NCBI RefSeq assembly: GCF_026210795.1
Contig: NC_089457.1
Location: 124,001-188,000 of the forward strand
Reading direction: 5' to 3'
DNA length: 64,000 nt
DNA from: Rhizophagus irregularis
Lineage: Eukaryota; Glomeromycota; Glomeromycetes; Glomerales; Glomeraceae
Both the position numbers and the translations under genes were made by a program. The notes under the pieces are model-generated. The model was not told the origin of the DNA and made no database searches. It was given only the letters and a program-made list of their open reading frames with translations. Every line of letters begins with the position of its first letter. Position 1 is the stretch's first letter. Below, piece by piece: positions 1 to 64,000 of the stretch.

Positions 1-717
1 GACAAAGAGTCTTTTCAACCTATAGATAATGTGTAAAGTTAAATTCTATTCTTATTACATAATATTTTATTTTAATTTTATACTTTTTTTGCAGAAAAAA
101 CTTTAATCAATTTTTTATACAATTAGTTATGCTTTAGGTGATTGTGCATCAATTCAAGATTATGATCTTCCTGCTACAGCTCAAGTAGCTAATCAAAAAG
201 CTGTATATTTGAGAAAAGGTATAATAATAATATATATTTAATTTATTAACTATTATTAAATATTTTATATTTAATTGATTTTATTTTTTATGAAATTATA
301 TTTATAGTTTTAACTCAAATTGCTAAAGATAATCCAATAATGGATATAAAACCTTTCAAATTTCTTAATCTTGGAAGTATGGCATATATTGGAAAGAAGG
401 AGGGTAAGATAATTGTATTTTTTAATTGATTTTTTTTTATATATTTCTTTCTATTTAATTATATCATTTTTGTCAGCTGTTGTTGATATGACACCTGTAA
501 GCAACAAAGCTAAAGAAAGTGGTAGATTAGCATGGATATTTTGGAGATCTGCATATTTTACAATGACAGTTTCATTGAGAAATAAAATGCTAATGTAAGT
601 ATAAAAAATAATTTTAGTAATAATATTTTAAGGAATTAATTTGATTTTTGCATTTTTTTTAGTCCTATGTATTGGATTTTAACATGGTTATTTGGAAGAG
701 ATATTAGTAGATTTTAA
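1..717 (+). CDS. Alternative (type II) NADH:ubiquinone oxidoreductase, 3' part
   Basis: Only the C-terminal part lies in the window. Five exon pieces join in frame: 1-32, 127-218, 308-403, 477-594 and 663-717, with GT-AG introns of 68-94 nt. The join gives YALGDCAS, the second dinucleotide-binding signature of type II NADH dehydrogenases (GD before the flavin-contacting CA), then ATAQVANQKA, then the membrane-anchoring C-terminal segment with FKFLNLGSMAYIGKKEAVVD and a tail ending GRDISRF. By family knowledge these single-subunit flavoproteins oxidise NADH at the inner mitochondrial membrane without pumping protons. External (NDE) or internal (NDI) cannot be decided because the N-terminus is missing. 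No frame break is seen, so it is probably a working host gene. The neighbour downstream is spacer. Confidence 0.88.
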
Positions 718-902
718 AAATTAATATTTGTATTTTTATTATATATTTTATCAAGTTTTTTTTTTTAAAAAAAAACAAATATATTAAAAATTATGTAATT
801 TTATAGTCTGATTTGCTATTTAATTAATTATAAAAAATAATTATATATATTATTATTGATAAAAGTATTAAATAAAAACTATTTGTTATATTTAAAAAAA
901 GA

Positions 903-1028
903 ATTTTTTTAACTATCACCAGGGGTGATGATCACCGGTAACTAAAATTATGACAATAGATTAGCATTAAAAAAATATAGTGCCAGTAAAAATTGATAAT
1001 CCTGACCAATGGTGATGATTATAAAAAC
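903..1028. mobile_element. Short TIR element, family M1, copy a
   Basis: One end carries the terminal motif AACTATCACCAGGGGTGATG followed by ATCACCGG; the other end (around 1006-1028) keeps a degenerate inverted version (AATGGTGATGATTATAAAA). The same ends flank 130-145-bp units at 17331 and 28678, in the opposite orientation. No coding capacity. This copy is the most decayed of the three. Confidence 0.6.
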
Positions 1029-2280
1029 CTTTTAAAAAAAAAAAATTATAATTTTATATTTATATTGGTAATAATAGCCATATTAAATTGGCCAAACCAA
1101 ATTTTATTGGTTAAAATTGATGATTTTCGAATCCATAATTCTGGTCGAATTTTGCTTAATTCTGGCCAATTTTATAATGCCAGCCTAAATTTGATAAAAA
1201 TTGAAAAATGCAGTTCAAATATAATATTGCATTTATATAAAATAACTTTCAAACTACTTATAATAAATTTACTAATAGTTTTTACTTTAATTATATTTAT
1301 ATAGTATTAAAAGTTTATATTTAACAATTTATTTATATTTATATTTTAAATATATTATTTATTTCTTTTAAAAAAATTTGTAATTTTATATCTAATTTTG
1401 CAAATTGTATAAATATTAATTATAGTACCAAGAGTTTATATTTAACAATTACTATATTAATTTTCTAAAAAATAATATATGTTAACTATATATAGTAGTA
1501 GTTTAATAATTTTTTAACCAAAAACATATATATATTTATATATTTAATAATTAGATTTTAATAATTTCAGTATTATTTAAATTAATTCATTAGAATGAAT
1601 TAAATTATAGTAAAATCATCTTTTTATAATCAATATTAATAGAATTATAGTTTAATAAAATATTTAAATATAATTTTAATCAAATTTATATATTAATTAT
1701 AAAAGTTTGCTAATTTGCATTCTAGATGAAAATCACACAAGATGATAATTATCACTCAGATGATTTCACCAGTATTTGGCTTATCATATTATTTTTATAC
1801 ATGGCCTGGTAATTTCCTATTTTCGTATAAATACATAATTCGTAATCCTGGTAATTAATTACCAGATTTTTTGAAAGAGTTTAAAATTTGTGTGCATCTA
1901 CGCATATGTGCACCCTCATGGATATATTATATATAAAAGTCAAAAATGACATTCTAAACCCTTCATGGCTCATTAAGTAAAGTTGTAGAATAGGCAAAAA
2001 TACGCATAATAAATAAATTATTAAGGCTCAATAATATGTACGTAAGAGTTGCGGCATGAATATTTAAAAAAAATCAGGATTTTACTAAAGTCACGTGATA
2101 AATAATGATCGACAAATTTACTATATAAAAATTACCACGTATGCGAAGCACAAATTTTATTTCCTTTTTGAAAAATACGTAAATATATAATTATTTATGT
2201 CATACGTAATTAGTGTAAATATTATTGGTTAATCATGGGTCATATGCTTTTTTTATACAAAGTCATTAGTCATATCAGTG
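1029..2280. other. AT-rich spacer, no gene seen
   Basis: Very AT-rich sequence without a believable reading frame. It contains an 18-bp perfect palindrome (CTGGTAATTAATTACCAG, 1848-1865). An open frame at 993-1304 starts inside the M1 element and is low-complexity, so I do not call it. Confidence 0.5.
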
Positions 2281-2320
2281 GGATACTACATGTGATATAA
2301 TTATATCACATATGGTATCC
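2281..2320. repeat. 40-bp loopless palindrome
   Basis: Two 20-base arms meet without a spacer at 2300/2301 and match at 18 of 20 positions. The arm begins GGATAC and ends GATATAA. It sits directly before the ATATCACATATAATCTAA array and shares the ATATCACAT word with it. Confidence 0.75.
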
Positions 2321-2330
2321 TACTTACTCT

Positions 2331-2530
2331 AGATTATAGTACCACATGTAATCTAAATATCACATATAATCTAAATACCGCATGTAATCTAAAATATCAC
2401 ATATAATCTGAATATCGCATATGATCTAAATATCACATATAATCTGAATGTCACATATAATCTAAATGATGTGATCTAATTACCACATATAATCTAAATA
2501 ATATGGTCTAAATACCACATATAATCTAAC
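2331..2530. repeat. Tandem array, unit of about 18-19 bp
   Basis: About ten imperfect copies of ATATCACATATAATCTAA, with variants CCGCATGTAATCT and GTCACATATAATCT. A stray copy occurs near 2640-2660. Function unknown. Confidence 0.8.
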
Positions 2531-3600
2531 ATTTTATTATTTCTTATACCATTTTTACATTCTAGTTATGTCTTTAAGTCTTTCTTGATATTTGTGTTTT
2601 TTATGTTAATATACTTTTATTACCATAATTACCACACACATATATAATCTAAATATCACGCTTTTCTTCTTGTTTTTGAATCGTTTACATGCTAAATTTT
2701 ATAATGCTATTGTCGACCTTTTGTAGCTGTTTGAATACCTACTAGTTTTATGTAGGACCGGAAAAACTTATAATAAAGGTCGGACCGGACAATAGTAAAA
2801 TGATGGTTTTGCTGAAATTAATAAAAATTTTTCTTAAGTAATTAAACTAAAAATCTAACAAATCATACAGAAATGTCTGAAAAATAAAATGAATCATAAA
2901 TTATTCTTTTAATATCAATATTAACTGAGATTATTAAATTTTCTGAAAAAAATTTTATAATAACGCGAACCACTTTTTAAAAAATTTACTAATTATGCGA
3001 ACCACCTTTTTGTATTACACAGAATATATAAAAATCTAAATTGAATGTATAAATCATGCATTTAACTCTAAACTTAAACAGATAAGTTTAATCCACACAT
3101 TTTGGCTTCATTAAAAATTGTATATATAAAAAATTCAATGGATTTTACTAGTGTGCCAGGTACTACAGTGACCTCCATTATAGGTTTTCCCAGTCCTTTT
3201 TATGTCGAGGTGATAAGCTTCTGCGCCTGATTAGGTGCTGGATTCTATATTGGAGTATTTACCCTTTGCGCCTATTTGGTTGCCTTTCTCGATACTGAAT
3301 AAAGAAAAAAAGGATGGCGCAGTAATTTGATCTAGATCTGTGATTAATTTTAGCTGGACACTATGTCATAATTCTGGCCGATTTTTTGGGTATGTAATTT
3401 GAGAATCCAGTCTGGCACCATGGTATTTACCTAGTAGCTATCATGGAACTGTTATGGAACTGTCATGGAACTGGTAGTTTGCTAGCTTGGATGCTGAGTT
3501 GTTATATTCAAGTATCTGGCCAAAATTGTGAAATAATGCTGGCCGGTACTGCATCTTACTGTACAGTCACGTGACTTTCACTGACCCATGGGTCAGAGAA
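2531..3600. other. Spacer with degenerate repeats, no gene
   Basis: No coding frame is supported. Three near-copies of ATGGAACTGTT stand at 3443-3474. The stretch 3150-3330 is less AT-rich than its surroundings and may be an old retroelement scrap, but I cannot name it. Confidence 0.4.
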
Positions 3601-3689
3601 TTTGAAATGCAAATATAAATATATCACATCTTATCCTATAAAAAATCGTCAAAGAAGGTACCAAAAGTACTTTGTTAAGTTTTTTTATC

Positions 3690-4260
3690 GTCCCTATAAA
3701 AATTTTCTATCCCTTCTTGAGGACGCTCTTAGGAATAATCTTGATATCATTTTTGGGCTTCTTAATACCCCTAGTAAAAGTAAAGTTAAAAAAAAAAAAT
3801 ATCGAATCCATCTTATATGTATGCCGTCACCAAGAAAATTTGTTAGTGACGCTCTTAGTGATACTCTTAGTGACACCCCTGTATACTTTTTTTGAAGTTT
3901 GGGAACGTTCAGTTGTCTTCCTTTATATCTGTCACTATGTCACTAAGAGTTACTAAGAAAAAGTAAAGTTTTAGGAAAAAAATCAAATTTTCTATGAGTA
4001 TCAGTATGGTATATCTATCGATATGCTATATATATATATATATGTTATATGTATGCTATATTTTTATTATACCTATAGATAAAAAAAAATAAAAAGTAAA
4101 GTAGTCCAATTTTCTTAGTGACTTTTAGTGGCATGGTGACATTCATCTAGAAACCTTTTGATGGCTCTAAAAATACGAAATAGCTATAAATTTTGTCACC
4201 AAGAGCGTCACCAAGAGCGTCATCAAGAAATTTTAGTGAATTGAGTTCGTCTAAAAGGCC
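3690..4260. repeat. Cluster of GTGACGCTCTTAGTGA repeats in both orientations
   Basis: The word (G)TGACGCTCTTAGTGA and variants occur around 3720-3735 and 3845-3875 in one orientation, and as CACCAAGAGCGTCACCAAGA around 4196-4225 in the other. This gives a loose inverted repeat of about 550 bp. Overlapping open frames at 3602-3956 translate the repeats and low-complexity DNA and are not called. It may be a decayed foldback element. Confidence 0.4.
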
Positions 4261-4315
4261 ATAGGGATAGTGACAACTTTTTATTCTTGTTTAAGTTCTT
4301 TCGATTAGCCTAAAA

Positions 4316-4567
4316 TTACTTGAGTGGAATCTCTTTGGGACCATCAGCTTGCTTAGCCAGCTTTTTCTGATAGTAATGTTCTTTTGATCTATATTTTTTT
4401 GCATGCGTATCATAATAGTCATATTTGGATCTTGTCATCTCTTTATATCCGCTTTCTTTGCAAGCAACTTGCCTAGAATCTCGATGGACTTTACATCCTT
4501 TTGGATTATAGCATCTCCGATTACACACTTCGCCAATCTTAAGAATATATGGACAATAATAAAAATT
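4316..4567 (-). pseudogene. Cys/His-rich C-terminal coding remnant
   Basis: The minus strand stays open from 4567 to a TAA at 4316 and has the texture of real protein: a cysteine cluster CPYILKIGEVC then NRRCYNPKGCKVH, followed by a basic, tyrosine-rich tail ending GPKEIPLK. No start is visible and a stop precedes it, so it is a fragment or last exon. It points away from the primase-like fragment at 4704, and the two may come from one old mobile element. I do not recognise the family. The CX3-CX4-C-type spacing suggests zinc binding, which is inference. Confidence 0.4.
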
Positions 4568-4703
4568 TCAGGGTGTCACCTTTTTTCCGCCTTCCATTTA
4601 TGTATATCGATTAATAATCTCAGATAATTAATTTCATTTTAAACTTTTTTTTGCGAATAATATACCTTGAAATTTGGTATAACTATAAATTATCGTAAAT
4701 TGC

Positions 4704-5053
4704 TTGAGAAAAAAAATGACTGAACAATCCAAGCTTTCAGAGTTCCTCGACGCGCCCTCCACCCTGTACTATTGTGGGTTTAAAGCCTCCAATATAGGTA
4801 AATCTTTATATAAAATTCGTGATGATAGTGTTAAATCAAGGCATTTTCTAGGTGCAGATAACGAAGATGAAATAGAAGCCATACTCTCAAAACGTGAAGG
4901 CCATTCTTTACACAAAATTATTGATGGAAATGAGCCACTCCGTCCTGTTATAGACTTTGATTTGCCATAAGAGGTGTACAATAACATTAACCCTAAACTT
5001 ACGTGTAAAGAAATACTAGATTTACTCAATCATGCCTTTAGGGATGTCTGTCT
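4704..5053 (+). pseudogene. Primase-like (AEP-type) N-terminal fragment, broken
   Basis: Reads from ATG at 4704 (or 4716) through HSLHKIIDGNEPLRPVIDFD, then an in-frame TAA at 4968, then continues in the same frame with EVYNNINPKLTCKEILDLLN and AFRDVCL. The RPVIDFD motif resembles the first metal-binding D-x-D of archaeo-eukaryotic primases, and similar RPVID-D proteins are, as I recall, multicopy in arbuscular mycorrhizal fungi. A 132-bp MITE is inserted right after GTCTGTCT at 5046-5053 and no primase sequence is recognisable beyond it. So it is dead: one nonsense codon, one insertion, and a missing C-terminus. Alternative: an unrelated mobile-element protein. Confidence 0.45.
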
Positions 5054-5185
5054 TAAAGATGTTAGCCTTAATTATTTTTTAAAAAATTTTGAATTACAGC
5101 TATAAGATTTTTATAGCCTTAATTAATTACGGCATATAAAAATTTTGTATTACGACACTTTTTTAAATTACGGCTAACATCTTTA
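5054..5185. mobile_element. hAT-type MITE, family H1 (132 bp), copy a
   Basis: Ends are TAAAGATGTTAGCC and its complement GGCTAACATCTTTA. The flanking octamers GTCTGTCT (left) and GTCTGTCC (right) match at 7 of 8 positions, the duplication length of hAT transposons. A second copy of exactly the same length lies at 42198-42329. Inserted into the primase-like fragment. Confidence 0.85.
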
Positions 5186-5281
5186 GTCTGTCCACTGGTC
5201 AAAATTAATACTATCGGATACCTATCAGGTACCTGATATATGTACAATATATGTGATATATGTGTATGATATTTAACAATG

Positions 5282-5311
5282 CTACACATATCAGGTACCT
5301 GATATGTGTAG
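5282..5311. repeat. 30-bp perfect palindrome
   Basis: Arms of 15 bases are exactly complementary around a central GGTACC; the arm begins CTACACATATC. A shorter TATCAGGTACCTGATA palindrome lies about 60 bp upstream. No element boundary is evident. Confidence 0.8.
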
Positions 5312-6261
5312 TAGAAATGTAGAAAAACAGTGACACATCATGTAAATATCACATATACAGTACATTTTACACATATCGGATAGTTAAATATCAGTCACAT
5401 ATCATAGACTTATTGGGTACCCGATATATTATGATATATATCATATAGATATCATACAGATATCATACAGATATCAGACGGATAGATATAGGATAATGAT
5501 TTCGTATTAATACTAGTAGATTTATAATTTAATTCAGGCAAAAAAATTATAAAATGCAATTATAATTTGTATTTTTTTTTTTAATTTTAATTCAAAACTT
5601 TATTACAATTTAAATTTATTTACACTTTTTAATTAAAAAAAACAATTATACTAATTATACTTGAATATTTGAATAAATATATATAATATATAACTTTTAC
5701 TAAAAGTAGCATAAAAATAAAATCACTTGTTTGCTTATACCTGTTTGATTATTTAAAAGAAGCATTAATGATAAATATATTAGTAAGAGAAAAGAGAATG
5801 TTATTAAAAAATATTAGTATAGATATATAAATATAGAAAATATTAGTAGAAACATTAGCAGAAAGAAAAAGTTAATAGAATAAAAAATGTTAGTAGAAAG
5901 AGAACGTATATCAGTAGTAATATAATATTAATAGAAAATATTAAATAGTAGAAATATTAATATAGTAGAAAAAAATAATAGAAAATATATTAGTAGAAGT
6001 ATTAGTAAAAGGAAAGAAAGAAACGAAAAAAATTGGTAGAAAAACATTAATAAAGAAAAGAAATATTGGTAATATATACCTTTTTATGCATTTCTAGATA
6101 TAACAAATAAAAAAATATATAAAAATATGTATTTCTGAATATATTAAATAGATAAAAAATTGTTTTTTAAGTAAAAAAAAAAATTGAAAATGAAGAAAAG
6201 GTTTTAATAAGATAAACAAAAATGTGAAATGTAAATATTTAAATCATGTGATTACATGATA
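5312..6261. other. AT-rich spacer, no gene
   Basis: Contains ATATCATACAG-type short repeats (5430-5480) and many copies of ATTAGTAGAAA (5780-6010). Nothing codes. Confidence 0.5.
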
Positions 6262-6442
6262 CAGTCTACCCTTGATATAGCAAAGAAACCGTTCTGCACC
6301 TCAAATTCGTTATAGCAAGTTAACGAAGAATTTGAAGAATTTGATTGGTTACTTCGTTATAGCGAGGGAAAATTGACATATTTTATTGGCTAAGCGTCAC
6401 GTGATTCGTTATATAAAAATTCGCTATAGGAAGGGTAAACTG
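6262..6442. mobile_element. pogo/Tc1-type MITE, 181 bp
   Basis: Terminal inverted repeats CAGTCTACCCTTGATATAGC and CAGTTTACCCTTCCTATAGC face inward and are flanked by TA on both sides (6260-6261, 6443-6444), as for pogo/Tc1-mariner insertions. The interior has further GTTATAGC words and no ORF. Confidence 0.8.
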
Positions 6443-6649
6443 TAATAATATTACGTAACTTACCACATATTATTTTATAGCCTGACATATGGGCTAATCT
6501 GACGCATAAACCAAATGTCACATGGCAAAACAATGTGATAAAATCGTGATTATTATGATCACTCAAAATTTGGATATGATTGGCTAATTATTTGAAAATC
6601 AAAATTACCGTGATTTGTGAAACAGGTCTAATTTTTATTCTTTAGAACA

Positions 6650-7381
6650 ATGAACGCCAAGAATAAAAAAAGCTCTTTTAATAAAACTACGTGTTCTTTA
6701 TGTCAATTTACTGACAATTCAACCCGTCTCTATACAAAAACTAAACTTTCTTTACACCAAAGACAACTACATCCCAATAATCACGTCATTCCACATATAC
6801 AACAACTTTTACTTGATAGTATTTCTGATACTCAAGTTCGAAGTTTTTGGAGTTCCTTGCTAGTCAGAATTGAAAAAAAGCTTTCATATCACCGTTCCAA
6901 AAGTGGAGTCAGGCAATTGACATGTGAACCATTTAGTGAAGAATTATTTGTTAAAATTTTTTCTAATGAGGAAAGCTTCACCTATATACCTTATTTAAAA
7001 AAATATAAATGCGTATTTACAGGAGAAGCAGGATATAACCGATTAGGATACTTATTTGATTGTAAAGATTGGGGAGAAAAAAATCACGTTAGCGGAACAA
7101 AGGCTTATGTGTTTATGGAGAATGAAGAGCGGAAAAAGGATGTAACTTTTATTTGGTCTGATTTTGTAGTAACAAGAATTCGTGATGGCAAAAAACCTTT
7201 AATTTTACATAGTCCAAAATTGGTGGTTTCTTTTACAATTTTTGCCGGTTATTTTGTTCAAAGTCAAGAGGATGATACTAATGCAAACATTTTTAAGAAA
7301 TGCGAAGAATGTATTATGAGTGATAACTCAAATAATGGTACGTTTTATTTAATTAAAGCTAATAATAATTTGTTTTATTAA
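6650..7381 (+). CDS. Hypothetical protein with N-terminal C2H2-like finger
   Basis: A single uninterrupted frame of 243 residues. Residues about 15-40 contain C-x2-C (CSLC) followed by H-x4-H (HQRQLH), a plausible zinc finger. The remainder is mixed alpha/beta-looking with aromatic-rich stretches such as KCVFTGEAGYNRLGYLFDCK and KDVTFIWSDFVVTRIRDGKK, and no family that I recognise. It converges with the transposase-like gene at 7627-10301 and may be an accessory gene of the same element or an independent multicopy fungal gene. Base composition is less AT-rich than the flanks, which supports coding. The start was chosen as the first ATG after stops in all frames. Confidence 0.55.
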   Translation: MNAKNKKSSFNKTTCSLCQFTDNSTRLYTKTKLSLHQRQLHPNNHVIPHIQQLLLDSISDTQVRSFWSSLLVRIEKKLSYHRSKSGVRQLTCEPFSEELFVKIFSNEESFTYIPYLKKYKCVFTGEAGYNRLGYLFDCKDWGEKNHVSGTKAYVFMENEERKKDVTFIWSDFVVTRIRDGKKPLILHSPKLVVSFTIFAGYFVQSQEDDTNANIFKKCEECIMSDNSNNGTFYLIKANNNLFY

Positions 7382-7626
7382 AATTAATTCCATTTTTAAA
7401 ATATAGAACCAAATTTTTATTTAGAAATTAACATTTAATTTTGTATATATGTTTTTCTTATTTTACGTTATAAAATTTCTCATATTGTTAAAATGTCATT
7501 TATAAAAGCTAACAATAGAATAAAATTTTTCGATAATCTTTCATATTTTTCACAATAAAAGATATTTTATATTAGTTGTATAATATTTTATAATTTTTTT
7601 TTTATTTTTTATAATTATATAAAAAA

Positions 7627-10301
7627 TCAAGGATTTGAACGGATGATTCTTTGTTTAATACATCGGGGTGTATCATTAATTAAGTAGTATAATTGTCTAT
7701 TTTCAAACGACATGATATCATGTAAAACGGAATGATTGTTGTTATTATTTCTTCCTCCCATAGTTGTCCCCCCAAAAAATAATTTCACCTAAAAATAAAA
7801 AAATAAATAATTAGTAATTTAACGCCAAGCAATTAAGTTACAATTAAATCATACATGTAAATGATTTTTCTTTTCTATACTTGAAGTAGAAAACTGTCTC
7901 ATATTTAATCCTTTATGTTGTAATTTCCTTAAAAATTCTGGAATATGAAATACAAAAATATGCATATATGGAGTTATATCAGTAGGATTAAACATGCCTC
8001 TCTTTTGATTGATAGAATTTGATTTTCCGATAGTAGGTTCACAAAACAACTTGATCCAATTTTTCGCATTAACCTCAAAAGAGTCAATTTCAGCATCAGT
8101 AAATGAATCCTTGCATAAAAATTGATATAAACTAAAGAATTCTTTCCATAAAAATGATATTTTTCTTCCACGATCAACAGCAATAAATTTTGTTACATCA
8201 AAATGTTGTAACATTATCAATTTATCAGGTCCAGTCAAAGATGTCCAATCCCAAGACTTTCCTTTGAATTTTGATTCAAAAAACTGGAAATGTGTCAAAC
8301 CAATTCTTTGCATTTCCTTTTCAATTAAAATTTTGGTAGCCTTTTTAAATTCATTTAAATCGATCATTAAATCTTGGAATAGACAATCCATTAAAACATC
8401 AGTTATTCTTAACATGACATGTAATTCGTCAGGGATCCAATGATCAAGTTCGATTATTGGAAAAAGACTTGGATGTTCAATACCTAAATAAATTCAACCT
8501 TTTGCAATATTAGTAATAGTAGAATTATTATCACAGACTCTTTTATCAATATCAATTTTTATATAAATAAACTATCAAATAAATACCTTTCTTATTTTCT
8601 GAAATATTCCATTGTAAATTTAAGTTTCCACGTGAATCTTTTGGGCATTCACAAAATAAACAAAAATATTTTGAATTTGCTGCTTTTAATCCTTTAACGA
8701 GAGCCATAAATTTCCAATCCCCACTAAAGTAAAATTCAATGCTCCATGTAATGTTATCTTGGTCAATAAATCCAGCACTTTTTAAAGAATCTAATTCATT
8801 ACTGAATTTTGAGACCGCAATAGAAAGTTTTTCATATTGTTCTTTACCTATGTATAATAGGATACTTGATAAAATTTAAAATTAGAATACAATAAATAAA
8901 TTACATTTATTTAATAAAAATTGATTTTACCAATATTGTTTATCAGGTTTTAATACTTCATCTCCTTCATTAAGTAAGCACATTGTAAACATAACGTGAG
9001 AATATTTATTTGTAACTATATGACTGTCACCACCAAATTTTAATTTAATATTATCGCCAATATTTAAAATTGATTTTTTTTTCCAAATTGGTATCAAAGT
9101 ATTTAATAAATCTTTAATAGAACGATAAGAACAAATTCCACTTTGATCATTAGTTAAAGAAAAATTAGAATTTACAGAATTATTATTAGAAAAATTATTA
9201 GAAGAATTATTAGAATTATTTTGTACATTATCTAATTCTATTTTACAATTATAAATTGGAATGATTGTTTCCATATATTTAGAAATTTCATTTCGCCTAT
9301 TACTAATTTGATATTCTCTTTCAAGATTTGGACTAATAGCTGCCAAATGTCTATACCCATCTCTTGGTATTAGTGCTTCATCACATGCACAAACAACCGC
9401 GTCCTGACGAATTCTAGTAAAATCTAAATTAACTTTTGATAGATCAATCCCAACTATTTCATCACCAATTTCGAGTTCAATATATCGAATTTTTGTGTTA
9501 TCAAAATTTTGTTGTTTTAAAATTATTTGTGATGCCCTTTCAATATCTTTAGCTAGTAATTTTATACACTTGTTTTGTTGTGAACGTGATGTAAGAGCAG
9601 TGAAAGAATTTTTACGATTGATAGGTATCAAAATAGATTTTCGTGCTTCAATTAAACAAGGAATATCAAAACCAAATAGAATAGTTCCAGAAATACGAGT
9701 TTTTTTATTTAATAGCTAAATATTTTTTTTTTAAAAAAAAAATAAAATAAAATAAAATACAATTAACAAACAAATTCAATATAAATAATGAACAAAATAA
9801 AAATGATTAAATATAAAAATTCAATAAATTACCATTAAAAAGTCTTTGCCAACACCCGATGCAGAATTATTATTTGAGATATATCGATCAATACCTTGTG
9901 AATCTTTCCAGTTAAGTATAAACTTTACCGTCCCATTAGATGAATAATTTGTTTCGCAAATAATGTCATACCCTTCTAAAGTTGTTTCAACTTTATAATT
10001 ATCTGGTATTTCATATTCAGGGCAATTTTTTGATGTTCTCTTTGTTTTTTTTACATTGGAAGGATAAATACCTAACGAATGAATAATGTACTTTCTCGAA
10101 TGAGATTTGCCACCACTTTCATAATAGATGGTAGTAATTATATTGCTATTTGGATAATCATGAATAAAAGTGCGATTTGAATTCTAACAAAAAAAATAAA
10201 TAAATAAATAAATAAATAAAACACAACAATAAGTAAAACAAATCAAACAAAAAAAATAGCAATATAATAATTTTTTTATATACTTGTTCCATATTATCCA
10301 T
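7627..10301 (-). pseudogene. Six-exon transposase-like gene with one internal stop
   Basis: Exons 10301-10284, 10183-9833, 9715-8931, 8864-8587, 8537-7855 and 7788-7627 join with consistent phase to 759 codons including the stop. The centre holds TWSIEFYFSGDWKFMALVKG then KYFCLFCECPKDS, a GD-W/M-KF aspartate followed by CLFC-x-C. Exon 5 has LDHWIPDELHVMLRITD and later PYMHIFVFHIPEF and EKKNHLHV. I associate this architecture with an uncharacterised transposase-like family shared by Rhizophagus and some invertebrates; the exact superfamily is uncertain. Residues around 260-275 are an Asn/Ser-rich tract. The only defect seen is TGA at 8496-8494 in exon 5 (GKG-stop-IYLG). All splice sites are intact, so the loss is recent, or the codon is edited or read through. 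Confidence 0.65.
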
Positions 10302-10739
10302 TATAACTAACTGAATACTTTAAAAATTACCAAATTGGAACGTAATAGCAAGCGAAATTTGTAAAATATTTCAGGTATCGTTAATGTTAACTCAAAATAA
10401 AGAAAAATAAGGGTATTATTTATATACTTTAAATGTTTGTACTTTAAAAATTGGTATATTTTAAAACAAAACCAGTTTATATAATATAAGAATGAATAAC
10501 CAATAAAACGACGATTCCCCGACGATTCTCCACTATATTGTTTTGTTGAGAGAAAATATTTTCTTCGCTCTCCTATTTGGCGATTATCAATATAGATTGT
10601 TTTGTTACACAAATTCCATATATATCCCTCAATTTTATCACCTGATTATTACTTAGTGAGTTGAGTCCGATTAGCCCATATGAATACATTTATAATTAAA
10701 TTTGGTAAAATTACGTCGTAAAACAAAAATTTCTCAATC
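10302..10739. other. Upstream region of the transposase-like gene, no gene
   Basis: An open minus-strand frame at 10307-10612 is low-complexity at its end and matches nothing I know, so it is left out. There are short CGACGATTC words near 10509-10530. Nothing else is seen. Confidence 0.35.
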
Positions 10740-11428
10740 CAAACGACCCCTTGATTAAAAAATTATCAAAAAAAAAATCTTTCCAAATGAACCCTTAGAA
10801 AATTTCTCATCAAAAAAATATTTGAAATGACCCCTCTAGTTAAAAAATTTTTTTAAAAAATCTCTTCAAATGAATCCTTAGAAGATTTATTAAAAAAATC
10901 TCAAAAAATCTCCCAAATAAATTCTTAGAAATTTCTTTATTAAAAATAAAATGTCCCAAATGATCCCTTTAGTTAAAAAAATCCCAAAAAATAATTTTCC
11001 CAAATGAACTTCTAGAAATTTTCTGTTAAAAAATATCCCAAACAATCCCTTTGGTTAAAAAATTCTTAAAAATAATCTTCTCAAACAAACTCTTAGAAAA
11101 TTCTCTATCAAAAATGTTTCAAACGATCCCTTGGTTAAAAAATTCTCAAAAATAATCTCCCCAAATGAATCCTTAGAAAATTCTCTATCAAAAAATGCCC
11201 TAAACGATCCCCTTAATTAAAAAATTCAAAAAATAATTTTCCTAAACGAACTCTTAGAAAATTCTCTATCAAAAAATGCCCTAAATGATCCTTTTAATTA
11301 ACAAATTCTCGAAAAACCATTTCTCAAACGAACTCTTAGAAAATTCTCTATCAAAAATGTTCCAAACGTTCCCTTTAGTTAAAAAATTCTCAAAAATAAT
11401 CTCTCCAAATGAATCCTTAAAAAATTCA
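10740..11428. repeat. Tandem array of about 80-bp units
   Basis: About eight or nine degenerate units, each with AATGAA-TCCTTAGAAAATTC, then TCTATCAAAAAATG-CC, then AAACGATCCC, then TTAAAAAATTCTCAAAAATA. The last four units start near 11090, 11171, 11251 and 11331, a spacing of about 80 bp. The array ends exactly where transposase coding sequence begins. Confidence 0.8.
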
Positions 11429-13263
11429 ATTCTGGGATGGTGTTGATTTACCTTCTACCGATTTGCATCCAACTGGTAAAAGAATCCAGATGGTGGTAAT
11501 TTGCTGCAGCAATGACATACCAGCTGCTAGAAAATTATGCGGTCATATTTCAGCATTAGTTGGCTGCTATCGATGCTATAAAATAGCTAACATCAGCGGA
11601 AGAAAGCTTAATTACGGAGGGTTTGATGACATGACCAAGTGGTTCGTGCAAAAAGATCTAAATGAACATCGACGCAATGCCGAACGTTGGCGGTTGTGTA
11701 AATCTAAGTACGAAAGAAAAAAACATGTTTCCAAAACTCACGTACGTTGGTCAGAGTTGTTAAGATTGCCGTATTTTAACCCGATCAGATTTCTTGTGGT
11801 TGATCCAACGCATAATTTATTTTTGGGAATCGCGCATTGGATCGTGAAAAAGTTGTGGATAGATGGTGGGAAAATAACAAAAACCCCATCTTAAATTGAT
11901 GGAAAAAAGAGCAAAAAAGATCCAAGTTCCAGTTGATTTAGGAAGGATACCTTTTAAAATAGCAACCGGAGAAGGATTTTCTGGATATACAGCTGATCAA
12001 TGGAGGTCGTTTATTATGATTTATGCAACACCGATTATGTGGGATCTTTTAGATGAGGCTGATAAGAAAATTTTAGCAAATTTTGTAAGAGCCTGTACTT
12101 TGCTTGTTTGTCGAATTGTTAACAAAAGCGCACTGCTCGAAGCTCATTACCGACTGCACCAAGTAGCTCGTTTAATTGAGGAAAATTACGGACAGGAGAA
12201 AATAACTCCAAATATCCATTTATCTCTCCACATCGTTGAATGTTGCCAAGATTATGGACCGCTTTATTTGTTCTAGTGTTATTCATTTGAACGAATGAAT
12301 GGCGTATTAGGTAAAACACGTTGATTGTTGAAAATCAAAATTTCTAATTGGCAAATTGGTAACGGATAAACTTATTGTTTAAATAGGTTCCCTTCCTAAT
12401 AGTAAACGTACTATTGAATTAGAATTGTTGCGTATCATCGTGCAAAATTTGCGGTTAGACAGCTTAATATCCGCCTAATCGGATAATGCAAAATTGATGA
12501 ATGCATTACCTTTGGTTCAATCTCGATTAACAACTGGAAGTTTGGCAGCTTATGATGGGTTTGATTTTAATGAACTTTACTATTTTATGCAAAATTTTCA
12601 TCAAAATATCGATAACACGATTACTACTGGTAGCGAATAATTTTCGGGAGAGATGCTTACTCCAAGAAATCGAGTATCGTTACCAAATGCCACATATGAA
12701 CTATTGGTAAAATATTATAATGATATATACGATTGGAATTTTACATCAATTGCTGATTTAGCTTCGAGTGATTTATCATCAGAAGATTCCAATCAATCAA
12801 TCGTTGTATTGCCAATCGTAACCCAATTTGGTCATATTCGGATTGCTGCTGAAATTTTTGGGTCAAAAAGTGCACCCCGATATCAAAGAAGTTCATATAT
12901 TCTGGCCAAATTTATACAGAATGATGAGTCCATAGACATTTACCCTGGTCATGTTCAGTATTATTTCGAGCATACAGTTCAGCTGCCAATCGGTCCTAAG
13001 ACGCATCGGCTCGCTTTTGTCAACTGGTATTTATGAAGCTGGCAAATGAGAAAACAAGGTTTCATTGCAGAATCGGCAATTGGGATGATAAAAGTTGCAA
13101 CGTTGAATTGTGGAAATATGATTTCCACAAATTATCTAGAGATGCCATCATGCCGATTCATAACATATACAGTCGATTCTTACCTAGCAAATTTACAGTT
13201 GGCACACAAAATCCAACTACTTATATGGCAGTCATACCAATTAATAGACAATTTCATTTGTAA
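11429..13263 (+). pseudogene. CACTA/TNP2-like transposase, 5'-truncated and broken
   Basis: Coding texture starts inside QFWDGVDLPSTDLHPTGKR and runs to a natural-looking end IPINRQFHL at 13263. Landmarks: DIPAARKLCGHIS with CYRCYK (Cys pair), the catalytic-region motif NPIRFLVVDPTHNLFLGIAH, KILANFVRACTLLVCRI, and KITPNIHLSLHIVECC. These fit the Transposase_21/TNP2-type proteins of CMC (CACTA) elements as I know them. Defects: one extra C near 11887 (KITKT then HLKLMEKR in another frame), TAG where W is expected before CYSFERMNG (about 12275), TAA in LRLDSLISA-stop (about 12475), TAA about 12638, and a frame break near 13034. The N-terminal third is replaced by the 80-bp array. Not functional. 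Confidence 0.7.
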
Positions 13264-13324
13264 TAAAACAGAGTTCATTTACATTTAAAATAAGTTATCT
13301 GATAAATAAATTTATAATTTACTA

Positions 13325-13590
13325 ACAATCGGATTACAATTTGTTTTAAATTTATAAATTACTAACAATCGGTCACTATTTGTTTTAAAGAGAGCAATCG
13401 GTAAATTAAACTAAATGATAATTATCAATCGGTAAATTTAAACTAAAAGATAGTTATCAATCGGGTATTAATCTGATTGATACCCGATCGAAGTGTACAC
13501 CAATTTCTAACTATTGAATAAATCAGGTGACCGATCAAAAAAAAAGTTACCAATTGGGTAGATACCTGATTGGTCAGCATTTTACCTGTA
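13325..13590. repeat. Subterminal CAATCGG repeats downstream of the CACTA-like pseudogene
   Basis: At least five direct copies of CAATCGG(T/A) and inverted forms (CCGATCG, CTGATTGATACCCGAT, CCAATTGGGTAGATACCTGA) within 265 bp just after the transposase stop. Clustered short subterminal repeats are typical of CACTA elements, where transposase binds. The true end of the element was not located. Confidence 0.6.
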
Positions 13591-13752
13591 TTTATTAACA
13601 AATTTATTCTTTATTTAGAATTTATTTAGGATTCTGAAGATTACTAAAATAATTCAAATTTTAATATATAATTAAAATTTTAAAATGTGATATTTCAGTT
13701 AATATTATACTCAAAAAGATGAATTATCCCTATAAAAAGTATTTATATTTAA

Positions 13753-14804
13753 GGGAAAATGTCATTGGCGACCCGTATCGCCAGTGCGACCCTAAATCAT
13801 TTGATCAAATTTGATTGGCTAACTAATATTTACAATTACGTCAGCCTTCAGTTCTTTGTTATTATTTTCCCCTTTTTTTCGTTATTCTTTTTCCCTCCTT
13901 TTTTTGTTTCCTTTTCTCTTTATTTTCGCTTTACTTGTTTTATTTTTTGACTTTTTTTTCATTTTATTTCCCTTTTCTCTTTTTTGATTTTATTTTCCTT
14001 TCTTTTTTTCCTTCTTTTTCATTTTTTTTTGGTATGTTTTTTCGTTCTTTCTTGCTATTTTTTGTTTTTTCTTTTTTTATAGGTCTTTGAGGTTCTTTAC
14101 AGTTTTACAATTAAGGCGTACATCCTTTTTTTCGCCTTTGTTTTTTAATTTGTTCTTTACTGACTCTCTACGTTGTTCTTTAACTCCTTCCTTTTCAACA
14201 TTATGTGACGCGTTTTACTCTTAACTTCACAGGTTTTGTTATTATTTGTTCTTTAACTCACTTGTTTATAAGTTTCATTTTTTAACCTTATTATAGGCTT
14301 TTTTTCGCGTTAAGTATTTTTTTCTTTTTTTTTCTTTTTTATTCTTTAGGTTCTTGTTTTCATTATTCTTTACTAACTATATTTTCTCTACTTTATGCCA
14401 CTCTTTGACTTCGCAGGCTTTATTTTTCAATGTCATTGGTTTTGTTCTTTGATTTCATGAGTTTCATTATCATTTAATTCTTCAACTTTCTTCGTGGGTT
14501 TTGTTCTTCATCTCGATTTTGTTTTTTACTCTGTTGTTGTCATTTTTTTTTTGTGTATCAAAATTACTAGTTCTGTTAAAAATAAAATATAAATTTTACA
14601 ATGTTTCTCTATTAGTAAACTTTAATAATTGATTTTTAACCATACAGTATATCATTATTTTATTGCGTAAATCAAAAAACTTTTTGCGAATTAAAGTGTT
14701 GCGAATTTTTTAACGAAAATAAAAAAAGTTGACCAATCAAAATATAGTATAAAATCACGTGATTAGGGTCGCCATGGCGACAGGGTCGCCATAAACTAAC
14801 GCCC
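13753..14804. mobile_element. Non-autonomous MULE-type element, 1052 bp
   Basis: Starts GGG with TTGGCGACCCGTATCGCCAG and ends with the inverse (GGGTCGCCATGGCGAC then ATAAACTAACGCCC). It is flanked by the identical 9-mer TATATTTAA at 13744-13752 and 14805-14813. Nine-base duplications and GGG termini fit the Mutator superfamily. The interior from about 13860 to 14560 is a strongly pyrimidine-biased strand, and the ORF at 13759-13950 is its by-product. Confidence 0.82.
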
Positions 14805-15220
14805 TATATTTAAAATATAATTAAAAACTTTTTAAAATATATTTAAAATATACTTAAAATATATTTAATTTAAAAATTGCGAAATACTTATAATATACTT
14901 AAAATGTATTTAAAATTATCTTAAAATATATTTTTAATATATTTAATTTTTGCCCAAATACTTAAAATATACTTAAATTATATTTAAATTAAAATTTAAG
15001 TATATTATAGATATATTTTTTACATACTTAAAATATTCTTATAATATATTTCATAATATATTTTAAGTGTATTTTAAGTATGTAAAAAATATACTTATAA
15101 TAATCTTATAATATACTTAAATTTTAATTTAAATATAATTTAAATATATTTTAAGTAATTAAATATATTAGACATATATTTTAAGATAATTTTAAGTATA
15201 TTTTAGATATATTAAAAATA

Positions 15221-15625
15221 GGGTTTTGTTTTTTATCGCCATGGCGATGCATCGCCAGTGTCACGTGATTTTATAATTCCGGCCGGAATTAAAAGATCGT
15301 CAAGAAATTTCCTTTTTTGGAAGTTTTGTGTAACAAAAACTTGAATTTTGCTGAAAAATAAAATTGCCTTTTTTGGATTGTGTAACGTTACCTAAAGATC
15401 CAAAAAAGGATATTTTGGCCAGCGTTATAAAATTTGGCCGAGATTAAGCATGTAATGTATAGGAAGTGACAAATAGTATTTTTTGCACTGAAAAAATTCT
15501 AAGTCCCCAGAATAAATAATAAAAATGGAAAACTAGAGGATGTGACGCGGGGTGACAAATTATTCATATATGTAAAGTCACGTGACACTTGCGACACATC
15601 GCTATGGCGATTTTTTATAAAATCC
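15221..15625. mobile_element. Non-autonomous MULE-type element, 405 bp
   Basis: Inverted ends of about 48 bp contain ATCGCCATGGCGATGCATCG and AGTGTCACGTGA. It is flanked by the identical 9-mer TTAAAAATA at 15212-15220 and 15626-15634. The ends share the CGCCATGGCGA core with the 1052-bp element, so the two are probably mobilised by related transposases. Confidence 0.82.
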
Positions 15626-15718
15626 TTAAAAATATATTATAAGTATTTTGCAATTTTTAAATTAAGTATATTTTAAATATATTTTAAGTATATTTTAAGT
15701 ATAATACTTTTTATAGGG

Positions 15719-17330
15719 TATATATTAAAATATTTATTTTGTTAAGATAAATTTAACAAGCTAAAGATCATTAAATCCAATTACTAGATCCCAAAATAGT
15801 AAAATCTAAAATTTACATATAACTTTGTATATTTAAAACAGAAATTAATTGTAAAGTTTATATAAATTCAGATCTGAATTTTTTTAGTAACCTTTAGATT
15901 CTATTTATTCAGATTAATTTTATTTGATTTTAAGAATTCATCTTTAATTTCAAATTATTTAGGTTTACAAAAGGCAATCAAAATTATCCGGCCATTTTAT
16001 TTTGCTAAAATTTTGTTGATCATGATGTGTTAATGTTATATAAATAAGATATAATTTTGTATTTATAATCACAATAAACAAATTCCAATGCTTCATATTT
16101 TTTGAAAATATATATGAAGTCACCCTATTGTATGAATTTTATAAATTTTACAATTTTGTGTAAACAAACTTAAAAATATTAAAAATATCATAATTTCGCC
16201 AATATCGATCTGATCGACCTGTGCTTACCACCATTCGAATCGTCTCAATGAGACGGATCAAAAGAACTATAAATCGGAAAATTTCAATCACAGGATCAGA
16301 AAATATTGTAGATGACATTTAGGCTTTTAGAGCGTAATCATGTGATAAATATCGATCTTACAAACATTAAATTATTACCATTCAAATCCTCTCAATGAGA
16401 CGAATCTGATGAACCCAAAATTTCAAAATTTCAATCACTAGATCTTAAAATAACCTTAACATACAATTTTAAATTTTAAAATTCATGAATTTCGCAAACT
16501 CGAAAAATTTATAATTTACATAGTATTACATTTGCATAATACCTGTAATTAATATGTAATATAATGGCATAATACTTTTTCAACATTATGCTTGCATACC
16601 TTATTAAATTTTCTAATAAAACTACTTGAAAAGTACTATGTTAAAGTTGCATTGAAAGGTATTCCTCCAGAATATTATAAAAAATCTATCAATAGCATAT
16701 CTCTGTGAATTGGGGAGTTATTTTTGCAAATGGAGATAGAATTTATTATTAAAATTTTATCTGAATTAGTAAACAAAGACATAATGAATTTGTTTAACCT
16801 AAATTTTTATTGCTATATTATATATATATAAATTATTTCAACTTGAAAAGTGGCCGGATAATTCTGATCGCCCTCTGTATTTTAATTCAAATTTTAACAG
16901 TTGGAATTATTAGCTATGACTAATAATTTAATATATATGGTTCATAAGAAAATTTTCAAAATAGTGGAAAACTGAAAAATATATATATACGTATATATAT
17001 AATTCAAATCAGTATTCTAAGATTACTATTTGGATTTACTAATATATGCAGATATTCAAATTCAATTAGAATTGAAGGATTAATTTTAATTGACCAGATT
17101 ACAGATTAAAACATTACTATAGGAAAATTTTGTATTTATATTGTAAATAGTTTTATTAATAGTTTTAAAGTGTTATAGTTTCATATAAATTATTATAATT
17201 GATATAAATTTACTTTAGAGATGTTTAAAAAAACAGAATAAAATATGTTAATAAAATTAGGTTAAATCATCTAGGTGAAATCATTCTAAGTTATAATAAT
17301 CCTATAGGATATATTATATAAAAAAAAAAG
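15719..17330. other. AT-rich spacer with two GTCTCAATGAGAC palindromes
   Basis: No gene seen. Palindromic CGTCTCAATGAGACG (about 16239-16253) and a related copy near 16390-16408 belong to the dispersed motif also present at 29.8-32.5 kb. The word GGCCGGATAATT- occurs at 15990 and 16850 in opposite orientations. Confidence 0.4.
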
Positions 17331-17464
17331 TTTTTTACTTCAAATCACCGGGGGTGAGTATCACCGTTGGCAAATTTTACTGGCACTCTATTTATTTAAT
17401 GCTGGTCGATCGTCATAATTTCAGTCATCGGTGATCATCACCCCCGGTGATAGTTAGAAAAATT
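17331..17464. mobile_element. Short TIR element, family M1, copy b
   Basis: Left end CAAATCACCGGGGGTGA and right end, read inverted, AACTATCACCGGGGGTGATG; the interior keeps AATGCTGGTCGATCGTCATA. It is the best-preserved copy of the family at 903 and 28678. It lies in the spacer 390 bp downstream of the NELF-A-like gene's stop. Confidence 0.75.
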
Positions 17465-17856
17465 AAAAAAAAAAATATATCGTCATTAATTTTATTAACT
17501 AAAAAATTAATTATAATTATTTATGAATTATAATTCAAATTAGATAATTTCATATCCTAAATATAAATTTATAAATTTATGTAAATTTATACTTTATATA
17601 TATATCTACATTGTTTTCACAATAAAATAGATATTGTGATAATTTGATATATACTTGTTTATACAAAAAAAATATTTAATATGTAATATATATTATATAA
17701 TGATTTTTTTCTCCAATAAGTTCGATATTTATATTCAATCTTTGATTGTAACAGAATAACTAACTAGATAATAATATATATTATAATAATTCAACAATAC
17801 AATAATAACTAATAAACTATTAAAATCTTTTACCTTTTCTAGGTAATATCTCTTTA

Positions 17857-20800
17857 TTACCCATGAAGCTTACCATTTGGCCTACCGTTTAAAGCTTCCA
17901 AATTTGGATTTTTTACTGCCTTGGTCTTTTTTCTCTTAAGCTTTCTCCATTGGCCATTTGACAAATTCATTTCAAATATGAAAGTTTCTTGAATTTCCTT
18001 GCCTTCATTAGGGATTGGCGTCTTTTCTTCATGTAAAATAATATGGCGAATCTCATCTTCATTACAAGATACTCCACTTGATATACTCATAAGTTTTTCG
18101 CGTTCTAATTATTTGGGAAAATAGATATTAATATATCATAAATAGATAAAAAAAAAGAGATGTATTTTTGTTCAACATTACGTTCTGGTTTAGTGTGATG
18201 TCCACCTAAAAAGTTTATTATGAGCTGACGGTTGTCTCCGTGAATCTTATTAGATTTATCAAGAACTGCTCCGCAATTCATTTCGAATTGTTTTCTCATT
18301 GTTTCAGTCATTTCGATCTTGGGTATTTCTTCAAATTGTGATTTTGGCAGTTCTAAATCTGCAGCCATAGGATGTTCAGATACTAAGGGGAAGAAAAATA
18401 AAATAAAATAAAATATATGGGATTAGATAAATTATAATATGTAATAATAATGATGATGTTATTACCTGATGATACTGGCTCAGCTGTAGTTGATGTATTA
18501 ACTGGATTTGAACCCGAACCGTTCTGTGATATCATAACAGTGTTGAAATTATCTGTTGAGTTATCTGGCTGATATAGATGCGTTGGTGATAATGAAGACG
18601 TAGGTGCCACCGCTTTCTTAGGCTTCTTGTGTGGCAATTCTTCATCCGATACAATTTCATCTTCAACTGTTTCATCATCTGTAAATATAAATTTATGAAT
18701 ATTAATTAAACCGATTAATAAATTATCGATTCGAATATATAAATTTAAAAAAATATTATTTAATAATTTTATCTATGAATTTGACATTGACATTTCATAA
18801 CAATAGCAAATAATTTTAAAATAATAAATGCTAATTGCTATAAAGGCTATGGTCACAATGTGAAATAAAAATACTTTACTATTAATTTTCTTTTTTTTTC
18901 GTGTAACTGCTAAATAAATAAATAAAATTTCCTAAGTCAGTAAAACATAAATTAATTGTTTTGTTCTTAATAAGAGCGAATCTTACCGGGAACATTAGTC
19001 GGTTGTATGTCACCCATTTCATTAGAAGCCGCTGTTGCTGCTGCCGCCGCCGCCGCTTTTGCTGCAGCCTTTTCACGTTTTTCTTTCTCTTTTGCTAGTC
19101 TGGCTTCCTCCTTTAGTTTTGCTTTCTCAGCCTTTTCACGTTCTTTTTGTTTTTTTCTCCTCTTCTTCGCGTCTTTTTTCTTCTTGACGTTTTTCCCGTT
19201 CCTGTCTTCGCATTTCTTTCATTTGTTGTTCCTCTGACCGACATCATAGAAGAGAAAGTAATTTACACATTATCAAAATTGGCTACACTGAAATATTCCA
19301 GTCAAAGGAAAAAATATACATCAAATAATAGCCACACAATATGATAAAGTACTATGTGAAATATTCGTACCCATTTGTGTTTTAAGTTTTGTTTCTTCTT
19401 GATTTCGTGTTATAGTTGTTGCTGTTGTTATATCAAGCATTTGAATTTTCGTCGGTTTCACATATTTTTTTCCTTGAGTAATTTTTGGCTCTGTTGGTGA
19501 ATCTGGTCCTTGTGTAGATCCAGAAAAAGATCCTTATAACAGCAAATCGGTATTAGGAACAATTAATTATTATAAGAACATTTATTTAATATATTAAATA
19601 ACGCAATTTTAATTACCACGAGAAGGATTCGGAGGTCTGTGGAATGGTTGTGACAATTGTGAAGGTCGACGTTTAGGAGGAATAAATAACGAAGGCCCCG
19701 ATGAAGTAGTTGATCGATTCGAAGGAAGGCCTTGTGATGAACCAATCCGATTCTGATCTGACATAAAATTAAATCCTGTTGCATTGACAGGAGAGGTTAA
19801 TCCTGGCGAAGGTGGTGGCATTGCTACATTGTTCAGGGCATGTAAACGTTGTTGCTTTGATATTTCAATTCCCTGCCTTAAAGTAAAATGTGAAGAGGGC
19901 GAACGAACAGCTTCTGTGTTGATTGAAAGAGTTGAAAAGGCATCACTTATGTCACGATCTATAAAAGCATATTCTGTCGGATGAAATTTTATTCCAGTTT
20001 GTTGTACTTTACATTAAATGGTACTTTGTTAGTTTTGAATTTTAACAAATTTCCGCTTTAAAAATAGAAGAACATATATCTTACTGCGTTCCATTAAACT
20101 TTGAAGTCCAAGCTGAGCGTCCTCAGGAATATGTTGTTCTATGTTAAGGTCAAGTGTACCTGTGGATGGATAATTTTGTAACATTTTTGATACTAAGCGG
20201 ACCCACTCGTCATTGTCATTGCATCCATTTGTAATTATCTAAAATTTGACATAATCGAAAAGAATAGAAGTAGATGAGTAAAGATTCATACGTAATAAAA
20301 AAAGATGGTTGTATCAGTTACAGTTTATTGAACAGGCGGTTAAGTATATTATTTAGTTTTAAATTTACTTAAGGCATTCCTCAAGATGTATTATTTTATT
20401 CCTCTAATAGTAATAATATCACAAGTAAACTAAAACTTTTCTTATACTAAATTTTATTTTTGGAATATAAAATGAATGACAATGTCTAAAAAAAGCGCGA
20501 TGCCATAAAATCAGATGTAATGCATAAAAATTTTCGTATTAATAATCAACTCGAACATTACATATTTGTTGTTTGCCATATCTTTAAAACGCGATTCAAT
20601 TTACAGTAATTTTTTTAAGCGATTACAGAATAAATCTTGCAACACATACCGCAGTCAGTTCATTTCCCATACTACTCAGCAAGAGTTTCCTAATGCACAA
20701 AAGTGCAAACAAAACTCCCAGCTTAATGTTAGAAGGATATAAGTTCCAACGACTACAAATATGCTGCAGTATTTCCCTTGTAAGTTCCGGACCTACGATC

Positions 20801-20880
20801 GAAGGAAACAACCAAGGATTGGTTGACGACTGAATCAACCAATTTTCAACTCCTTCTGGCGTATTGCGATCCGCGGCCAT
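17857..20880 (-). CDS. NELFA: Negative elongation factor A (NELF-A)-like protein
   Basis: Eight exons join in phase: 20880-20650, 20238-20085, 19958-19617, 19532-19371, 19233-18987, 18678-18466, 18382-18182 and 18104-17857 (about 598 residues). The N-terminus (NPWLFPSIVGPELTREIL, then DNDEWVRLVSKML and YPSTGTLDL) matches the conserved NELF-A/HDAg-like domain. The middle holds a PTKIQMLDI motif, an E/K/R-rich coiled coil and a poly-Ala tract, and the end has FEMNLSNGQWRKLKRKK. By family knowledge NELF-A pauses RNA polymerase II. Exon 5 carries an extra base: a run of seven T on the plus strand (19150-19156) shifts the coiled-coil frame, while coding texture on both sides is clear. This is an assembly error in a homopolymer or a real lesion. 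It lies in a minus-strand cluster with the two genes upstream of it. Confidence 0.75.
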
Positions 20881-21359
20881 TAATAAAAGTTTATAAGTGC
20901 TTCAGTGGATAAAAATTACAACTTTCACAGTAGCGTTACGGACAAGTCTTTGTTGTTGAAACCGAACTGAATGATCAGTGCACGATCCCAAGTTGGGTGG
21001 AGAAGAATCTACTATTTTATACATACGTGTGTAGCTGGAGTGTGAAATAGCAGTTTTTGGTCTTTCTTCAAAACAAATTCACGTGATCATATAGTTAGTA
21101 ATTGAATCAGCAAATCAAATGAGTTATCCGGGTTGAGTTCATTGCGATATATCATGTGCATTTTTTATTTACAAATGAAAGGAATTAATTGTATTTAAAT
21201 ATGCGTAATAAGTAATAATGAAAAGAAATTCAAGAAATTAATGTTTGTGAATTAATTTTGCGAAATTATTTCCAGAAAAAAGGAAGTTTGTGACTCGTTG
21301 GCTCCCATGCACTAAAAAAAAATAAATAAAAGATTAGTTAAACCATCCGATAAATTTAT

Positions 21360-22182
21360 TTATTTTTCAGTTGATATTTCAACCTTGGGCTCAGTTTGAC
21401 GTCTATAAAATTAACAATTATTACGTTATTAAATTAGTTAAACAATTAAATATATTTAAAAAAAGGAAATTAACCTAAAGCAAGTTTGAATGAATGATTT
21501 TTCAATCTCTTCTGCATTTAATTTGTATGCGCCTTGAATAAGTACTGACGGAGTAGATTGTCTCATAAAAGGGTTTTCGATAAACGCACGACCGTTATAA
21601 TTCGCAAAAAGGATGGGTTGTTCTAGAAAATTTAAATTAATTTGAGTATTCATAGATAATAATGTTTAATCAATATATTTCACATACTCGGAAGTGCACG
21701 AATTTGTTGTTCATTTAAATGAATTGTTTTTTTCTTCTTTCGGGGAAAGTTGGGTGCTTTCCAAGCGAGAGTCGCGGCACTGTCTGCGTTATCTGTATAA
21801 GTCCTTTTAACCGACCTGTGTTGCGCCACAATTGAAGAACCTTTGTTTTTTATAAAATTCGTCTCTTCACCTTAGAATTAACGAATTGACAAGACCTTAA
21901 TCATAAATTTTCGCCTTATACATTACTTGTCTTTTTAAACCTTCGAGAATCTTCTTCAATGTTAACTTCGTCAGTTTTCTTAGGCTTCGGAATACGTGAA
22001 GAAGTTCTAATAGCTTTTGTCTTGATACCCGATTTAGTTGATTTTTTAGCTAATACTTCAGGAGTCAAGATCTCGGATGGAAGTTTAAAAATCTGCTGAT
22101 GGCAAACTTTTTCAAAGTCGACTAGCTTAAAATATCTAAAAGATACATGTTCTGGGATGACTACTTTAGAATTTGAAGACAT
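21360..22182 (-). CDS. Unknown conserved-looking protein, 209 residues
   Basis: Four exons join in phase: 22182-21927, 21870-21688, 21622-21475 and 21402-21360, all with GT-AG borders, starting MSSNSKVVIPEHVSFRYFKL and ending VEISTEK. A basic, Ser/Thr/Lys-rich middle (KTKAIRTSSRIPKPKK, then NFPRKKKTIHLNE) looks like a nuclear-localised, disordered region; the last third (QPILFANYNGRAFIENPF, then KLNAEEIEKSFIQTCF) looks folded. I do not recognise a family. It lies between the NELF-A-like and Hrp1-like genes on the same strand with about 480 and 560 bp spacers, so each probably has its own promoter. No frame break, so I take it as a working gene. Confidence 0.7.
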
Positions 22183-22744
22183 TAATATTTCCTTTAATAC
22201 GAAAGTTGGGAATATTTTATAGTTAAAAAACCAAATCAAAATCAGGTTAAGAATTATTTAAATAAGTTAATTATATATGAACATTAATTTTATTTACTTT
22301 TAAATTATATAAATCACGTTCTTTTTATCAATGAATATTATATATATATATGTATAATAAATTTTTCTTAGGAATGAAATATATCTGGAAAATAATAGTT
22401 GCTTATATCATGTAAATAATAAAACAAATACTAAATTATGCTAAATTCTTTTAAAATTAATCAAACAAAAATAAAAGTATGAGATTCTATCAAATTTTAG
22501 GATTTTTATATTAATATATAGAACCTATACAAATTCTAATAGTAAAAAAAAAAATATAAAGGATGATAAACAAAGTTGTACCAAAGTATCCACAATATTT
22601 TGACTGATCGCCCAAAAGAATAAATTTCACCATTGCTTTAGAAAGCATGAGAATCAGGGCATAAAAAAAAAATTGTTCAATACAAATAGATTTTCACTCA
22701 ATTCTTTAACTTTGGAACGACTTATTAGGCAGATAACTGTAATT

Positions 22745-25480
22745 TTACCGATAAGGATGGTAGTTATGTTGTCCACGTACTTGGTGGCTACTGTACAATG
22801 CACCACCCGAACCACTATTATTCATGGAACTAGAATAAGAGGACCGAGTAGGTCCACTTCGAGAACTGTTGCCGCCACGACCATACATAGGAGAAGTCGG
22901 ATGGTGGTGGTGGTGGTCTCTATAATTACTTTCATCCCGACCGGGAGAGTGTCGATATGCACCTAATCGACTGCTAGAACTTGGTCCACCCATTGCTGAG
23001 CCACTCCCAGATGATGGCCCACCTGAACCATAGCCGCTTTCTCCTCTTCCGTACCATTGGCTGTAAGATCCTCCACGACTTCCGGAACCTCCGTAACTGC
23101 TACTACTACCTCCATATTGACTATTATAACCACCATACCTACTAAATGTTTTTAAAATAAAAATATAAACGTAAAATAAACAATATATTAATAATAATTA
23201 ATAAATTTCTAATTTGCAATCAAATATTACCTTGAAGAATAATAAGCATTCATAGCATTATATTGAGCATACCCGCTAGGATAAGAACTTGGATAATTAT
23301 AATTGGGATATTGGCCGTATCCACCATAGCCCGAATATGAACTAGGATTGTAACTGCCAAGACCAGAATATCCCCCGGAACTCCCATCTTTCCCAACACC
23401 GGACATTCCATATGGGGAACTATATCTGCTACTAGCTGAGCTAGCTGAAGAGGATAAACCAGACATAGCAGCCGCGGCTGATGCTGGAGACGATGATCCG
23501 TAATTTCCTTGATAAATATTAATTCTTTGTGATTTGTGTTTAGGCATTGCACGCTTCACTTCAACCTATATATTAAAATTAAATTGATTAATAAAGTACA
23601 AATAAAATTACAAATAAAATAGAATCAATTTACCGGTTTATTTTGAATTTCCAAGTCGTTTCTACCCATAGCCTTCTCAACTGGTTCAGAAGAATCAAAA
23701 GTGATAAACCCAAAACCACGAGGTCTACCAGTATCACGATCAACCATCAAGGTCGCATCAATGACATTTCCAAATTGAAGGAAATATTCTTTAAATTCTT
23801 CTTCAGATACTTCCGGCGCAATACCTCCTACAAAGATTTTTTCGGTTTTTTCTTGTTCTTCACGTGGGATGGCTCGTTTGGGATCAATCTATATTTTAAT
23901 ATTGATTTACATAAATCATTTTTTATTCACAAACATGAAAATCGACAATATCAAGGTTTTCCTTAATTTCGGGCAGTACTATGAAGATTTGTGATTATAA
24001 TATTCCTACTTACAATTTTCCCATCCAATTGATGTTCTTTCACCAATACGGTATTGACAATGGAAGGATCTACAAATGTGAGAAAACCAAAACCACGAGA
24101 TCTCCCTGTATTCGGATCTCTCATAACTATACAATCCGTTACTTCACCGTACTGTGAAAAGTATGATTTAAGGCTCTCTAATATTAATTTAATTTATTTA
24201 ACCATAGGGAATTGATTTGGTATTAAAAAAAGAAAAATAAGAAGATAGATGAATAAATCGTTGAAAGTATTTAATAATAAATATTTTATTCAAAATTGAA
24301 TAATAAATATTGAAATATTCAATGAAAAAGTAAAAATAATTCGGATTAAAGATGATCCACTCAGAGTTCTTGAAAAATGATGCTCAAGCTAATCAACTTT
24401 CCATTGAACTTCGCAAATCCAAAAATAAAATAATAAATGACAAATTTCTCTCTTAATAAAATTGCATCCTATAGAATATCTCTTATGTTTGATTGTCTCT
24501 TTAATAAATATATGAATCAACGATGAGAAAAAATTTTTTAACTAACGACAGATTGTCGACTAGCATCTTTCATATTAAATATATATAAAGAGAGCGAGAG
24601 AGAGAGAGAGAGAGAGAGACCACAACGCATAGGAAATAAAATAAATTGTAAAGAAGGCTACGGTAAGACTAAAATACAAGAATCTTACCATCGGTTGTTT
24701 CCCAATTAAGACCTCCTATGAACATCTTTCTACAGTATTCAATGTGAACGATTTATGGTAAAGGAATACAGTTGATAGATAGATAGATAGATAGATGTAT
24801 TCGATATATATAGATATAATAATTTATATATATAAATAGTGTAAAAAAAAAGTATTGGGGAAAAAGAGAAACCTATTAGTTGTAATTTATCTGCAATGCT
24901 CTAAAGAAATAAAAATAAACCTAACCACAAAAAAAAAAAAATATTATATTATAGTATCTTCGAAAATTTTATATTTCTCCCTCTCCCTCTCTTTCCATGC
25001 TACATCATAAAATTGTAATCCAGATTTCTTTGTGTTATATTTCTCTATTTTATGATTTGTATAGGCAATTTCCTTCCTCAAGGCTAATAATTATAATTTT
25101 TTGTGTATAACTATATGTGTAAGTTTGAGTATTAAAAGCCTCTCCAGAGTTTGCCTTCTTTCGATTTTCTTTCCATATATTAGAAATCATAGAAGTGCAT
25201 CATGAAGAATATTCCTGGATCGCTGGTTTCGAGCAAGACAAGAAAAAAAAAGATACGGAAAAAAAAGAGGGGGAAAACTCCACAGAAAATTGCAATCTAA
25301 AAGTTTCAACTAAAAGAAAATTGCAAAAAATATTATCAAAGCGATGATACTTTACCCTTCTTCGTGTGTTGATGCTTTATTATTTTCTTCTTTTTTGATC
25401 ATCATATCAGTTTCTTGAACTGATCTTCCATCTTGTTTAGAATCTGATGATTGGCGAGATGACGAACTGTCGGCTGCCAT
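22745..25480 (-). CDS. HRP1: Hrp1/Musashi-type RNA-binding protein with two RRMs
   Basis: Six exons join in phase: 25480-25356, 24729-24689, 24177-24014, 23888-23634, 23565-23231 and 23138-22745 (437 residues). RRM1 has RNP2 MFIGGLNW at about residues 44-51 and RNP1 RGFGFLTF at 83-90. The linker PKRAIPREE leads to RRM2 with IFVGGI at 128-133 and RGFGFITF at 167-174. Residues after about 195 are Ser/Gly/Tyr/Ala-rich low complexity with a His5 run, typical of hnRNP tails. The linker and tandem arrangement fit Hrp1/Nab4, DAZAP1 and Musashi; the yeast member acts in 3'-end cleavage and mRNA export. The exact orthologue is inference. Introns 1 (626 bp) and 2 (511 bp) are unusually long for this window and carry microsatellites. 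Confidence 0.85.
24589..24619. repeat. (GA)n microsatellite in intron 2 of the Hrp1-like gene
   Basis: An AG run with one GC interruption, inside the second intron of the RNA-binding protein gene. Confidence 0.9.
24774..24796. repeat. (GATA)n microsatellite in intron 1 of the Hrp1-like gene
   Basis: About five and a half GATA units 45 bp upstream (in gene orientation) of exon 2. Confidence 0.9.
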
Positions 25481-25904
25481 TGTGAACTATTTGTTGCTTA
25501 ATAATTAGTTTTTTACGATTGATCTTTTGGTTCGAATAGTAAACTCCTTCACTGAAAAAGCCTGATGTTTATAAATATATTTGACTGTTAAAAAAATGTA
25601 TTTCAATGTAAAAACTACCCATTAGTAACTTACTATATATATATTTTCAATAAGAGCGGGCTGAAAACTGGGACAAAAGGTTATTAATTACAACTCCTCT
25701 GTAACACAGTTTTTATTTGTGTAAGAAAACATTGTAAATTACTAATACGTAAATTATAACACTGCGCCAAATCTTTTGTAGTATTGACGTAAATTGAAGA
25801 AAATGAATTTACATATAAATCATGTGAACACATGAAATTAAAGATATTATGCACCTAAATGGCTTCCATCAAATTATATTATTTTACCTTAACAACAACA
25901 AGTA

Positions 25905-25960
25905 TTACAACAAAAAAAATTATTATTACAACAACAACAACAGCAACAGCAGAAGCAGCT
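25905..25960. repeat. CAA/ATT trinucleotide-rich tract
   Basis: ACAACAACAACAGCAACAGC and neighbours just before the degenerate coding remnant. Confidence 0.6.
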
Positions 25961-25977
25961 CTAACCAGCTAAACAAT

Positions 25978-26960
25978 ATTGGTATCATTATTCCTTTGCT
26001 GATGGCAAGATTAAAGATAAGACAGTAAGAACAATGATATACAAAGAAATGCTACAGTATTTACCTAAAGTCACTCAAGGCAATTTGCGAATTCGAACTT
26101 ATAGAACTAAAAGATTTCTTATGCTATTTGGAGAAAAGGGTTGGGTAGATAGAATTAAGTCAGTCACTTAGCGCGAGCGATATTTCTAGATTAAACAATG
26201 CTCAATTTCAAAATATTATAGACTAACGATAGCAGAAACGATCACATCTCAAACAAGTAGGACTAATCCAACCTATATTTTTGCAACAAGATATTGGTTT
26301 AGTAGTTATTATGGCATTACTGATGACATCATGCCCATTATGCAAATTAGGTCATGATGATGAAGAAAGTATAGAAAGTAGGTATAAAGCCGGATCAGCA
26401 TGAAATTGAGATAACTGCATAATCTGGGGTCTCTATGAGACTGCTCATGTTTCATTGTGATATTTTTAGGGCTAATTTATATCAACTATTACCTAATTTA
26501 GATTGTTTGCAGTCATGTAAAAAGAAAATAACCGAGTCTGAATCCCAAATATCTGGATTGGCATGCTCAAATTAACTGGATTACCATGTATTTTGACAGA
26601 TAAGATTCGGTCCAACTTATATAAAAAATATAAAAAAGAAACTGGACATGAGCCATGGCAATTGTCAGATGTGATAAGTATGTCAGCACCTCTGATTTCA
26701 AGCCTATCTCTTTCGAAGCCAAACCTTATCCAGAATTAATTATCAAATCTATGTTAGAACATTTCACACGAAATAGTTTTAGGTGGAATTAATAATTATA
26801 ATTTTGCATTTGCTCAACCATGGAACTTGCCATACCCTATTTGTGATGGAAAACATGGGAATTATGGATTACATGGTGAATGGTATAGAGAATATTGTCT
26901 TACCTGCGATCGTAGCATAGACGATCATGTAAGATCGATCAGTTACCTCAACTGAAATGC
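25978..26960 (+). pseudogene. Decayed multi-copy fungal protein remnant
   Basis: Broken coding sequence in changing frames. The first piece (25980-26171) reads YWYHYSFADGKIKDKTVRTM and later RTKRFLMLFGEKGWVDRIKS. A second has CPLCKLGHDDEESIESRYKAG (Cys pair plus His, about 26330-26400). A third reads LPCILTDKIRSNLYKKYKKE and HEPWQLSDVISMSAPLISS. The last has CDGKHGNYGLHGEWYREYC (about 26848-26905). Stops and frameshifts separate them. I associate these motifs with a Rhizophagus-expanded family of unknown function, possibly mobile. Not functional here. Confidence 0.5.
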
Positions 26961-28677
26961 ACAGTATGATATCGGAAAAATTTTTGCTGAAAGAATAGAG
27001 CTGTGTTACGTAAGATTTTTGCATATTTTTTTTTGTATTTTGACCTATTTTTTTCTCATACGATCAATAAAGCAAAGGCGCAATTAGCGCAATTAATTTA
27101 CCAAATTTACAGACACATAATAGAATGGATTGTGAGATGTATGCATATATATTTTTTTTATTGATCCAGAACATGATCAATATTATGTATCACAGGTACA
27201 AGTAATTGTGCCAAATAATTTATTCTCAAACTTTCTCATATATTCCCAAAATTCTTGTGTACACAGTGTATATTATTATTAAAAAAAAGGGCGCTTAATG
27301 ATCTTTACATACGGATAATGTTAAATTCTTTATTGTTAAATTAAGAAGGCTGTTGATCAGATTTTCGTGATGTAATCATATTATCGTAATTTTTCCCAGA
27401 AGTGTATTAGTAAAGCAAAAAAATTCAAATTAAGCTTACCATTATTAATTGCTCGGCTAACTTCTTGAAACATGTCATCACAATGTTAATCAATTTTCCC
27501 GCCTCTATAGATGTCCCAAAATAAAACAGACATATCTCTTCTTGTTATATATCAGCATTTTGATCTTTGCCGAGACTATCATCACGCGTACAATTGGTGC
27601 AATATTACTTCCTGTGATGGAATATTATCTAATCTAGTCAATTTCACATGCATTGTCAGCGCAGTAAAATTTTCTGAAAGATCATACTGGAGATAAAAAA
27701 TTTAAGCAATAGGAATGGAATGTTGTGAAAATGAATCGTGATGGTTAGTATGAATCAGAAATAATGCATTTTTAACTCACTTGCTGACAACTCCAAAATT
27801 TATGCTAGGTCCGAAATTACTTAATCTCGTGAACTAAAATCAAAACTTTCTCTGTTATCTGCGTGGGTGGGATAGATATAGTTTTATTTCGTGTTTATAG
27901 AAAAGAGTATGAGCCTAATCTTATAGTTAGCAATATTAGCGATGGAAACAAATTAGTTGTAGATATTTTTTGAAATGTGAGGGAGTAAAGGAATAATATG
28001 ATGCTAGAACTCACATTAAAAATGGCCTAGAATCCGCGTACACCCTGCCTCTTTGATAGCATAATACAGTACATCTCATTTGCTTCTTTATCATTTTTCA
28101 CTTCCCTAATAAGAATTCACTCATGTCAGGTTTTATTTTTTTAACACATGCATATGGCAAATAAAAAAATTTTACGTATAAATAATGATGCTTGCATACA
28201 ATTATGTACTTATCTTTGATATGGAATTTGGAAATCAAAACTTTTGATCATAGTAAAATGTAAAAATAAATAATTTTTGTATAATCTTGCCAATAAATTA
28301 AATACTCTGATAGCATGTCGATTTCTATGCCTATTTTGAAATGATCTATGCTTATATCAAAATGGTCTTATGTCAATTTAGTACAGTCTATGTCTATATT
28401 TCATAAGGCGATTTCTCAATCAAAATTGCCTAATTTGATATTTATTTGCCAATTTTTAAATTATTACGTAACCTATTAGGATGTCCTATCCTGCTTTTCA
28501 TATCTTTTCATATAAATATCCATTATTTGTATAGTAATTTATATATATTTACAATTAAATTTTTACAGATTTTGATATTTGTTATAATAATAAGTGTATA
28601 CAAACATGAATAAACTATTATTATTAATAGTTTGTTACTTTTTTATTTATTATTACAGCTTAATACATTTATAGATG
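26961..28677. other. AT-rich spacer, no gene
   Basis: No feature that I can support. The open frame at 27511-27696 has no start context or family resemblance and is not called. Confidence 0.4.
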
Positions 28678-28820
28678 GTTTTTACTTCAAATTACCAGGG
28701 TGATCATCACCGTTAGCCAGAATCATCCCTTTTTACTAACACTATATTTTTTAATGCTGTTCGATTGTCATAATTTCAGTCACCAGTGATCATCATCCCC
28801 GGTGATAGTTAGAAAAATTC
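28678..28820. mobile_element. Short TIR element, family M1, copy c
   Basis: Left TTTTTACTTCAAATTACCAG with GGTGATCATCACCG and right end inverted AACTATCACCGGGGATGATG. The interior AATGCTGTTCGATTGTCATA matches copy b with few changes. Confidence 0.75.
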
Positions 28821-29299
28821 TTTATAGATAATGTACATTTTTTAATTTGTAATATGGTTTCTTAATTTACAATGAACATATATATAATCTTGTAAGTATT
28901 AATACATATATTCTCTAAAATTTATTTAAATCGTAATAGATTTTTCATGTATAGCGTAATCTTTATTATTTTAAATTATTGTAAATAATTATCATTATTA
29001 AAAATAAACATTATTACTTAACATTTTATTCAAAATAGAAAAGAAACAGTTTATAGTTTTCTAATTACTCACTACCTATATTACTTTCAGTAGCTCTTTA
29101 ATACTTACCAAAGCTTCTATAATATTTTAAGATGAAGTAATTTAGCTACAATAAACAAAGAAGCATTAGAATCTGAAAGCCCTATTTTTAAAAAATTAAA
29201 GTGAATTTAATAATAGTTAGTACTTCATATTATTAAAAGCAACAAAATCTCATAAGGATGCAATAAGATAACTTCCAGCTGGCCATTATCTGAAACGAA

Positions 29300-29543
29300 T
29301 AAGGTTGCTTGTCTAAACTTCTTCAAAATCCTACAATTAGTTTCGTCAAAATTTTACTATAGATTTATTATAGTTTCGGCAGAGTTTTGGCAGTTTCGGC
29401 ATTTATAATAAGTTTTGGCAGTTTCGCCTTTCTCCAAAGTTTTGCCAGTTTTTTAATATAGCTTTAATATAGTTTCGGCAGAATTTCGCTTTTTGGCGAA
29501 ACGCCATCTTGCCTAAACCCCTAAGTTTCAGCAAGCAACTTTA
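29300..29543 (+). mobile_element. hAT-type MITE, family H2 (244 bp), copy 1
   Basis: Ends TAAGGTTGCTTG and CAAGCAACTTTA. It is flanked by the identical octamer GAAACGAA (29292-29299, 29544-29551). The interior has repeated GTTTCGGCAG and CGCCAG words. One of four copies in the window. Confidence 0.92.
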
Positions 29544-29604
29544 GAAACGAACTACCGGTAAAATACTTTTTAGGCAATTCAAATATTGCCTTGTGAGAAG
29601 TATA

Positions 29605-30565
29605 CAGTCAACTCCCTCTATAGTCACTCCCGTTATAGTCACATTCTACTATATAGTCACACCAGTTGAATGTTCAAAACACTTTATTATTAAAATCTAT
29701 CCTATATAGTCACAATCTATCTATAGTCACTATCACACCTATCCTCAAAAATCTTATATTAAAAAGAACCGTTTATAATCACAGTTATATAAAGAATATA
29801 TTAAATAACTTGGCATCTAATAATCGTACAAAGATGTATCATAGCTTGTTAGAATCGTCTCACTGAGACGAATCGAATGGTGGTAGTTTTATCCTTTTCC
29901 GATCACTGGCTGACGAGTTATTCAACAAAATGTTAAACATCGGCATTATAATATTTCTTGATTTACGTTTACTGCGCCATTTAACATTTTGCTAGATTTC
30001 TCAGTACCTAGTGATTGTAAAAAGACGATTTATAGCTCGTTGGAATCGCCTCATCGAGACGAATCGAATGGTAGTAAGCTCATCTCTCTGTGATCAATAT
30101 TGACGGAGTTACTACTTAAAAACCATTTAATATTTTTTAATTTCGGAAATTGATCTAGTGATTGGATTTCGATGTATCTTATACCATTAGATTTGTCTCA
30201 TCAAGACGAATCGAATGGTAGTAAGATCGTCATTCTAGGATCAATATTGGCAGAGTTATTATACAAAAACCATTAATATTTTTTTAATTTTGGAAATTAA
30301 TCTAGTAATTGGATTTCGACGTATTTTATACCATTAGAACCGTCTCATCAAGACGAATCGAATGGCGGTAAGATCATCTCTCTACGATTAATATTGGCGA
30401 AGTTACGATACAATAAAGTTTTAAGTATAATTCTGGCTAAAATTATGTTAATTTTTGGCCGGAATTATGACATACAAATATAAGAAATTTTTTATATAGT
30501 CACATCTCTTTATAATCACCAAATATGGACTGTCCCAAATGTGTGACTATAAAGAGAGTTGACTG
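29605..30565. mobile_element. pogo-type non-autonomous element, 961 bp
   Basis: Ends CAGTCAACTCCCTCTATAGT and its inverse (CTATAAAGAGAGTTGACTG), flanked by TA (29603-29604, 30566-30567). Near both ends the word TATAGTCAC recurs. The interior holds about four units of roughly 140-150 bp carrying the palindrome-like CGTCTCA-TGAGACGAATCG and the word GATCA-TATTG-CGAGTTA. No transposase frame. Confidence 0.85.
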
Positions 30566-32193
30566 TACATTAAAACTTGATTCTATTGAGTACAGTATAA
30601 TTAGCAGCATGTATCACAGATACTCAATTACTTTATCGCTAAAATATGAAAAAGAGCAATCAAGTTCACTTTCACTAGTATACATAAGCATTGTAATAAC
30701 TGAGAATATAATAAAATAGAATATAGATAAATAATTATCTGATAGATAAATAATTAGCCGATGGATAAATAATTAGCTGACAGGTAAATATTTATAGTTT
30801 AGTTTAGTCACGAAATAGTCATAAGATAATATATCTTTTATTTTCTTAAATTTTTATTAGAAAAAGATAATAAATAGTAGAAATATTTTTCTTAAAATGT
30901 ATAAATATAAGTAGATTTCGTTGGAAATTCCGCAGTTCGACTTTGATAAATAAAAAATTTTAGTTCGCCATTAATAACAACTAACATACTCTTTAGCCTT
31001 TTCTTATGAGTAAAAGTGCATAATTGGGAAAAATAAATTAATATGAAAATTATTAAATTTGGGGAAATTATCGCAAATTAAAATTTGGGTAAAAAATGAT
31101 ATTTTGTAATTAATTTTATTTATTTTTTTTTATTTATTTTAAACCAGAGATATTATTCAAATTCAATACGTCAGTGACAACATACGATAATTAATTTTAT
31201 CTTATAGGTGGCATGTTACATTATGGTGAATGCTTCGAGAAGTTAAAAAATTGTTGTCTTTATACAAAATCTGAATAAAAAAAATAAAAGAAAGTTTATG
31301 AAATTATAAATAGAAATTGAGAAAAATATTACTATATATGAAAAAGGATATAGTAAAAGAAAATTATATAAGAAAAATGTTACTATATATGAAAAAGGAT
31401 ATAGTAAAAGAAAATATATAAGAAATATTAAAATATTATTGAATAATATATGAGAAATAAAATTAAATAAAAATATGTGATATATTGAAAAAGTATATAT
31501 CAGAAAGATTAATGAGATATTCAAGATAATAATGAAAATAAAATTTATAATGAGAAAGAATTTTACATATTATAAAAAGTTAATAAATGATTGAAAAATT
31601 TAAAAATATTATGTGAAAAGAAATTATTAGTAACAAACCTGTAAACTACTATACTTCTATAAAGAGGGTAAAGGCAAGTCTGGTATAAGTTACTAAATGA
31701 AAAAGAAAATTTAATAATATTAGTAAATATAAGAAATATTATTATTTGATATATGAGAAATAATTTTATTACAATAAAAGAATTATAAAATGATGTGAAA
31801 TATTATAAAAGATAATAATGAATTATATGAAATAAAATAACATAATAATGATGTAATATAGAATAAAAAGAAAATTGCATAAGCATATTACGTAAACAGT
31901 ATAAAACGTAATAAAAAGATAATAAAATATTTAATCAGAAAGAGAGAACATGAGTTCAGTTATAGAAATGAATAAATAAAATAAGAATTATACTGCAACA
32001 AGTCATGTGTTAAGGTGTAGTAAAAATCACATGATTAAAACGTAGTAGAAAATGAAATGTTACATAAGTCACGAGAGTAGTACAAGTTAGAGATGCGATC
32101 TGGATGAAATTTTACAATCTGTGATCCGCACGGATCAATCCGGATTATCATAGGATTAAATTCGGATAATCCGGATTAACTTCAAATTTTGGG
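30566..32193. other. AT-rich spacer, no gene
   Basis: Includes a two-copy tandem duplication with period near 52 bp (TACTATATATGAAAAAGGAT, about 31331-31430) that creates the minus-strand open frame 31243-31524. That frame is repeat-derived and not called. Confidence 0.5.
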
Positions 32194-32472
32194 TATCTCA
32201 GCATCCAACGATCGTATAGAGATGCACTATAGCTCATTCGAATCGTTGCATTGAGACGATTCGAATGAGCTATAGTACATCTCTGTACGATCACTGGATG
32301 CCGAGATAATTGGCAAAACGTGAAACATCAGCATTTTTATTTTACGATCATGCAAAATTTTACATTTTGCCGAATATCTCGGCATCTAGTAATCGTATAG
32401 AGATGCACAATAGCTCATTCGAATCGTCTCAGTACAACGATTCGAATGAGCTATTGTGCATCCCTGTACGAT
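32194..32472. repeat. Two adjacent long hairpins with the ATTCGAATCGT stem
   Basis: The first (32194-32308) has arms of about 53 bases from TATCTC-GCATCCA to GCTCATTCGAATCGT, with only a few mismatches. The second (from 32375, pairing mainly 32391-32472) repeats the design. Between them lies another inverted CAAAACGTGAAAC/AAAATTTTACATTTTG pair. The ends TATCTCGGCATC also occur in the foldback element at 33073. Confidence 0.75.
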
Positions 32473-33072
32473 CGTTAAAAAAAATTTTATTAAAATTGCT
32501 TTATTTTTCATAAAATTAAATGAGAGCTGAAATTTGATAAAATTGCGGGCAAATTTGCCCGCAGTTGCTTACAGTTTAAGGGATAAGATAATAAACGAAA
32601 AATAAAATAATATGAAATAAATTTGAATAAAAATCTTTGAAAGTTAATATAAGAAAAAGATTAAAGTTATTAAAAATTTAATTTTGATATAAAACTGTGA
32701 GAACCCTAGTGTAAATAAGAGTACACTGGAAGGATCCAGTATAAATAAGCCTTTATTTTATTAGTGATCATATTAGTCTGATACTGGGCGGCCCCAGTAT
32801 AAAGAATGCCTAGCTTTGATCACAGTTACTTTGCGCAAAATATAGAGATTTTATAAATAAAATCGTGATTATAGATTATATTATAGAATATATAGAAAAA
32901 TTATAGAAATCAAAGCAAATATTAGAATTTAAATTATATGATAAAGAAATAAAAGATAAGATAGTAATTTAAAATGATATTAAATTAATGATAAATTTTA
33001 TAAAATATAAATAAAAGTGAAATTGTGAAATATTTAAATAGATAAAAAAATGTCTGATATATATGATAAATA

Positions 33073-33367
33073 GGACCCCGGATATCTAATATAAAGGTCA
33101 TAATGGACTTTTGGCCAAAAACACCCCTTTTTGCTGAAACTCAAAAAATCGTTTTTTGTAAATATCTCAGCATCCAGTAATTCAATTTTAATGAACTTTT
33201 TTTATTTTGTAGCCCTCATTTAGCTCTACAATTTAAAAAAAAAGTTCATCAAAATTGGACCACTGGATGCCGAGATATTTATAAAAAACGATTTTTTGAG
33301 CCCCTGAAAAATGGGCCAATCTGCCGAAAGTGTGACTTATGACCTGTTTTGGAGATATCCGGGGTCC
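33073..33367. mobile_element. Foldback MITE, 295 bp
   Basis: Starts GGACCCCGGATATCT and ends AGATATCCGGGGTCC. Inside, the arms stay complementary over long stretches: CAAAAAATCGTTTTTT-TAA, ATATCTC-GCATCCAGT and ATGAACTTTTTT in the left arm pair with the inverse in the right arm, around a loop near 33215-33235. No ORF. A clear target duplication was not found. Confidence 0.75.
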
Positions 33368-33399
33368 TTGATGAATTAGAAGAGATTAAAAATAGACAT

Positions 33400-36373
33400 G
33401 AAATAGAGAAATACAGTGAATTGAGAGAAAAATATCAAGTAGATCCTTCATGTCTAAAATGTTATAGTACTGATGAAATAGAGATAGGAGATTAGTTTAA
33501 AAGATTTTGGAAGATTTTTCAAAAAGTAATACTGGAAGCAATGAATTATAACAGAAATAGTGAAATACGTATGTAAAATTAATGAAATACATAATATTGA
33601 CAAGAAAAGATGGAGAAGAAAGGTATCCATCTAGTAAAAAGAAAAGAAATAAAGAATCTGAGAAAATAAGAAAAGAAGAAGAAAAACTGTTAAATATAGT
33701 TGTAAGGTCGATTAGATATAGAAATAAACCAGATTATAGAAAAATAGGAATTATATTAGTAATAAAAGTAATATGTAAACATTATATACTTAGTGAAGAT
33801 AATGAGTTCATATTAGATGATCAAACAGAAGACAATTTATTAGAAAATAAAGAATTGTTAACATATAAATATATCATAGAAGATAATAAATTAGATATAA
33901 GATTTGCAAAATTTAAAGAATGGTTAAAAAAAATAGAATTAGCAATTATTAGATATATAGGATATGATACTATAAGAGATTTTAAAGAAATATTACATTT
34001 AGAAGAAAATATAGCAGAAGAAGAAAATAGAGAGAAAGTTAAGAAATTTCAGAAAAATATAATATACCGATGGTAGGATGGAAATAAATACCCAAAACCA
34101 TGGATGTAACAGATATGATAATAGAGAAAATTGTAAAAACAAAAGGTTTTGTTGAAGAATATAATGACATAGGAGAACTAGAAAGTTCAGATGACATAGG
34201 AGAGTCAAGCTCAAATGAATAAGATGAACATATAGAAAAAATATATAGAAATTATTGGTTAGAAAATGGCTATGAAATTGATATTAAAGAAATAAAAAAA
34301 ATAATAAATTTTGGAGTAAATTATGAAATAATAAAAACCAAAGAATTTATGAATTTTTATAAGACTATTGAAGAATTAGATGATAAAGGAATAAAAGAAG
34401 AATTAAAAATATGGCAGTATATGTATACAATAGAATGTCTTAGTGTTTCGATCTGGATAAAACCTCAAATATTTTAACATGGGATTATGATTAAAAAAGG
34501 TTACAAATTTCAGCTTTGAGTGGACTATAATTTCGGCCAGAATTAAAATAATATTATTCCATAAATTTTTATTAATTTTGGTAGTTCCAGCCTAAATTAA
34601 CCGAGCCGGTATCCAGATAAAAACCGGATAAAACTGCTACAGATCGAAACTTTAGAATGTCTATCATGTAATAAAATGATATTGACAAAGGAAGCAGTAG
34701 AATATAATAAAAAGTTTATAGAAAGAATATGTAAAAGCTGTTATAAAAAAGAATTAGAAAATTTAAAAGATGAGAATGAATTAAATAATGAAACAGAGAT
34801 TGAGAAAAGATTGGAATGATTGAAAAATCTAATTGAAGGTTTAGAAATTGAAGTTTTTGATAGAGAATTATTAAGATTAATAAGTATGGAATATAGAGAT
34901 GTTGATATCTTAAGTGCAGACTTTATAAGGTTATTTCAAGAATATAAAAATGAATCAGATAAAGAAATAAAGAAAATATTAGACGAATATCTAAGAAAAT
35001 TTGATATTGAAGAAGAAAATGAAGATTCAGATAACTCAGAAAAGATCGGAGAAATATTAAGTCCAGAAGAACATGAGATTTAGGAAGAAAATATTAAAGG
35101 TTTTGATGAGAATGAATTTGAGAATGAAAATGAAAATGTTATAAATATAGAAGGTTTTGGTTTAAGTCAAAACTCAGATTCGAATAATTCATTGAATATT
35201 AAAGATTTTGATAACAAAAGTGAAATATCTGATTACAATTTACAAGATTTATTTCAAGAGAATATATTGTTAAATATGGCAAATCAAGATCAAATAAGAG
35301 GATAATAGAAAATGCTTTAGGATTCGCACCTAATGCATTAGATAATGCATTAGGAGCAGAACAAACTTTAGCAGATAGAATTCAAACTGCAGGAATAGGA
35401 GGAATAATAGGTATGCCAACTTTTAGTGGAAAAGAAGATGAAGATGTTAACGATTGGATTAGACAGTTTGAAGTAGCATTTACGGTAAGTGGAAGACCAG
35501 AAGAAAATATTAGACAAAATAAAGCAAATATAGCAATAACATGTTTAAGAAAAATCACATTACAATGGTATAATGAAGAAAAAGAAAAAGTAACAGCTAA
35601 TTTGGTAAATTGGTGTGATCATAATGATAATAGAAATTTGAAAAGCAAATTAATCAATAGATTCACTAGAGAAGATGTTAAAAGAAGAAAAATGATAGAA
35701 TTAACAAGGATTAAACAAGAAATAAATAAAAGTGTTAAAGAATATACTAGAAGGTTTAGGTTAATATTAAGAATTGCAACTAGAGGTCAAGCATTACATG
35801 AAATGTATCAAGTAAATTATTTTATCCAAGGATTAGAACTTATGTTAGAATACCAAGTTAGAAGAAGTAGTTCAACAAATTTAAATGATGCAGTTAATAT
35901 AGCAAGAAGAGAAGAAGAAGCTAAAGGTAAATTGTTAATAAAAACAATAGGTTTAAATATAGGACAAGTAGGATAAGAAAAGAATATGGAAGAAATTTTG
36001 AAAGAAGAAACAAATAAATATAAAAAAGAAAATGAAATGTATCAAAAAATGCAAAAGCCAGTTAATAAAAAAGATATTGATGATATAAGTAAACAGTTAG
36101 AATAATTTTAAGCAGAAATGTTAAATGAAGTAAGAAGAAGTCAATCAAAAGGAAATGTAAATAGAAATACAAATACAGGATTATGAGATGTTTTGAATGC
36201 AATGAAGTAGATCATATAAGACCAGAATATCTACAATTAAGACAAAGAAATAATTATAGAACACAAAATAATTTTAATAGGAATAATAATAATGAAAGAA
36301 GAAATAATAATAATAGAAATATAAATTTAATGGATTACAAAAGATATGACATTACGAAGTTGATCAAATGTTA
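33400..36373 (+). pseudogene. Ty3-like retrotransposon gag region, degraded
   Basis: A run of broken frames with one theme. 33582-34076 is a Lys/Glu-rich ORF. 34100-35080, once the MITE at 34441 is removed, has ECL-SCNK then RICKSCYKKE (two CX2C pairs) followed by acidic repeats. 35413-35976 is the clearest part: MPTFSGKEDEDVNDWIRQFE, NIAITCLRKITLQWYNEEKE and KSVKEYTRRFRLIL, a capsid-like gag domain (retrotrans_gag type). 36183-36373 has a zinc knuckle CFECNEVDHIRPEY in which the final Cys is Tyr, then an Asn/Arg-rich tail. Frameshifts and stops (for example 34076 and 35974) show it is dead. The tail continues at 40056 after an insertion. Confidence 0.7.
34441..34652. mobile_element. 212-bp MITE inside the gag region
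   Basis: Ends TAGTGTTTCGATCTGGATAA and, inverted, AAGTTTCGATCTGTAGCAG. It is flanked by the identical decamer TAGAATGTCT (34431-34440, 34653-34662). Removing the element and one duplicate restores an open frame across a Cys pair (ECLSCNK). A 9-10-base duplication suggests a MULE-like mobiliser, though the termini are not diagnostic. Confidence 0.8.
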
Positions 36374-37399
36374 GACTTGTATTCATCAAACACAAATTAT
36401 TTAATAAATGCTTAAATTTTATATTTACTGAATGCTTAATGTTTTATGAATACCTATTTGTATTTAAAATAAGCATTTATAATAGATTACAAATTAAATA
36501 TTAATTATTAAATACTTCATATATAATTGCTACTTTAATAAACTACTTAAAAAAATATTTTAAATTAATACTTATTAATTGCTATGAAAAAAAATATCAA
36601 TTAAGCATTTGAATTTATTATTAAAAAGGCATAGAATATAAGCATTTAGATTTTGTTATTTTTATATTAAGTCTTAAAGAAAAATGTCCCAAATTAGTAT
36701 TACGCGTATCACATGATATAGATAATCTTTTTTTTACAAATTTTTTTTCAACGAAGCTTCACCTTTTTTACCCTTCTATTTTTCCTTTCCTCTCTTTCAC
36801 TTTCCCATTTTTCTTCCCTTTGTTCTCTTTTTTACTCTCTCTATTTCCATTTCCTTTATTCTTTTCCTTTATTCTTTCCTCTTTTTTATCCTTTCCCCTT
36901 CTGTTTAAAAAAAAAAGTTAAAATCAACCACAAAAAAAAATCCAAACTTTTTTAGACTAAGAATATAGGGGTTTTGCAGTGTAATATATGCAAAACTACT
37001 AAAATTAGTTTCATAAAATCATCTTAAAATGCGAAACTGCAAAACTGTCAAACTGTTTTGACATTTCGCTGTAGTATATCATATGATATACATATAGTTC
37101 TAATATTTATAGATCATGATCATATTCAATATATATATATACTATATATATACAATTTCGGTTTATTTGGTTTATTTAAACTAAAAAAATTTTTAGTTCC
37201 AGTATCGGTTATGATTATCGATCTGATCAATTAATAATCTTTTTTATATAGAAATTCTTTAGAAAAAAAAAAATTTACTATCACGTATAAAATGTTAAAA
37301 AGCTAAAAGCTAATTTAATGAAATTGTAAAAAAAAAATATTTTTATAAAACCTTTTATCAAGTAAAATGATAAAAGTTAATTAATTTTTTTCTTTAGAA

Positions 37400-39303
37400 A
37401 TGTTCCTGTTTGGTAAGTTGATTTATTTTTTTTATTATCATTTTTCATTTCTTTGGTTCTAATTTTGTTTTTTTTTTATTAGATTTCGGTTACTTCAATT
37501 TTTATTATTTTATAGAAAACCACTTTGAAACTAATTGCACTGGTTTAACATTTTCTTTACCGGTTAAACTATTTTTTTGTAAATTTCAGTTTTAAGTTCA
37601 AGAAATAAATTTTTTGGACGCAGAATTTTTGTAAAGTGTAAATGGTAAATTTCATAGTGAAACTTATCATTTTTTCCTTTTTTTTTCAATAGAAACGCTA
37701 AATAAGCTATTTTTTTGTAGGTTTTTTTAAAATATCGGGCAGTAATATTGAAGCTTAATAATAGTAAGTTTCATTGTAAAACTTTACTATTTCTTCCTTT
37801 TTCCTGAGCTTGGATTTCGGTAAAGAACTCTATGGTAAATTAAAGGAAGAAATGTGTGAAGCTGAAATTTTTTCTTTTTATTTAAGAATATTTCTAATAA
37901 TGCTAATGTTTGTTTCATTCTTTTCTATAGGAACGCATCTGGACTCAGACTTTAGCTAGAAAACTTTATGAAAGATAAGTTGTAAATTGAAGGGATCGGA
38001 ATTGTATTTTGGGAGCATTACTAACATTTCTTTCTTTTTTCTTTAGGGATAGCTTCATTTAGACTTTTGGTTTCTTTGACACGTGAGTCTTTTAATACAT
38101 TTTTTTTTATTTTTCTTAATTTAGTTATTTTGACGAACTGTTATTAATAGTTCACTTTTTTTTTTTTTTAGTTTTTAGCTTAACTAAAAATAAAATAAAT
38201 TGTGTAAGTTTTGATTTTTTTTACTAATTTTTATTTTAATATTTTTAACAAACTATACTAACAGTTCTATTCTTTTTCTTTTTTAGGCAGATCTTTCAGG
38301 TTTCTGGGATTTAGACGTTAATAGACAGCTTGAACTTTTGAATACTTAAATGCATAGAAATTTGGTAAAAGAGGGGCCATTTTTATTATTCTTTAATGAA
38401 ATATTTACTAATATTTCATCTTCTTTCTCTTTTTAGATGGCTTCTTTTTCAGGGTCTTTAAAGAGTGCGTATTATGGTATTTAAATTTAATTTCTTAACC
38501 TTCTTTAATATAACGAAACATTAACCAAATGATTTTATTTTTTATTCTTTTTTAGGTAGTTTTCAGTTCTTTAAATATGACATTTCAGTAAGTAATTTTT
38601 TCTTTTATTTATTTAATGAAACACTTATTAACGTTTCGTCTTATTTTTTTTTTAGTCAGCTTCTTTGAAATTTCTTTGGCACAGATTCGTAAGTTTTTTT
38701 TTTCAATTTTTTTTCTTTTTTTCTTTTATTTATTTTTGTTTATTAACTTTTGTTTATTACTTCTTTTTTTAGTCAACTTCTTTTAAACTTTCTGAGTACG
38801 AATTTGTAAGTTTTTTTATTTTAATGTATTTCTTTTAATGAACATCATTAATGTTCATTTTCTTCTTTTTTTTAGACGGTTTGCTTTTCAGATCTGGATG
38901 CATTGGATTCAAGTAAGCTATTATTTTTACTTTGTTATTTGTTTTAATGAAATGAATGAAACGTTTTCTAATATTTAGATTTTTATGAATATTAGTAGGA
39001 AAAATCAAAAATAATTTTTTGAATTTATTTCTTTTAGCGAAATGTTCTTACTGACGTTTCAATTCTTTTTTTTTTAAGCGATCAGATTATTGGATGCGTA
39101 GATTTTGATTGGTATTAGAATTTTTCTTTGATTTATTTCTTTTTAACAAAATGCCTTATTAACGCTTTGATTTATTTTTTTTCTAGATGTTCAGATCTTT
39201 GGACGCGTAGAATTTTAGTAAGGAGAATTTTTTTGAATATATTTCTTTTAGTGAAACATTTTTATTAACGTTTTAATTTTTCTTTTTTTAGATGACTTGA
39301 TTA
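37400..39303 (+). repeat. Mini-exon/intron-like tandem array A
   Basis: About 12-14 degenerate units of roughly 90-200 bp. A typical unit has a polypyrimidine run ending TTTTTTTAG, an exon-like piece of about 30-40 nt with words such as CAGATCTTTGGACGCGTAG, a donor-like GTAAG, then a T-rich spacer with a hairpin such as AATGAACAT-catta-ATGTTCATT (38837-38859) or GAAATATT-TACT-AATATTTC (38398-38417) about 20-30 nt before the next AG. The pieces do not join to one clear long reading frame, so I do not call a protein gene. Confidence 0.6.
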
Positions 39304-39534
39304 GGACCCCAGAAACTATATATAAAGATTGTTTTAAAAAACCAAAAATTTTATATGAACTTTACCCAGAATCTTATTGGCTAACTGATCGAAAAAGGAA
39401 AAAATTCATAATAAAATTGGTGTGACATTCCTTTTATATATTTAATTTAACTAAATATAGCAAGATCTTCAAAAAATTTTCCTTATAGCTTTACCCATTT
39501 TAACGGTAACCTATCTATAGAGTTTCTGGAGTCC
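39304..39534. mobile_element. Tc1/mariner-like MITE, 231 bp
   Basis: Ends GGACCCCAGAAACTATATAT and, inverted, GGACTCCAGAAACTCTATAG; flanked by TA on both sides (39302-39303, 39535-39536). Inserted at the 3' edge of array A. A lone related end (TTTCTGGGGTCC) stands near 63340-63352. Confidence 0.8.
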
Positions 39535-40055
39535 TACCTGATCTCTATATATAGTGATGATCTGTGGCTTGTGATAGTTCTGTTCTGCTTTCAGTTTTTT
39601 TATACCGCACTTTCTACTACTACTAAAGAGTGTATGATTTAATTTTGTTTCTTTTTGGCTGTTACTGAATATAATATCCTATTATATATGGAATTTCACA
39701 AATTTCTAATTTAAATAGTAGGAAGGTATGAAAAAGTAAATTAGTCATAATATAAAGATACTATATATTATATGTAAATATGTAATATAATAAAAAAAAT
39801 GTATAAAATATAATAATAAAATAAATATAATAATAAAAATTAATTAAATTATAATGTAATAAAATATCAATACTAAAATGGTGTTTATTATATAATTAAT
39901 TTAAGTATTTTAGTTATATTAATTTCTATTAATCAATTAGCAATAAAAAAATAATGCTTATCAAATACAAGCTGCGTTGAAATTTGTTTAATAAGCACTT
40001 AAATTAAATATTCTTAAAGCATTTAATAAATGATTGGTAAATGCTTGGTTTAACT

Positions 40056-40431
40056 TCGTGATGATTACGATTAAGGTTGCTTGTCTAAACTTCTTCAAAA
40101 TCCTACGATTAGTTTCGTCAAAATTTTACTATAGATTTATTATAGTTTTGGCAGAGTTTCGGCAGTTTCGGCATTTATAATAAGTTTTGGCAGTTTCACT
40201 TTTCTCCAAAGTTTCGCCAGTTTTTTAATATAACTTTAATATAGTTTTGGCAGAATTTCGCTTTTCAGCGAAACGCCATCTTGCCTAAACCCCTAAATTT
40301 CGGCAAGCAACCTTAATTACGATAATAATAAATATTATGATAATGATAAATATTATAATGATTACGAAATATCATATAATTATGAAAAAGAAATATATCT
40401 AACTTTAAGAAGTGGTAATCATCAGTAAATT
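40056..40431 (+). pseudogene. Tail of the split gag gene, with a MITE in it
   Basis: Around the hAT-type MITE at 40072-40315 the frame reads DDYD, then NNKYYDNDKYYNDYEISYNY and EKEIYLTLRSG before TAA at 40429. The D/Y/N-rich stretch and the YLTLRSG ending resemble the gag-pol junction of the Ty3-like elements expected in this lineage. No protease or reverse transcriptase follows. Confidence 0.55.
40072..40315 (+). mobile_element. hAT-type MITE, family H2 (244 bp), copy 2
   Basis: Ends TAAGGTTGCTTG and CAAGCAACCTTA with the identical octamer ATTACGAT on each side (40064-40071, 40316-40323). It has the same length as copies 1 and 3 and is nested in the gag tail. Confidence 0.93.
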
Positions 40432-40433
40432 TT

Positions 40434-40955
40434 TTGGGGTGCGGATCCTTAGGGATTTCAAAAATCCCATAATTAGTAAGGATCCTTCATTAAGGAACCT
40501 TTTCCACCAGCGAGAATTTCCTATTATAAAATTTTTATGGAATCCTCAAGGATCTTAAATTTACCAATAAGGAATCCTTAAGGATATTTGTTTTATATTT
40601 ATTTATTTATATTAACAATAAAATGTATATTTTATTATATTTATTTATTTATTTATTAATAATATATTGCAAATTGCAATTAACAAAAGTAATGAAAACA
40701 AATAACACTATTTATATATAAATTATTATACCATAATATATGAATTATTATAAAATTTACATATGACTTATATTCCTTGAACGATTTGAGGCCATTCATG
40801 TCTAATTCTTTCAAATAATTGTGATTTGATACACTTTAATGCATCAGAACCTTTTGTTGTAACGCCAGATTCAATATCATTAGTCATAATACCCTAAAAT
40901 AAATTGAAAGAATTATGGTTAAAAATTATAAAAATTAAATGAAGTAAAAAAAAAA
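40434..40955. other. Spacer with inverted GGATCCTTA words and a short coding-like scrap
   Basis: 40440-40600 has many copies of AAGGATCCTTA/AGGAATCCTT in both orientations. On the minus strand 40893-40777 reads IMTNDIESGVTTKGSDALK then SQLFERIRHEWPQIVQGI and a stop, possibly the last exon of an unknown gene or transposon protein; no upstream part was identified. Confidence 0.35.
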
Positions 40956-40959
40956 AGAA

Positions 40960-41485
40960 AGACTTTAATTACCGTTATTATAAAGACTAAAGAAAAAGCA
41001 AATGAGAACACAGATTAAGAGGTTATCTTAGAACGCTTATAGAACCATATTATAACATAGTTCTGAAAATCTCTGTTTTTAATATTTAAAACTGAACTTA
41101 TGAAGTTGAATTAACAGATGTTAGTAAATGTCTTTTTAAAAGAAAAATAAAAAACCTTTTACTCCTCTAAATACATACCTGACTCCATATCCAAAGTCCA
41201 GAATCAGCGTCTATGAGAAAGAAGCAAAGGAATGTTAGTAAACATTCTTGAATAAAGGGAGACAAAAAAGTCTTTGGCCAAATATTTACTTAGTTCTATA
41301 TTCAAAATCAAAAAGGCAGGAATCTACAAAAGAACATTAGTAAATGTTCTTAAAAGGTAAGTTTATTCACTTTTTACACCTTTGAGCAATACCTCAATAT
41401 AAGATCCAAGAGATCCATTTCAATTATAGAAAAAAAACAAAAAGAAACAACCTAAAAAAAGAGTGAACGTTAGTAACGTTCTATA
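40960..41485 (-). repeat. Mini-exon/intron-like tandem array C
   Basis: Same design as array A on the opposite strand. In minus-strand reading: hairpin GAATGTT-TACT-AACATTC (41230-41247), AGAACATT-TACT-AATGTTCT (41331-41350) and GAACGT-TACTA-ACGTTC (41465-41481), each followed by a pyrimidine-rich run and AG. Exon-like pieces include GATTCTGGACTTTGGATATG with a GTATG donor. Confidence 0.65.
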
Positions 41486-41492
41486 CAAAAAT

Positions 41493-41736
41493 TAAGGTTG
41501 CTTGTCTATACCTCTTCAAAATCCTACAATTAGTTTCGTCAAAATTTTACTATAGATTTATTATAGTTTCGGCAGAGTTTTGGCAGTTTCGGCATTTATA
41601 ATAAGTTTCAGCAGTTTCGCCATTTTCCAAAGTTTCGCCAGTTTTTTAATATAACTTTAATATAGTTTCGGCAGAATTTCGCTTTTCGGCGAAACGCCAT
41701 CTTGCCTAAACCTCTAGGTTTCGGCAAGCAACCTTA
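41493..41736 (+). mobile_element. hAT-type MITE, family H2 (244 bp), copy 3
   Basis: Ends TAAGGTTGCTTG and CAAGCAACCTTA with the identical octamer ACAAAAAT on each side (41485-41492, 41737-41744). Inserted at the edge of array C, next to the composite element's left arm. Confidence 0.93.
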
Positions 41737-42197
41737 ACAAAAATCCTTGCCAGTATGTATATATCTGTGTCGTCAGGCTGGTAGTGTGTCTCGCTACGCT
41801 CACCCACCTCGGCCTCATGACTTCGCAGTACTTACATCCCCCTCCGTAGGGCAGAAAATCCCTATATATCTGAAACAATATGAAACAAGATCTGAAACAT
41901 AATAATATAAGCAAAAAAGGATAAAATAAGGGAAAAGAGAGGAAAATAAGAGAGAATCAGAGAGGTGTTTCGATGTTTCAGATGTTTTGGCAATTTTGGT
42001 AAAAGTCAGGCGAGGACAACCCCCCCAGAAAAAGTTTTGATTTTACCCCCCAGATCCGAAACTTCTGAAACATCTGATGAAACAGATTCAGGATTCCATT
42101 CATTTTCTTATTGGAGGCAGTGAGATAGCAAACCAAGTGAACAGGTAGGTTAATAGCCCCTAGAAGGACTGTCGAGTCACAAAAGGATAGCCGGGTA

Positions 42198-42329
42198 TAA
42201 AGATGTTAGCCTTAATTATTTTTTAAAAAATTTTGAATTACGGCTATAAGATTTTTATAGCCTTAATTAATTACGGCATATAAAAATTTTGTATTACGAC
42301 ACTTTTTTGAATTACGGCTAACATCTTTA
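42198..42329. mobile_element. hAT-type MITE, family H1 (132 bp), copy b
   Basis: Ends TAAAGATGTTAGCC and GGCTAACATCTTTA, with the octamer GCCGGGTA repeated on both sides. The right arm of the composite element has the uninterrupted site (near 46015-46035), which proves the duplication. Confidence 0.95.
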
Positions 42330-42403
42330 GCCGGGTAGGAGCGCGGATCTTTGGAAAAAATATATTCGGCAATTGAAGATTAGGTAACTATAAGTAACAT
42401 ACA

Positions 42404-42739
42404 ATGATGAACTTACACGCAGCCACTTCTCTTGCCAAAGACCTCGGACTTGATCTTGTAGACATCTATGGAATCCGTAAATAGATCCAAATGCGGGCAT
42501 TACCCTTCAACGATCCCGATATAGTAAGAGAGATGGTCAGAAACCTTCCGATCAAAGAATTCAGAAAACATCTCAAGATAAACAGACTCTGGTACAACGG
42601 TTGTAAAGCCGAGTTGTGGAAGAGGCATAAAGAAGCCGAGGAGGTATACAGCAGAGCGGCAGATAAGTACAGGGAAGCTGATAATCCTGCAGAGTCATAT
42701 TTTTTGTCCAGATTTTTACAAGGATTGATGACTATGTAA
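42404..42739 (+). pseudogene. Arm gene, left copy, with TAG stop
   Basis: Reads MMNLHAATSLAKDLGLDLVD then IYGIRK-stop-IQMRALP and on to ESYFLSRFLQGLMTM and TAA. The TAG at 42481-42483 stands where the right-arm copy (45345-45680) has TGG (Trp). The rest is open. An in-frame ATG lies 3' of the stop at 42491, so a shortened product is possible. Charged and Ala/Arg/Glu-rich, probably helical; no family recognised. Confidence 0.6.
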
Positions 42740-42782
42740 CCATATCATCAGGTATCCTTACATTTTTCAACAAGGATTGATG

Positions 42783-43421
42783 GTGATAAGGGGGTGACAG
42801 GTTGGGTACCGCAGTTTTTGTAGTATGCCGATCATGGTGGTCACATGTTGGACTATCATTGGATTGACTTATCTAGGTAGATCTTAGGTTAAAGGATCGT
42901 TCGCAATGAGGTGGGTGTCCTTTGTTTGAGATCGTTCGCAATGAGGTGGGTGTCCCTTAGGGGATTGCACGACACTAAAAAGTTCCCCATCGGCTGGACT
43001 GCACGACACTAAAAAGTTCTCTGAGGTCTTTGTGAAATAGGTTTGTTATCCATAGTATGTAGTCAAATAGGGGAAATTGAATTTTAGGTATTTCTGATAG
43101 TGCTAATGGTAGCTCGGAGGTTCTTTACCGATTCTAGGAGTGGGTACGGCGCTGGATGGGTTACGTATAGCATAGTCGACTTTACTCATTTTGAAATATA
43201 TTTGGGGGGAGTAGCCGTAGTTATTTATATAGAGAGGGTGGGGTTTTTAATCTTAGCTTTTCTTACATATTTGTAATTTCGGAAGATTATTTGTTCTTTG
43301 TTTTTCTATTAGTTCTGCACTTGTTGCGGTACTTTATAGATACATTTTGTCTTTCCCTGCAAGTTTAAAGCATTTCGGCATTAATTAATAAAATTCAAGC
43401 CTCAAATGCTTTATGTTTATC
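42783..43421. mobile_element. 639-bp insertion with 16-bp target duplication, LINE-like
   Basis: TCAACAAGGATTGATG occurs at 42767-42782 and again at 43422-43437, while the right arm has it once. Long variable duplications without inverted ends fit target-primed retroposition. The insert has two copies of GATCGTTCGCAATGAGGTGG (about 42898 and 42932) and two of GCACGACACTAAAAAGTTC, is richer in G than its surroundings, and ends without a poly-A tract. No reverse transcriptase is present, so it would be a 5'-truncated or non-autonomous copy. Confidence 0.65.
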
Positions 43422-43521
43422 TCAACAAGGATTGATGACCACGTAATCTTCATCATTAGGCATTCATGAATTCTTAACATAAACTAATAAATTTTTAAAT
43501 GTTCTCTAATAATTTCTAATA

Positions 43522-44300
43522 TGTATTAGATGGAATAGCATCCATTTGTTCATCTGGCCATTTGTACAATAATGTTCAGGATTCCATCCATTTGATTTGT
43601 ACAACAATGTTCAGGATTCCATCTATCCATCCATTTATACGTTAAAAATATAGCATTAGATGGAATGGCATCTATTTGTTCATCTGGCTATTTGTATAAT
43701 AATGTTCAGGATTCCATCCATTTGATTTGTACAACAATGTTCAGGATTCCATCCATCCATCCATTTATTAGTCCGGAGCGTAGCGAAGGACTCTATATGT
43801 TCTAGCCGTGGTGGTATAAAATATCCCGTTGTCCGTCCGCTTGTTCTTTGAGTCGACGTTTAATTGGTTCTTATATTACACGAAATTATCTCGATCAGTT
43901 AATTGAGCATGTGATTATCTACCTATATACTGATAAGCTCCAGACTACGTAACGGTTTACCGTTTCCCTAGTACATTAAAAATATAGCATTAGATGGAAT
44001 GGCATCCATTTGTTCATCTGGCCATTTGTACAATAATGTTCAGGATTCCATCCATTTGATTTGTACAACAATGTTCAGGATTCCATCCATCCATCCATTT
44101 ATACGTTAAAAATATAGCATTAGATGGAATGGCATCCATTTGTTCATCTGACCATTTGTACAACAATGTTCAAGATTCCATCCATCCATCCATTTATACG
44201 TTAAAAATATAGCATTAGATGGAATGGCATCCATTTGTTCATCTGGCCATTTATACAATAATGTTCAGGATTCCATCTATCCATCCATTTGTCCATTTGA
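43522..44300. repeat. Tandem array of about 95-145-bp units with ATCCATCC words
   Basis: Five units start with TAGCATTAGATGGAATGGCA near 43522, 43650, 43985, 44115 and 44211. Each continues with CATCCATTTGTTCATCTGGC and one or two copies of CAATGTTCAGGATTCCATCC. The unit between the second and third is split by an insertion. Confidence 0.85.
43769..43974. mobile_element. About 206-bp insertion in the tandem array, type unknown
   Basis: Breaks the array unit between CCATTTAT and the expected (AC)GTTAAAAATATAG. It begins TAGTCCGGAGCGTAGCGAAG and ends TTCCCTAGTAC. TAGCCGTGGTGG is vaguely like a Pol III A box, but no convincing B box follows. No inverted ends. Confidence 0.5.
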
Positions 44301-44337
44301 ACATACACATCAGAAATGAACACTTTACCTTTACTGA

Positions 44338-45276
44338 GTGGTTATAATATTATTCACCATGATGCCTCCATGTCCTAAATGTGGAAAAAATAATTTTAAA
44401 AGTACTCGAGATAGAAACACTCATCTGAATCACAGAATTCCATGTATACCTAAAATTACTGAAGTAATTAGCTATCCAGAAACTATTCCAGAACCTTCAG
44501 AAGTTGGAAATAACCTTCCAAACAATCTAAAGTATGGTGGTATATCATCTGTAGAAGAGCTTAAAGCAACTATAGATGAACTTGCTTCACAAATGTGAGC
44601 AATTTCTTGGCAATTAAAAAATACATCAATGGATATTAAGGGAGTGTCAGGTGATATAACAGATTTATCAAATTAGCAGGAAGCAGCACAAAGTAAAATA
44701 CAGGATCTTGAGGAAACAATGTCTCAACATACTGCTTCAACTAAAAATTCTGTTCGAAACCTTCAAGAAACATTATCTCAACATACTGCTTCAACTAAAA
44801 AATCTGTTCGAGATCTTGAGGAGACAATATCTCAATATACTGCTTTATCTAGTAAATCAAGTATTCATAGTATTCCACTTTCAACTGCTAGTTCTAAAAC
44901 TTCACAATTTACATATGATCCTACAATAGCAGATTTAGAACAGACTGAAGAGGATAAAGAAATGGCTAGATTATATATGAATCAACTTTTATTACTATTG
45001 AGATCATGTCCACTTGATATTGAGGAATTTAAAGAAGGAAATAATATGTTACAATGGCTTTTTGCTAATAATATAATAAGAGATGATAAATCATTTTGCT
45101 GGCTTTCTGCATTATTATATAGTCCAAAGCCAACAAGAATTTCTTTAGGGAATCCTGGTAAAGAGGATTAACTTAATTTGCTATCTCATCAGTTCAAACT
45201 AGTGATTAGACAAAATTTTGAAAGAGTACTAGATAGAACATTTAAAAATTTATTAGTTTATGTTAAGAATTTATGA
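44338..45276 (+). pseudogene. Zinc-finger/coiled-coil ORF, interrupted by in-frame stops
   Basis: One frame carries the whole thing. It opens at MMPPCPKCGKNNFKSTRD with HLNHRIPC (C-x2-C and H-x3-H), then TGA at 44596-44598, TAG at 44674-44676, then three near-repeats of DLEETMSQHTASTKNSVR (heptad-like, probably coiled coil), a conserved-looking segment DPTIADLEQTEEDKEMARLY with MNQLLLLLRSCPLD, TAA at 45169-45171, and further readable sequence to a TGA near 45276. It lies in the core of the composite element between the arms. Possibly a recognition protein of that element, which is inference only; no transposase motif is visible. Confidence 0.5.
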
Positions 45277-45344
45277 ATGCCTAATGATGAAGTTACATGG
45301 TCATCAATCTTTGTTGAAAAATGTAAGGATACCTGATGATATGG

Positions 45345-45680
45345 TTACATAGTCATCAATCCTTGTAAAAATCTGGACAAAAAATATGACTCTGCAGGAT
45401 TATCAGCTTCCCTGTACTTATCTGCCGCTCTGCTGTATACCTCCTCGGCTTCTTTATGCTGCTTCCACAACTCGGCTTTACAACCGTTGTACCAGAGTCT
45501 GTTTATCTTGAGATGTTTTCCGAATTCTTTGATCGAAAGGTTTCTGACCATCTCTCTTACTATATCAGGATCGTTGAGGGGTAATGCCCGCATTTGGATC
45601 CATTTACGGATTCCATAGATGTCTACAAGATCAAGTGTGAGGTCTTCAGCAAGAGAAGTGACTGCGTGTAAGTTCATCAT
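45345..45680 (-). CDS. Arm gene, right copy, intact 111-residue ORF
   Basis: Starts MMNLHAVTSLAEDLTLDLVD, continues GIRKWIQMRALPLNDPDIVR and ends ESYFLSRFLQGLMTM. It has no stop inside and keeps the Trp lost in the left copy. The protein is rich in Arg, Glu, Ala and Leu, with no signal peptide or membrane segment. Function unknown. Its presence in both inverted arms means that it travels with the composite element. Confidence 0.55.
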   Translation of the reverse strand: MMNLHAVTSLAEDLTLDLVDIYGIRKWIQMRALPLNDPDIVREMVRNLSIKEFGKHLKINRLWYNGCKAELWKQHKEAEEVYSRAADKYREADNPAESYFLSRFLQGLMTM

Positions 45681-45697
45681 TGTATGTTACTTATAGT

Positions 45698-45961
45698 CAG
45701 TGTTGTACATGGGACATGTCCCGCCAAAATTTTAATGTCCCAGACATTGTCCCGTCCATGTCCCGTTCACGTCCCGTCCAAAAATTGTTCAAGTTTACAA
45801 TTTGTCTTATCAAGACAGCACCTAATGGGCTATAATTTATAATTAAGATCACGTGATTTTAATGTTCCAATGTCCCGGACATTGCTAAAATCTTTGGACG
45901 TGTCCTGGACTGTCCCGTCCCGTCCTGTCCATAGACATGTCCCGTCCCTATGACAACACTG
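45698..45961. mobile_element. hAT-type MITE with CAGTGTTG ends, 264 bp
   Basis: Ends CAGTGTTGTACATGGGACAT and, inverted, CAGTGTTGTCATAGGGACG. The octamer CTTATAGT flanks both sides (45690-45697, 45962-45969), and the left arm has the empty site (near 42385-42400). CAGTGTTG is close to the canonical hAT end. The interior is built of many (A)TGTCCCG words. Confidence 0.95.
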
Positions 45962-46489
45962 CTTATAGTTACCTAATCTTCAATTGCCGAATATATTTTT
46001 TCCAAAGATCCGCGCTCCTACCTGGCTATCCTTTTGTAACTCGACAGTCTTTCTAGGGGCTATTAACCTACCTGTTTACTCGGTTTGCTATCTCACTGCC
46101 TCCAATAAGAAAACGAACGGAATCCTGAATCTGTTTCAGATGTTTCAGAAGTTTCGGATCTGGGGGGTAAAATCAAAACTTTTTCTGGGGGGTTGTCCTC
46201 GCCTGGCTTTTACCAAAATTGCCAAAACATCTGAAACATCGAAACACCTCTCTGATTCTCTTTTATTTTCCTCTCTTTTCCCTTATTTTATCCTTTTTTG
46301 CTTATATTATTATGTTTCAGATCTTGTTTCATATTGTTTCAGATATATAGGGATTCCCCGCCCCACGGAGGGGGGGATGTAAGTACTGCAAGGCCGTGAG
46401 GCCGAGGTGGGGATGAGCGTAGTGAGACATACTACCAGCCCAACGACTCTGTCTTTGTTTCAATGAAAATTCAAAGTTAATATCTACAA

Positions 46490-47540
46490 AAAAGGAAAAT
46501 GAACATTACTAACAATTTTATATTAAAATGTAAATAAAACTCTAGAAAAGGTATATTAATTCATTTCATTACCAATTTCACTTTTTATTTTTTGTTTTCA
46601 TTTAATTTTATTTTTTTATTATTTAAGTTTCGGCTGCCTGGATTTAGACTTTGGTAATGGCTTATAGAGTTATGATAAGTCTTTCTAGTTTAAATTTATT
46701 TCGCTATTTTTTATATTTTTTTTATTATTTATTAACTAATTTTTTTTGTTATTTAGAGTTTATTTATTGGTTTGAATGGTAATTATGAGTTTTAAAATCT
46801 AAAAAGCCAAAAGGGTATTATAGCAAACGAAAAGTGTTATTACTTTATCAGAGTATATGAAATGAAAGCATCGGTATTGTAGATAGTTATCCAAAAAAAA
46901 AGATTGGCAATCAGATCTTTTAAAAAAAAGGGATAATTTTTTTTCCGAAATTTGTAACGGATAAATATTACACTTATGATTTAGGTTTTTTTTTTAAGAT
47001 CAAAAAAATTTTTTTTGGTTTTTATGATAAACCAAGTTTTATTCTATATATTTGATAATTTATTTAGTCTCATTTTTATAAAATTTCATATAAATTACTT
47101 TTTCCTTCAATAAATAGTTAAGAAGTTGTAATAATGTGAAGTCTTCAGTAAAGAACCAATTTTATATAGTTTTTTTTAAAGAAATAGTCAGTCATACTAA
47201 ATTATTAACTACTTATTATTTTATAGGAATGGAACATAGGCTATTGGACACTAAGATTGCTGGAGAAACTAGGGGGTTTTGGCAAGTTGGCGAAATACCA
47301 AAATAGCAAAACTTTGCCAAAACTATATGAAAGTCTTATTAAAAAGTTGGCGAAACTCTGGAGAAAAGCGAAACCTGACGAAACTTATTATAAATGCCGA
47401 AACTGCTGAAACTTTGCTGAAACTATAATAAAATTATAGTAAAATCTTAGAGAAACTAATCGTAGAATTTTGGAGAGGTTTAGACAAGCAACCTTATTGG
47501 ACACCTAGCTTTGAATATGGAATTATGGAAGGTATAATGG
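46490..47540 (+). repeat. Mini-exon/intron-like array D, degraded, with a MITE in it
   Basis: Plus-strand units include TTATTTAAG then TTTCGGCTGCCTGGATTTAG and ACTTTG before GTAATGG (about 46625-46665), and a last exon-like piece ATTTTATAG then GAATGGAACATAGGCTATTG, split by the MITE at 47252 and continuing to TTTGAATATGGAATTATGG before a GTATAATGG donor. At 46490-46520 there is one unit in minus orientation (AATGTTCATTTTCC then TTTTTTGTAG), perhaps the continuation of array C across the composite element. Confidence 0.5.
47252..47496 (-). mobile_element. hAT-type MITE, family H2 (245 bp), copy 4
   Basis: Inverted relative to the other three copies. Ends TAAGATTGCTGG and, at the right, ACAAGCAACCTTA. 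The identical octamer TTGGACAC lies on both sides (47244-47251, 47497-47504). It is more diverged internally than copies 1-3, so probably older. Confidence 0.9.
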
Positions 47541-47598
47541 TTGGAATTAAAAGTAAGGGAGTGCAGTAATTTTTTATAGAAAAAATACTAATTAGGAC

Positions 47599-48790
47599 AT
47601 GAACACAGTTTTAGGACTTGTAAACTTTGGATTTAAGATGGATCCACATCTCAAAAAAATTACTGATGATAGATATGGAGAAGATTTAATTGATGAAATG
47701 GAAATTAAAGATGTTTCAATACCACCAAAAAGAGAATATGATATGAAAATGGATATTGATGGTGAAAGAAGAGGAGGATTTTCTACTAAAGAAGAATGAG
47801 ATAAAACATATCAATTAAGAAGACAATATAATCAATGTGAAAGATGTGGATTAAAAGGTCATTTTATAAAAGAATGTCCAAATTCAGGAATGAAAAGAGG
47901 AAACAAAAATATTAGAGTAAGAGTTAATATACCACCAGAAAAATATGTAATGGATATGTTTAATGAAAAAGCAAATATAACATATGGGCAAATTTATAAT
48001 GAAAATCCAAAATTTAGAAAAATAACTAGAGATTATAATGGATATAGTAATGTATAACTACACTCAAACCAACCAATAAAAAGTGTAGATAATAAAAGTG
48101 AAACGGAAGGAATGAGAAGTGAAGTTATAATAAAAGGAAAATTAGTATCAATAATAATAGATTCAGGAGCATCAGTTAGCTTAATATCAGATAAATTAAG
48201 AAAAGAATTAAATATTCCAATAATAGAAAAGAGTGATATTAGATTTATAATGGCTAACGGAACAAGAATTGCATCAAAAGGAAAAATAGAAATAATAATA
48301 GAAATAAATGAAAATACAGAAATAATAATAATTATGGATGTAATTGAATCAGTAGAAAAAGAATTAATATTAGGAAATGATGTATTAAAGAAAAGAAAAG
48401 GATAATAGATTATAATGAAAAAGTATTAATATTAAAAGAAAATGAAGAAGAAATTGAAATACCAGTAGAATATGAAAAAGTACTAAGAGAAAATGGAAAA
48501 GAAACTGAAATACCAATAGAATATGAAAATAATAATGAAAATATTAATGATGATAATAATAGTGATGATAATGAAAATGAATATGAAGAAATAAGTGAAC
48601 GAGAAATGTATTTAATAAATAATGAAGAAAAAGGACATATTATAGAGGAAAACTATTAGGTCTTGGCTATAATAATAGAGAGATATTAAAGATGTATAAA
48701 GAATGGACAAATGAAATAAAATATAAAGATTTAAAGAAATTACAAGAAAAACAATTAAAAGATTTGGTTAAAAAATATGAAGATATTCAT
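47599..48790 (+). pseudogene. Ty3-like gag/protease remnant
   Basis: One frame from 47599 to 48405 with in-frame TGA (47797-47799) and TAA (48055-48057). It contains an intact CCHC zinc knuckle CERCGLKGHFIKEC (47836-47877) and an aspartic protease active site SIIIDSGASVSLISDKL (Asp codon 48160-48162), with ELILGNDVL downstream as the second conserved block of retropepsins. After a frame change at about 48400 an acidic linker follows (ENEEEIEIPVEYEKV), then GKLLGLGYNNREILKMY up to about 48790 in a third frame. No reverse transcriptase or integrase is found, so the element is truncated. Whether it is the 3' continuation of the gag at 33.4-40.4 kb or a second element cannot be decided. Confidence 0.75.
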
Positions 48791-49056
48791 CAGGAAATTA
48801 AGTGCACGTGAAATAGTGCATTGTTTTATGTCAGCACAGATCAGCGTAAAATCACATGATTCTGTGAAGGCAACACAGAACAGTGCGTTAAATCAGCCTG
48901 TAACATTGCACAAAAAATTGCTACGAACAGTGCGATATTTTATTATTTTTATTTACTGCTTTACATAATAATATTATATTATTACATTATATCATAACAA
49001 CTCAAATTATCTAAATAATAATATTATGCCAGTTTTACCACATTTTCCAAATTTTA

Positions 49057-50946
49057 TTATTCGGCTTCTTGCAAAATTTCATTTTCGTCTAATTCACTAT
49101 TATATTCACTATTAATTTCATTATTGTTATTTTTTTTATTAAGCTAAAATTTAAAATGTTTGATTAAAATAAGGAAAAAAATAAATATATAAAACAAAAT
49201 ACAAATTAATTTAATACTTTACATACCCATTTTTCTATAATAGAATCAGTATCCCATTTATCCATCCATTCTTGTACTTTTGATGATGATATTTCAACCT
49301 GATCATATGATGGATCTAATAACATCCATGCAACTGTAATACCGAATTTAATGTTATTTTCATTTTGCAACTCTTCTTTCATAAACACTTTTCGCAAAAT
49401 ATCTTCAATAAGTGAAGGAGAATTTGGTTCATTATCTATTTTATTCCACAAATTAGATTTTGCTTGTTTAACTTGTTCTGATTCTTTCCAAGATCTGACT
49501 TCCGTGGGACTGGCAAACTTGTTAAGTTTGTGAGAAATTAAGTTGAAAGTAGCGTAAACTGCATCTTTTATCTTGCGTACGTAAGAGCTCCTATAATTAC
49601 GAAAATATTCCAATGTCTATAATATAGGTATTAAAAATTGTAAATTGAATTTAGTTTTTATACATTAAAATTTTGATAAAATTTTTTACAATTGAATATC
49701 CAGCATTCCAGAAATTATCCCATCCACTTGAATCTACAATTTCTTGTAATTTTTTGGGATAATCAGTTTGAATTTTTGATTTGAAAACACGTTCAATATC
49801 TGCATCTGACGGATTTTTATTTTCTTGAAACAATTGATGACAAGCTTCTGTCATTGGAACCTAAAAGAAATATTATAAAATAGTTATATTTATATCTAAC
49901 TAAGATAAAAATTTTATATTATTACCTACATCCCATCACAAATGTTTTGTATCCTTTCTTTTCAAACGTTGCTTTACTTTTCCCTCCAGTTGATGTACTT
50001 GATTATTAGTAGTTAATGATGGTTCTTTTGTTAAAACTGCAAGCATGTTTTGTAGGAGTTTATGATTTTCATAAATATCACTTTTTAACTCTGCATATTT
50101 TTCCTGCAAAGTTTCAATTGTCATATGTTGCTTCAGCTGCTTTTCGAGGATTTTTTCAAGAATAGAATGAGTATTTGCATCAAGTTTAACACCTAAATTA
50201 AAAAAAATAAATATAAAATTATAATTTGACATAATATTTATCAAAAATAACTGCTTACATTTAGATGGTAAATTACTAAGTTCATGCAATTTTTTACGCT
50301 TAAGCTGTGCATCTTTAATTGTAAATACAGTTTAGATAATCAAAATGATACTATATATAGAAAAAATTTTTGTAACACTCACTTATCCTTTCGGTTAGAT
50401 GAGATGTTGATAAATCAGGTGTATCAGATTCACTGTTTATCGATTCTCTTTGATTTTCGCTAAATATTAATAAATTTCATTATTAGATATAATTTTAATG
50501 TTATAAACTCCTTACAAAATGCATATACCTTTTATTAGTATTATTAATCATAGAATCGTTCAAATCATTACTATCAGATACAATAGTTACAACCGGAAAA
50601 TCTTGAGAAGTAGCTTGATGTTCAATATGTTCTTTTGATAATGATATGTCTTGCGATATGGAAACTCGAGAATTTTTTTGTTTTTTATTTTCTTTCAAAT
50701 TATTCCTTCTTTTTTTTCTGTTTTGTACTTCATCAGTTTTACTTAATTTAACCTATAAAATTCACGTAATAAGGTATATATAATATACATTAATGTTAGA
50801 AATATCATAAAAAATATTAAATAATTTACTATAGTTGTTTTCTCATGAGAAGTTTTATTAGTTTTGAGTAATTCTCTAAGGGATATGGCAGATTCACTAT
50901 CTGTAGTAGTATTACAGTTTTTTCTCCTTCCTCGTCTTGATGACAT
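49057..50946 (-). pseudogene. Eight-exon gene of unknown function with one TGA
   Basis: Exons 50946-50830, 50752-50529, 50459-50383, 50312-50259, 50192-49930, 49860-49690, 49616-49227 and 49143-49057 join in phase to 461 codons including the stop, all with GT-AG borders. It starts MSSRRGRRKNCNTTTDSESA. The N-terminal 140 residues are polar and basic, the middle is helical (KILEKQLKQHMTIETLQEKY, AELKSDIYENHKLLQNML), and the C-terminus has SGWDNFWNAGYSI and KFGITVAWMLLDPSYDQVEI. TGA at 49938-49936, eight bases before the exon 5 donor, is the only defect. It is transcribed divergently from the Plavaka-like transposase 250 bp away, so it may be the second gene of that element. Confidence 0.6.
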
Positions 50947-51199
50947 TGTATTTAAAAAAAAGAAAAATGTTTGATCTTCTAAGATATGAAGATTATAATA
51001 TTATGATGTGATTTGATCAATTGATCGTAATGCTAATATCATGATGTAATCCAACAAATTAATAATTTCAAAATCACAAGACTTAATTAATATATAATTA
51101 ATTGAAGTTACCTAGGTAGATAAAATTTTTTGTATTTTTTGTATATGATTTAATGATAAAAATCTATTGTATATTAAACAACAAAATTTTTTGTACAGA

Positions 51200-52713
51200 A
51201 TGTTTAACTGTCCATATCAGAATTGTAAAAGAACCTTTTCACGCCATGCTGCTCTTCGTGAACATATAAAATCTCATAAAGGTCAGGCCTATTGGGAAAT
51301 ATTAAACAGTGTTTCAGAAGATTCTTGTATAGAAAAAGTAGAGTGTTCCAGAGAATTTGTGATAACGGTAATTATAACAATGTGTACTTAAATTTTATAC
51401 TTTTAATTAATATTGTATAACCTTTTATATACTTTTTATAAAGGATAATGTAGATGAACGTGAATACAATGTAGATAACGATCATAATGTAGATGATGAT
51501 AACAATGCCATTATGGAAATTGTAAATGAAGATGTTGTCAATGAAAATATTGCTGATGAAAGTGTTGTAGACAGAAGTGTCATAGATGAAAACATTATGG
51601 ATAGAGGTATTATGGATGAAAGTGATAGTGATACTGATTTTGAAACATCTGAAACCATCATCGATATTGAGGAAGAGCCAGTTTATGATCATATTCATAA
51701 CTACACTTTATATACTCCTAAACAAACTGATAAAATATCCTTAATTGATACAAGGTCTATTTCAAGTCGTAATATACCACAATTTCCTGATGCTGCATAT
51801 TCTGAATTTATGGAGCTCATATCAACACATCACTTATCTAATTTAGCTGAAAATGATATATTGAAATGGTTTTGCAAACACCATCTCTGAGACGATATTA
51901 TTTTACCAACAAATACAGCACAAGGTCACGAATTTGTTAGTTCTATGGATATTAAACATTTATTATATCTCAAAACAAAAATATTAAAATATGAAGATGA
52001 AGAATATTTTCTTTATCATCGACCTATTTTTGAAGCTATCAAAGAACTATTATCTAATATCGATATCATAAATCATTGCCAATGGAATTGTTCACCGGAT
52101 TATATTACCAATGAAAATGGACATCGTGAGTGTGTATATGGAGAGCAATGGTCTGGAATGTAGTGGGAAAATGCTCAAAAATCAATTGGGACAGGATTAA
52201 AAAAGGTTTTATCTATAATATTATATTCCGATGCAACTACATTAGACCATTTTGGCAAAAGTTCAGAACATCCTGTTTATTTATCATTAGGTAATATACC
52301 TAATTGGCGTAGAAACAAACAGGATGCTAAAGTCTTATTAGGAATTTTGCCTAAGCTGAAACCACTTCATAATCGTAAAGAAAATAAATCAGAATTTGCA
52401 TCTGCTAAAAGGATGTTATATCAATATTGTTTTGATATTATGACTAAACCAATATATGAATGTGATGGATTAGATATTAAAACAGACAATCAAATAATTT
52501 GGGCATTTTCTTTTCTATCAGAATTTATAGGTGATCTGCCTGAAGATGCATCATTAACGTTAACTTACAGCTCATCTCGGAGTAGTCATCCTTGTCATAT
52601 TTGTACTGTAACAATTGATGAATTAAATAATATTAATTTATCGCAATCTCAAATAGAACTAAGAACTCCCAATAATATGCAAGTTGTAATAAATAACAAC
52701 CTTTGTCATGAAC
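51200..52713 (+). pseudogene. Plavaka-like (CMC) transposase, 5' half
   Basis: Exon 1 (51200-51367) encodes a C2H2 finger, MFNCPYQNCKRTFSRHAALR with EHIKSH, as at the N-terminus of many Plavaka-type transposases. Exon 2 from 51444 has acidic six-residue repeats (VVDRSVIDENIMDRG), then FPDAAYSEFMELISTHHLSN, ILYSDATTLDHFGKSSEHPV, YLSLGNIPNWRR and KVLLGILP, and SSRSSHPCHICTVTIDEL. The SD-T-L and VLLGILP blocks are what I use to place it in that family. Defects: TGA at 51888-51890 and TAG at 52161-52163, with the same frame open on both sides. It ends at NNNLCHEHW where a 3.3-kb block of repeats is inserted; the 3' half resumes at 56066. The start at 51200 is chosen because an AG acceptor-like CAG sits just before it and the finger follows directly. 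Confidence 0.65.
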
Positions 52714-52986
52714 ACTGGTCAGAATAATCCATTTCGTCCAAATTTCAAATTGACGAATGTTGGACGAATGTTGGTCTAAGTTTGGCTGATCATTGCCAAA
52801 AAAATCGTCAAAATTAAAATGGACGATTTGCACAGTTCGCCTGCCACTTGGCAATCACAAATCGGCAAAAATTTGTTATTATCGGCAAAAGATCGGAAAT
52901 AAAACTATTCGTCAAACTTCTATTGGTCAAAATAGTCCATTTCGTCTAAATTCAAATTGCCGAATATTGGACGAAATGGAGTCTAA
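52714..52986. repeat. Direct repeat pair, each copy a palindrome
   Basis: About 63 bp at 52714-52779 recur at 52923-52986 (TGGTCA-AATA-TCCATTTC then AATTG-CGAAT-TTGGACGAA). Each copy is itself inverted around the CAAATTG core. They bound a 143-bp centre with GCCAAAAAAATCGTC and TCGGCAAAA words. This is the left edge of the block that splits the Plavaka-like gene. Confidence 0.65.
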
Positions 52987-53229
52987 TTTTACCTAATTAT
53001 TAATGATTTTTATATACTGTATTTAGCTTATTTTTAATTTTATAATAACAATCAATTATATTTTGTTATTTCGTTTTATCAAAAATTACATATTAAAAAA
53101 TTACATATTAAACATCTAATATCTACAGTATCTATCTATTTACACCAACCATCTATCATCTACCATCTATTGTTTACCATCCACTCATCCAAACAATCTT
53201 AAAATTATCTACAAATAAAAAAAACGATT

Positions 53230-54760
53230 AATTAAGTTTCTTCAATAAAAAAAACAAATTAAAGTTTTGATATTCGAAAGCTCACCTGGAATTCCATCCA
53301 TGTTGTAAGCCGGAGTCCTTACAAAATTAAAAAAATAAAAGAACCTAAAAAAAAAAAAAAGAAAAATGAAACATTAATGATTGTTTCGTTAAAATGACTG
53401 ATTTAAAGAAGAAAATTTTCTTACCGAATTCCATATCCAAATACTTCAAAGAATCGGCCATCTACAAAAAAAAAAAAGAAATAAGATATTAAAATATTTT
53501 ATTAAAAGGTATTAGTTATTTTATTTCAAAGAAAAAACCCCTTACCGAATTTTTTACATGTCCAAAGATCCAAAGAACCGGTTACCTAAAAAACAAGTAA
53601 AATATGAGTAAATGTTTCAGTAAAGATTAATTCAAAGAAGAACCCTTATATAAATACTTCTTTGCTGAATATATACGTTTCTAAAGATCTAAAGTGTCAG
53701 CCCTTAGCCCTCTAAAAAAAAAAAATCCGTCCTACAAATGAGAAGAAATCCAATCTAAAACCGAAAGAAATAGTATCTGCAATCCAAAACCGAAAAAGAA
53801 AATTCATGGAGCCGTTCTACACAAAAGAAGCTGAAAGAGAAATCCAGAAAATCTGGGAGGCCAAAAAAGAAATCTAAGGAGCTGATCTACAAAAGAAAAG
53901 AAAGTAAATCTAGGAAGACGACCTACAAAAAAAAAATAAAATAAAATTAAAAATAAAAATAAAATTAACAATTAAAATAAAAAAAATATATATTTTTGAC
54001 CTGTCATGCACCAAAATGTAGAATGAATGGGCTTTGGCTGGCTAAAAATAGGATCCTCTACATCACATACTTTTAGAGAAGGAACGATACTCCAACCCTC
54101 TCCACAAAAGCTGAAGCTTATGCTATATTTGCGGCTTTACTGACTATTCCACATCCTCACAGGTTACAATATACATGGACTCAGCAAATTGCATCCACAC
54201 GTGGAAGATCTGAAGATAGCTGTCTAAAAAATCTATAAACCCGTCTAAAAAAAAGAAAAAAACGAACCGTTAGAAACTGTTCATTAATTGTTTTAAAAAA
54301 AAGTTTTGAAGTTTTAACTTCAAAACTTACCCATATATCCAAAGCCTAAGAACCGAAAGCCGAAATCTACAAAACAGAAGAAAAAAAATTAAAAAAAATT
54401 TTTAAAAAAAATAATTTATTTTAAAAAAGTTTTGAAGATTTTACTCCGAAACTCACCTGTATCCAATGCCCAAGAACCAAAGGCCGAACTTACAAAATAG
54501 AAAAAAAAAATTTTTAAAAAAAATTAAAAAAAAATAATTTTTTAAAAAAAAGTTTCGAAGATTTTACTCCGAAACTCACCCGTATATTCAACACCCAAGA
54601 ACCGAAGGCCAAACCTACAAAAAAAAAAAAAATTTTTTAAGAAAAGTTTCGAAGTTTTAACTTCGAAACTCACCTATATATCCAACATCCAAGAACTGAA
54701 ACCGAAACCTACAAAATAAAAAAAATATAAATAAAAAAAAATTTATCCTATCAACGCCAA
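53230..54760 (-). repeat. Mini-exon/intron-like tandem array B
   Basis: About ten or more units on the minus strand. Acceptors such as TTTTTTTGTAG precede exon-like pieces ATGGCCGATTCTTTGAAG with TATTTGGATATGGAATTCG (about 53424-53462), GTTCTTTGGATCTTTGGAC (about 53560-53580), and GGTTCTTAGGCTTTGGATAT with GTAAG. The four units at 54290-54720 are close copies of one another and carry the extra palindrome GTTTTGAAGTTAAAACTTC just after the donor. It splits the Plavaka-like gene. Confidence 0.65.
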
Positions 54761-55871
54761 ATAGAAGAATAAGGGCGAAAGAAAGGAAAAGAACGAAAGG
54801 AGAAAGGGTGAAGGAGCCTCATTAAAAAACAAGCTTTTTTTTAACTTGATCTGGATAATCTCGTTAAAGATTATGCCACAAATAGGTAATTGTGACGCAA
54901 TTCCGCAAATAATCTGTAATTGTGGATAAATTACGGAATTGCAAAAAAAATACTTTTTTACATACTGTAAATAACATAACTTTAAACTTGATTATTATTT
55001 TCTTATCATTAAAGTAAAAGAAAAAATCATTTTTCATTAATAAATTTAAAAAAAGAACGATTTTTTTTTTAAAAAAAATGGATCGGCCGGTCAATTTGAC
55101 GGTTATTGATGATTCGATTTTTTAATATTCATTCAGTCATAAACCGGATAATTCAACAGATATTGGATATTATCTGGCTGAAACACCTTTTTTTGGTGTT
55201 TTTTTTATTTAAAAATGATATATATATTAAATATTAAATCGCTATATTAATTAAATTAAAAAAGAAAAAAAATATAAAATAAGGCAATTCGGCCAGATAT
55301 AATTTGACGGATATTGGATAATCTGTCAAATTATCCGGCCAAATTTAGATTCTTTATTTGCAAAAATGCATTTTTTTACCAATTCAAATGCATTTTTTTG
55401 AAAAATATGATAGAAACACATTTTTCTGTTAGTAAAATGTGTTTTTTATAATAATGCCACATTTGCAGACTAATTGCGGAATTGTGCAATTGATTGTCAA
55501 AATCTGCAATATTATTGATATTAATTAAAAAATTTGGTTAAAAATCGTCAAGTCGATCATCATTGTTAATAAAAAATCGATAAAAAAAAGTATTGGTCGA
55601 TTTATGGTTTTTTTTTATGTTACAACTCAACCAAAAATCGACCAAAAATTGACCAGTTGATTTATGCCGAATTTTTTCCAATTTTTATAATTAGCCGAAT
55701 GTGTGACGAATCACGTGATGACAATGACGAACTTTTGACGAAAGGTATTAATGCCGAAAGAAATGATTTCGACCAGTGGAATATTCTATTCATCCAATGC
55801 GAAATATCTTTTGGAAGTTCTCGTAAGAATATTTTATAAAAATTACTTTATCCAATATTTAACTTTAGAAA
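54761..55871. other. Repeat-rich insert, no convincing gene
   Basis: Contains inverted GCAATTCCGCAAAT and ATTACGGAATTGC words (54898-54945, again 55465-55480) and inverted GGATATTGGATAATCTG/AATTATCCGGCC words (55150-55345). An open frame at 55657-55839 (CDESRDDNDELLTKGINAER) could be a scrap of a mobile-element protein but has no recognisable family. Confidence 0.4.
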
Positions 55872-56022
55872 TAATTTATTTATCGTACGTGCGATGCAAA
55901 TTTTTATGTTTATCATTGCCATTTTAAGGGGGGTGGCAATGTATAAGCAGGTTGATCAACATAAATAATTTACAAAAAAGGAAAGTGGCGATGCATCGCA
56001 CGTGCGATGAATAAATTTACTC
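55872..56022. mobile_element. Short TIR element with CGCACGTGCGATG ends
   Basis: Left TTTATTTATCGTACGTGCGA and right, inverted, TTTATTCATCGCACGTGCGA, with TGCA beyond, enclose about 100 bp containing a TTGCCATT/AGTGGCGA pair. The outer flanks TTAACTTTAGAAATAA and TTAACTTTAAATAA are near-repeats and may include the target duplication. Confidence 0.65.
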
Positions 56023-56065
56023 TTAACTTTAAATAACTTAAAATAATTTTATATCCATTTTATAG

Positions 56066-57551
56066 TGAATTGAATATTTATAGTGCTGCAGTACCAGATC
56101 GCATGCATCATTGCGATCTTGGTTTATTCAATTATCAAGTTAATTTTGCTAGAAATTATATTCAATTATATTGTAGGAAAGATGGAATTAATGAATTTGA
56201 TAAACATTTGGCAAAGATCCCACGTTTTCCCGAGCTAAAGATTTTTAAGAGTGGTCTTGGTAATATTGCACGTTTTACAGCAGCAGAATTTCGAAATATG
56301 ATGAAACAATTGGTCTTTGTTATTGATGGTCTAATTGTTGCAAAACGCAAATCAAATTTAAGTTTATTTCAAGCAAAACAACATGATTCTAAGCTTGTAG
56401 ATTTATTTGTATTCTGGAATAGAATGTATATTTTTAGCCGTAAGGATACTTTTACAGATTCAGAACTTGATAACTTTCAGGTACATTATAAAATTTTAAA
56501 ATATATAATTATAAGTATTTTATTAATATTCTTTGATCTATTATTTTAGAAAATGATTATTGATTGGGCAAATAAATTTATTAATTTATTTACACCAATT
56601 GCAGATACTGAAATGAAATACCCAAAACTACACAATTGGCAACATCACATTATTGATGCTATACGAAACTATGGTACAATTAATGGTTTCACGACTGAAA
56701 CTTATGAGTCGTTACATAAATTTTATATTAAAGCTCCATATAGAATGTCCAATCGGCGGGATGCAACTTCACAAATAATTAATTTGGTATAGTTCAATTA
56801 TCATACCGTAACTATTAATTTATTATATAAAATTAATCAATCATTTATATCATATTAGGTGCGACATGATAGTATTTTAAATTATCTCTAAAAAATAACA
56901 TCTCCACCTTCAATCAAGAAACATCGTCAAATTAAAACATTAGGTGGAATTGAGGGCAGCTTTACATTAGATACCTTTAATGACTTTGTTGATGAATATA
57001 GAACTACTCACTTTTTAGCATTAGAAGCTGAAAAAGCATTTGAAGTATTAATTGACTCATTAAATCAATATTTTGATCTTATCGAAAATATTACTGATAA
57101 AGATGTTGAAGCAACAATTATTAAGTGGTATACTAGTGCATTTATTAGAGAAGTTGATACTATACGAGCTAAAAGCAATTATTACAATGCACCTGCTTTT
57201 AGTGATATTGCAATTAATATGAACGAAGAGGAGGCTGAAAAATATAATACAATTGATGGAGTATGTTTTGCAAAGGTAAAAATAAGAATTATTATTTTGC
57301 ATATTTTTATTTAGATTTTAATGTTATTTGGATTAAAAATTCCCGGTCATAATGAACAAGAATTGGCATTAGTTCATTGGTATGATTTTAAATACAATGA
57401 CTTACACCGCTTATTTAAATATGATTGTCCATACGTAAAACATATTCCAATGTTTACTGTTATAGCAATTGAATCTATTATTGAACCTGTTCACATTATT
57501 CCATGTTTCAATAAAACAAATGAATATTTTGTAAATTATTTTATTTTTTAA
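56066..57551 (+). pseudogene. Plavaka-like (CMC) transposase, 3' half
   Basis: Exons 56066-56480, 56550-56786, 56859-57275 and 57315-57551 join in phase. The diagnostic block NIYSAAVPDRMHHCDLGLFN opens it (catalytic-region D-x-MHH-DLG type), followed by FTAAEFRNMMKQLVFVIDGL, YPKLHNWQHHIIDAIRNYG, FTTETYESLHKFYIKAPYR and a C-terminal domain ending VHIIPCFNKTNEYFVNYFIF. One TAA at 56889-56891 (NYL-stop-KITSPPS) is the only defect in this half. With the 5' half it gives a nearly complete gene, whose stops and the 3.3-kb insertion at 52714-56065 make it inactive. Confidence 0.65.
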
Positions 57552-59067
57552 ATATAGTTCATCTATTTTTTGAGATTACACACGTCAAATGACCAAAAAT
57601 AGGCAAAAAAATGGTACAAATCGCATAAACTATTCGCAAATTTGTATAAACTATTTACAAATAGTATAAGTTAATTCGTAAATAGCCAAAAACAGCCAAA
57701 AATAGCCAAAAATAGCCACTGCTTTTTGCGCCATTTTTTTTGCTGATTTTTAGCATTTCGACCTGTGTTAGTTAGGTACTGTATATTTTTCTTTTTTGTA
57801 TTTGTTTCTTGTGTTTTATTTTCTTACTAACTTATTTTATTTCTTTTATTCTTTAACTTTATGGGTTTTGTTCTTTATGGAATTATGGTTTTCATCCTTT
57901 TGACCTTTTAAATTATTTTCATTCTACCTTTTTTATTTTTGTTCTTGATCACCTTTCTATATATTTTCTTCCTTTTCGTTCTCTTTTCTTTTTTTTGTTC
58001 CAATTTTTCCTCTTTCGTTTCCTTTTTGTTTTTACTTTCTCATTTTATTTGGTATTTCTTTCTAGATTTAAAGACACGTCTAATATTAAGTTTGAAGAAA
58101 ATAGAATTTCGTCCTTTTCATTCTTTAACCTTGGCATTTCGTTATTTTTATTCTTTTACTTGTTATTTTCATTCTTATCTTTGATGTTTTGCCCCTTTCA
58201 TCTTTTTAACTTTGAAATTTCATTATTTTCATACTTAACATTGCAGTTTTTATCTTTTTATCTTTAATATCAGGGGTTTTGTTTCTTTGTAAAATGTGAC
58301 ACGTATTGAAAGAATTAATTAATAAACGAAATTACTTTGGATTGCTATATTGTTTGTTTTAATTAATGCTTTAATTTTATTTTTTAAAAATATTTTTTAT
58401 AAAAAAAAAGTGGGATTTTTTTATCGAAGTTAAAAAAAAATTAGTCAATTAGAGTTTAACCAATTAAAATTGAATTTTAAGAGAGGGTGAGTAATATCCC
58501 AGTTAGCACTTGTAATTTGTTTTTAAACGTAAAAAAAAAAATTGAAATGTGCGTAAAACAAGATATTAAACAGTGCATTAAACTATGCTAAATGATCAGT
58601 GCGCAGTTTTAGCTAATGATCATTGCACAAAATAATCAGTGTGTTGTTTATTGCTGATTGGCGATGATCATTGCAATGATTAACATATTGAATTTTACAG
58701 TGTTTTTTCAATGCATTGTTTTATACCGATCTAATTTACTGATGTTTGTATGTATAAAGATAAGAAATTAAGTAAAACAAATATAGTAAAATGTAATATA
58801 AGATTAGAAGATGAAATGCTAATAAATCAAAAAGCATATTGGTTACTTTTATTCTTAATTTTAATTTTATTGGTAATATAATATCTAATGTTTGATTGGA
58901 TTGGCCTGAAGCTGAAAGTATCATTTATAGAATATTCATGATTATTATGTAGTCCAAATATATTCTAATAAAATGGTACGTAATTCAACATTTAAAAAAA
59001 AAAAAAAAAAAAATCAAAAAGCATATAGAGAAAGTACAGAAAATAGAGAAATAATAAAAAGAGAAAT
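57552..59067. other. Pyrimidine-rich and AT-rich spacer, no gene
   Basis: 57780-58290 is a strongly T-rich, C-containing strand like the core of the MULE-type element at 13753; the open frames at 57939-58267 come from it. 58530-58720 has repeated GATCATTGCA and CAGTG(C/T) words in both orientations. A poly-A run of 20 lies at 58992-59011. Confidence 0.5.
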
Positions 59068-59970
59068 ACCGTATTTTGCGGGCCACAGTACCCCCTATGC
59101 ACAGTACCCTACACAAAAATTTTGTCAGATTTTTTAAATACCCAAATATTTCGCACGGAGACATTCAATTTTTAACCTCCAAAATTTATAAAATATCCGG
59201 GGTACAACACAAGAAAAAAAAACATATACACTGTATAATATCCGGGTATTTATTATCAACTTTATTTATTATATATGATATTACAATATGCAATACATTG
59301 TTAAAATCCTTCAATATAGAACATTATTCTTCATCAGAAGTTAGTTCTTGATTTTGATTTCCATCTTCTCCGCTACTATTATTACCACCATTGTTTTCTT
59401 TACTCTTACCTTTATCTGTTTCAATTTCCCATTCATTTTCATAATCATTTTCTTCGGTATATTCATTTTCTTCATCATCTGAATTATTTATATCTACCTC
59501 ATCATCATCCTTCGGCATGCCTAGTAACTTATCATAATCAAATAAGTCATTATCTTCTGAACCATCGGTATTTGTTGAAACTCCACAACATTTGAAAGAC
59601 CTTTTAATAAGATCTTTGTCAACATCATCCCATGATTCCTTGACCCATGTTGCAACTGTTGAATAGGAAGGTCTTTTAATCCTTCCAGCTGGAGTAAGAG
59701 CATGAATGGTAGAAGACATCCAATCATTATATCGTTCTTTAACCTGCAAATTATAAATAAATGTTAACAAAAATCAAAGAATTTATAAATAAAACATGCT
59801 AAATTGCTAACAATAAAAAATTTTAAAGAATTATATACAATTTTTACCTTAGCTTTAAAGCTTTTGTTAATTGCAACGTCTAATAGTTGCAATTTAGATG
59901 TGCAACCACCTGGAATTACGGCAATATTTGTATTTTTTTCTACCAACCAATTTTTAACAGAACTTACAAT
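59068..59970 (-). pseudogene. pogo-like (DDE_1) transposase, C-terminal part
   Basis: Two exons in minus reading. The first (about 59968-59852) gives IVSSVKNWLVEKNTNIAVIP and GGCTSKLQLLDVAINKSFK; after an intron (about 59850-59744) comes VKERYNDWMSSTIHALTPAG, IKRPSYSTVATWVKESWDDV, LIKRSFKCCGVSTNTDGSED and an acidic tail ending at 59324. The IPGG-TS-LQ-LDV-(N)K-F block is the conserved end of the DDE_1 domain of pogo/Tigger transposases. The 5' part is absent because a PIF/Harbinger element sits at 59971. 59068-59120 with repeated CACAGTACCC words may be the element's own terminal region. Confidence 0.7.
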
Positions 59971-60321
59971 GGGGGTCTTCACAAAATTCGTGATTAAGAT
60001 TATGATTGAGATTAGAGGTTAATCTGGTTTCACAAAAAACGTGATTGAGATTAAGCTTAATCTCAAGCTGATCGTGATTGAAATTTTATATGAAATTTCA
60101 ATCTTACTCATCAAGTAAGATTAGAATAAGATTAGCATTAACTTCGTTAACCTGGCAAATTTTCTTGAATTTTTTTTTTCAATTTAAAAAATGTATGCAT
60201 ATTTTTTATTTAAATACTTTTGAACGCGAAACTATCGCAAAACGCGAACTTTTTTTTGTCATTTTCCTTAAACCGTTTTCTTTTAAACACTAAAAGTTTG
60301 TGATCTTTTTAATAAAAAAAA

Positions 60322-61568
60322 ATGGAATCTACCCATGAAAATAAAAAAGATAAAAATACTGAGAAACCTATTAAAGCTTCAAGAGTCAGATGGACTGAAC
60401 CTGCTATTAAAGCTTTATTGTCTTTTCTTCTTGAACATAAAGAAAAGCTTGAAGATTTAAAGTATAAACGTGGTGCTACATCTAATCCAGAAAGTGTTCA
60501 ATTGTGAAAAGATGCTGAAGCTTTTTTTGACTTTTGAATTTGAACAATCTTATAGTGTTGTTCAAATTGCTAACAAGTGGAAGAATTTAGTAGATAATTA
60601 TAAGGTTTTTATTTAAAATTACATTTTCTTTACTTATTATTTAAATTTATTAATAAATTTTTTTTTATTTAAGTCGCAACTTGCAGCTTCAAAAAAAAGT
60701 GGTGGACCTCCCATTGTTATTCAATATAAAGAAGAGATTGAGGCAATTTTGAATAAGGATAGGCCTACATTAAATCCAAAATCTTGTATTGATTCTTAAA
60801 CCGTACTTACCAAGAATAGAAAATTTTGATCTTGCGCAAGAAGATTTTGAAGACAATAACAAGACAGAAATTACATATGAATTCCCTAAAATTGGTAGAA
60901 AATATACAAATAAACGTGAAAATAAAGAAGTTGATGTTAATGTAGATAATCAAAGCAGAAAAAAATCCAAAAATCATGGAGCTATTTTGGAAAATACTAT
61001 TTAAAAATGGATGGAGCAACAAGAAATTAGGCAAATAGAATTTGACAAAAGAAGAGAAGAAAAAGAAAAAAGAGATCAAAGGGAAAGGTCAGAATTGCTT
61101 ACAATGAAACATCAATCAGATATGATGTTATTTGGTTTATTAAATAATATTACAGAATGTTTGAGTTCTTTTCAAGGAAATTCAAATAATCAATCAGAAA
61201 AAAATTTACAAGGTATTTATTATTAATTCCAATGGTAATATTAAGTTTATTTATATGTCACGTTCAAATTCAAATGTTTGTGTTGCGTTCAAATCTTGAT
61301 TTTTGCGTCACATTTAAATTTTGATTTTTGCGTCATGTACAAATTCAAATTTTTATTTTACGATCAAAATCTGATTTTTTATATTAAATTCAATTCTAAT
61401 TTTAATTTAATTAATTTAATTTTAATTCAATTTATAGATGATTTGCCTCAATTTTCTTCAAATTTCATGTACTTGCAAAGAAATTTACAAACATCTTTAC
61501 CATCTTTTGCACAATTGGATGATTCTGAATATAAAAATGATAGAAATGATAGCTCACGCACCCAATAA
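60322..61568 (+). pseudogene. Harbinger Myb/SANT-like accessory gene, broken
   Basis: Starts MESTHENKKDKNTEKPIKAS, then the trihelix/SANT-like domain RVRWTEPAIKALLSFLLEHK with EQSYSVVQIANKWKNLVDNY, then an intron (about 60605-60673), SQLAASKKSGGPPIVIQYKE, NFDLAQEDFEDNNKTEITYE, a basic helix QQEIRQIEFDKRREEKEKRD, and after an intron at 61213-61437 a last exon DDLPQFSSNFMYLQRNL to TAA at 61566. In Harbinger elements this protein binds DNA and helps to import the transposase. TGA after ESVQL (60505-60507), frame changes near 60530 and 60795 and a TAA near 61002 break it. The second intron carries a 28-bp tandem repeat (GCGTCA-ATT-AAATT-TGATTTTT). Confidence 0.7.
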
Positions 61569-61652
61569 TAAATAATGTAATTCTTTTAAATGTTTTATGA
61601 AATAAATTGGAAAATATATGTTTGTAATTTTTTTAATTCATTGATTTATTAC

Positions 61653-62909
61653 TTAATTATCAATTGTATTTAAATATCTCCTCTGATGATTATTCCATAA
61701 TAAATCACATATTGCATTTCTTATAGCATTACCTTCTGATGTTTCATTAACATTTGTTTCACTATTTACATCAGTTCCTGTATCATGATATTGTTCTTCT
61801 GGTGGTAAAAAATTGCGTCTTTCTTCACAAATATTATGGAGTATACAACAAGTAGTTATGATATGTAGTATTATTTCAAATGAAACTTTTAAACTATGAA
61901 GAAGACATCTCCATCTACCCTTTAATAAACCAAAAGCTTGTTCTACTTTGATTCTTGTTTGTGAATGTTTACGATTGAAATATGTTTGTTTTTGAATTAA
62001 TCCTCTACCTATATCTTTATAAGGAACTATTAACCAACTAAGATTCGGATATCCTCCATCACCTAATATGTATTTATTATTAAAAGTTGTTACTAAATTA
62101 TTAAACTTATTATATAGATTAGAATTTACTAAAATTCTACTATCATGTGTAGAACCTGGCCAACCAATACATATATCTAAAAAACTTTTTTTATGGTCAA
62201 CCACTGCTTGTAAAACAATTGAATAAAATCCTTTTCTATTAAAATAATCTACAGGAAATAGATGAGGTGCTTTAATTGGTATATGACTACCATCAATAGC
62301 TCCAATAACATTAGGAATTCTTCCTGTACCTTTGAATCCATTTGTAATTTCATTAATTTCTGATTCTGTATTTGGAAAAACAATTTTTTCTGCTAGAAAT
62401 TTTGTAACTATTACATTAATAAAATCTCTTAATGCATAACTAAAAGTTGATTCTCCCATTCCAAACCTATTACCTATAGACCTAAAACATTCTCCAGTAG
62501 CAAGAAACCATAATGATGTACCAACCTTTTGTTCCCATACAAGTCCAACTATACCAGGTCCTGTAATTTCTCTTCTTAAATGTGGTATTATTTCACAGTA
62601 TAACCATTCAAATGTAGACCTGGTTAACCTAAAATGTCTTTTAAATTCAAAATCTTGCATATTTAAACATATTTCATTAAACCAATACTGAGATATTGAT
62701 CTATTTAATCTTCTTAAATTGATTCACTCATTAATTTCTATTCTATTAAGTTGTAAATATAGCAAGTTTAAAGGTAAAATGTTAAAATTTTCTTCCTCTT
62801 CTTCTTGTTCAGTTTGATAAGTAGCAATTAAATTTTCTTCAAATTCATTATATTTAATAAGTATAATAATTATTAATATACAAATTGAAATTTGGAATTC
62901 CCTGTTCAT
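61653..62909 (-). pseudogene. Harbinger DDE transposase (DDE_Tnp_4) with one TGA
   Basis: One frame of 418 codons from ATG at 62909 with a single TGA at 62726-62724. Numbering from the internal Met at 62660, the catalytic triad is in place: D123 in GAIDGSHIP, D173 in GWPGSTHDSRI and E240 in VEQAFGLLKGRW, with the helix-turn-helix-like FGMGESTFSYAL before it and HSLKVSFEIILHIITTCCIL near the end. An ATG 22 codons after the stop could start a 335-residue protein that keeps the whole DDE domain, so activity is not excluded. It is tail to tail with the Myb-like gene, 84 bp apart. Confidence 0.88.
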
Positions 62910-63121
62910 TACTGAGAAAATAATATGTAATATAAAAATTTATGTAAAATTTTAAAAGAAAGTACGAAAAAAAAAATTTTTAAAGCATAACGGTAAATCA
63001 TTAATCTAATGTAACACAAAAATTTGTGAATCAAGATTGAAACGTTAATCTCAATTTCAAGCTGATCTCAATCCCAATCTCAATCCCAATCTCAATCACG
63101 GGTTTTGTGAAGACCCCCAAT

Positions 63122-63562
63122 ATATTTAAAATTGAATTTAATAAAATATATTAATTAATAAATATATTTTATAAATTATATATGTTATAATAAAAATTTA
63201 ATTAGGTTAGAAGATTGATTTGCTTATTTTTATATAATTTTTAAGGTTAGATATCAACAATGCTTAGCGATTATAGTAAAAACCTATGCTTAGAGCTACT
63301 AATAAAAAATATTTTTGGAACCTTACCTATATAAGTATTTTCTGGGGTCCTGCATAATGCGTAATGTTTGATTAAATAATTTAATAAATTGACTATAAAT
63401 CATATATGTCAAAATTTGGCCAATTTTTAATAATTTCTGAAATTTGGCTGAAATGTATAACAGATCAGCTGATTTGTTACATGGTCAAAAGTTTTTATTT
63501 CGACCAGTGATTGTATTATCATTAATTTCTTGATAGTCATCCAGTTCTTCTGAATAAGTATC
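63122..63562. other. AT-rich spacer, no gene
   Basis: Contains an isolated end TTTCTGGGGTCC (63341-63352) related to the MITE at 39304. No coding frame is supported. Confidence 0.4.
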
Positions 63563-63564
63563 TA

Positions 63565-64000
63565 CAGTCAAACTTCGATATACCGATATTCTATATACCG
63601 ATAATTGCTTTTAACGATAAATTTTTATTGTCCCATTTCACAATTAATAAAAAAACCTCAATATATCATATTATATATAAATTCGCGTTGTAACATATAA
63701 CGATACAAGTTCTTTGTCCCTTTATAGTAACGAATAGTAACATTGTATCGATATTTAGGTTACACATTCACGTGCACTTATCTTTTTTTGCTCTTTAGAT
63801 GCATGCAACATTTCGGTATCTATGAAATATCATTCTTGAAATAATGCATTTAATGAAAGTATCAAAAATTCATTACAACCAAAGAAAAGAGATGTTTTAA
63901 CGCACGCGCAAAAGCGTCAACTCTGTTAGATTCTCAGAAGACACCACGGCTTACTTAACAAGAACTTGCAGCCATATACCAAATCAAGCAAAACACTGTG
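63565..64000 (+). mobile_element. Left end of a pogo-like element with broken transposase start
   Basis: TA (63563-63564) then CAGTCAAACTTCGATATACC, followed by repeated TATACCGAT, a pogo/Tigger-type terminal region. From about 63852 the plus strand reads ESIKNSLQPKKRDVLTHAQK then RQLC before TAG at 63928-63930; one frame over it continues SQKTPRLT-stop-QELAAIYQIKQNTV to the window edge. This is the expected N-terminal psq/CENP-B-like helix-turn-helix (K-R-LT-AQK-LC ... T-QELA). At least two lesions in 60 codons make this copy unlikely to work. The right end lies outside the window. Confidence 0.7.

Follow-up and report, generated by a model that had tools for sequence, protein, structure and literature searches.

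Intron-like arrays with hairpins at predicted branch points as transposon cargo in Rhizophagus irregularis

The stretch of R. irregularis DNA that was analyzed (64,000 nucleotides; hereafter the window) has intron-like arrays in four places, as a preliminary description of the sequence had proposed: units could be read by eye at 37.4–39.3 kb (plus strand), 41.0–41.5 kb (minus) and 53.2–54.7 kb (minus), and weakly at 46.5–47.3 kb (plus). Array 1 is contained in a 3.7 kb element (element A, ends CATNACGAAGTT) and array 4 in a 3.1 kb element (element B, ends CACTGGTC), each bounded by terminal inverted repeats (TIRs), while arrays 2 and 3 seem to belong to a single locus, as its divergent halves. 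That description could show neither the location of arrays inside transposons nor the palindromes that donors and exons also form in other copies. The features are as follows.

36350–40063, plus: element A, a non-autonomous TIR transposon with Plavaka-type ends; boundaries common to four copies
36350–36361, plus: left TIR of element A, CATTACGAAGTT; boundary comparison of copies
40052–40063, minus: right TIR of element A, CATCACGAAGTT; boundary comparison of copies
37120–37160, plus: TATA-like stretch 5' of array 1, a putative promoter from sequence only
37400–39290, plus: array 1, a succession of exon-like pieces and GT...AG intron-like spacers; read by eye, signals kept relative to locus L016
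38129–38173, plus: branch hairpin GAACTGTT(ATT)AATAGTTC and pyrimidine tract, array 1; covariance model 33.9 bits
38392–38437, plus: branch hairpin ATGAAATATT(TACT)AATATTTCAT, pyrimidine tract and AG, array 1; 48.9 bits, training row
38612–38657, plus: imperfect branch hairpin, array 1; covariance model 35.2 bits
38833–38877, plus: branch hairpin AATGAACAT(CATTA)ATGTTCATT, array 1; covariance model 28.4 bits
39033–39294, plus: three branch hairpins at 39033, 39142 and 39249, array 1; 33.4, 28.8 and 33.3 bits
41000–41490, minus: array 2, putative half of the divergent locus; matched by C30
41209–41254, minus: branch hairpin GAATGTT(TACT)AACATTC, array 2; 41.5 bits, training row
41311–41356, minus: branch hairpin AAGAACATT(TACT)AATGTTCTT, array 2; 33.5 bits, training row
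41446–41488, minus: branch hairpin GAACGTT(ACT)AACGTTC, array 2; weak model match, 17.4 bits
46500–47260, plus: array 3, degenerate, the putative counterpart of array 2 in that locus; read by eye, adjoining the array 2 match in L002
52713–55778, minus: element B, a non-autonomous CACTA-like TIR transposon; ends and target-site duplication
53190–54740, minus: array 4, exon-like pieces of ~35 nt and intron-like spacers; read by eye, 3' half resembling family A units
53348–53393, minus: branch hairpin in the 3' half of array 4; covariance model 26.9 bits
54244–54288, minus: branch hairpin, array 4; covariance model 36.9 bits
54644–54673, minus: donor hairpin GTGAGTTTCGAAGTTAAAACTTCGAAACTT immediately 3' of an exon-like piece, array 4; read in the sequence

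Dispersed DNA transposons of at least two TIR families carry the arrays as cargo, and the ends of these families are also present on longer copies that bear a transposase (family A) or a putative one (family B). For element A, each end has 18 matches genome-wide, the window's own included, and a copy of ~7 kb with the same TIRs (L061) carries a Plavaka transposase (PF18759, E 3.9e-19; 69.5 bits versus a cut-off of 26.3). Flanking 2-bp duplications were read at four of its copies (AT, TC and AT in three, AA in L061), the flanks of the window copy being mismatched (GA/AT). Rows rich in pyrimidine lie at 36850–36900, further 5' than the TATA-like stretch. Element B is flanked by the target-site duplication GAA (52710–52712 and 55779–55781), and a 3-bp duplication was found in four of the five copies read (GAA, ATG, TTA, TAA), the C2 copy showing none. 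The TIR of a CACTA transposon starts with CACTA; the ends of element B read CACT followed by G. These ends gave 51 and 40 matches genome-wide, with the window counted in and some copies counted twice. Two copies of 7.4 kb, L059 and L060, have element B ends, with ~270 and ~210 bases in common; the match of L060 to Transposase_21 (tnp2 transposase) was sub-threshold (E 8.5e-6, 25.5 bits versus a cut-off of 28.6), and the one frame of L059 that was tested against protein families matched none. Neither window element contains an ATG frame of ≥100 aa.

Searches with array 4 and array 1 as queries returned 169 and 90 matching stretches genome-wide, respectively, counts that include the query itself and several stretches per locus. 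For array 2, 153 of the 201 query bases were matched by C30 at 87%. The two families are linked by B-type units found within an A-ended copy and by a match between the 3' half of array 4 and L020 (77% over 97 bases, E 1e-14, with the low-complexity filter off). A profile of 43 family B exons did not recover the family A exons (best E 3.6); the link comes from whole-unit matches.

Conservation was assessed for family A by comparing L016, in which splice sites were marked by eye after the window copy of array 1 (L015) had also been read, with six relatives. The predicted acceptor AG was kept in 54/61 cases versus 100/180 for other AGs (p 1e-6), the donor GT in 46/55 versus 142/232 (p 9e-4) and the branch TAA in 41/45 versus 122/181 elsewhere (p 7e-4). 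In family B (L027 versus six), acceptors were kept in 92/99 versus 173/310 cases and donors in 75/84 versus 357/534, although these counts are not independent because the B units are tandem paralogues; with L027 versus four, the branch TAA was kept in only 23/49. Of the L027 donors, 4/22 depart from GT, and in the family A comparison L019 kept only 4/8 acceptors and L025 5/9 donors. Both families conserve their predicted donor and acceptor signals, and family A its branch words as well. Exons are no better conserved than introns (identity 0.835 versus 0.884; differences 30/738 versus 32/1712), and it seems to be splicing rather than a product that is kept.

The hairpins at branch points that had been proposed were upheld in relative loci, where stems around TACTAAY occur above chance: 33 of 117 branch-like sense words from nine loci lay in a stem scoring ≥6, versus 9 of 227 control words taken from L036–L060 and from the array-free parts of the window (Fisher 3e-10). 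In a small and not clean control of ordinary introns from Ras-family genes (25 gaps giving 23 introns via a simple script), only 12/23 had a loose branch word, and 4/12 scored ≥6. One of these control loci, L038, itself has a unit-like match, ~1.4 kb from its Ras-family match; the relatives otherwise looked at are transposon arrays. Perfect stems were dense in L027 (5.5 per kb versus 0.38 in shuffles), L034 (3.9 versus 0.13) and L020 (3.2 versus 0.32), where stems are near perfect, and reached only 0.5 per kb in both L016 and window array 1, where they are broken. We rejected the idea that stems are perfect when young: age alone does not explain stem quality, since the L016 array, 96–97% identical to two copies, has few perfect stems. 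Palindromes also occur at donors and in exons of other copies. They extend beyond the arrays too: the 5' part of element A has 2.9 per kb and that of element B 3.0.

Scanned with a covariance model for the branch hairpin, the window gave 14 matches with E < 0.01, of which 13 were inside arrays (nine in array 1, two in array 2, two in array 4), all on the array-sense strand; three of these are training rows and some more are related to such rows. At this threshold nothing matched in array 3, and the sole match outside arrays was at 21308–21353 (minus). A structure-free model from the same rows gave 13 matches with E < 0.01, 12 of them in arrays, and thus structure is unnecessary for detecting these sites.

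One explanation for the hairpins is selection on RNA structure, by which a stem would expose the branch word (and donor) in a loop for SF1/U2 (and U1), or mask it, with compensatory changes keeping the stems. In its favor, between-unit covariation was strong, scoring 0.444 versus 0.181 in shuffles (0/500; slid controls 0.045–0.186). That alignment, A1, consists of 24 of 36 windows, 12 having been dropped by hand (duplicate words in place, other registers, poor pairing) after windows with <3 of 6 pairs had been left out unless GAA lay upstream, and figures from A1 and from models R1 and R2 are inflated because the rows were selected. Among 69 unselected windows (both strands of L001–L035, overlapping loci included, identical windows once), there were 275 Watson–Crick cells versus a permuted mean of 166 and maximum of 201. 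A–C cells numbered 35 versus 45.2 (sd 4.6) and G–U cells 46 versus 47.9, a deficit of A–C without one of G–U being a slight sign in favor of RNA pairing. In the other registers the counts were 142 versus a mean of 127 (R2, 51 windows), 47 versus 49 (R3, 9) and 25 versus 19 (R4, 5). Pooled two-sided stem changes also exceeded expectation (87 versus 27.5), the pair being restored in 67. At donors, an anchored count, which retained 88 distinct arm pairs from 127 units out of 218 rows, gave 242 Watson–Crick cells versus a permuted mean of 215 (maximum of 1000, 240), with 42 GU and 31 AC; automatic alignment of 158 distinct donor segments with RNAalifold was gappy and gave no structure. Donor arm variation is mostly C/T and G/A at CpG.

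The divergence of the stems themselves argues against this explanation, at least for family A. With L016 versus six relatives, stem pairs were unchanged in 147/203 cases versus 3124/4470 for other dinucleotides, and 155/203 were still paired, whereas acceptor and branch signals were intact in 69/74; L020 as reference agrees, and L015 showed no clear difference (signals 44/51, stems 124/163, p 0.17). In family B the picture is more mixed: stems were conserved above other dinucleotides (251/329 versus 3869/6059; L027 versus four), which speaks for such selection there. With 252/329 pairs still paired there, almost no compensation has occurred. Nine ordered contrasts between arrays, with reciprocals among them, comprised 390 pair comparisons and showed 11 pair-restoring double changes versus 5.6 two-sided expected; from L015 to L016 there were 2 versus 1.6. 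Losses to G–U were not clearly in excess of those to A–C (64 versus 77; 83 versus 124 in the pooled count, which is not independent). Such symmetry is expected as well if decay of dead copies dominates. The dyad centre also shifts relative to the branch word, and the structure-free model finds nearly the same sites. We consider RNA-structure selection unlikely as the main explanation. The earlier suggestion of selection or a copying mechanism acting on structure survives better in its second half, family A stems giving no support for selection.

It is also improbable that the arrays are a micro-exon gene family, decayed or living, captured by transposons, whose 33–36 nt exons coded for a variably spliced repeat protein. 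The lengths of family B exons are multiples of three in 44/96 (other classes 28 and 24), which leaves 52/96 that are not. Joined exons were open in one frame in five of ten partly parsed arrays (C10/C17 and C12/C27 being related pairs), including 101 aa from 304 nt in C10 (shuffle fraction 0.017), and the B exons in the 5' half of L033 are open for >100 codons in all frames. However, the partial parse omitted exons, and the fuller 22-exon sets of C10 and C17 have stops in every frame, as do the 12 joined family A exons of L016, which contain no long frame. For family B, the decayed repeat-exon family of the preliminary description keeps some probability. Exons diverge faster than introns, and a start exon was not identified. 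The SP7 effector family of R. irregularis was considered and rejected: its conserved intron precedes the first repeat, and the accessible part of its description contains no micro-exon arrays.

A splicing-factor sponge, with many high-affinity UACUAAC sites titrating SF1/BBP as proposed for Gomafu (PMC3116199, accessible in part), is very unlikely; strong branch words do stand in tandem, and TACTAA is found in 0/23 ordinary intron 3' ends, but donors and acceptors, which a sponge does not need, are conserved as well. Chance, in the form of AT-rich tandem repeats containing GT, AG and TACTAA, can practically be dismissed: the sequence is T-rich and of low complexity, and stem extension around branch words is not significant in the window arrays alone (Mann–Whitney p 0.30), but signals are kept more often than identical words at other positions, branch words in the window arrays are 20 sense to 1 antisense, and the covariance model finds matches there.

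The best explanation, to which we give a probability of roughly 45%, is that the transposons carry arrays of spliced introns as cargo, with the hairpins as a by-product. Of the identities offered earlier, a mobile multi-intron non-coding RNA fits best. Its mobility is indicated by TIRs, duplicated target sites, copies dispersed in the genome and longer copies that share the ends and carry a transposase (sub-threshold for element B); splicing and a non-coding function are predicted. The cargo would be a non-coding transcription unit composed of numerous strong introns of small size, and it would persist because being spliced repeatedly during transcription benefits the element. Most likely, transcript and chromatin would not be treated as silencing targets, and the element DNA would stay open to a partner transposase. 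Hairpins may be seeded by the self-complementary splice words GTTACTAAC and GTAAGTAC, the flanks of which could be made into perfect stems by local template switching or repair copying at quasi-palindromes and then spread by duplication of units. Template switching can both create and repair stems (PMC8794818, in the part accessible). Stems would differ between units because splicing selection holds the centre and little holds the stem. A broader proposal, which we regard as possible but doubtful, is that of intron-array transposons as a class: unrelated TIR families would share and exchange a cargo selected for being spliced, repeatedly in each transcript, without conserved product, passing as host-like transcription to evade silencing, with splice words nucleating and renewing perfect hairpins at branch points and donors.

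As far as the accessible portions of the sources go, the arrays resemble several known systems. The CACTA/CMC and Plavaka superfamilies are both reported in R. irregularis (PMC11075540) and share with the window elements TIRs, the 3-bp duplication (element B) and ends common with longer copies, transposase-bearing for element A; the window elements differ in that their cargo is a many-intron array in which no gene was identified. In the main text of that source the terms intron, exon and non-autonomous do not appear, and no intron-array transposon cargo was found in the literature searched. Fungal introner-like elements and Hypoxylon sister stwintrons (PMC8469720, PMC9024468) likewise consist of introns in many copies that show internal symmetry or inverted repeats and are predicted to form hairpins, and their symmetry degenerates in divergent copies as in the arrays, but they sit in many host genes, whereas the array units are in tandem inside transposons and their hairpins are small, on the branch word or donor. 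Folding and inverted repeats, a criterion for introners, were found in L027, L034 and L020 and were low in L016 and window array 1. Gomafu/MIAT, a lncRNA, also repeats branch words of the yeast type in a transcript presumed to be non-coding, but its repeats are exonic and the array words are intronic with conserved donor and acceptor (PMC3116199). Schistosoma MEG micro-exon genes also have many short exons (PMC10526429), yet their introns reach 5 kb, while those of the arrays are short, with frames not kept, and lie inside transposons. RNA hairpins made by template switching are a parallel in that stems become perfect and double changes arise with no need for selection step by step (PMC8794818); the array stems are proposed to be seeded by splice words.

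Our results carry the warning that strong between-unit covariation in repeats need not imply selection on RNA structure. If the arrays are spliced, mobile DNA of a transposon-rich fungus would give rise to natural transcripts for which splicing as an act, rather than its product, appears to be selected, and the shielding of transposons by introns from RNA-based silencing would become directly testable.

Genome-wide searches of the 146.7 Mb, 32-contig assembly showed that the arrays of intron- and exon-like units belong to repeated elements. As DNA queries, array 4 found at least 169 matching stretches (40 of 277 candidates scored) and array 1 at least 90 (40 of 182 scored), with the query included and several stretches per locus in both counts. 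Comparison of copies revealed sharp shared ends for two transposons with terminal inverted repeats, element A with array 1 and element B with array 4, listed here with two open frames of the window.

35413-35976, + strand: open frame with Retrotrans_gag (E 8.2e-9), directly preceding element A
36350-40063: element A, ends CATNACGAAGTT, boundaries common to copies
52713-55778: element B, ends CACTGGTC, boundaries common to copies
61653-62660, - strand: open frame with DDE_Tnp_4 (E 2.1e-41)

Three further copies of element A are 96-97% identical to one another and ~80% identical to the window copy, in which a 61-base segment (37535-37595) is inverted relative to those three (93% identity, opposite strand). 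At locus L016, a highly palindromic stretch of ~415 bases (3525-3939) that is missing at the matching place in the window copy, L017 and L018 is a nested insertion. For element B, 3-bp duplications were found in four of the five copies read. Its ends, when end-match lists were paired by eye, also delimit copies of ~3-4 kb, several overlapping with array matches, as well as copies of at least 7.4 kb. The similarity of two 7.4 kb copies (L059 and L060) to the window element is confined to ~270 and ~210 bases at the ends; a protein encoded by L060 has a sub-threshold Transposase_21 match, and the frame tested in L059 had no family match. A 7.0 kb copy bounded by A ends (L061) has a Plavaka transposase and also contains family-B units (2700-2888; 77% over 142 bases to L033, the array on contig C17), while the 3' half of array 4 in the window matches family-A units, which indicates that the units are cargo common to two transposon families. 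Arrays 2 and 3, read by eye, are counterparts of two divergent halves that lie ~550 bp apart in L002 and are separated by ~5 kb of other DNA in the window. The L002 locus, on contig C30, is split by an insertion (840-1370; ends CACAGGTC, duplication GAA) that appears to represent another CACTA-like family. A MITE-like repeat of ~240 bases (ends AAGGTTGCTTG...CAAGCAACCTT) was observed beside or near arrays at ~40072-40315 and 41493-41736, with one further end at 47485.

That splicing matters to these elements is best supported, as judged from sequence comparison, by the retention of splice signals in both families. In L016, a family-A locus, 18 acceptors and 14 donors were marked by eye after the window copy (L015) had also been read, and 11 branch words were marked by script. 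Against six relatives, AG was kept at 54/61 acceptors (other AG, 100/180), GT at 46/55 donors (other GT, 142/232) and TAA at 41/45 branch words (other TAA, 122/181); the weakest rows were L019 for acceptors (4/8) and L025 for donors (5/9). Against the window copy only, 17 of 18 acceptors, 13 of 14 donors and all 11 branch words were kept, versus 41/63, 47/83 and 39/54 of the background AG, GT and TAA. For family B (L027 versus six relatives, the 96%-identical L033 being excluded), 92/99 acceptors and 75/84 donors were kept versus 173/310 and 357/534 of the other words, counts that are not independent because the units are tandem paralogues. Ordinary introns differ from these units, with TACTAA in none of the 23 3' ends compared. 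In L027, L033 and other family-B arrays, GG/GTAAG and AG/GTGAG often seem to alternate at the exon end and donor, a pattern that would fit -2 and +3 bases compensating for each other in strength toward U1.

Within the window, arrays 1, 2 and 4, as read by eye, consist of exon-like pieces and of spacers holding GT, a branch-like word, a pyrimidine tract and AG; array 3 is a poor version of this design. The hairpins that the preliminary description placed around the branch word are present as described. A covariance model of the branch hairpin, trained on 24 windows, gave 14 matches in the 64 kb at E < 0.01, of which 13 were within arrays (nine in array 1, two each in arrays 2 and 4; all on the sense strand), three of these 13 being training rows of the model. 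At the same cut-off a structure-free model gave 13 matches, 12 of them inside arrays. The lone covariance match outside the arrays (21308-21353, - strand) has an intron-like 3' end, TTTAACTAATC, and a T-rich tract. Upstream of array 4, element B also has a long hairpin (55396-55448, - strand) whose loop contains TACTAAC; since no acceptor was seen downstream, the branch-word dyad exists beyond evident introns too.

Some copies outside the window show the design more clearly. Units of L034 (reverse-complemented) have the donor AAAGAATTCGTA-AG-TACGAATTCTTT and the branch hairpin GAACGGTTA(ATAC)TAACCGTTC, and in L027 the exons are palindromic and hairpins occur at both donors and branch points. 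The L027 array holds 5.5 perfect stems (at least 7 pairs with at least 2 G-C) per kb, against 0.38 in shuffles; the corresponding densities are 3.9 for L034 (0.13), 3.2 for L020 (0.32) and 4.0 for array 2 (0.10), the last value resting on two stems. Densities were low in array 1 (0.5), array 4 (0.6) and L016 (0.5), similar to the remaining window (0.5-0.7), and reached 2.9 and 3.0 per kb 5' of the arrays within the window elements.

Stem pairs showed strong covariation between units; in nine ordered array-to-array contrasts the excess was small. The covariation includes C-G versus G-C pairs and so is not made by CpG decay alone. Pooled comparisons of seven arrays, which contain paralogous and reciprocal pairs, gave 87 two-sided changes versus 27.5 expected, 67 of them restoring the pair, with 5.2% versus 1.25% in mispaired controls. 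The ordered contrasts gave 11 pair-restoring changes in 390 comparisons, with 5.6 two-sided changes expected. When stem pairs, excluding the branch word, were counted in one common frame, those of L016 were unchanged in its six relatives at 147/203 versus 3124/4470 for other dinucleotides (p 0.48), and acceptor and branch signals were intact at 69/74 versus 155/203 stems still paired (p 0.001). L020 as reference concurred (signals 93/102, paired 232/302, p 0.001), and L015 gave no separation of signals from stems (44/51 versus 124/163, p 0.17). With L027 as reference, stems were more conserved than other dinucleotides (251/329 unchanged versus 3869/6059), which speaks against reading the hairpins as a by-product; there the branch word was kept at only 23/49 and 252/329 stems were paired, with hardly any compensation. 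Stem losses showed no preference for G-U over A-C (64 versus 77; pooled, 83 versus 124), donor stems gave 42 versus 31, but in 69 unselected windows A-C was below the permutation level (35 versus 45.2) and G-U at it (46 versus 47.9). Since most stem changes probably reflect the decay of dead copies, the G-U/A-C symmetry does not disprove RNA selection in active copies.

A present-day coding function of the arrays is unlikely. Exons are less conserved than introns both in family A (12 exons, identity 0.835 versus 0.884; 0.826 versus 0.85 without CpG-type sites and T) and in a young family-B pair (30/738 versus 32/1712 differences), and no frame was free of stops across the 12 joined family-A exons. 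A coding past is possible: family-B exon lengths favor multiples of three (44/96), five of ten partly parsed arrays are open throughout and all three frames of the 5' half of the C17 array are open for more than 100 codons, although in C10 and C17 a more complete set of exons is not open throughout.

We propose that self-complementary splice words (GTTACTAAC, GTAAGTAC) could act as nuclei for palindromes, which template switching or repair copying, as reported for RNA hairpins in PMC8794818, would make perfect. Unit duplication would then spread the palindromes, and their stems would drift while splicing selection held the centers. This proposal would account for the differing stem sequences, the donor and exon palindromes and the shifted dyad centers. 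Among the matches listed, in mostly non-subscription literature, the same design did not appear in titles and opening lines of abstracts on hairpin introns and transposons, loop branch points, transposon micro-exons and R. irregularis transposons with introns. In Cryptococcus, RNAi is fed by stalled splicing. Introns as a possible barrier to nuclear RNAi are the topic of PMC5554785. Repeated splicing may protect the transcript of the element from silencing.
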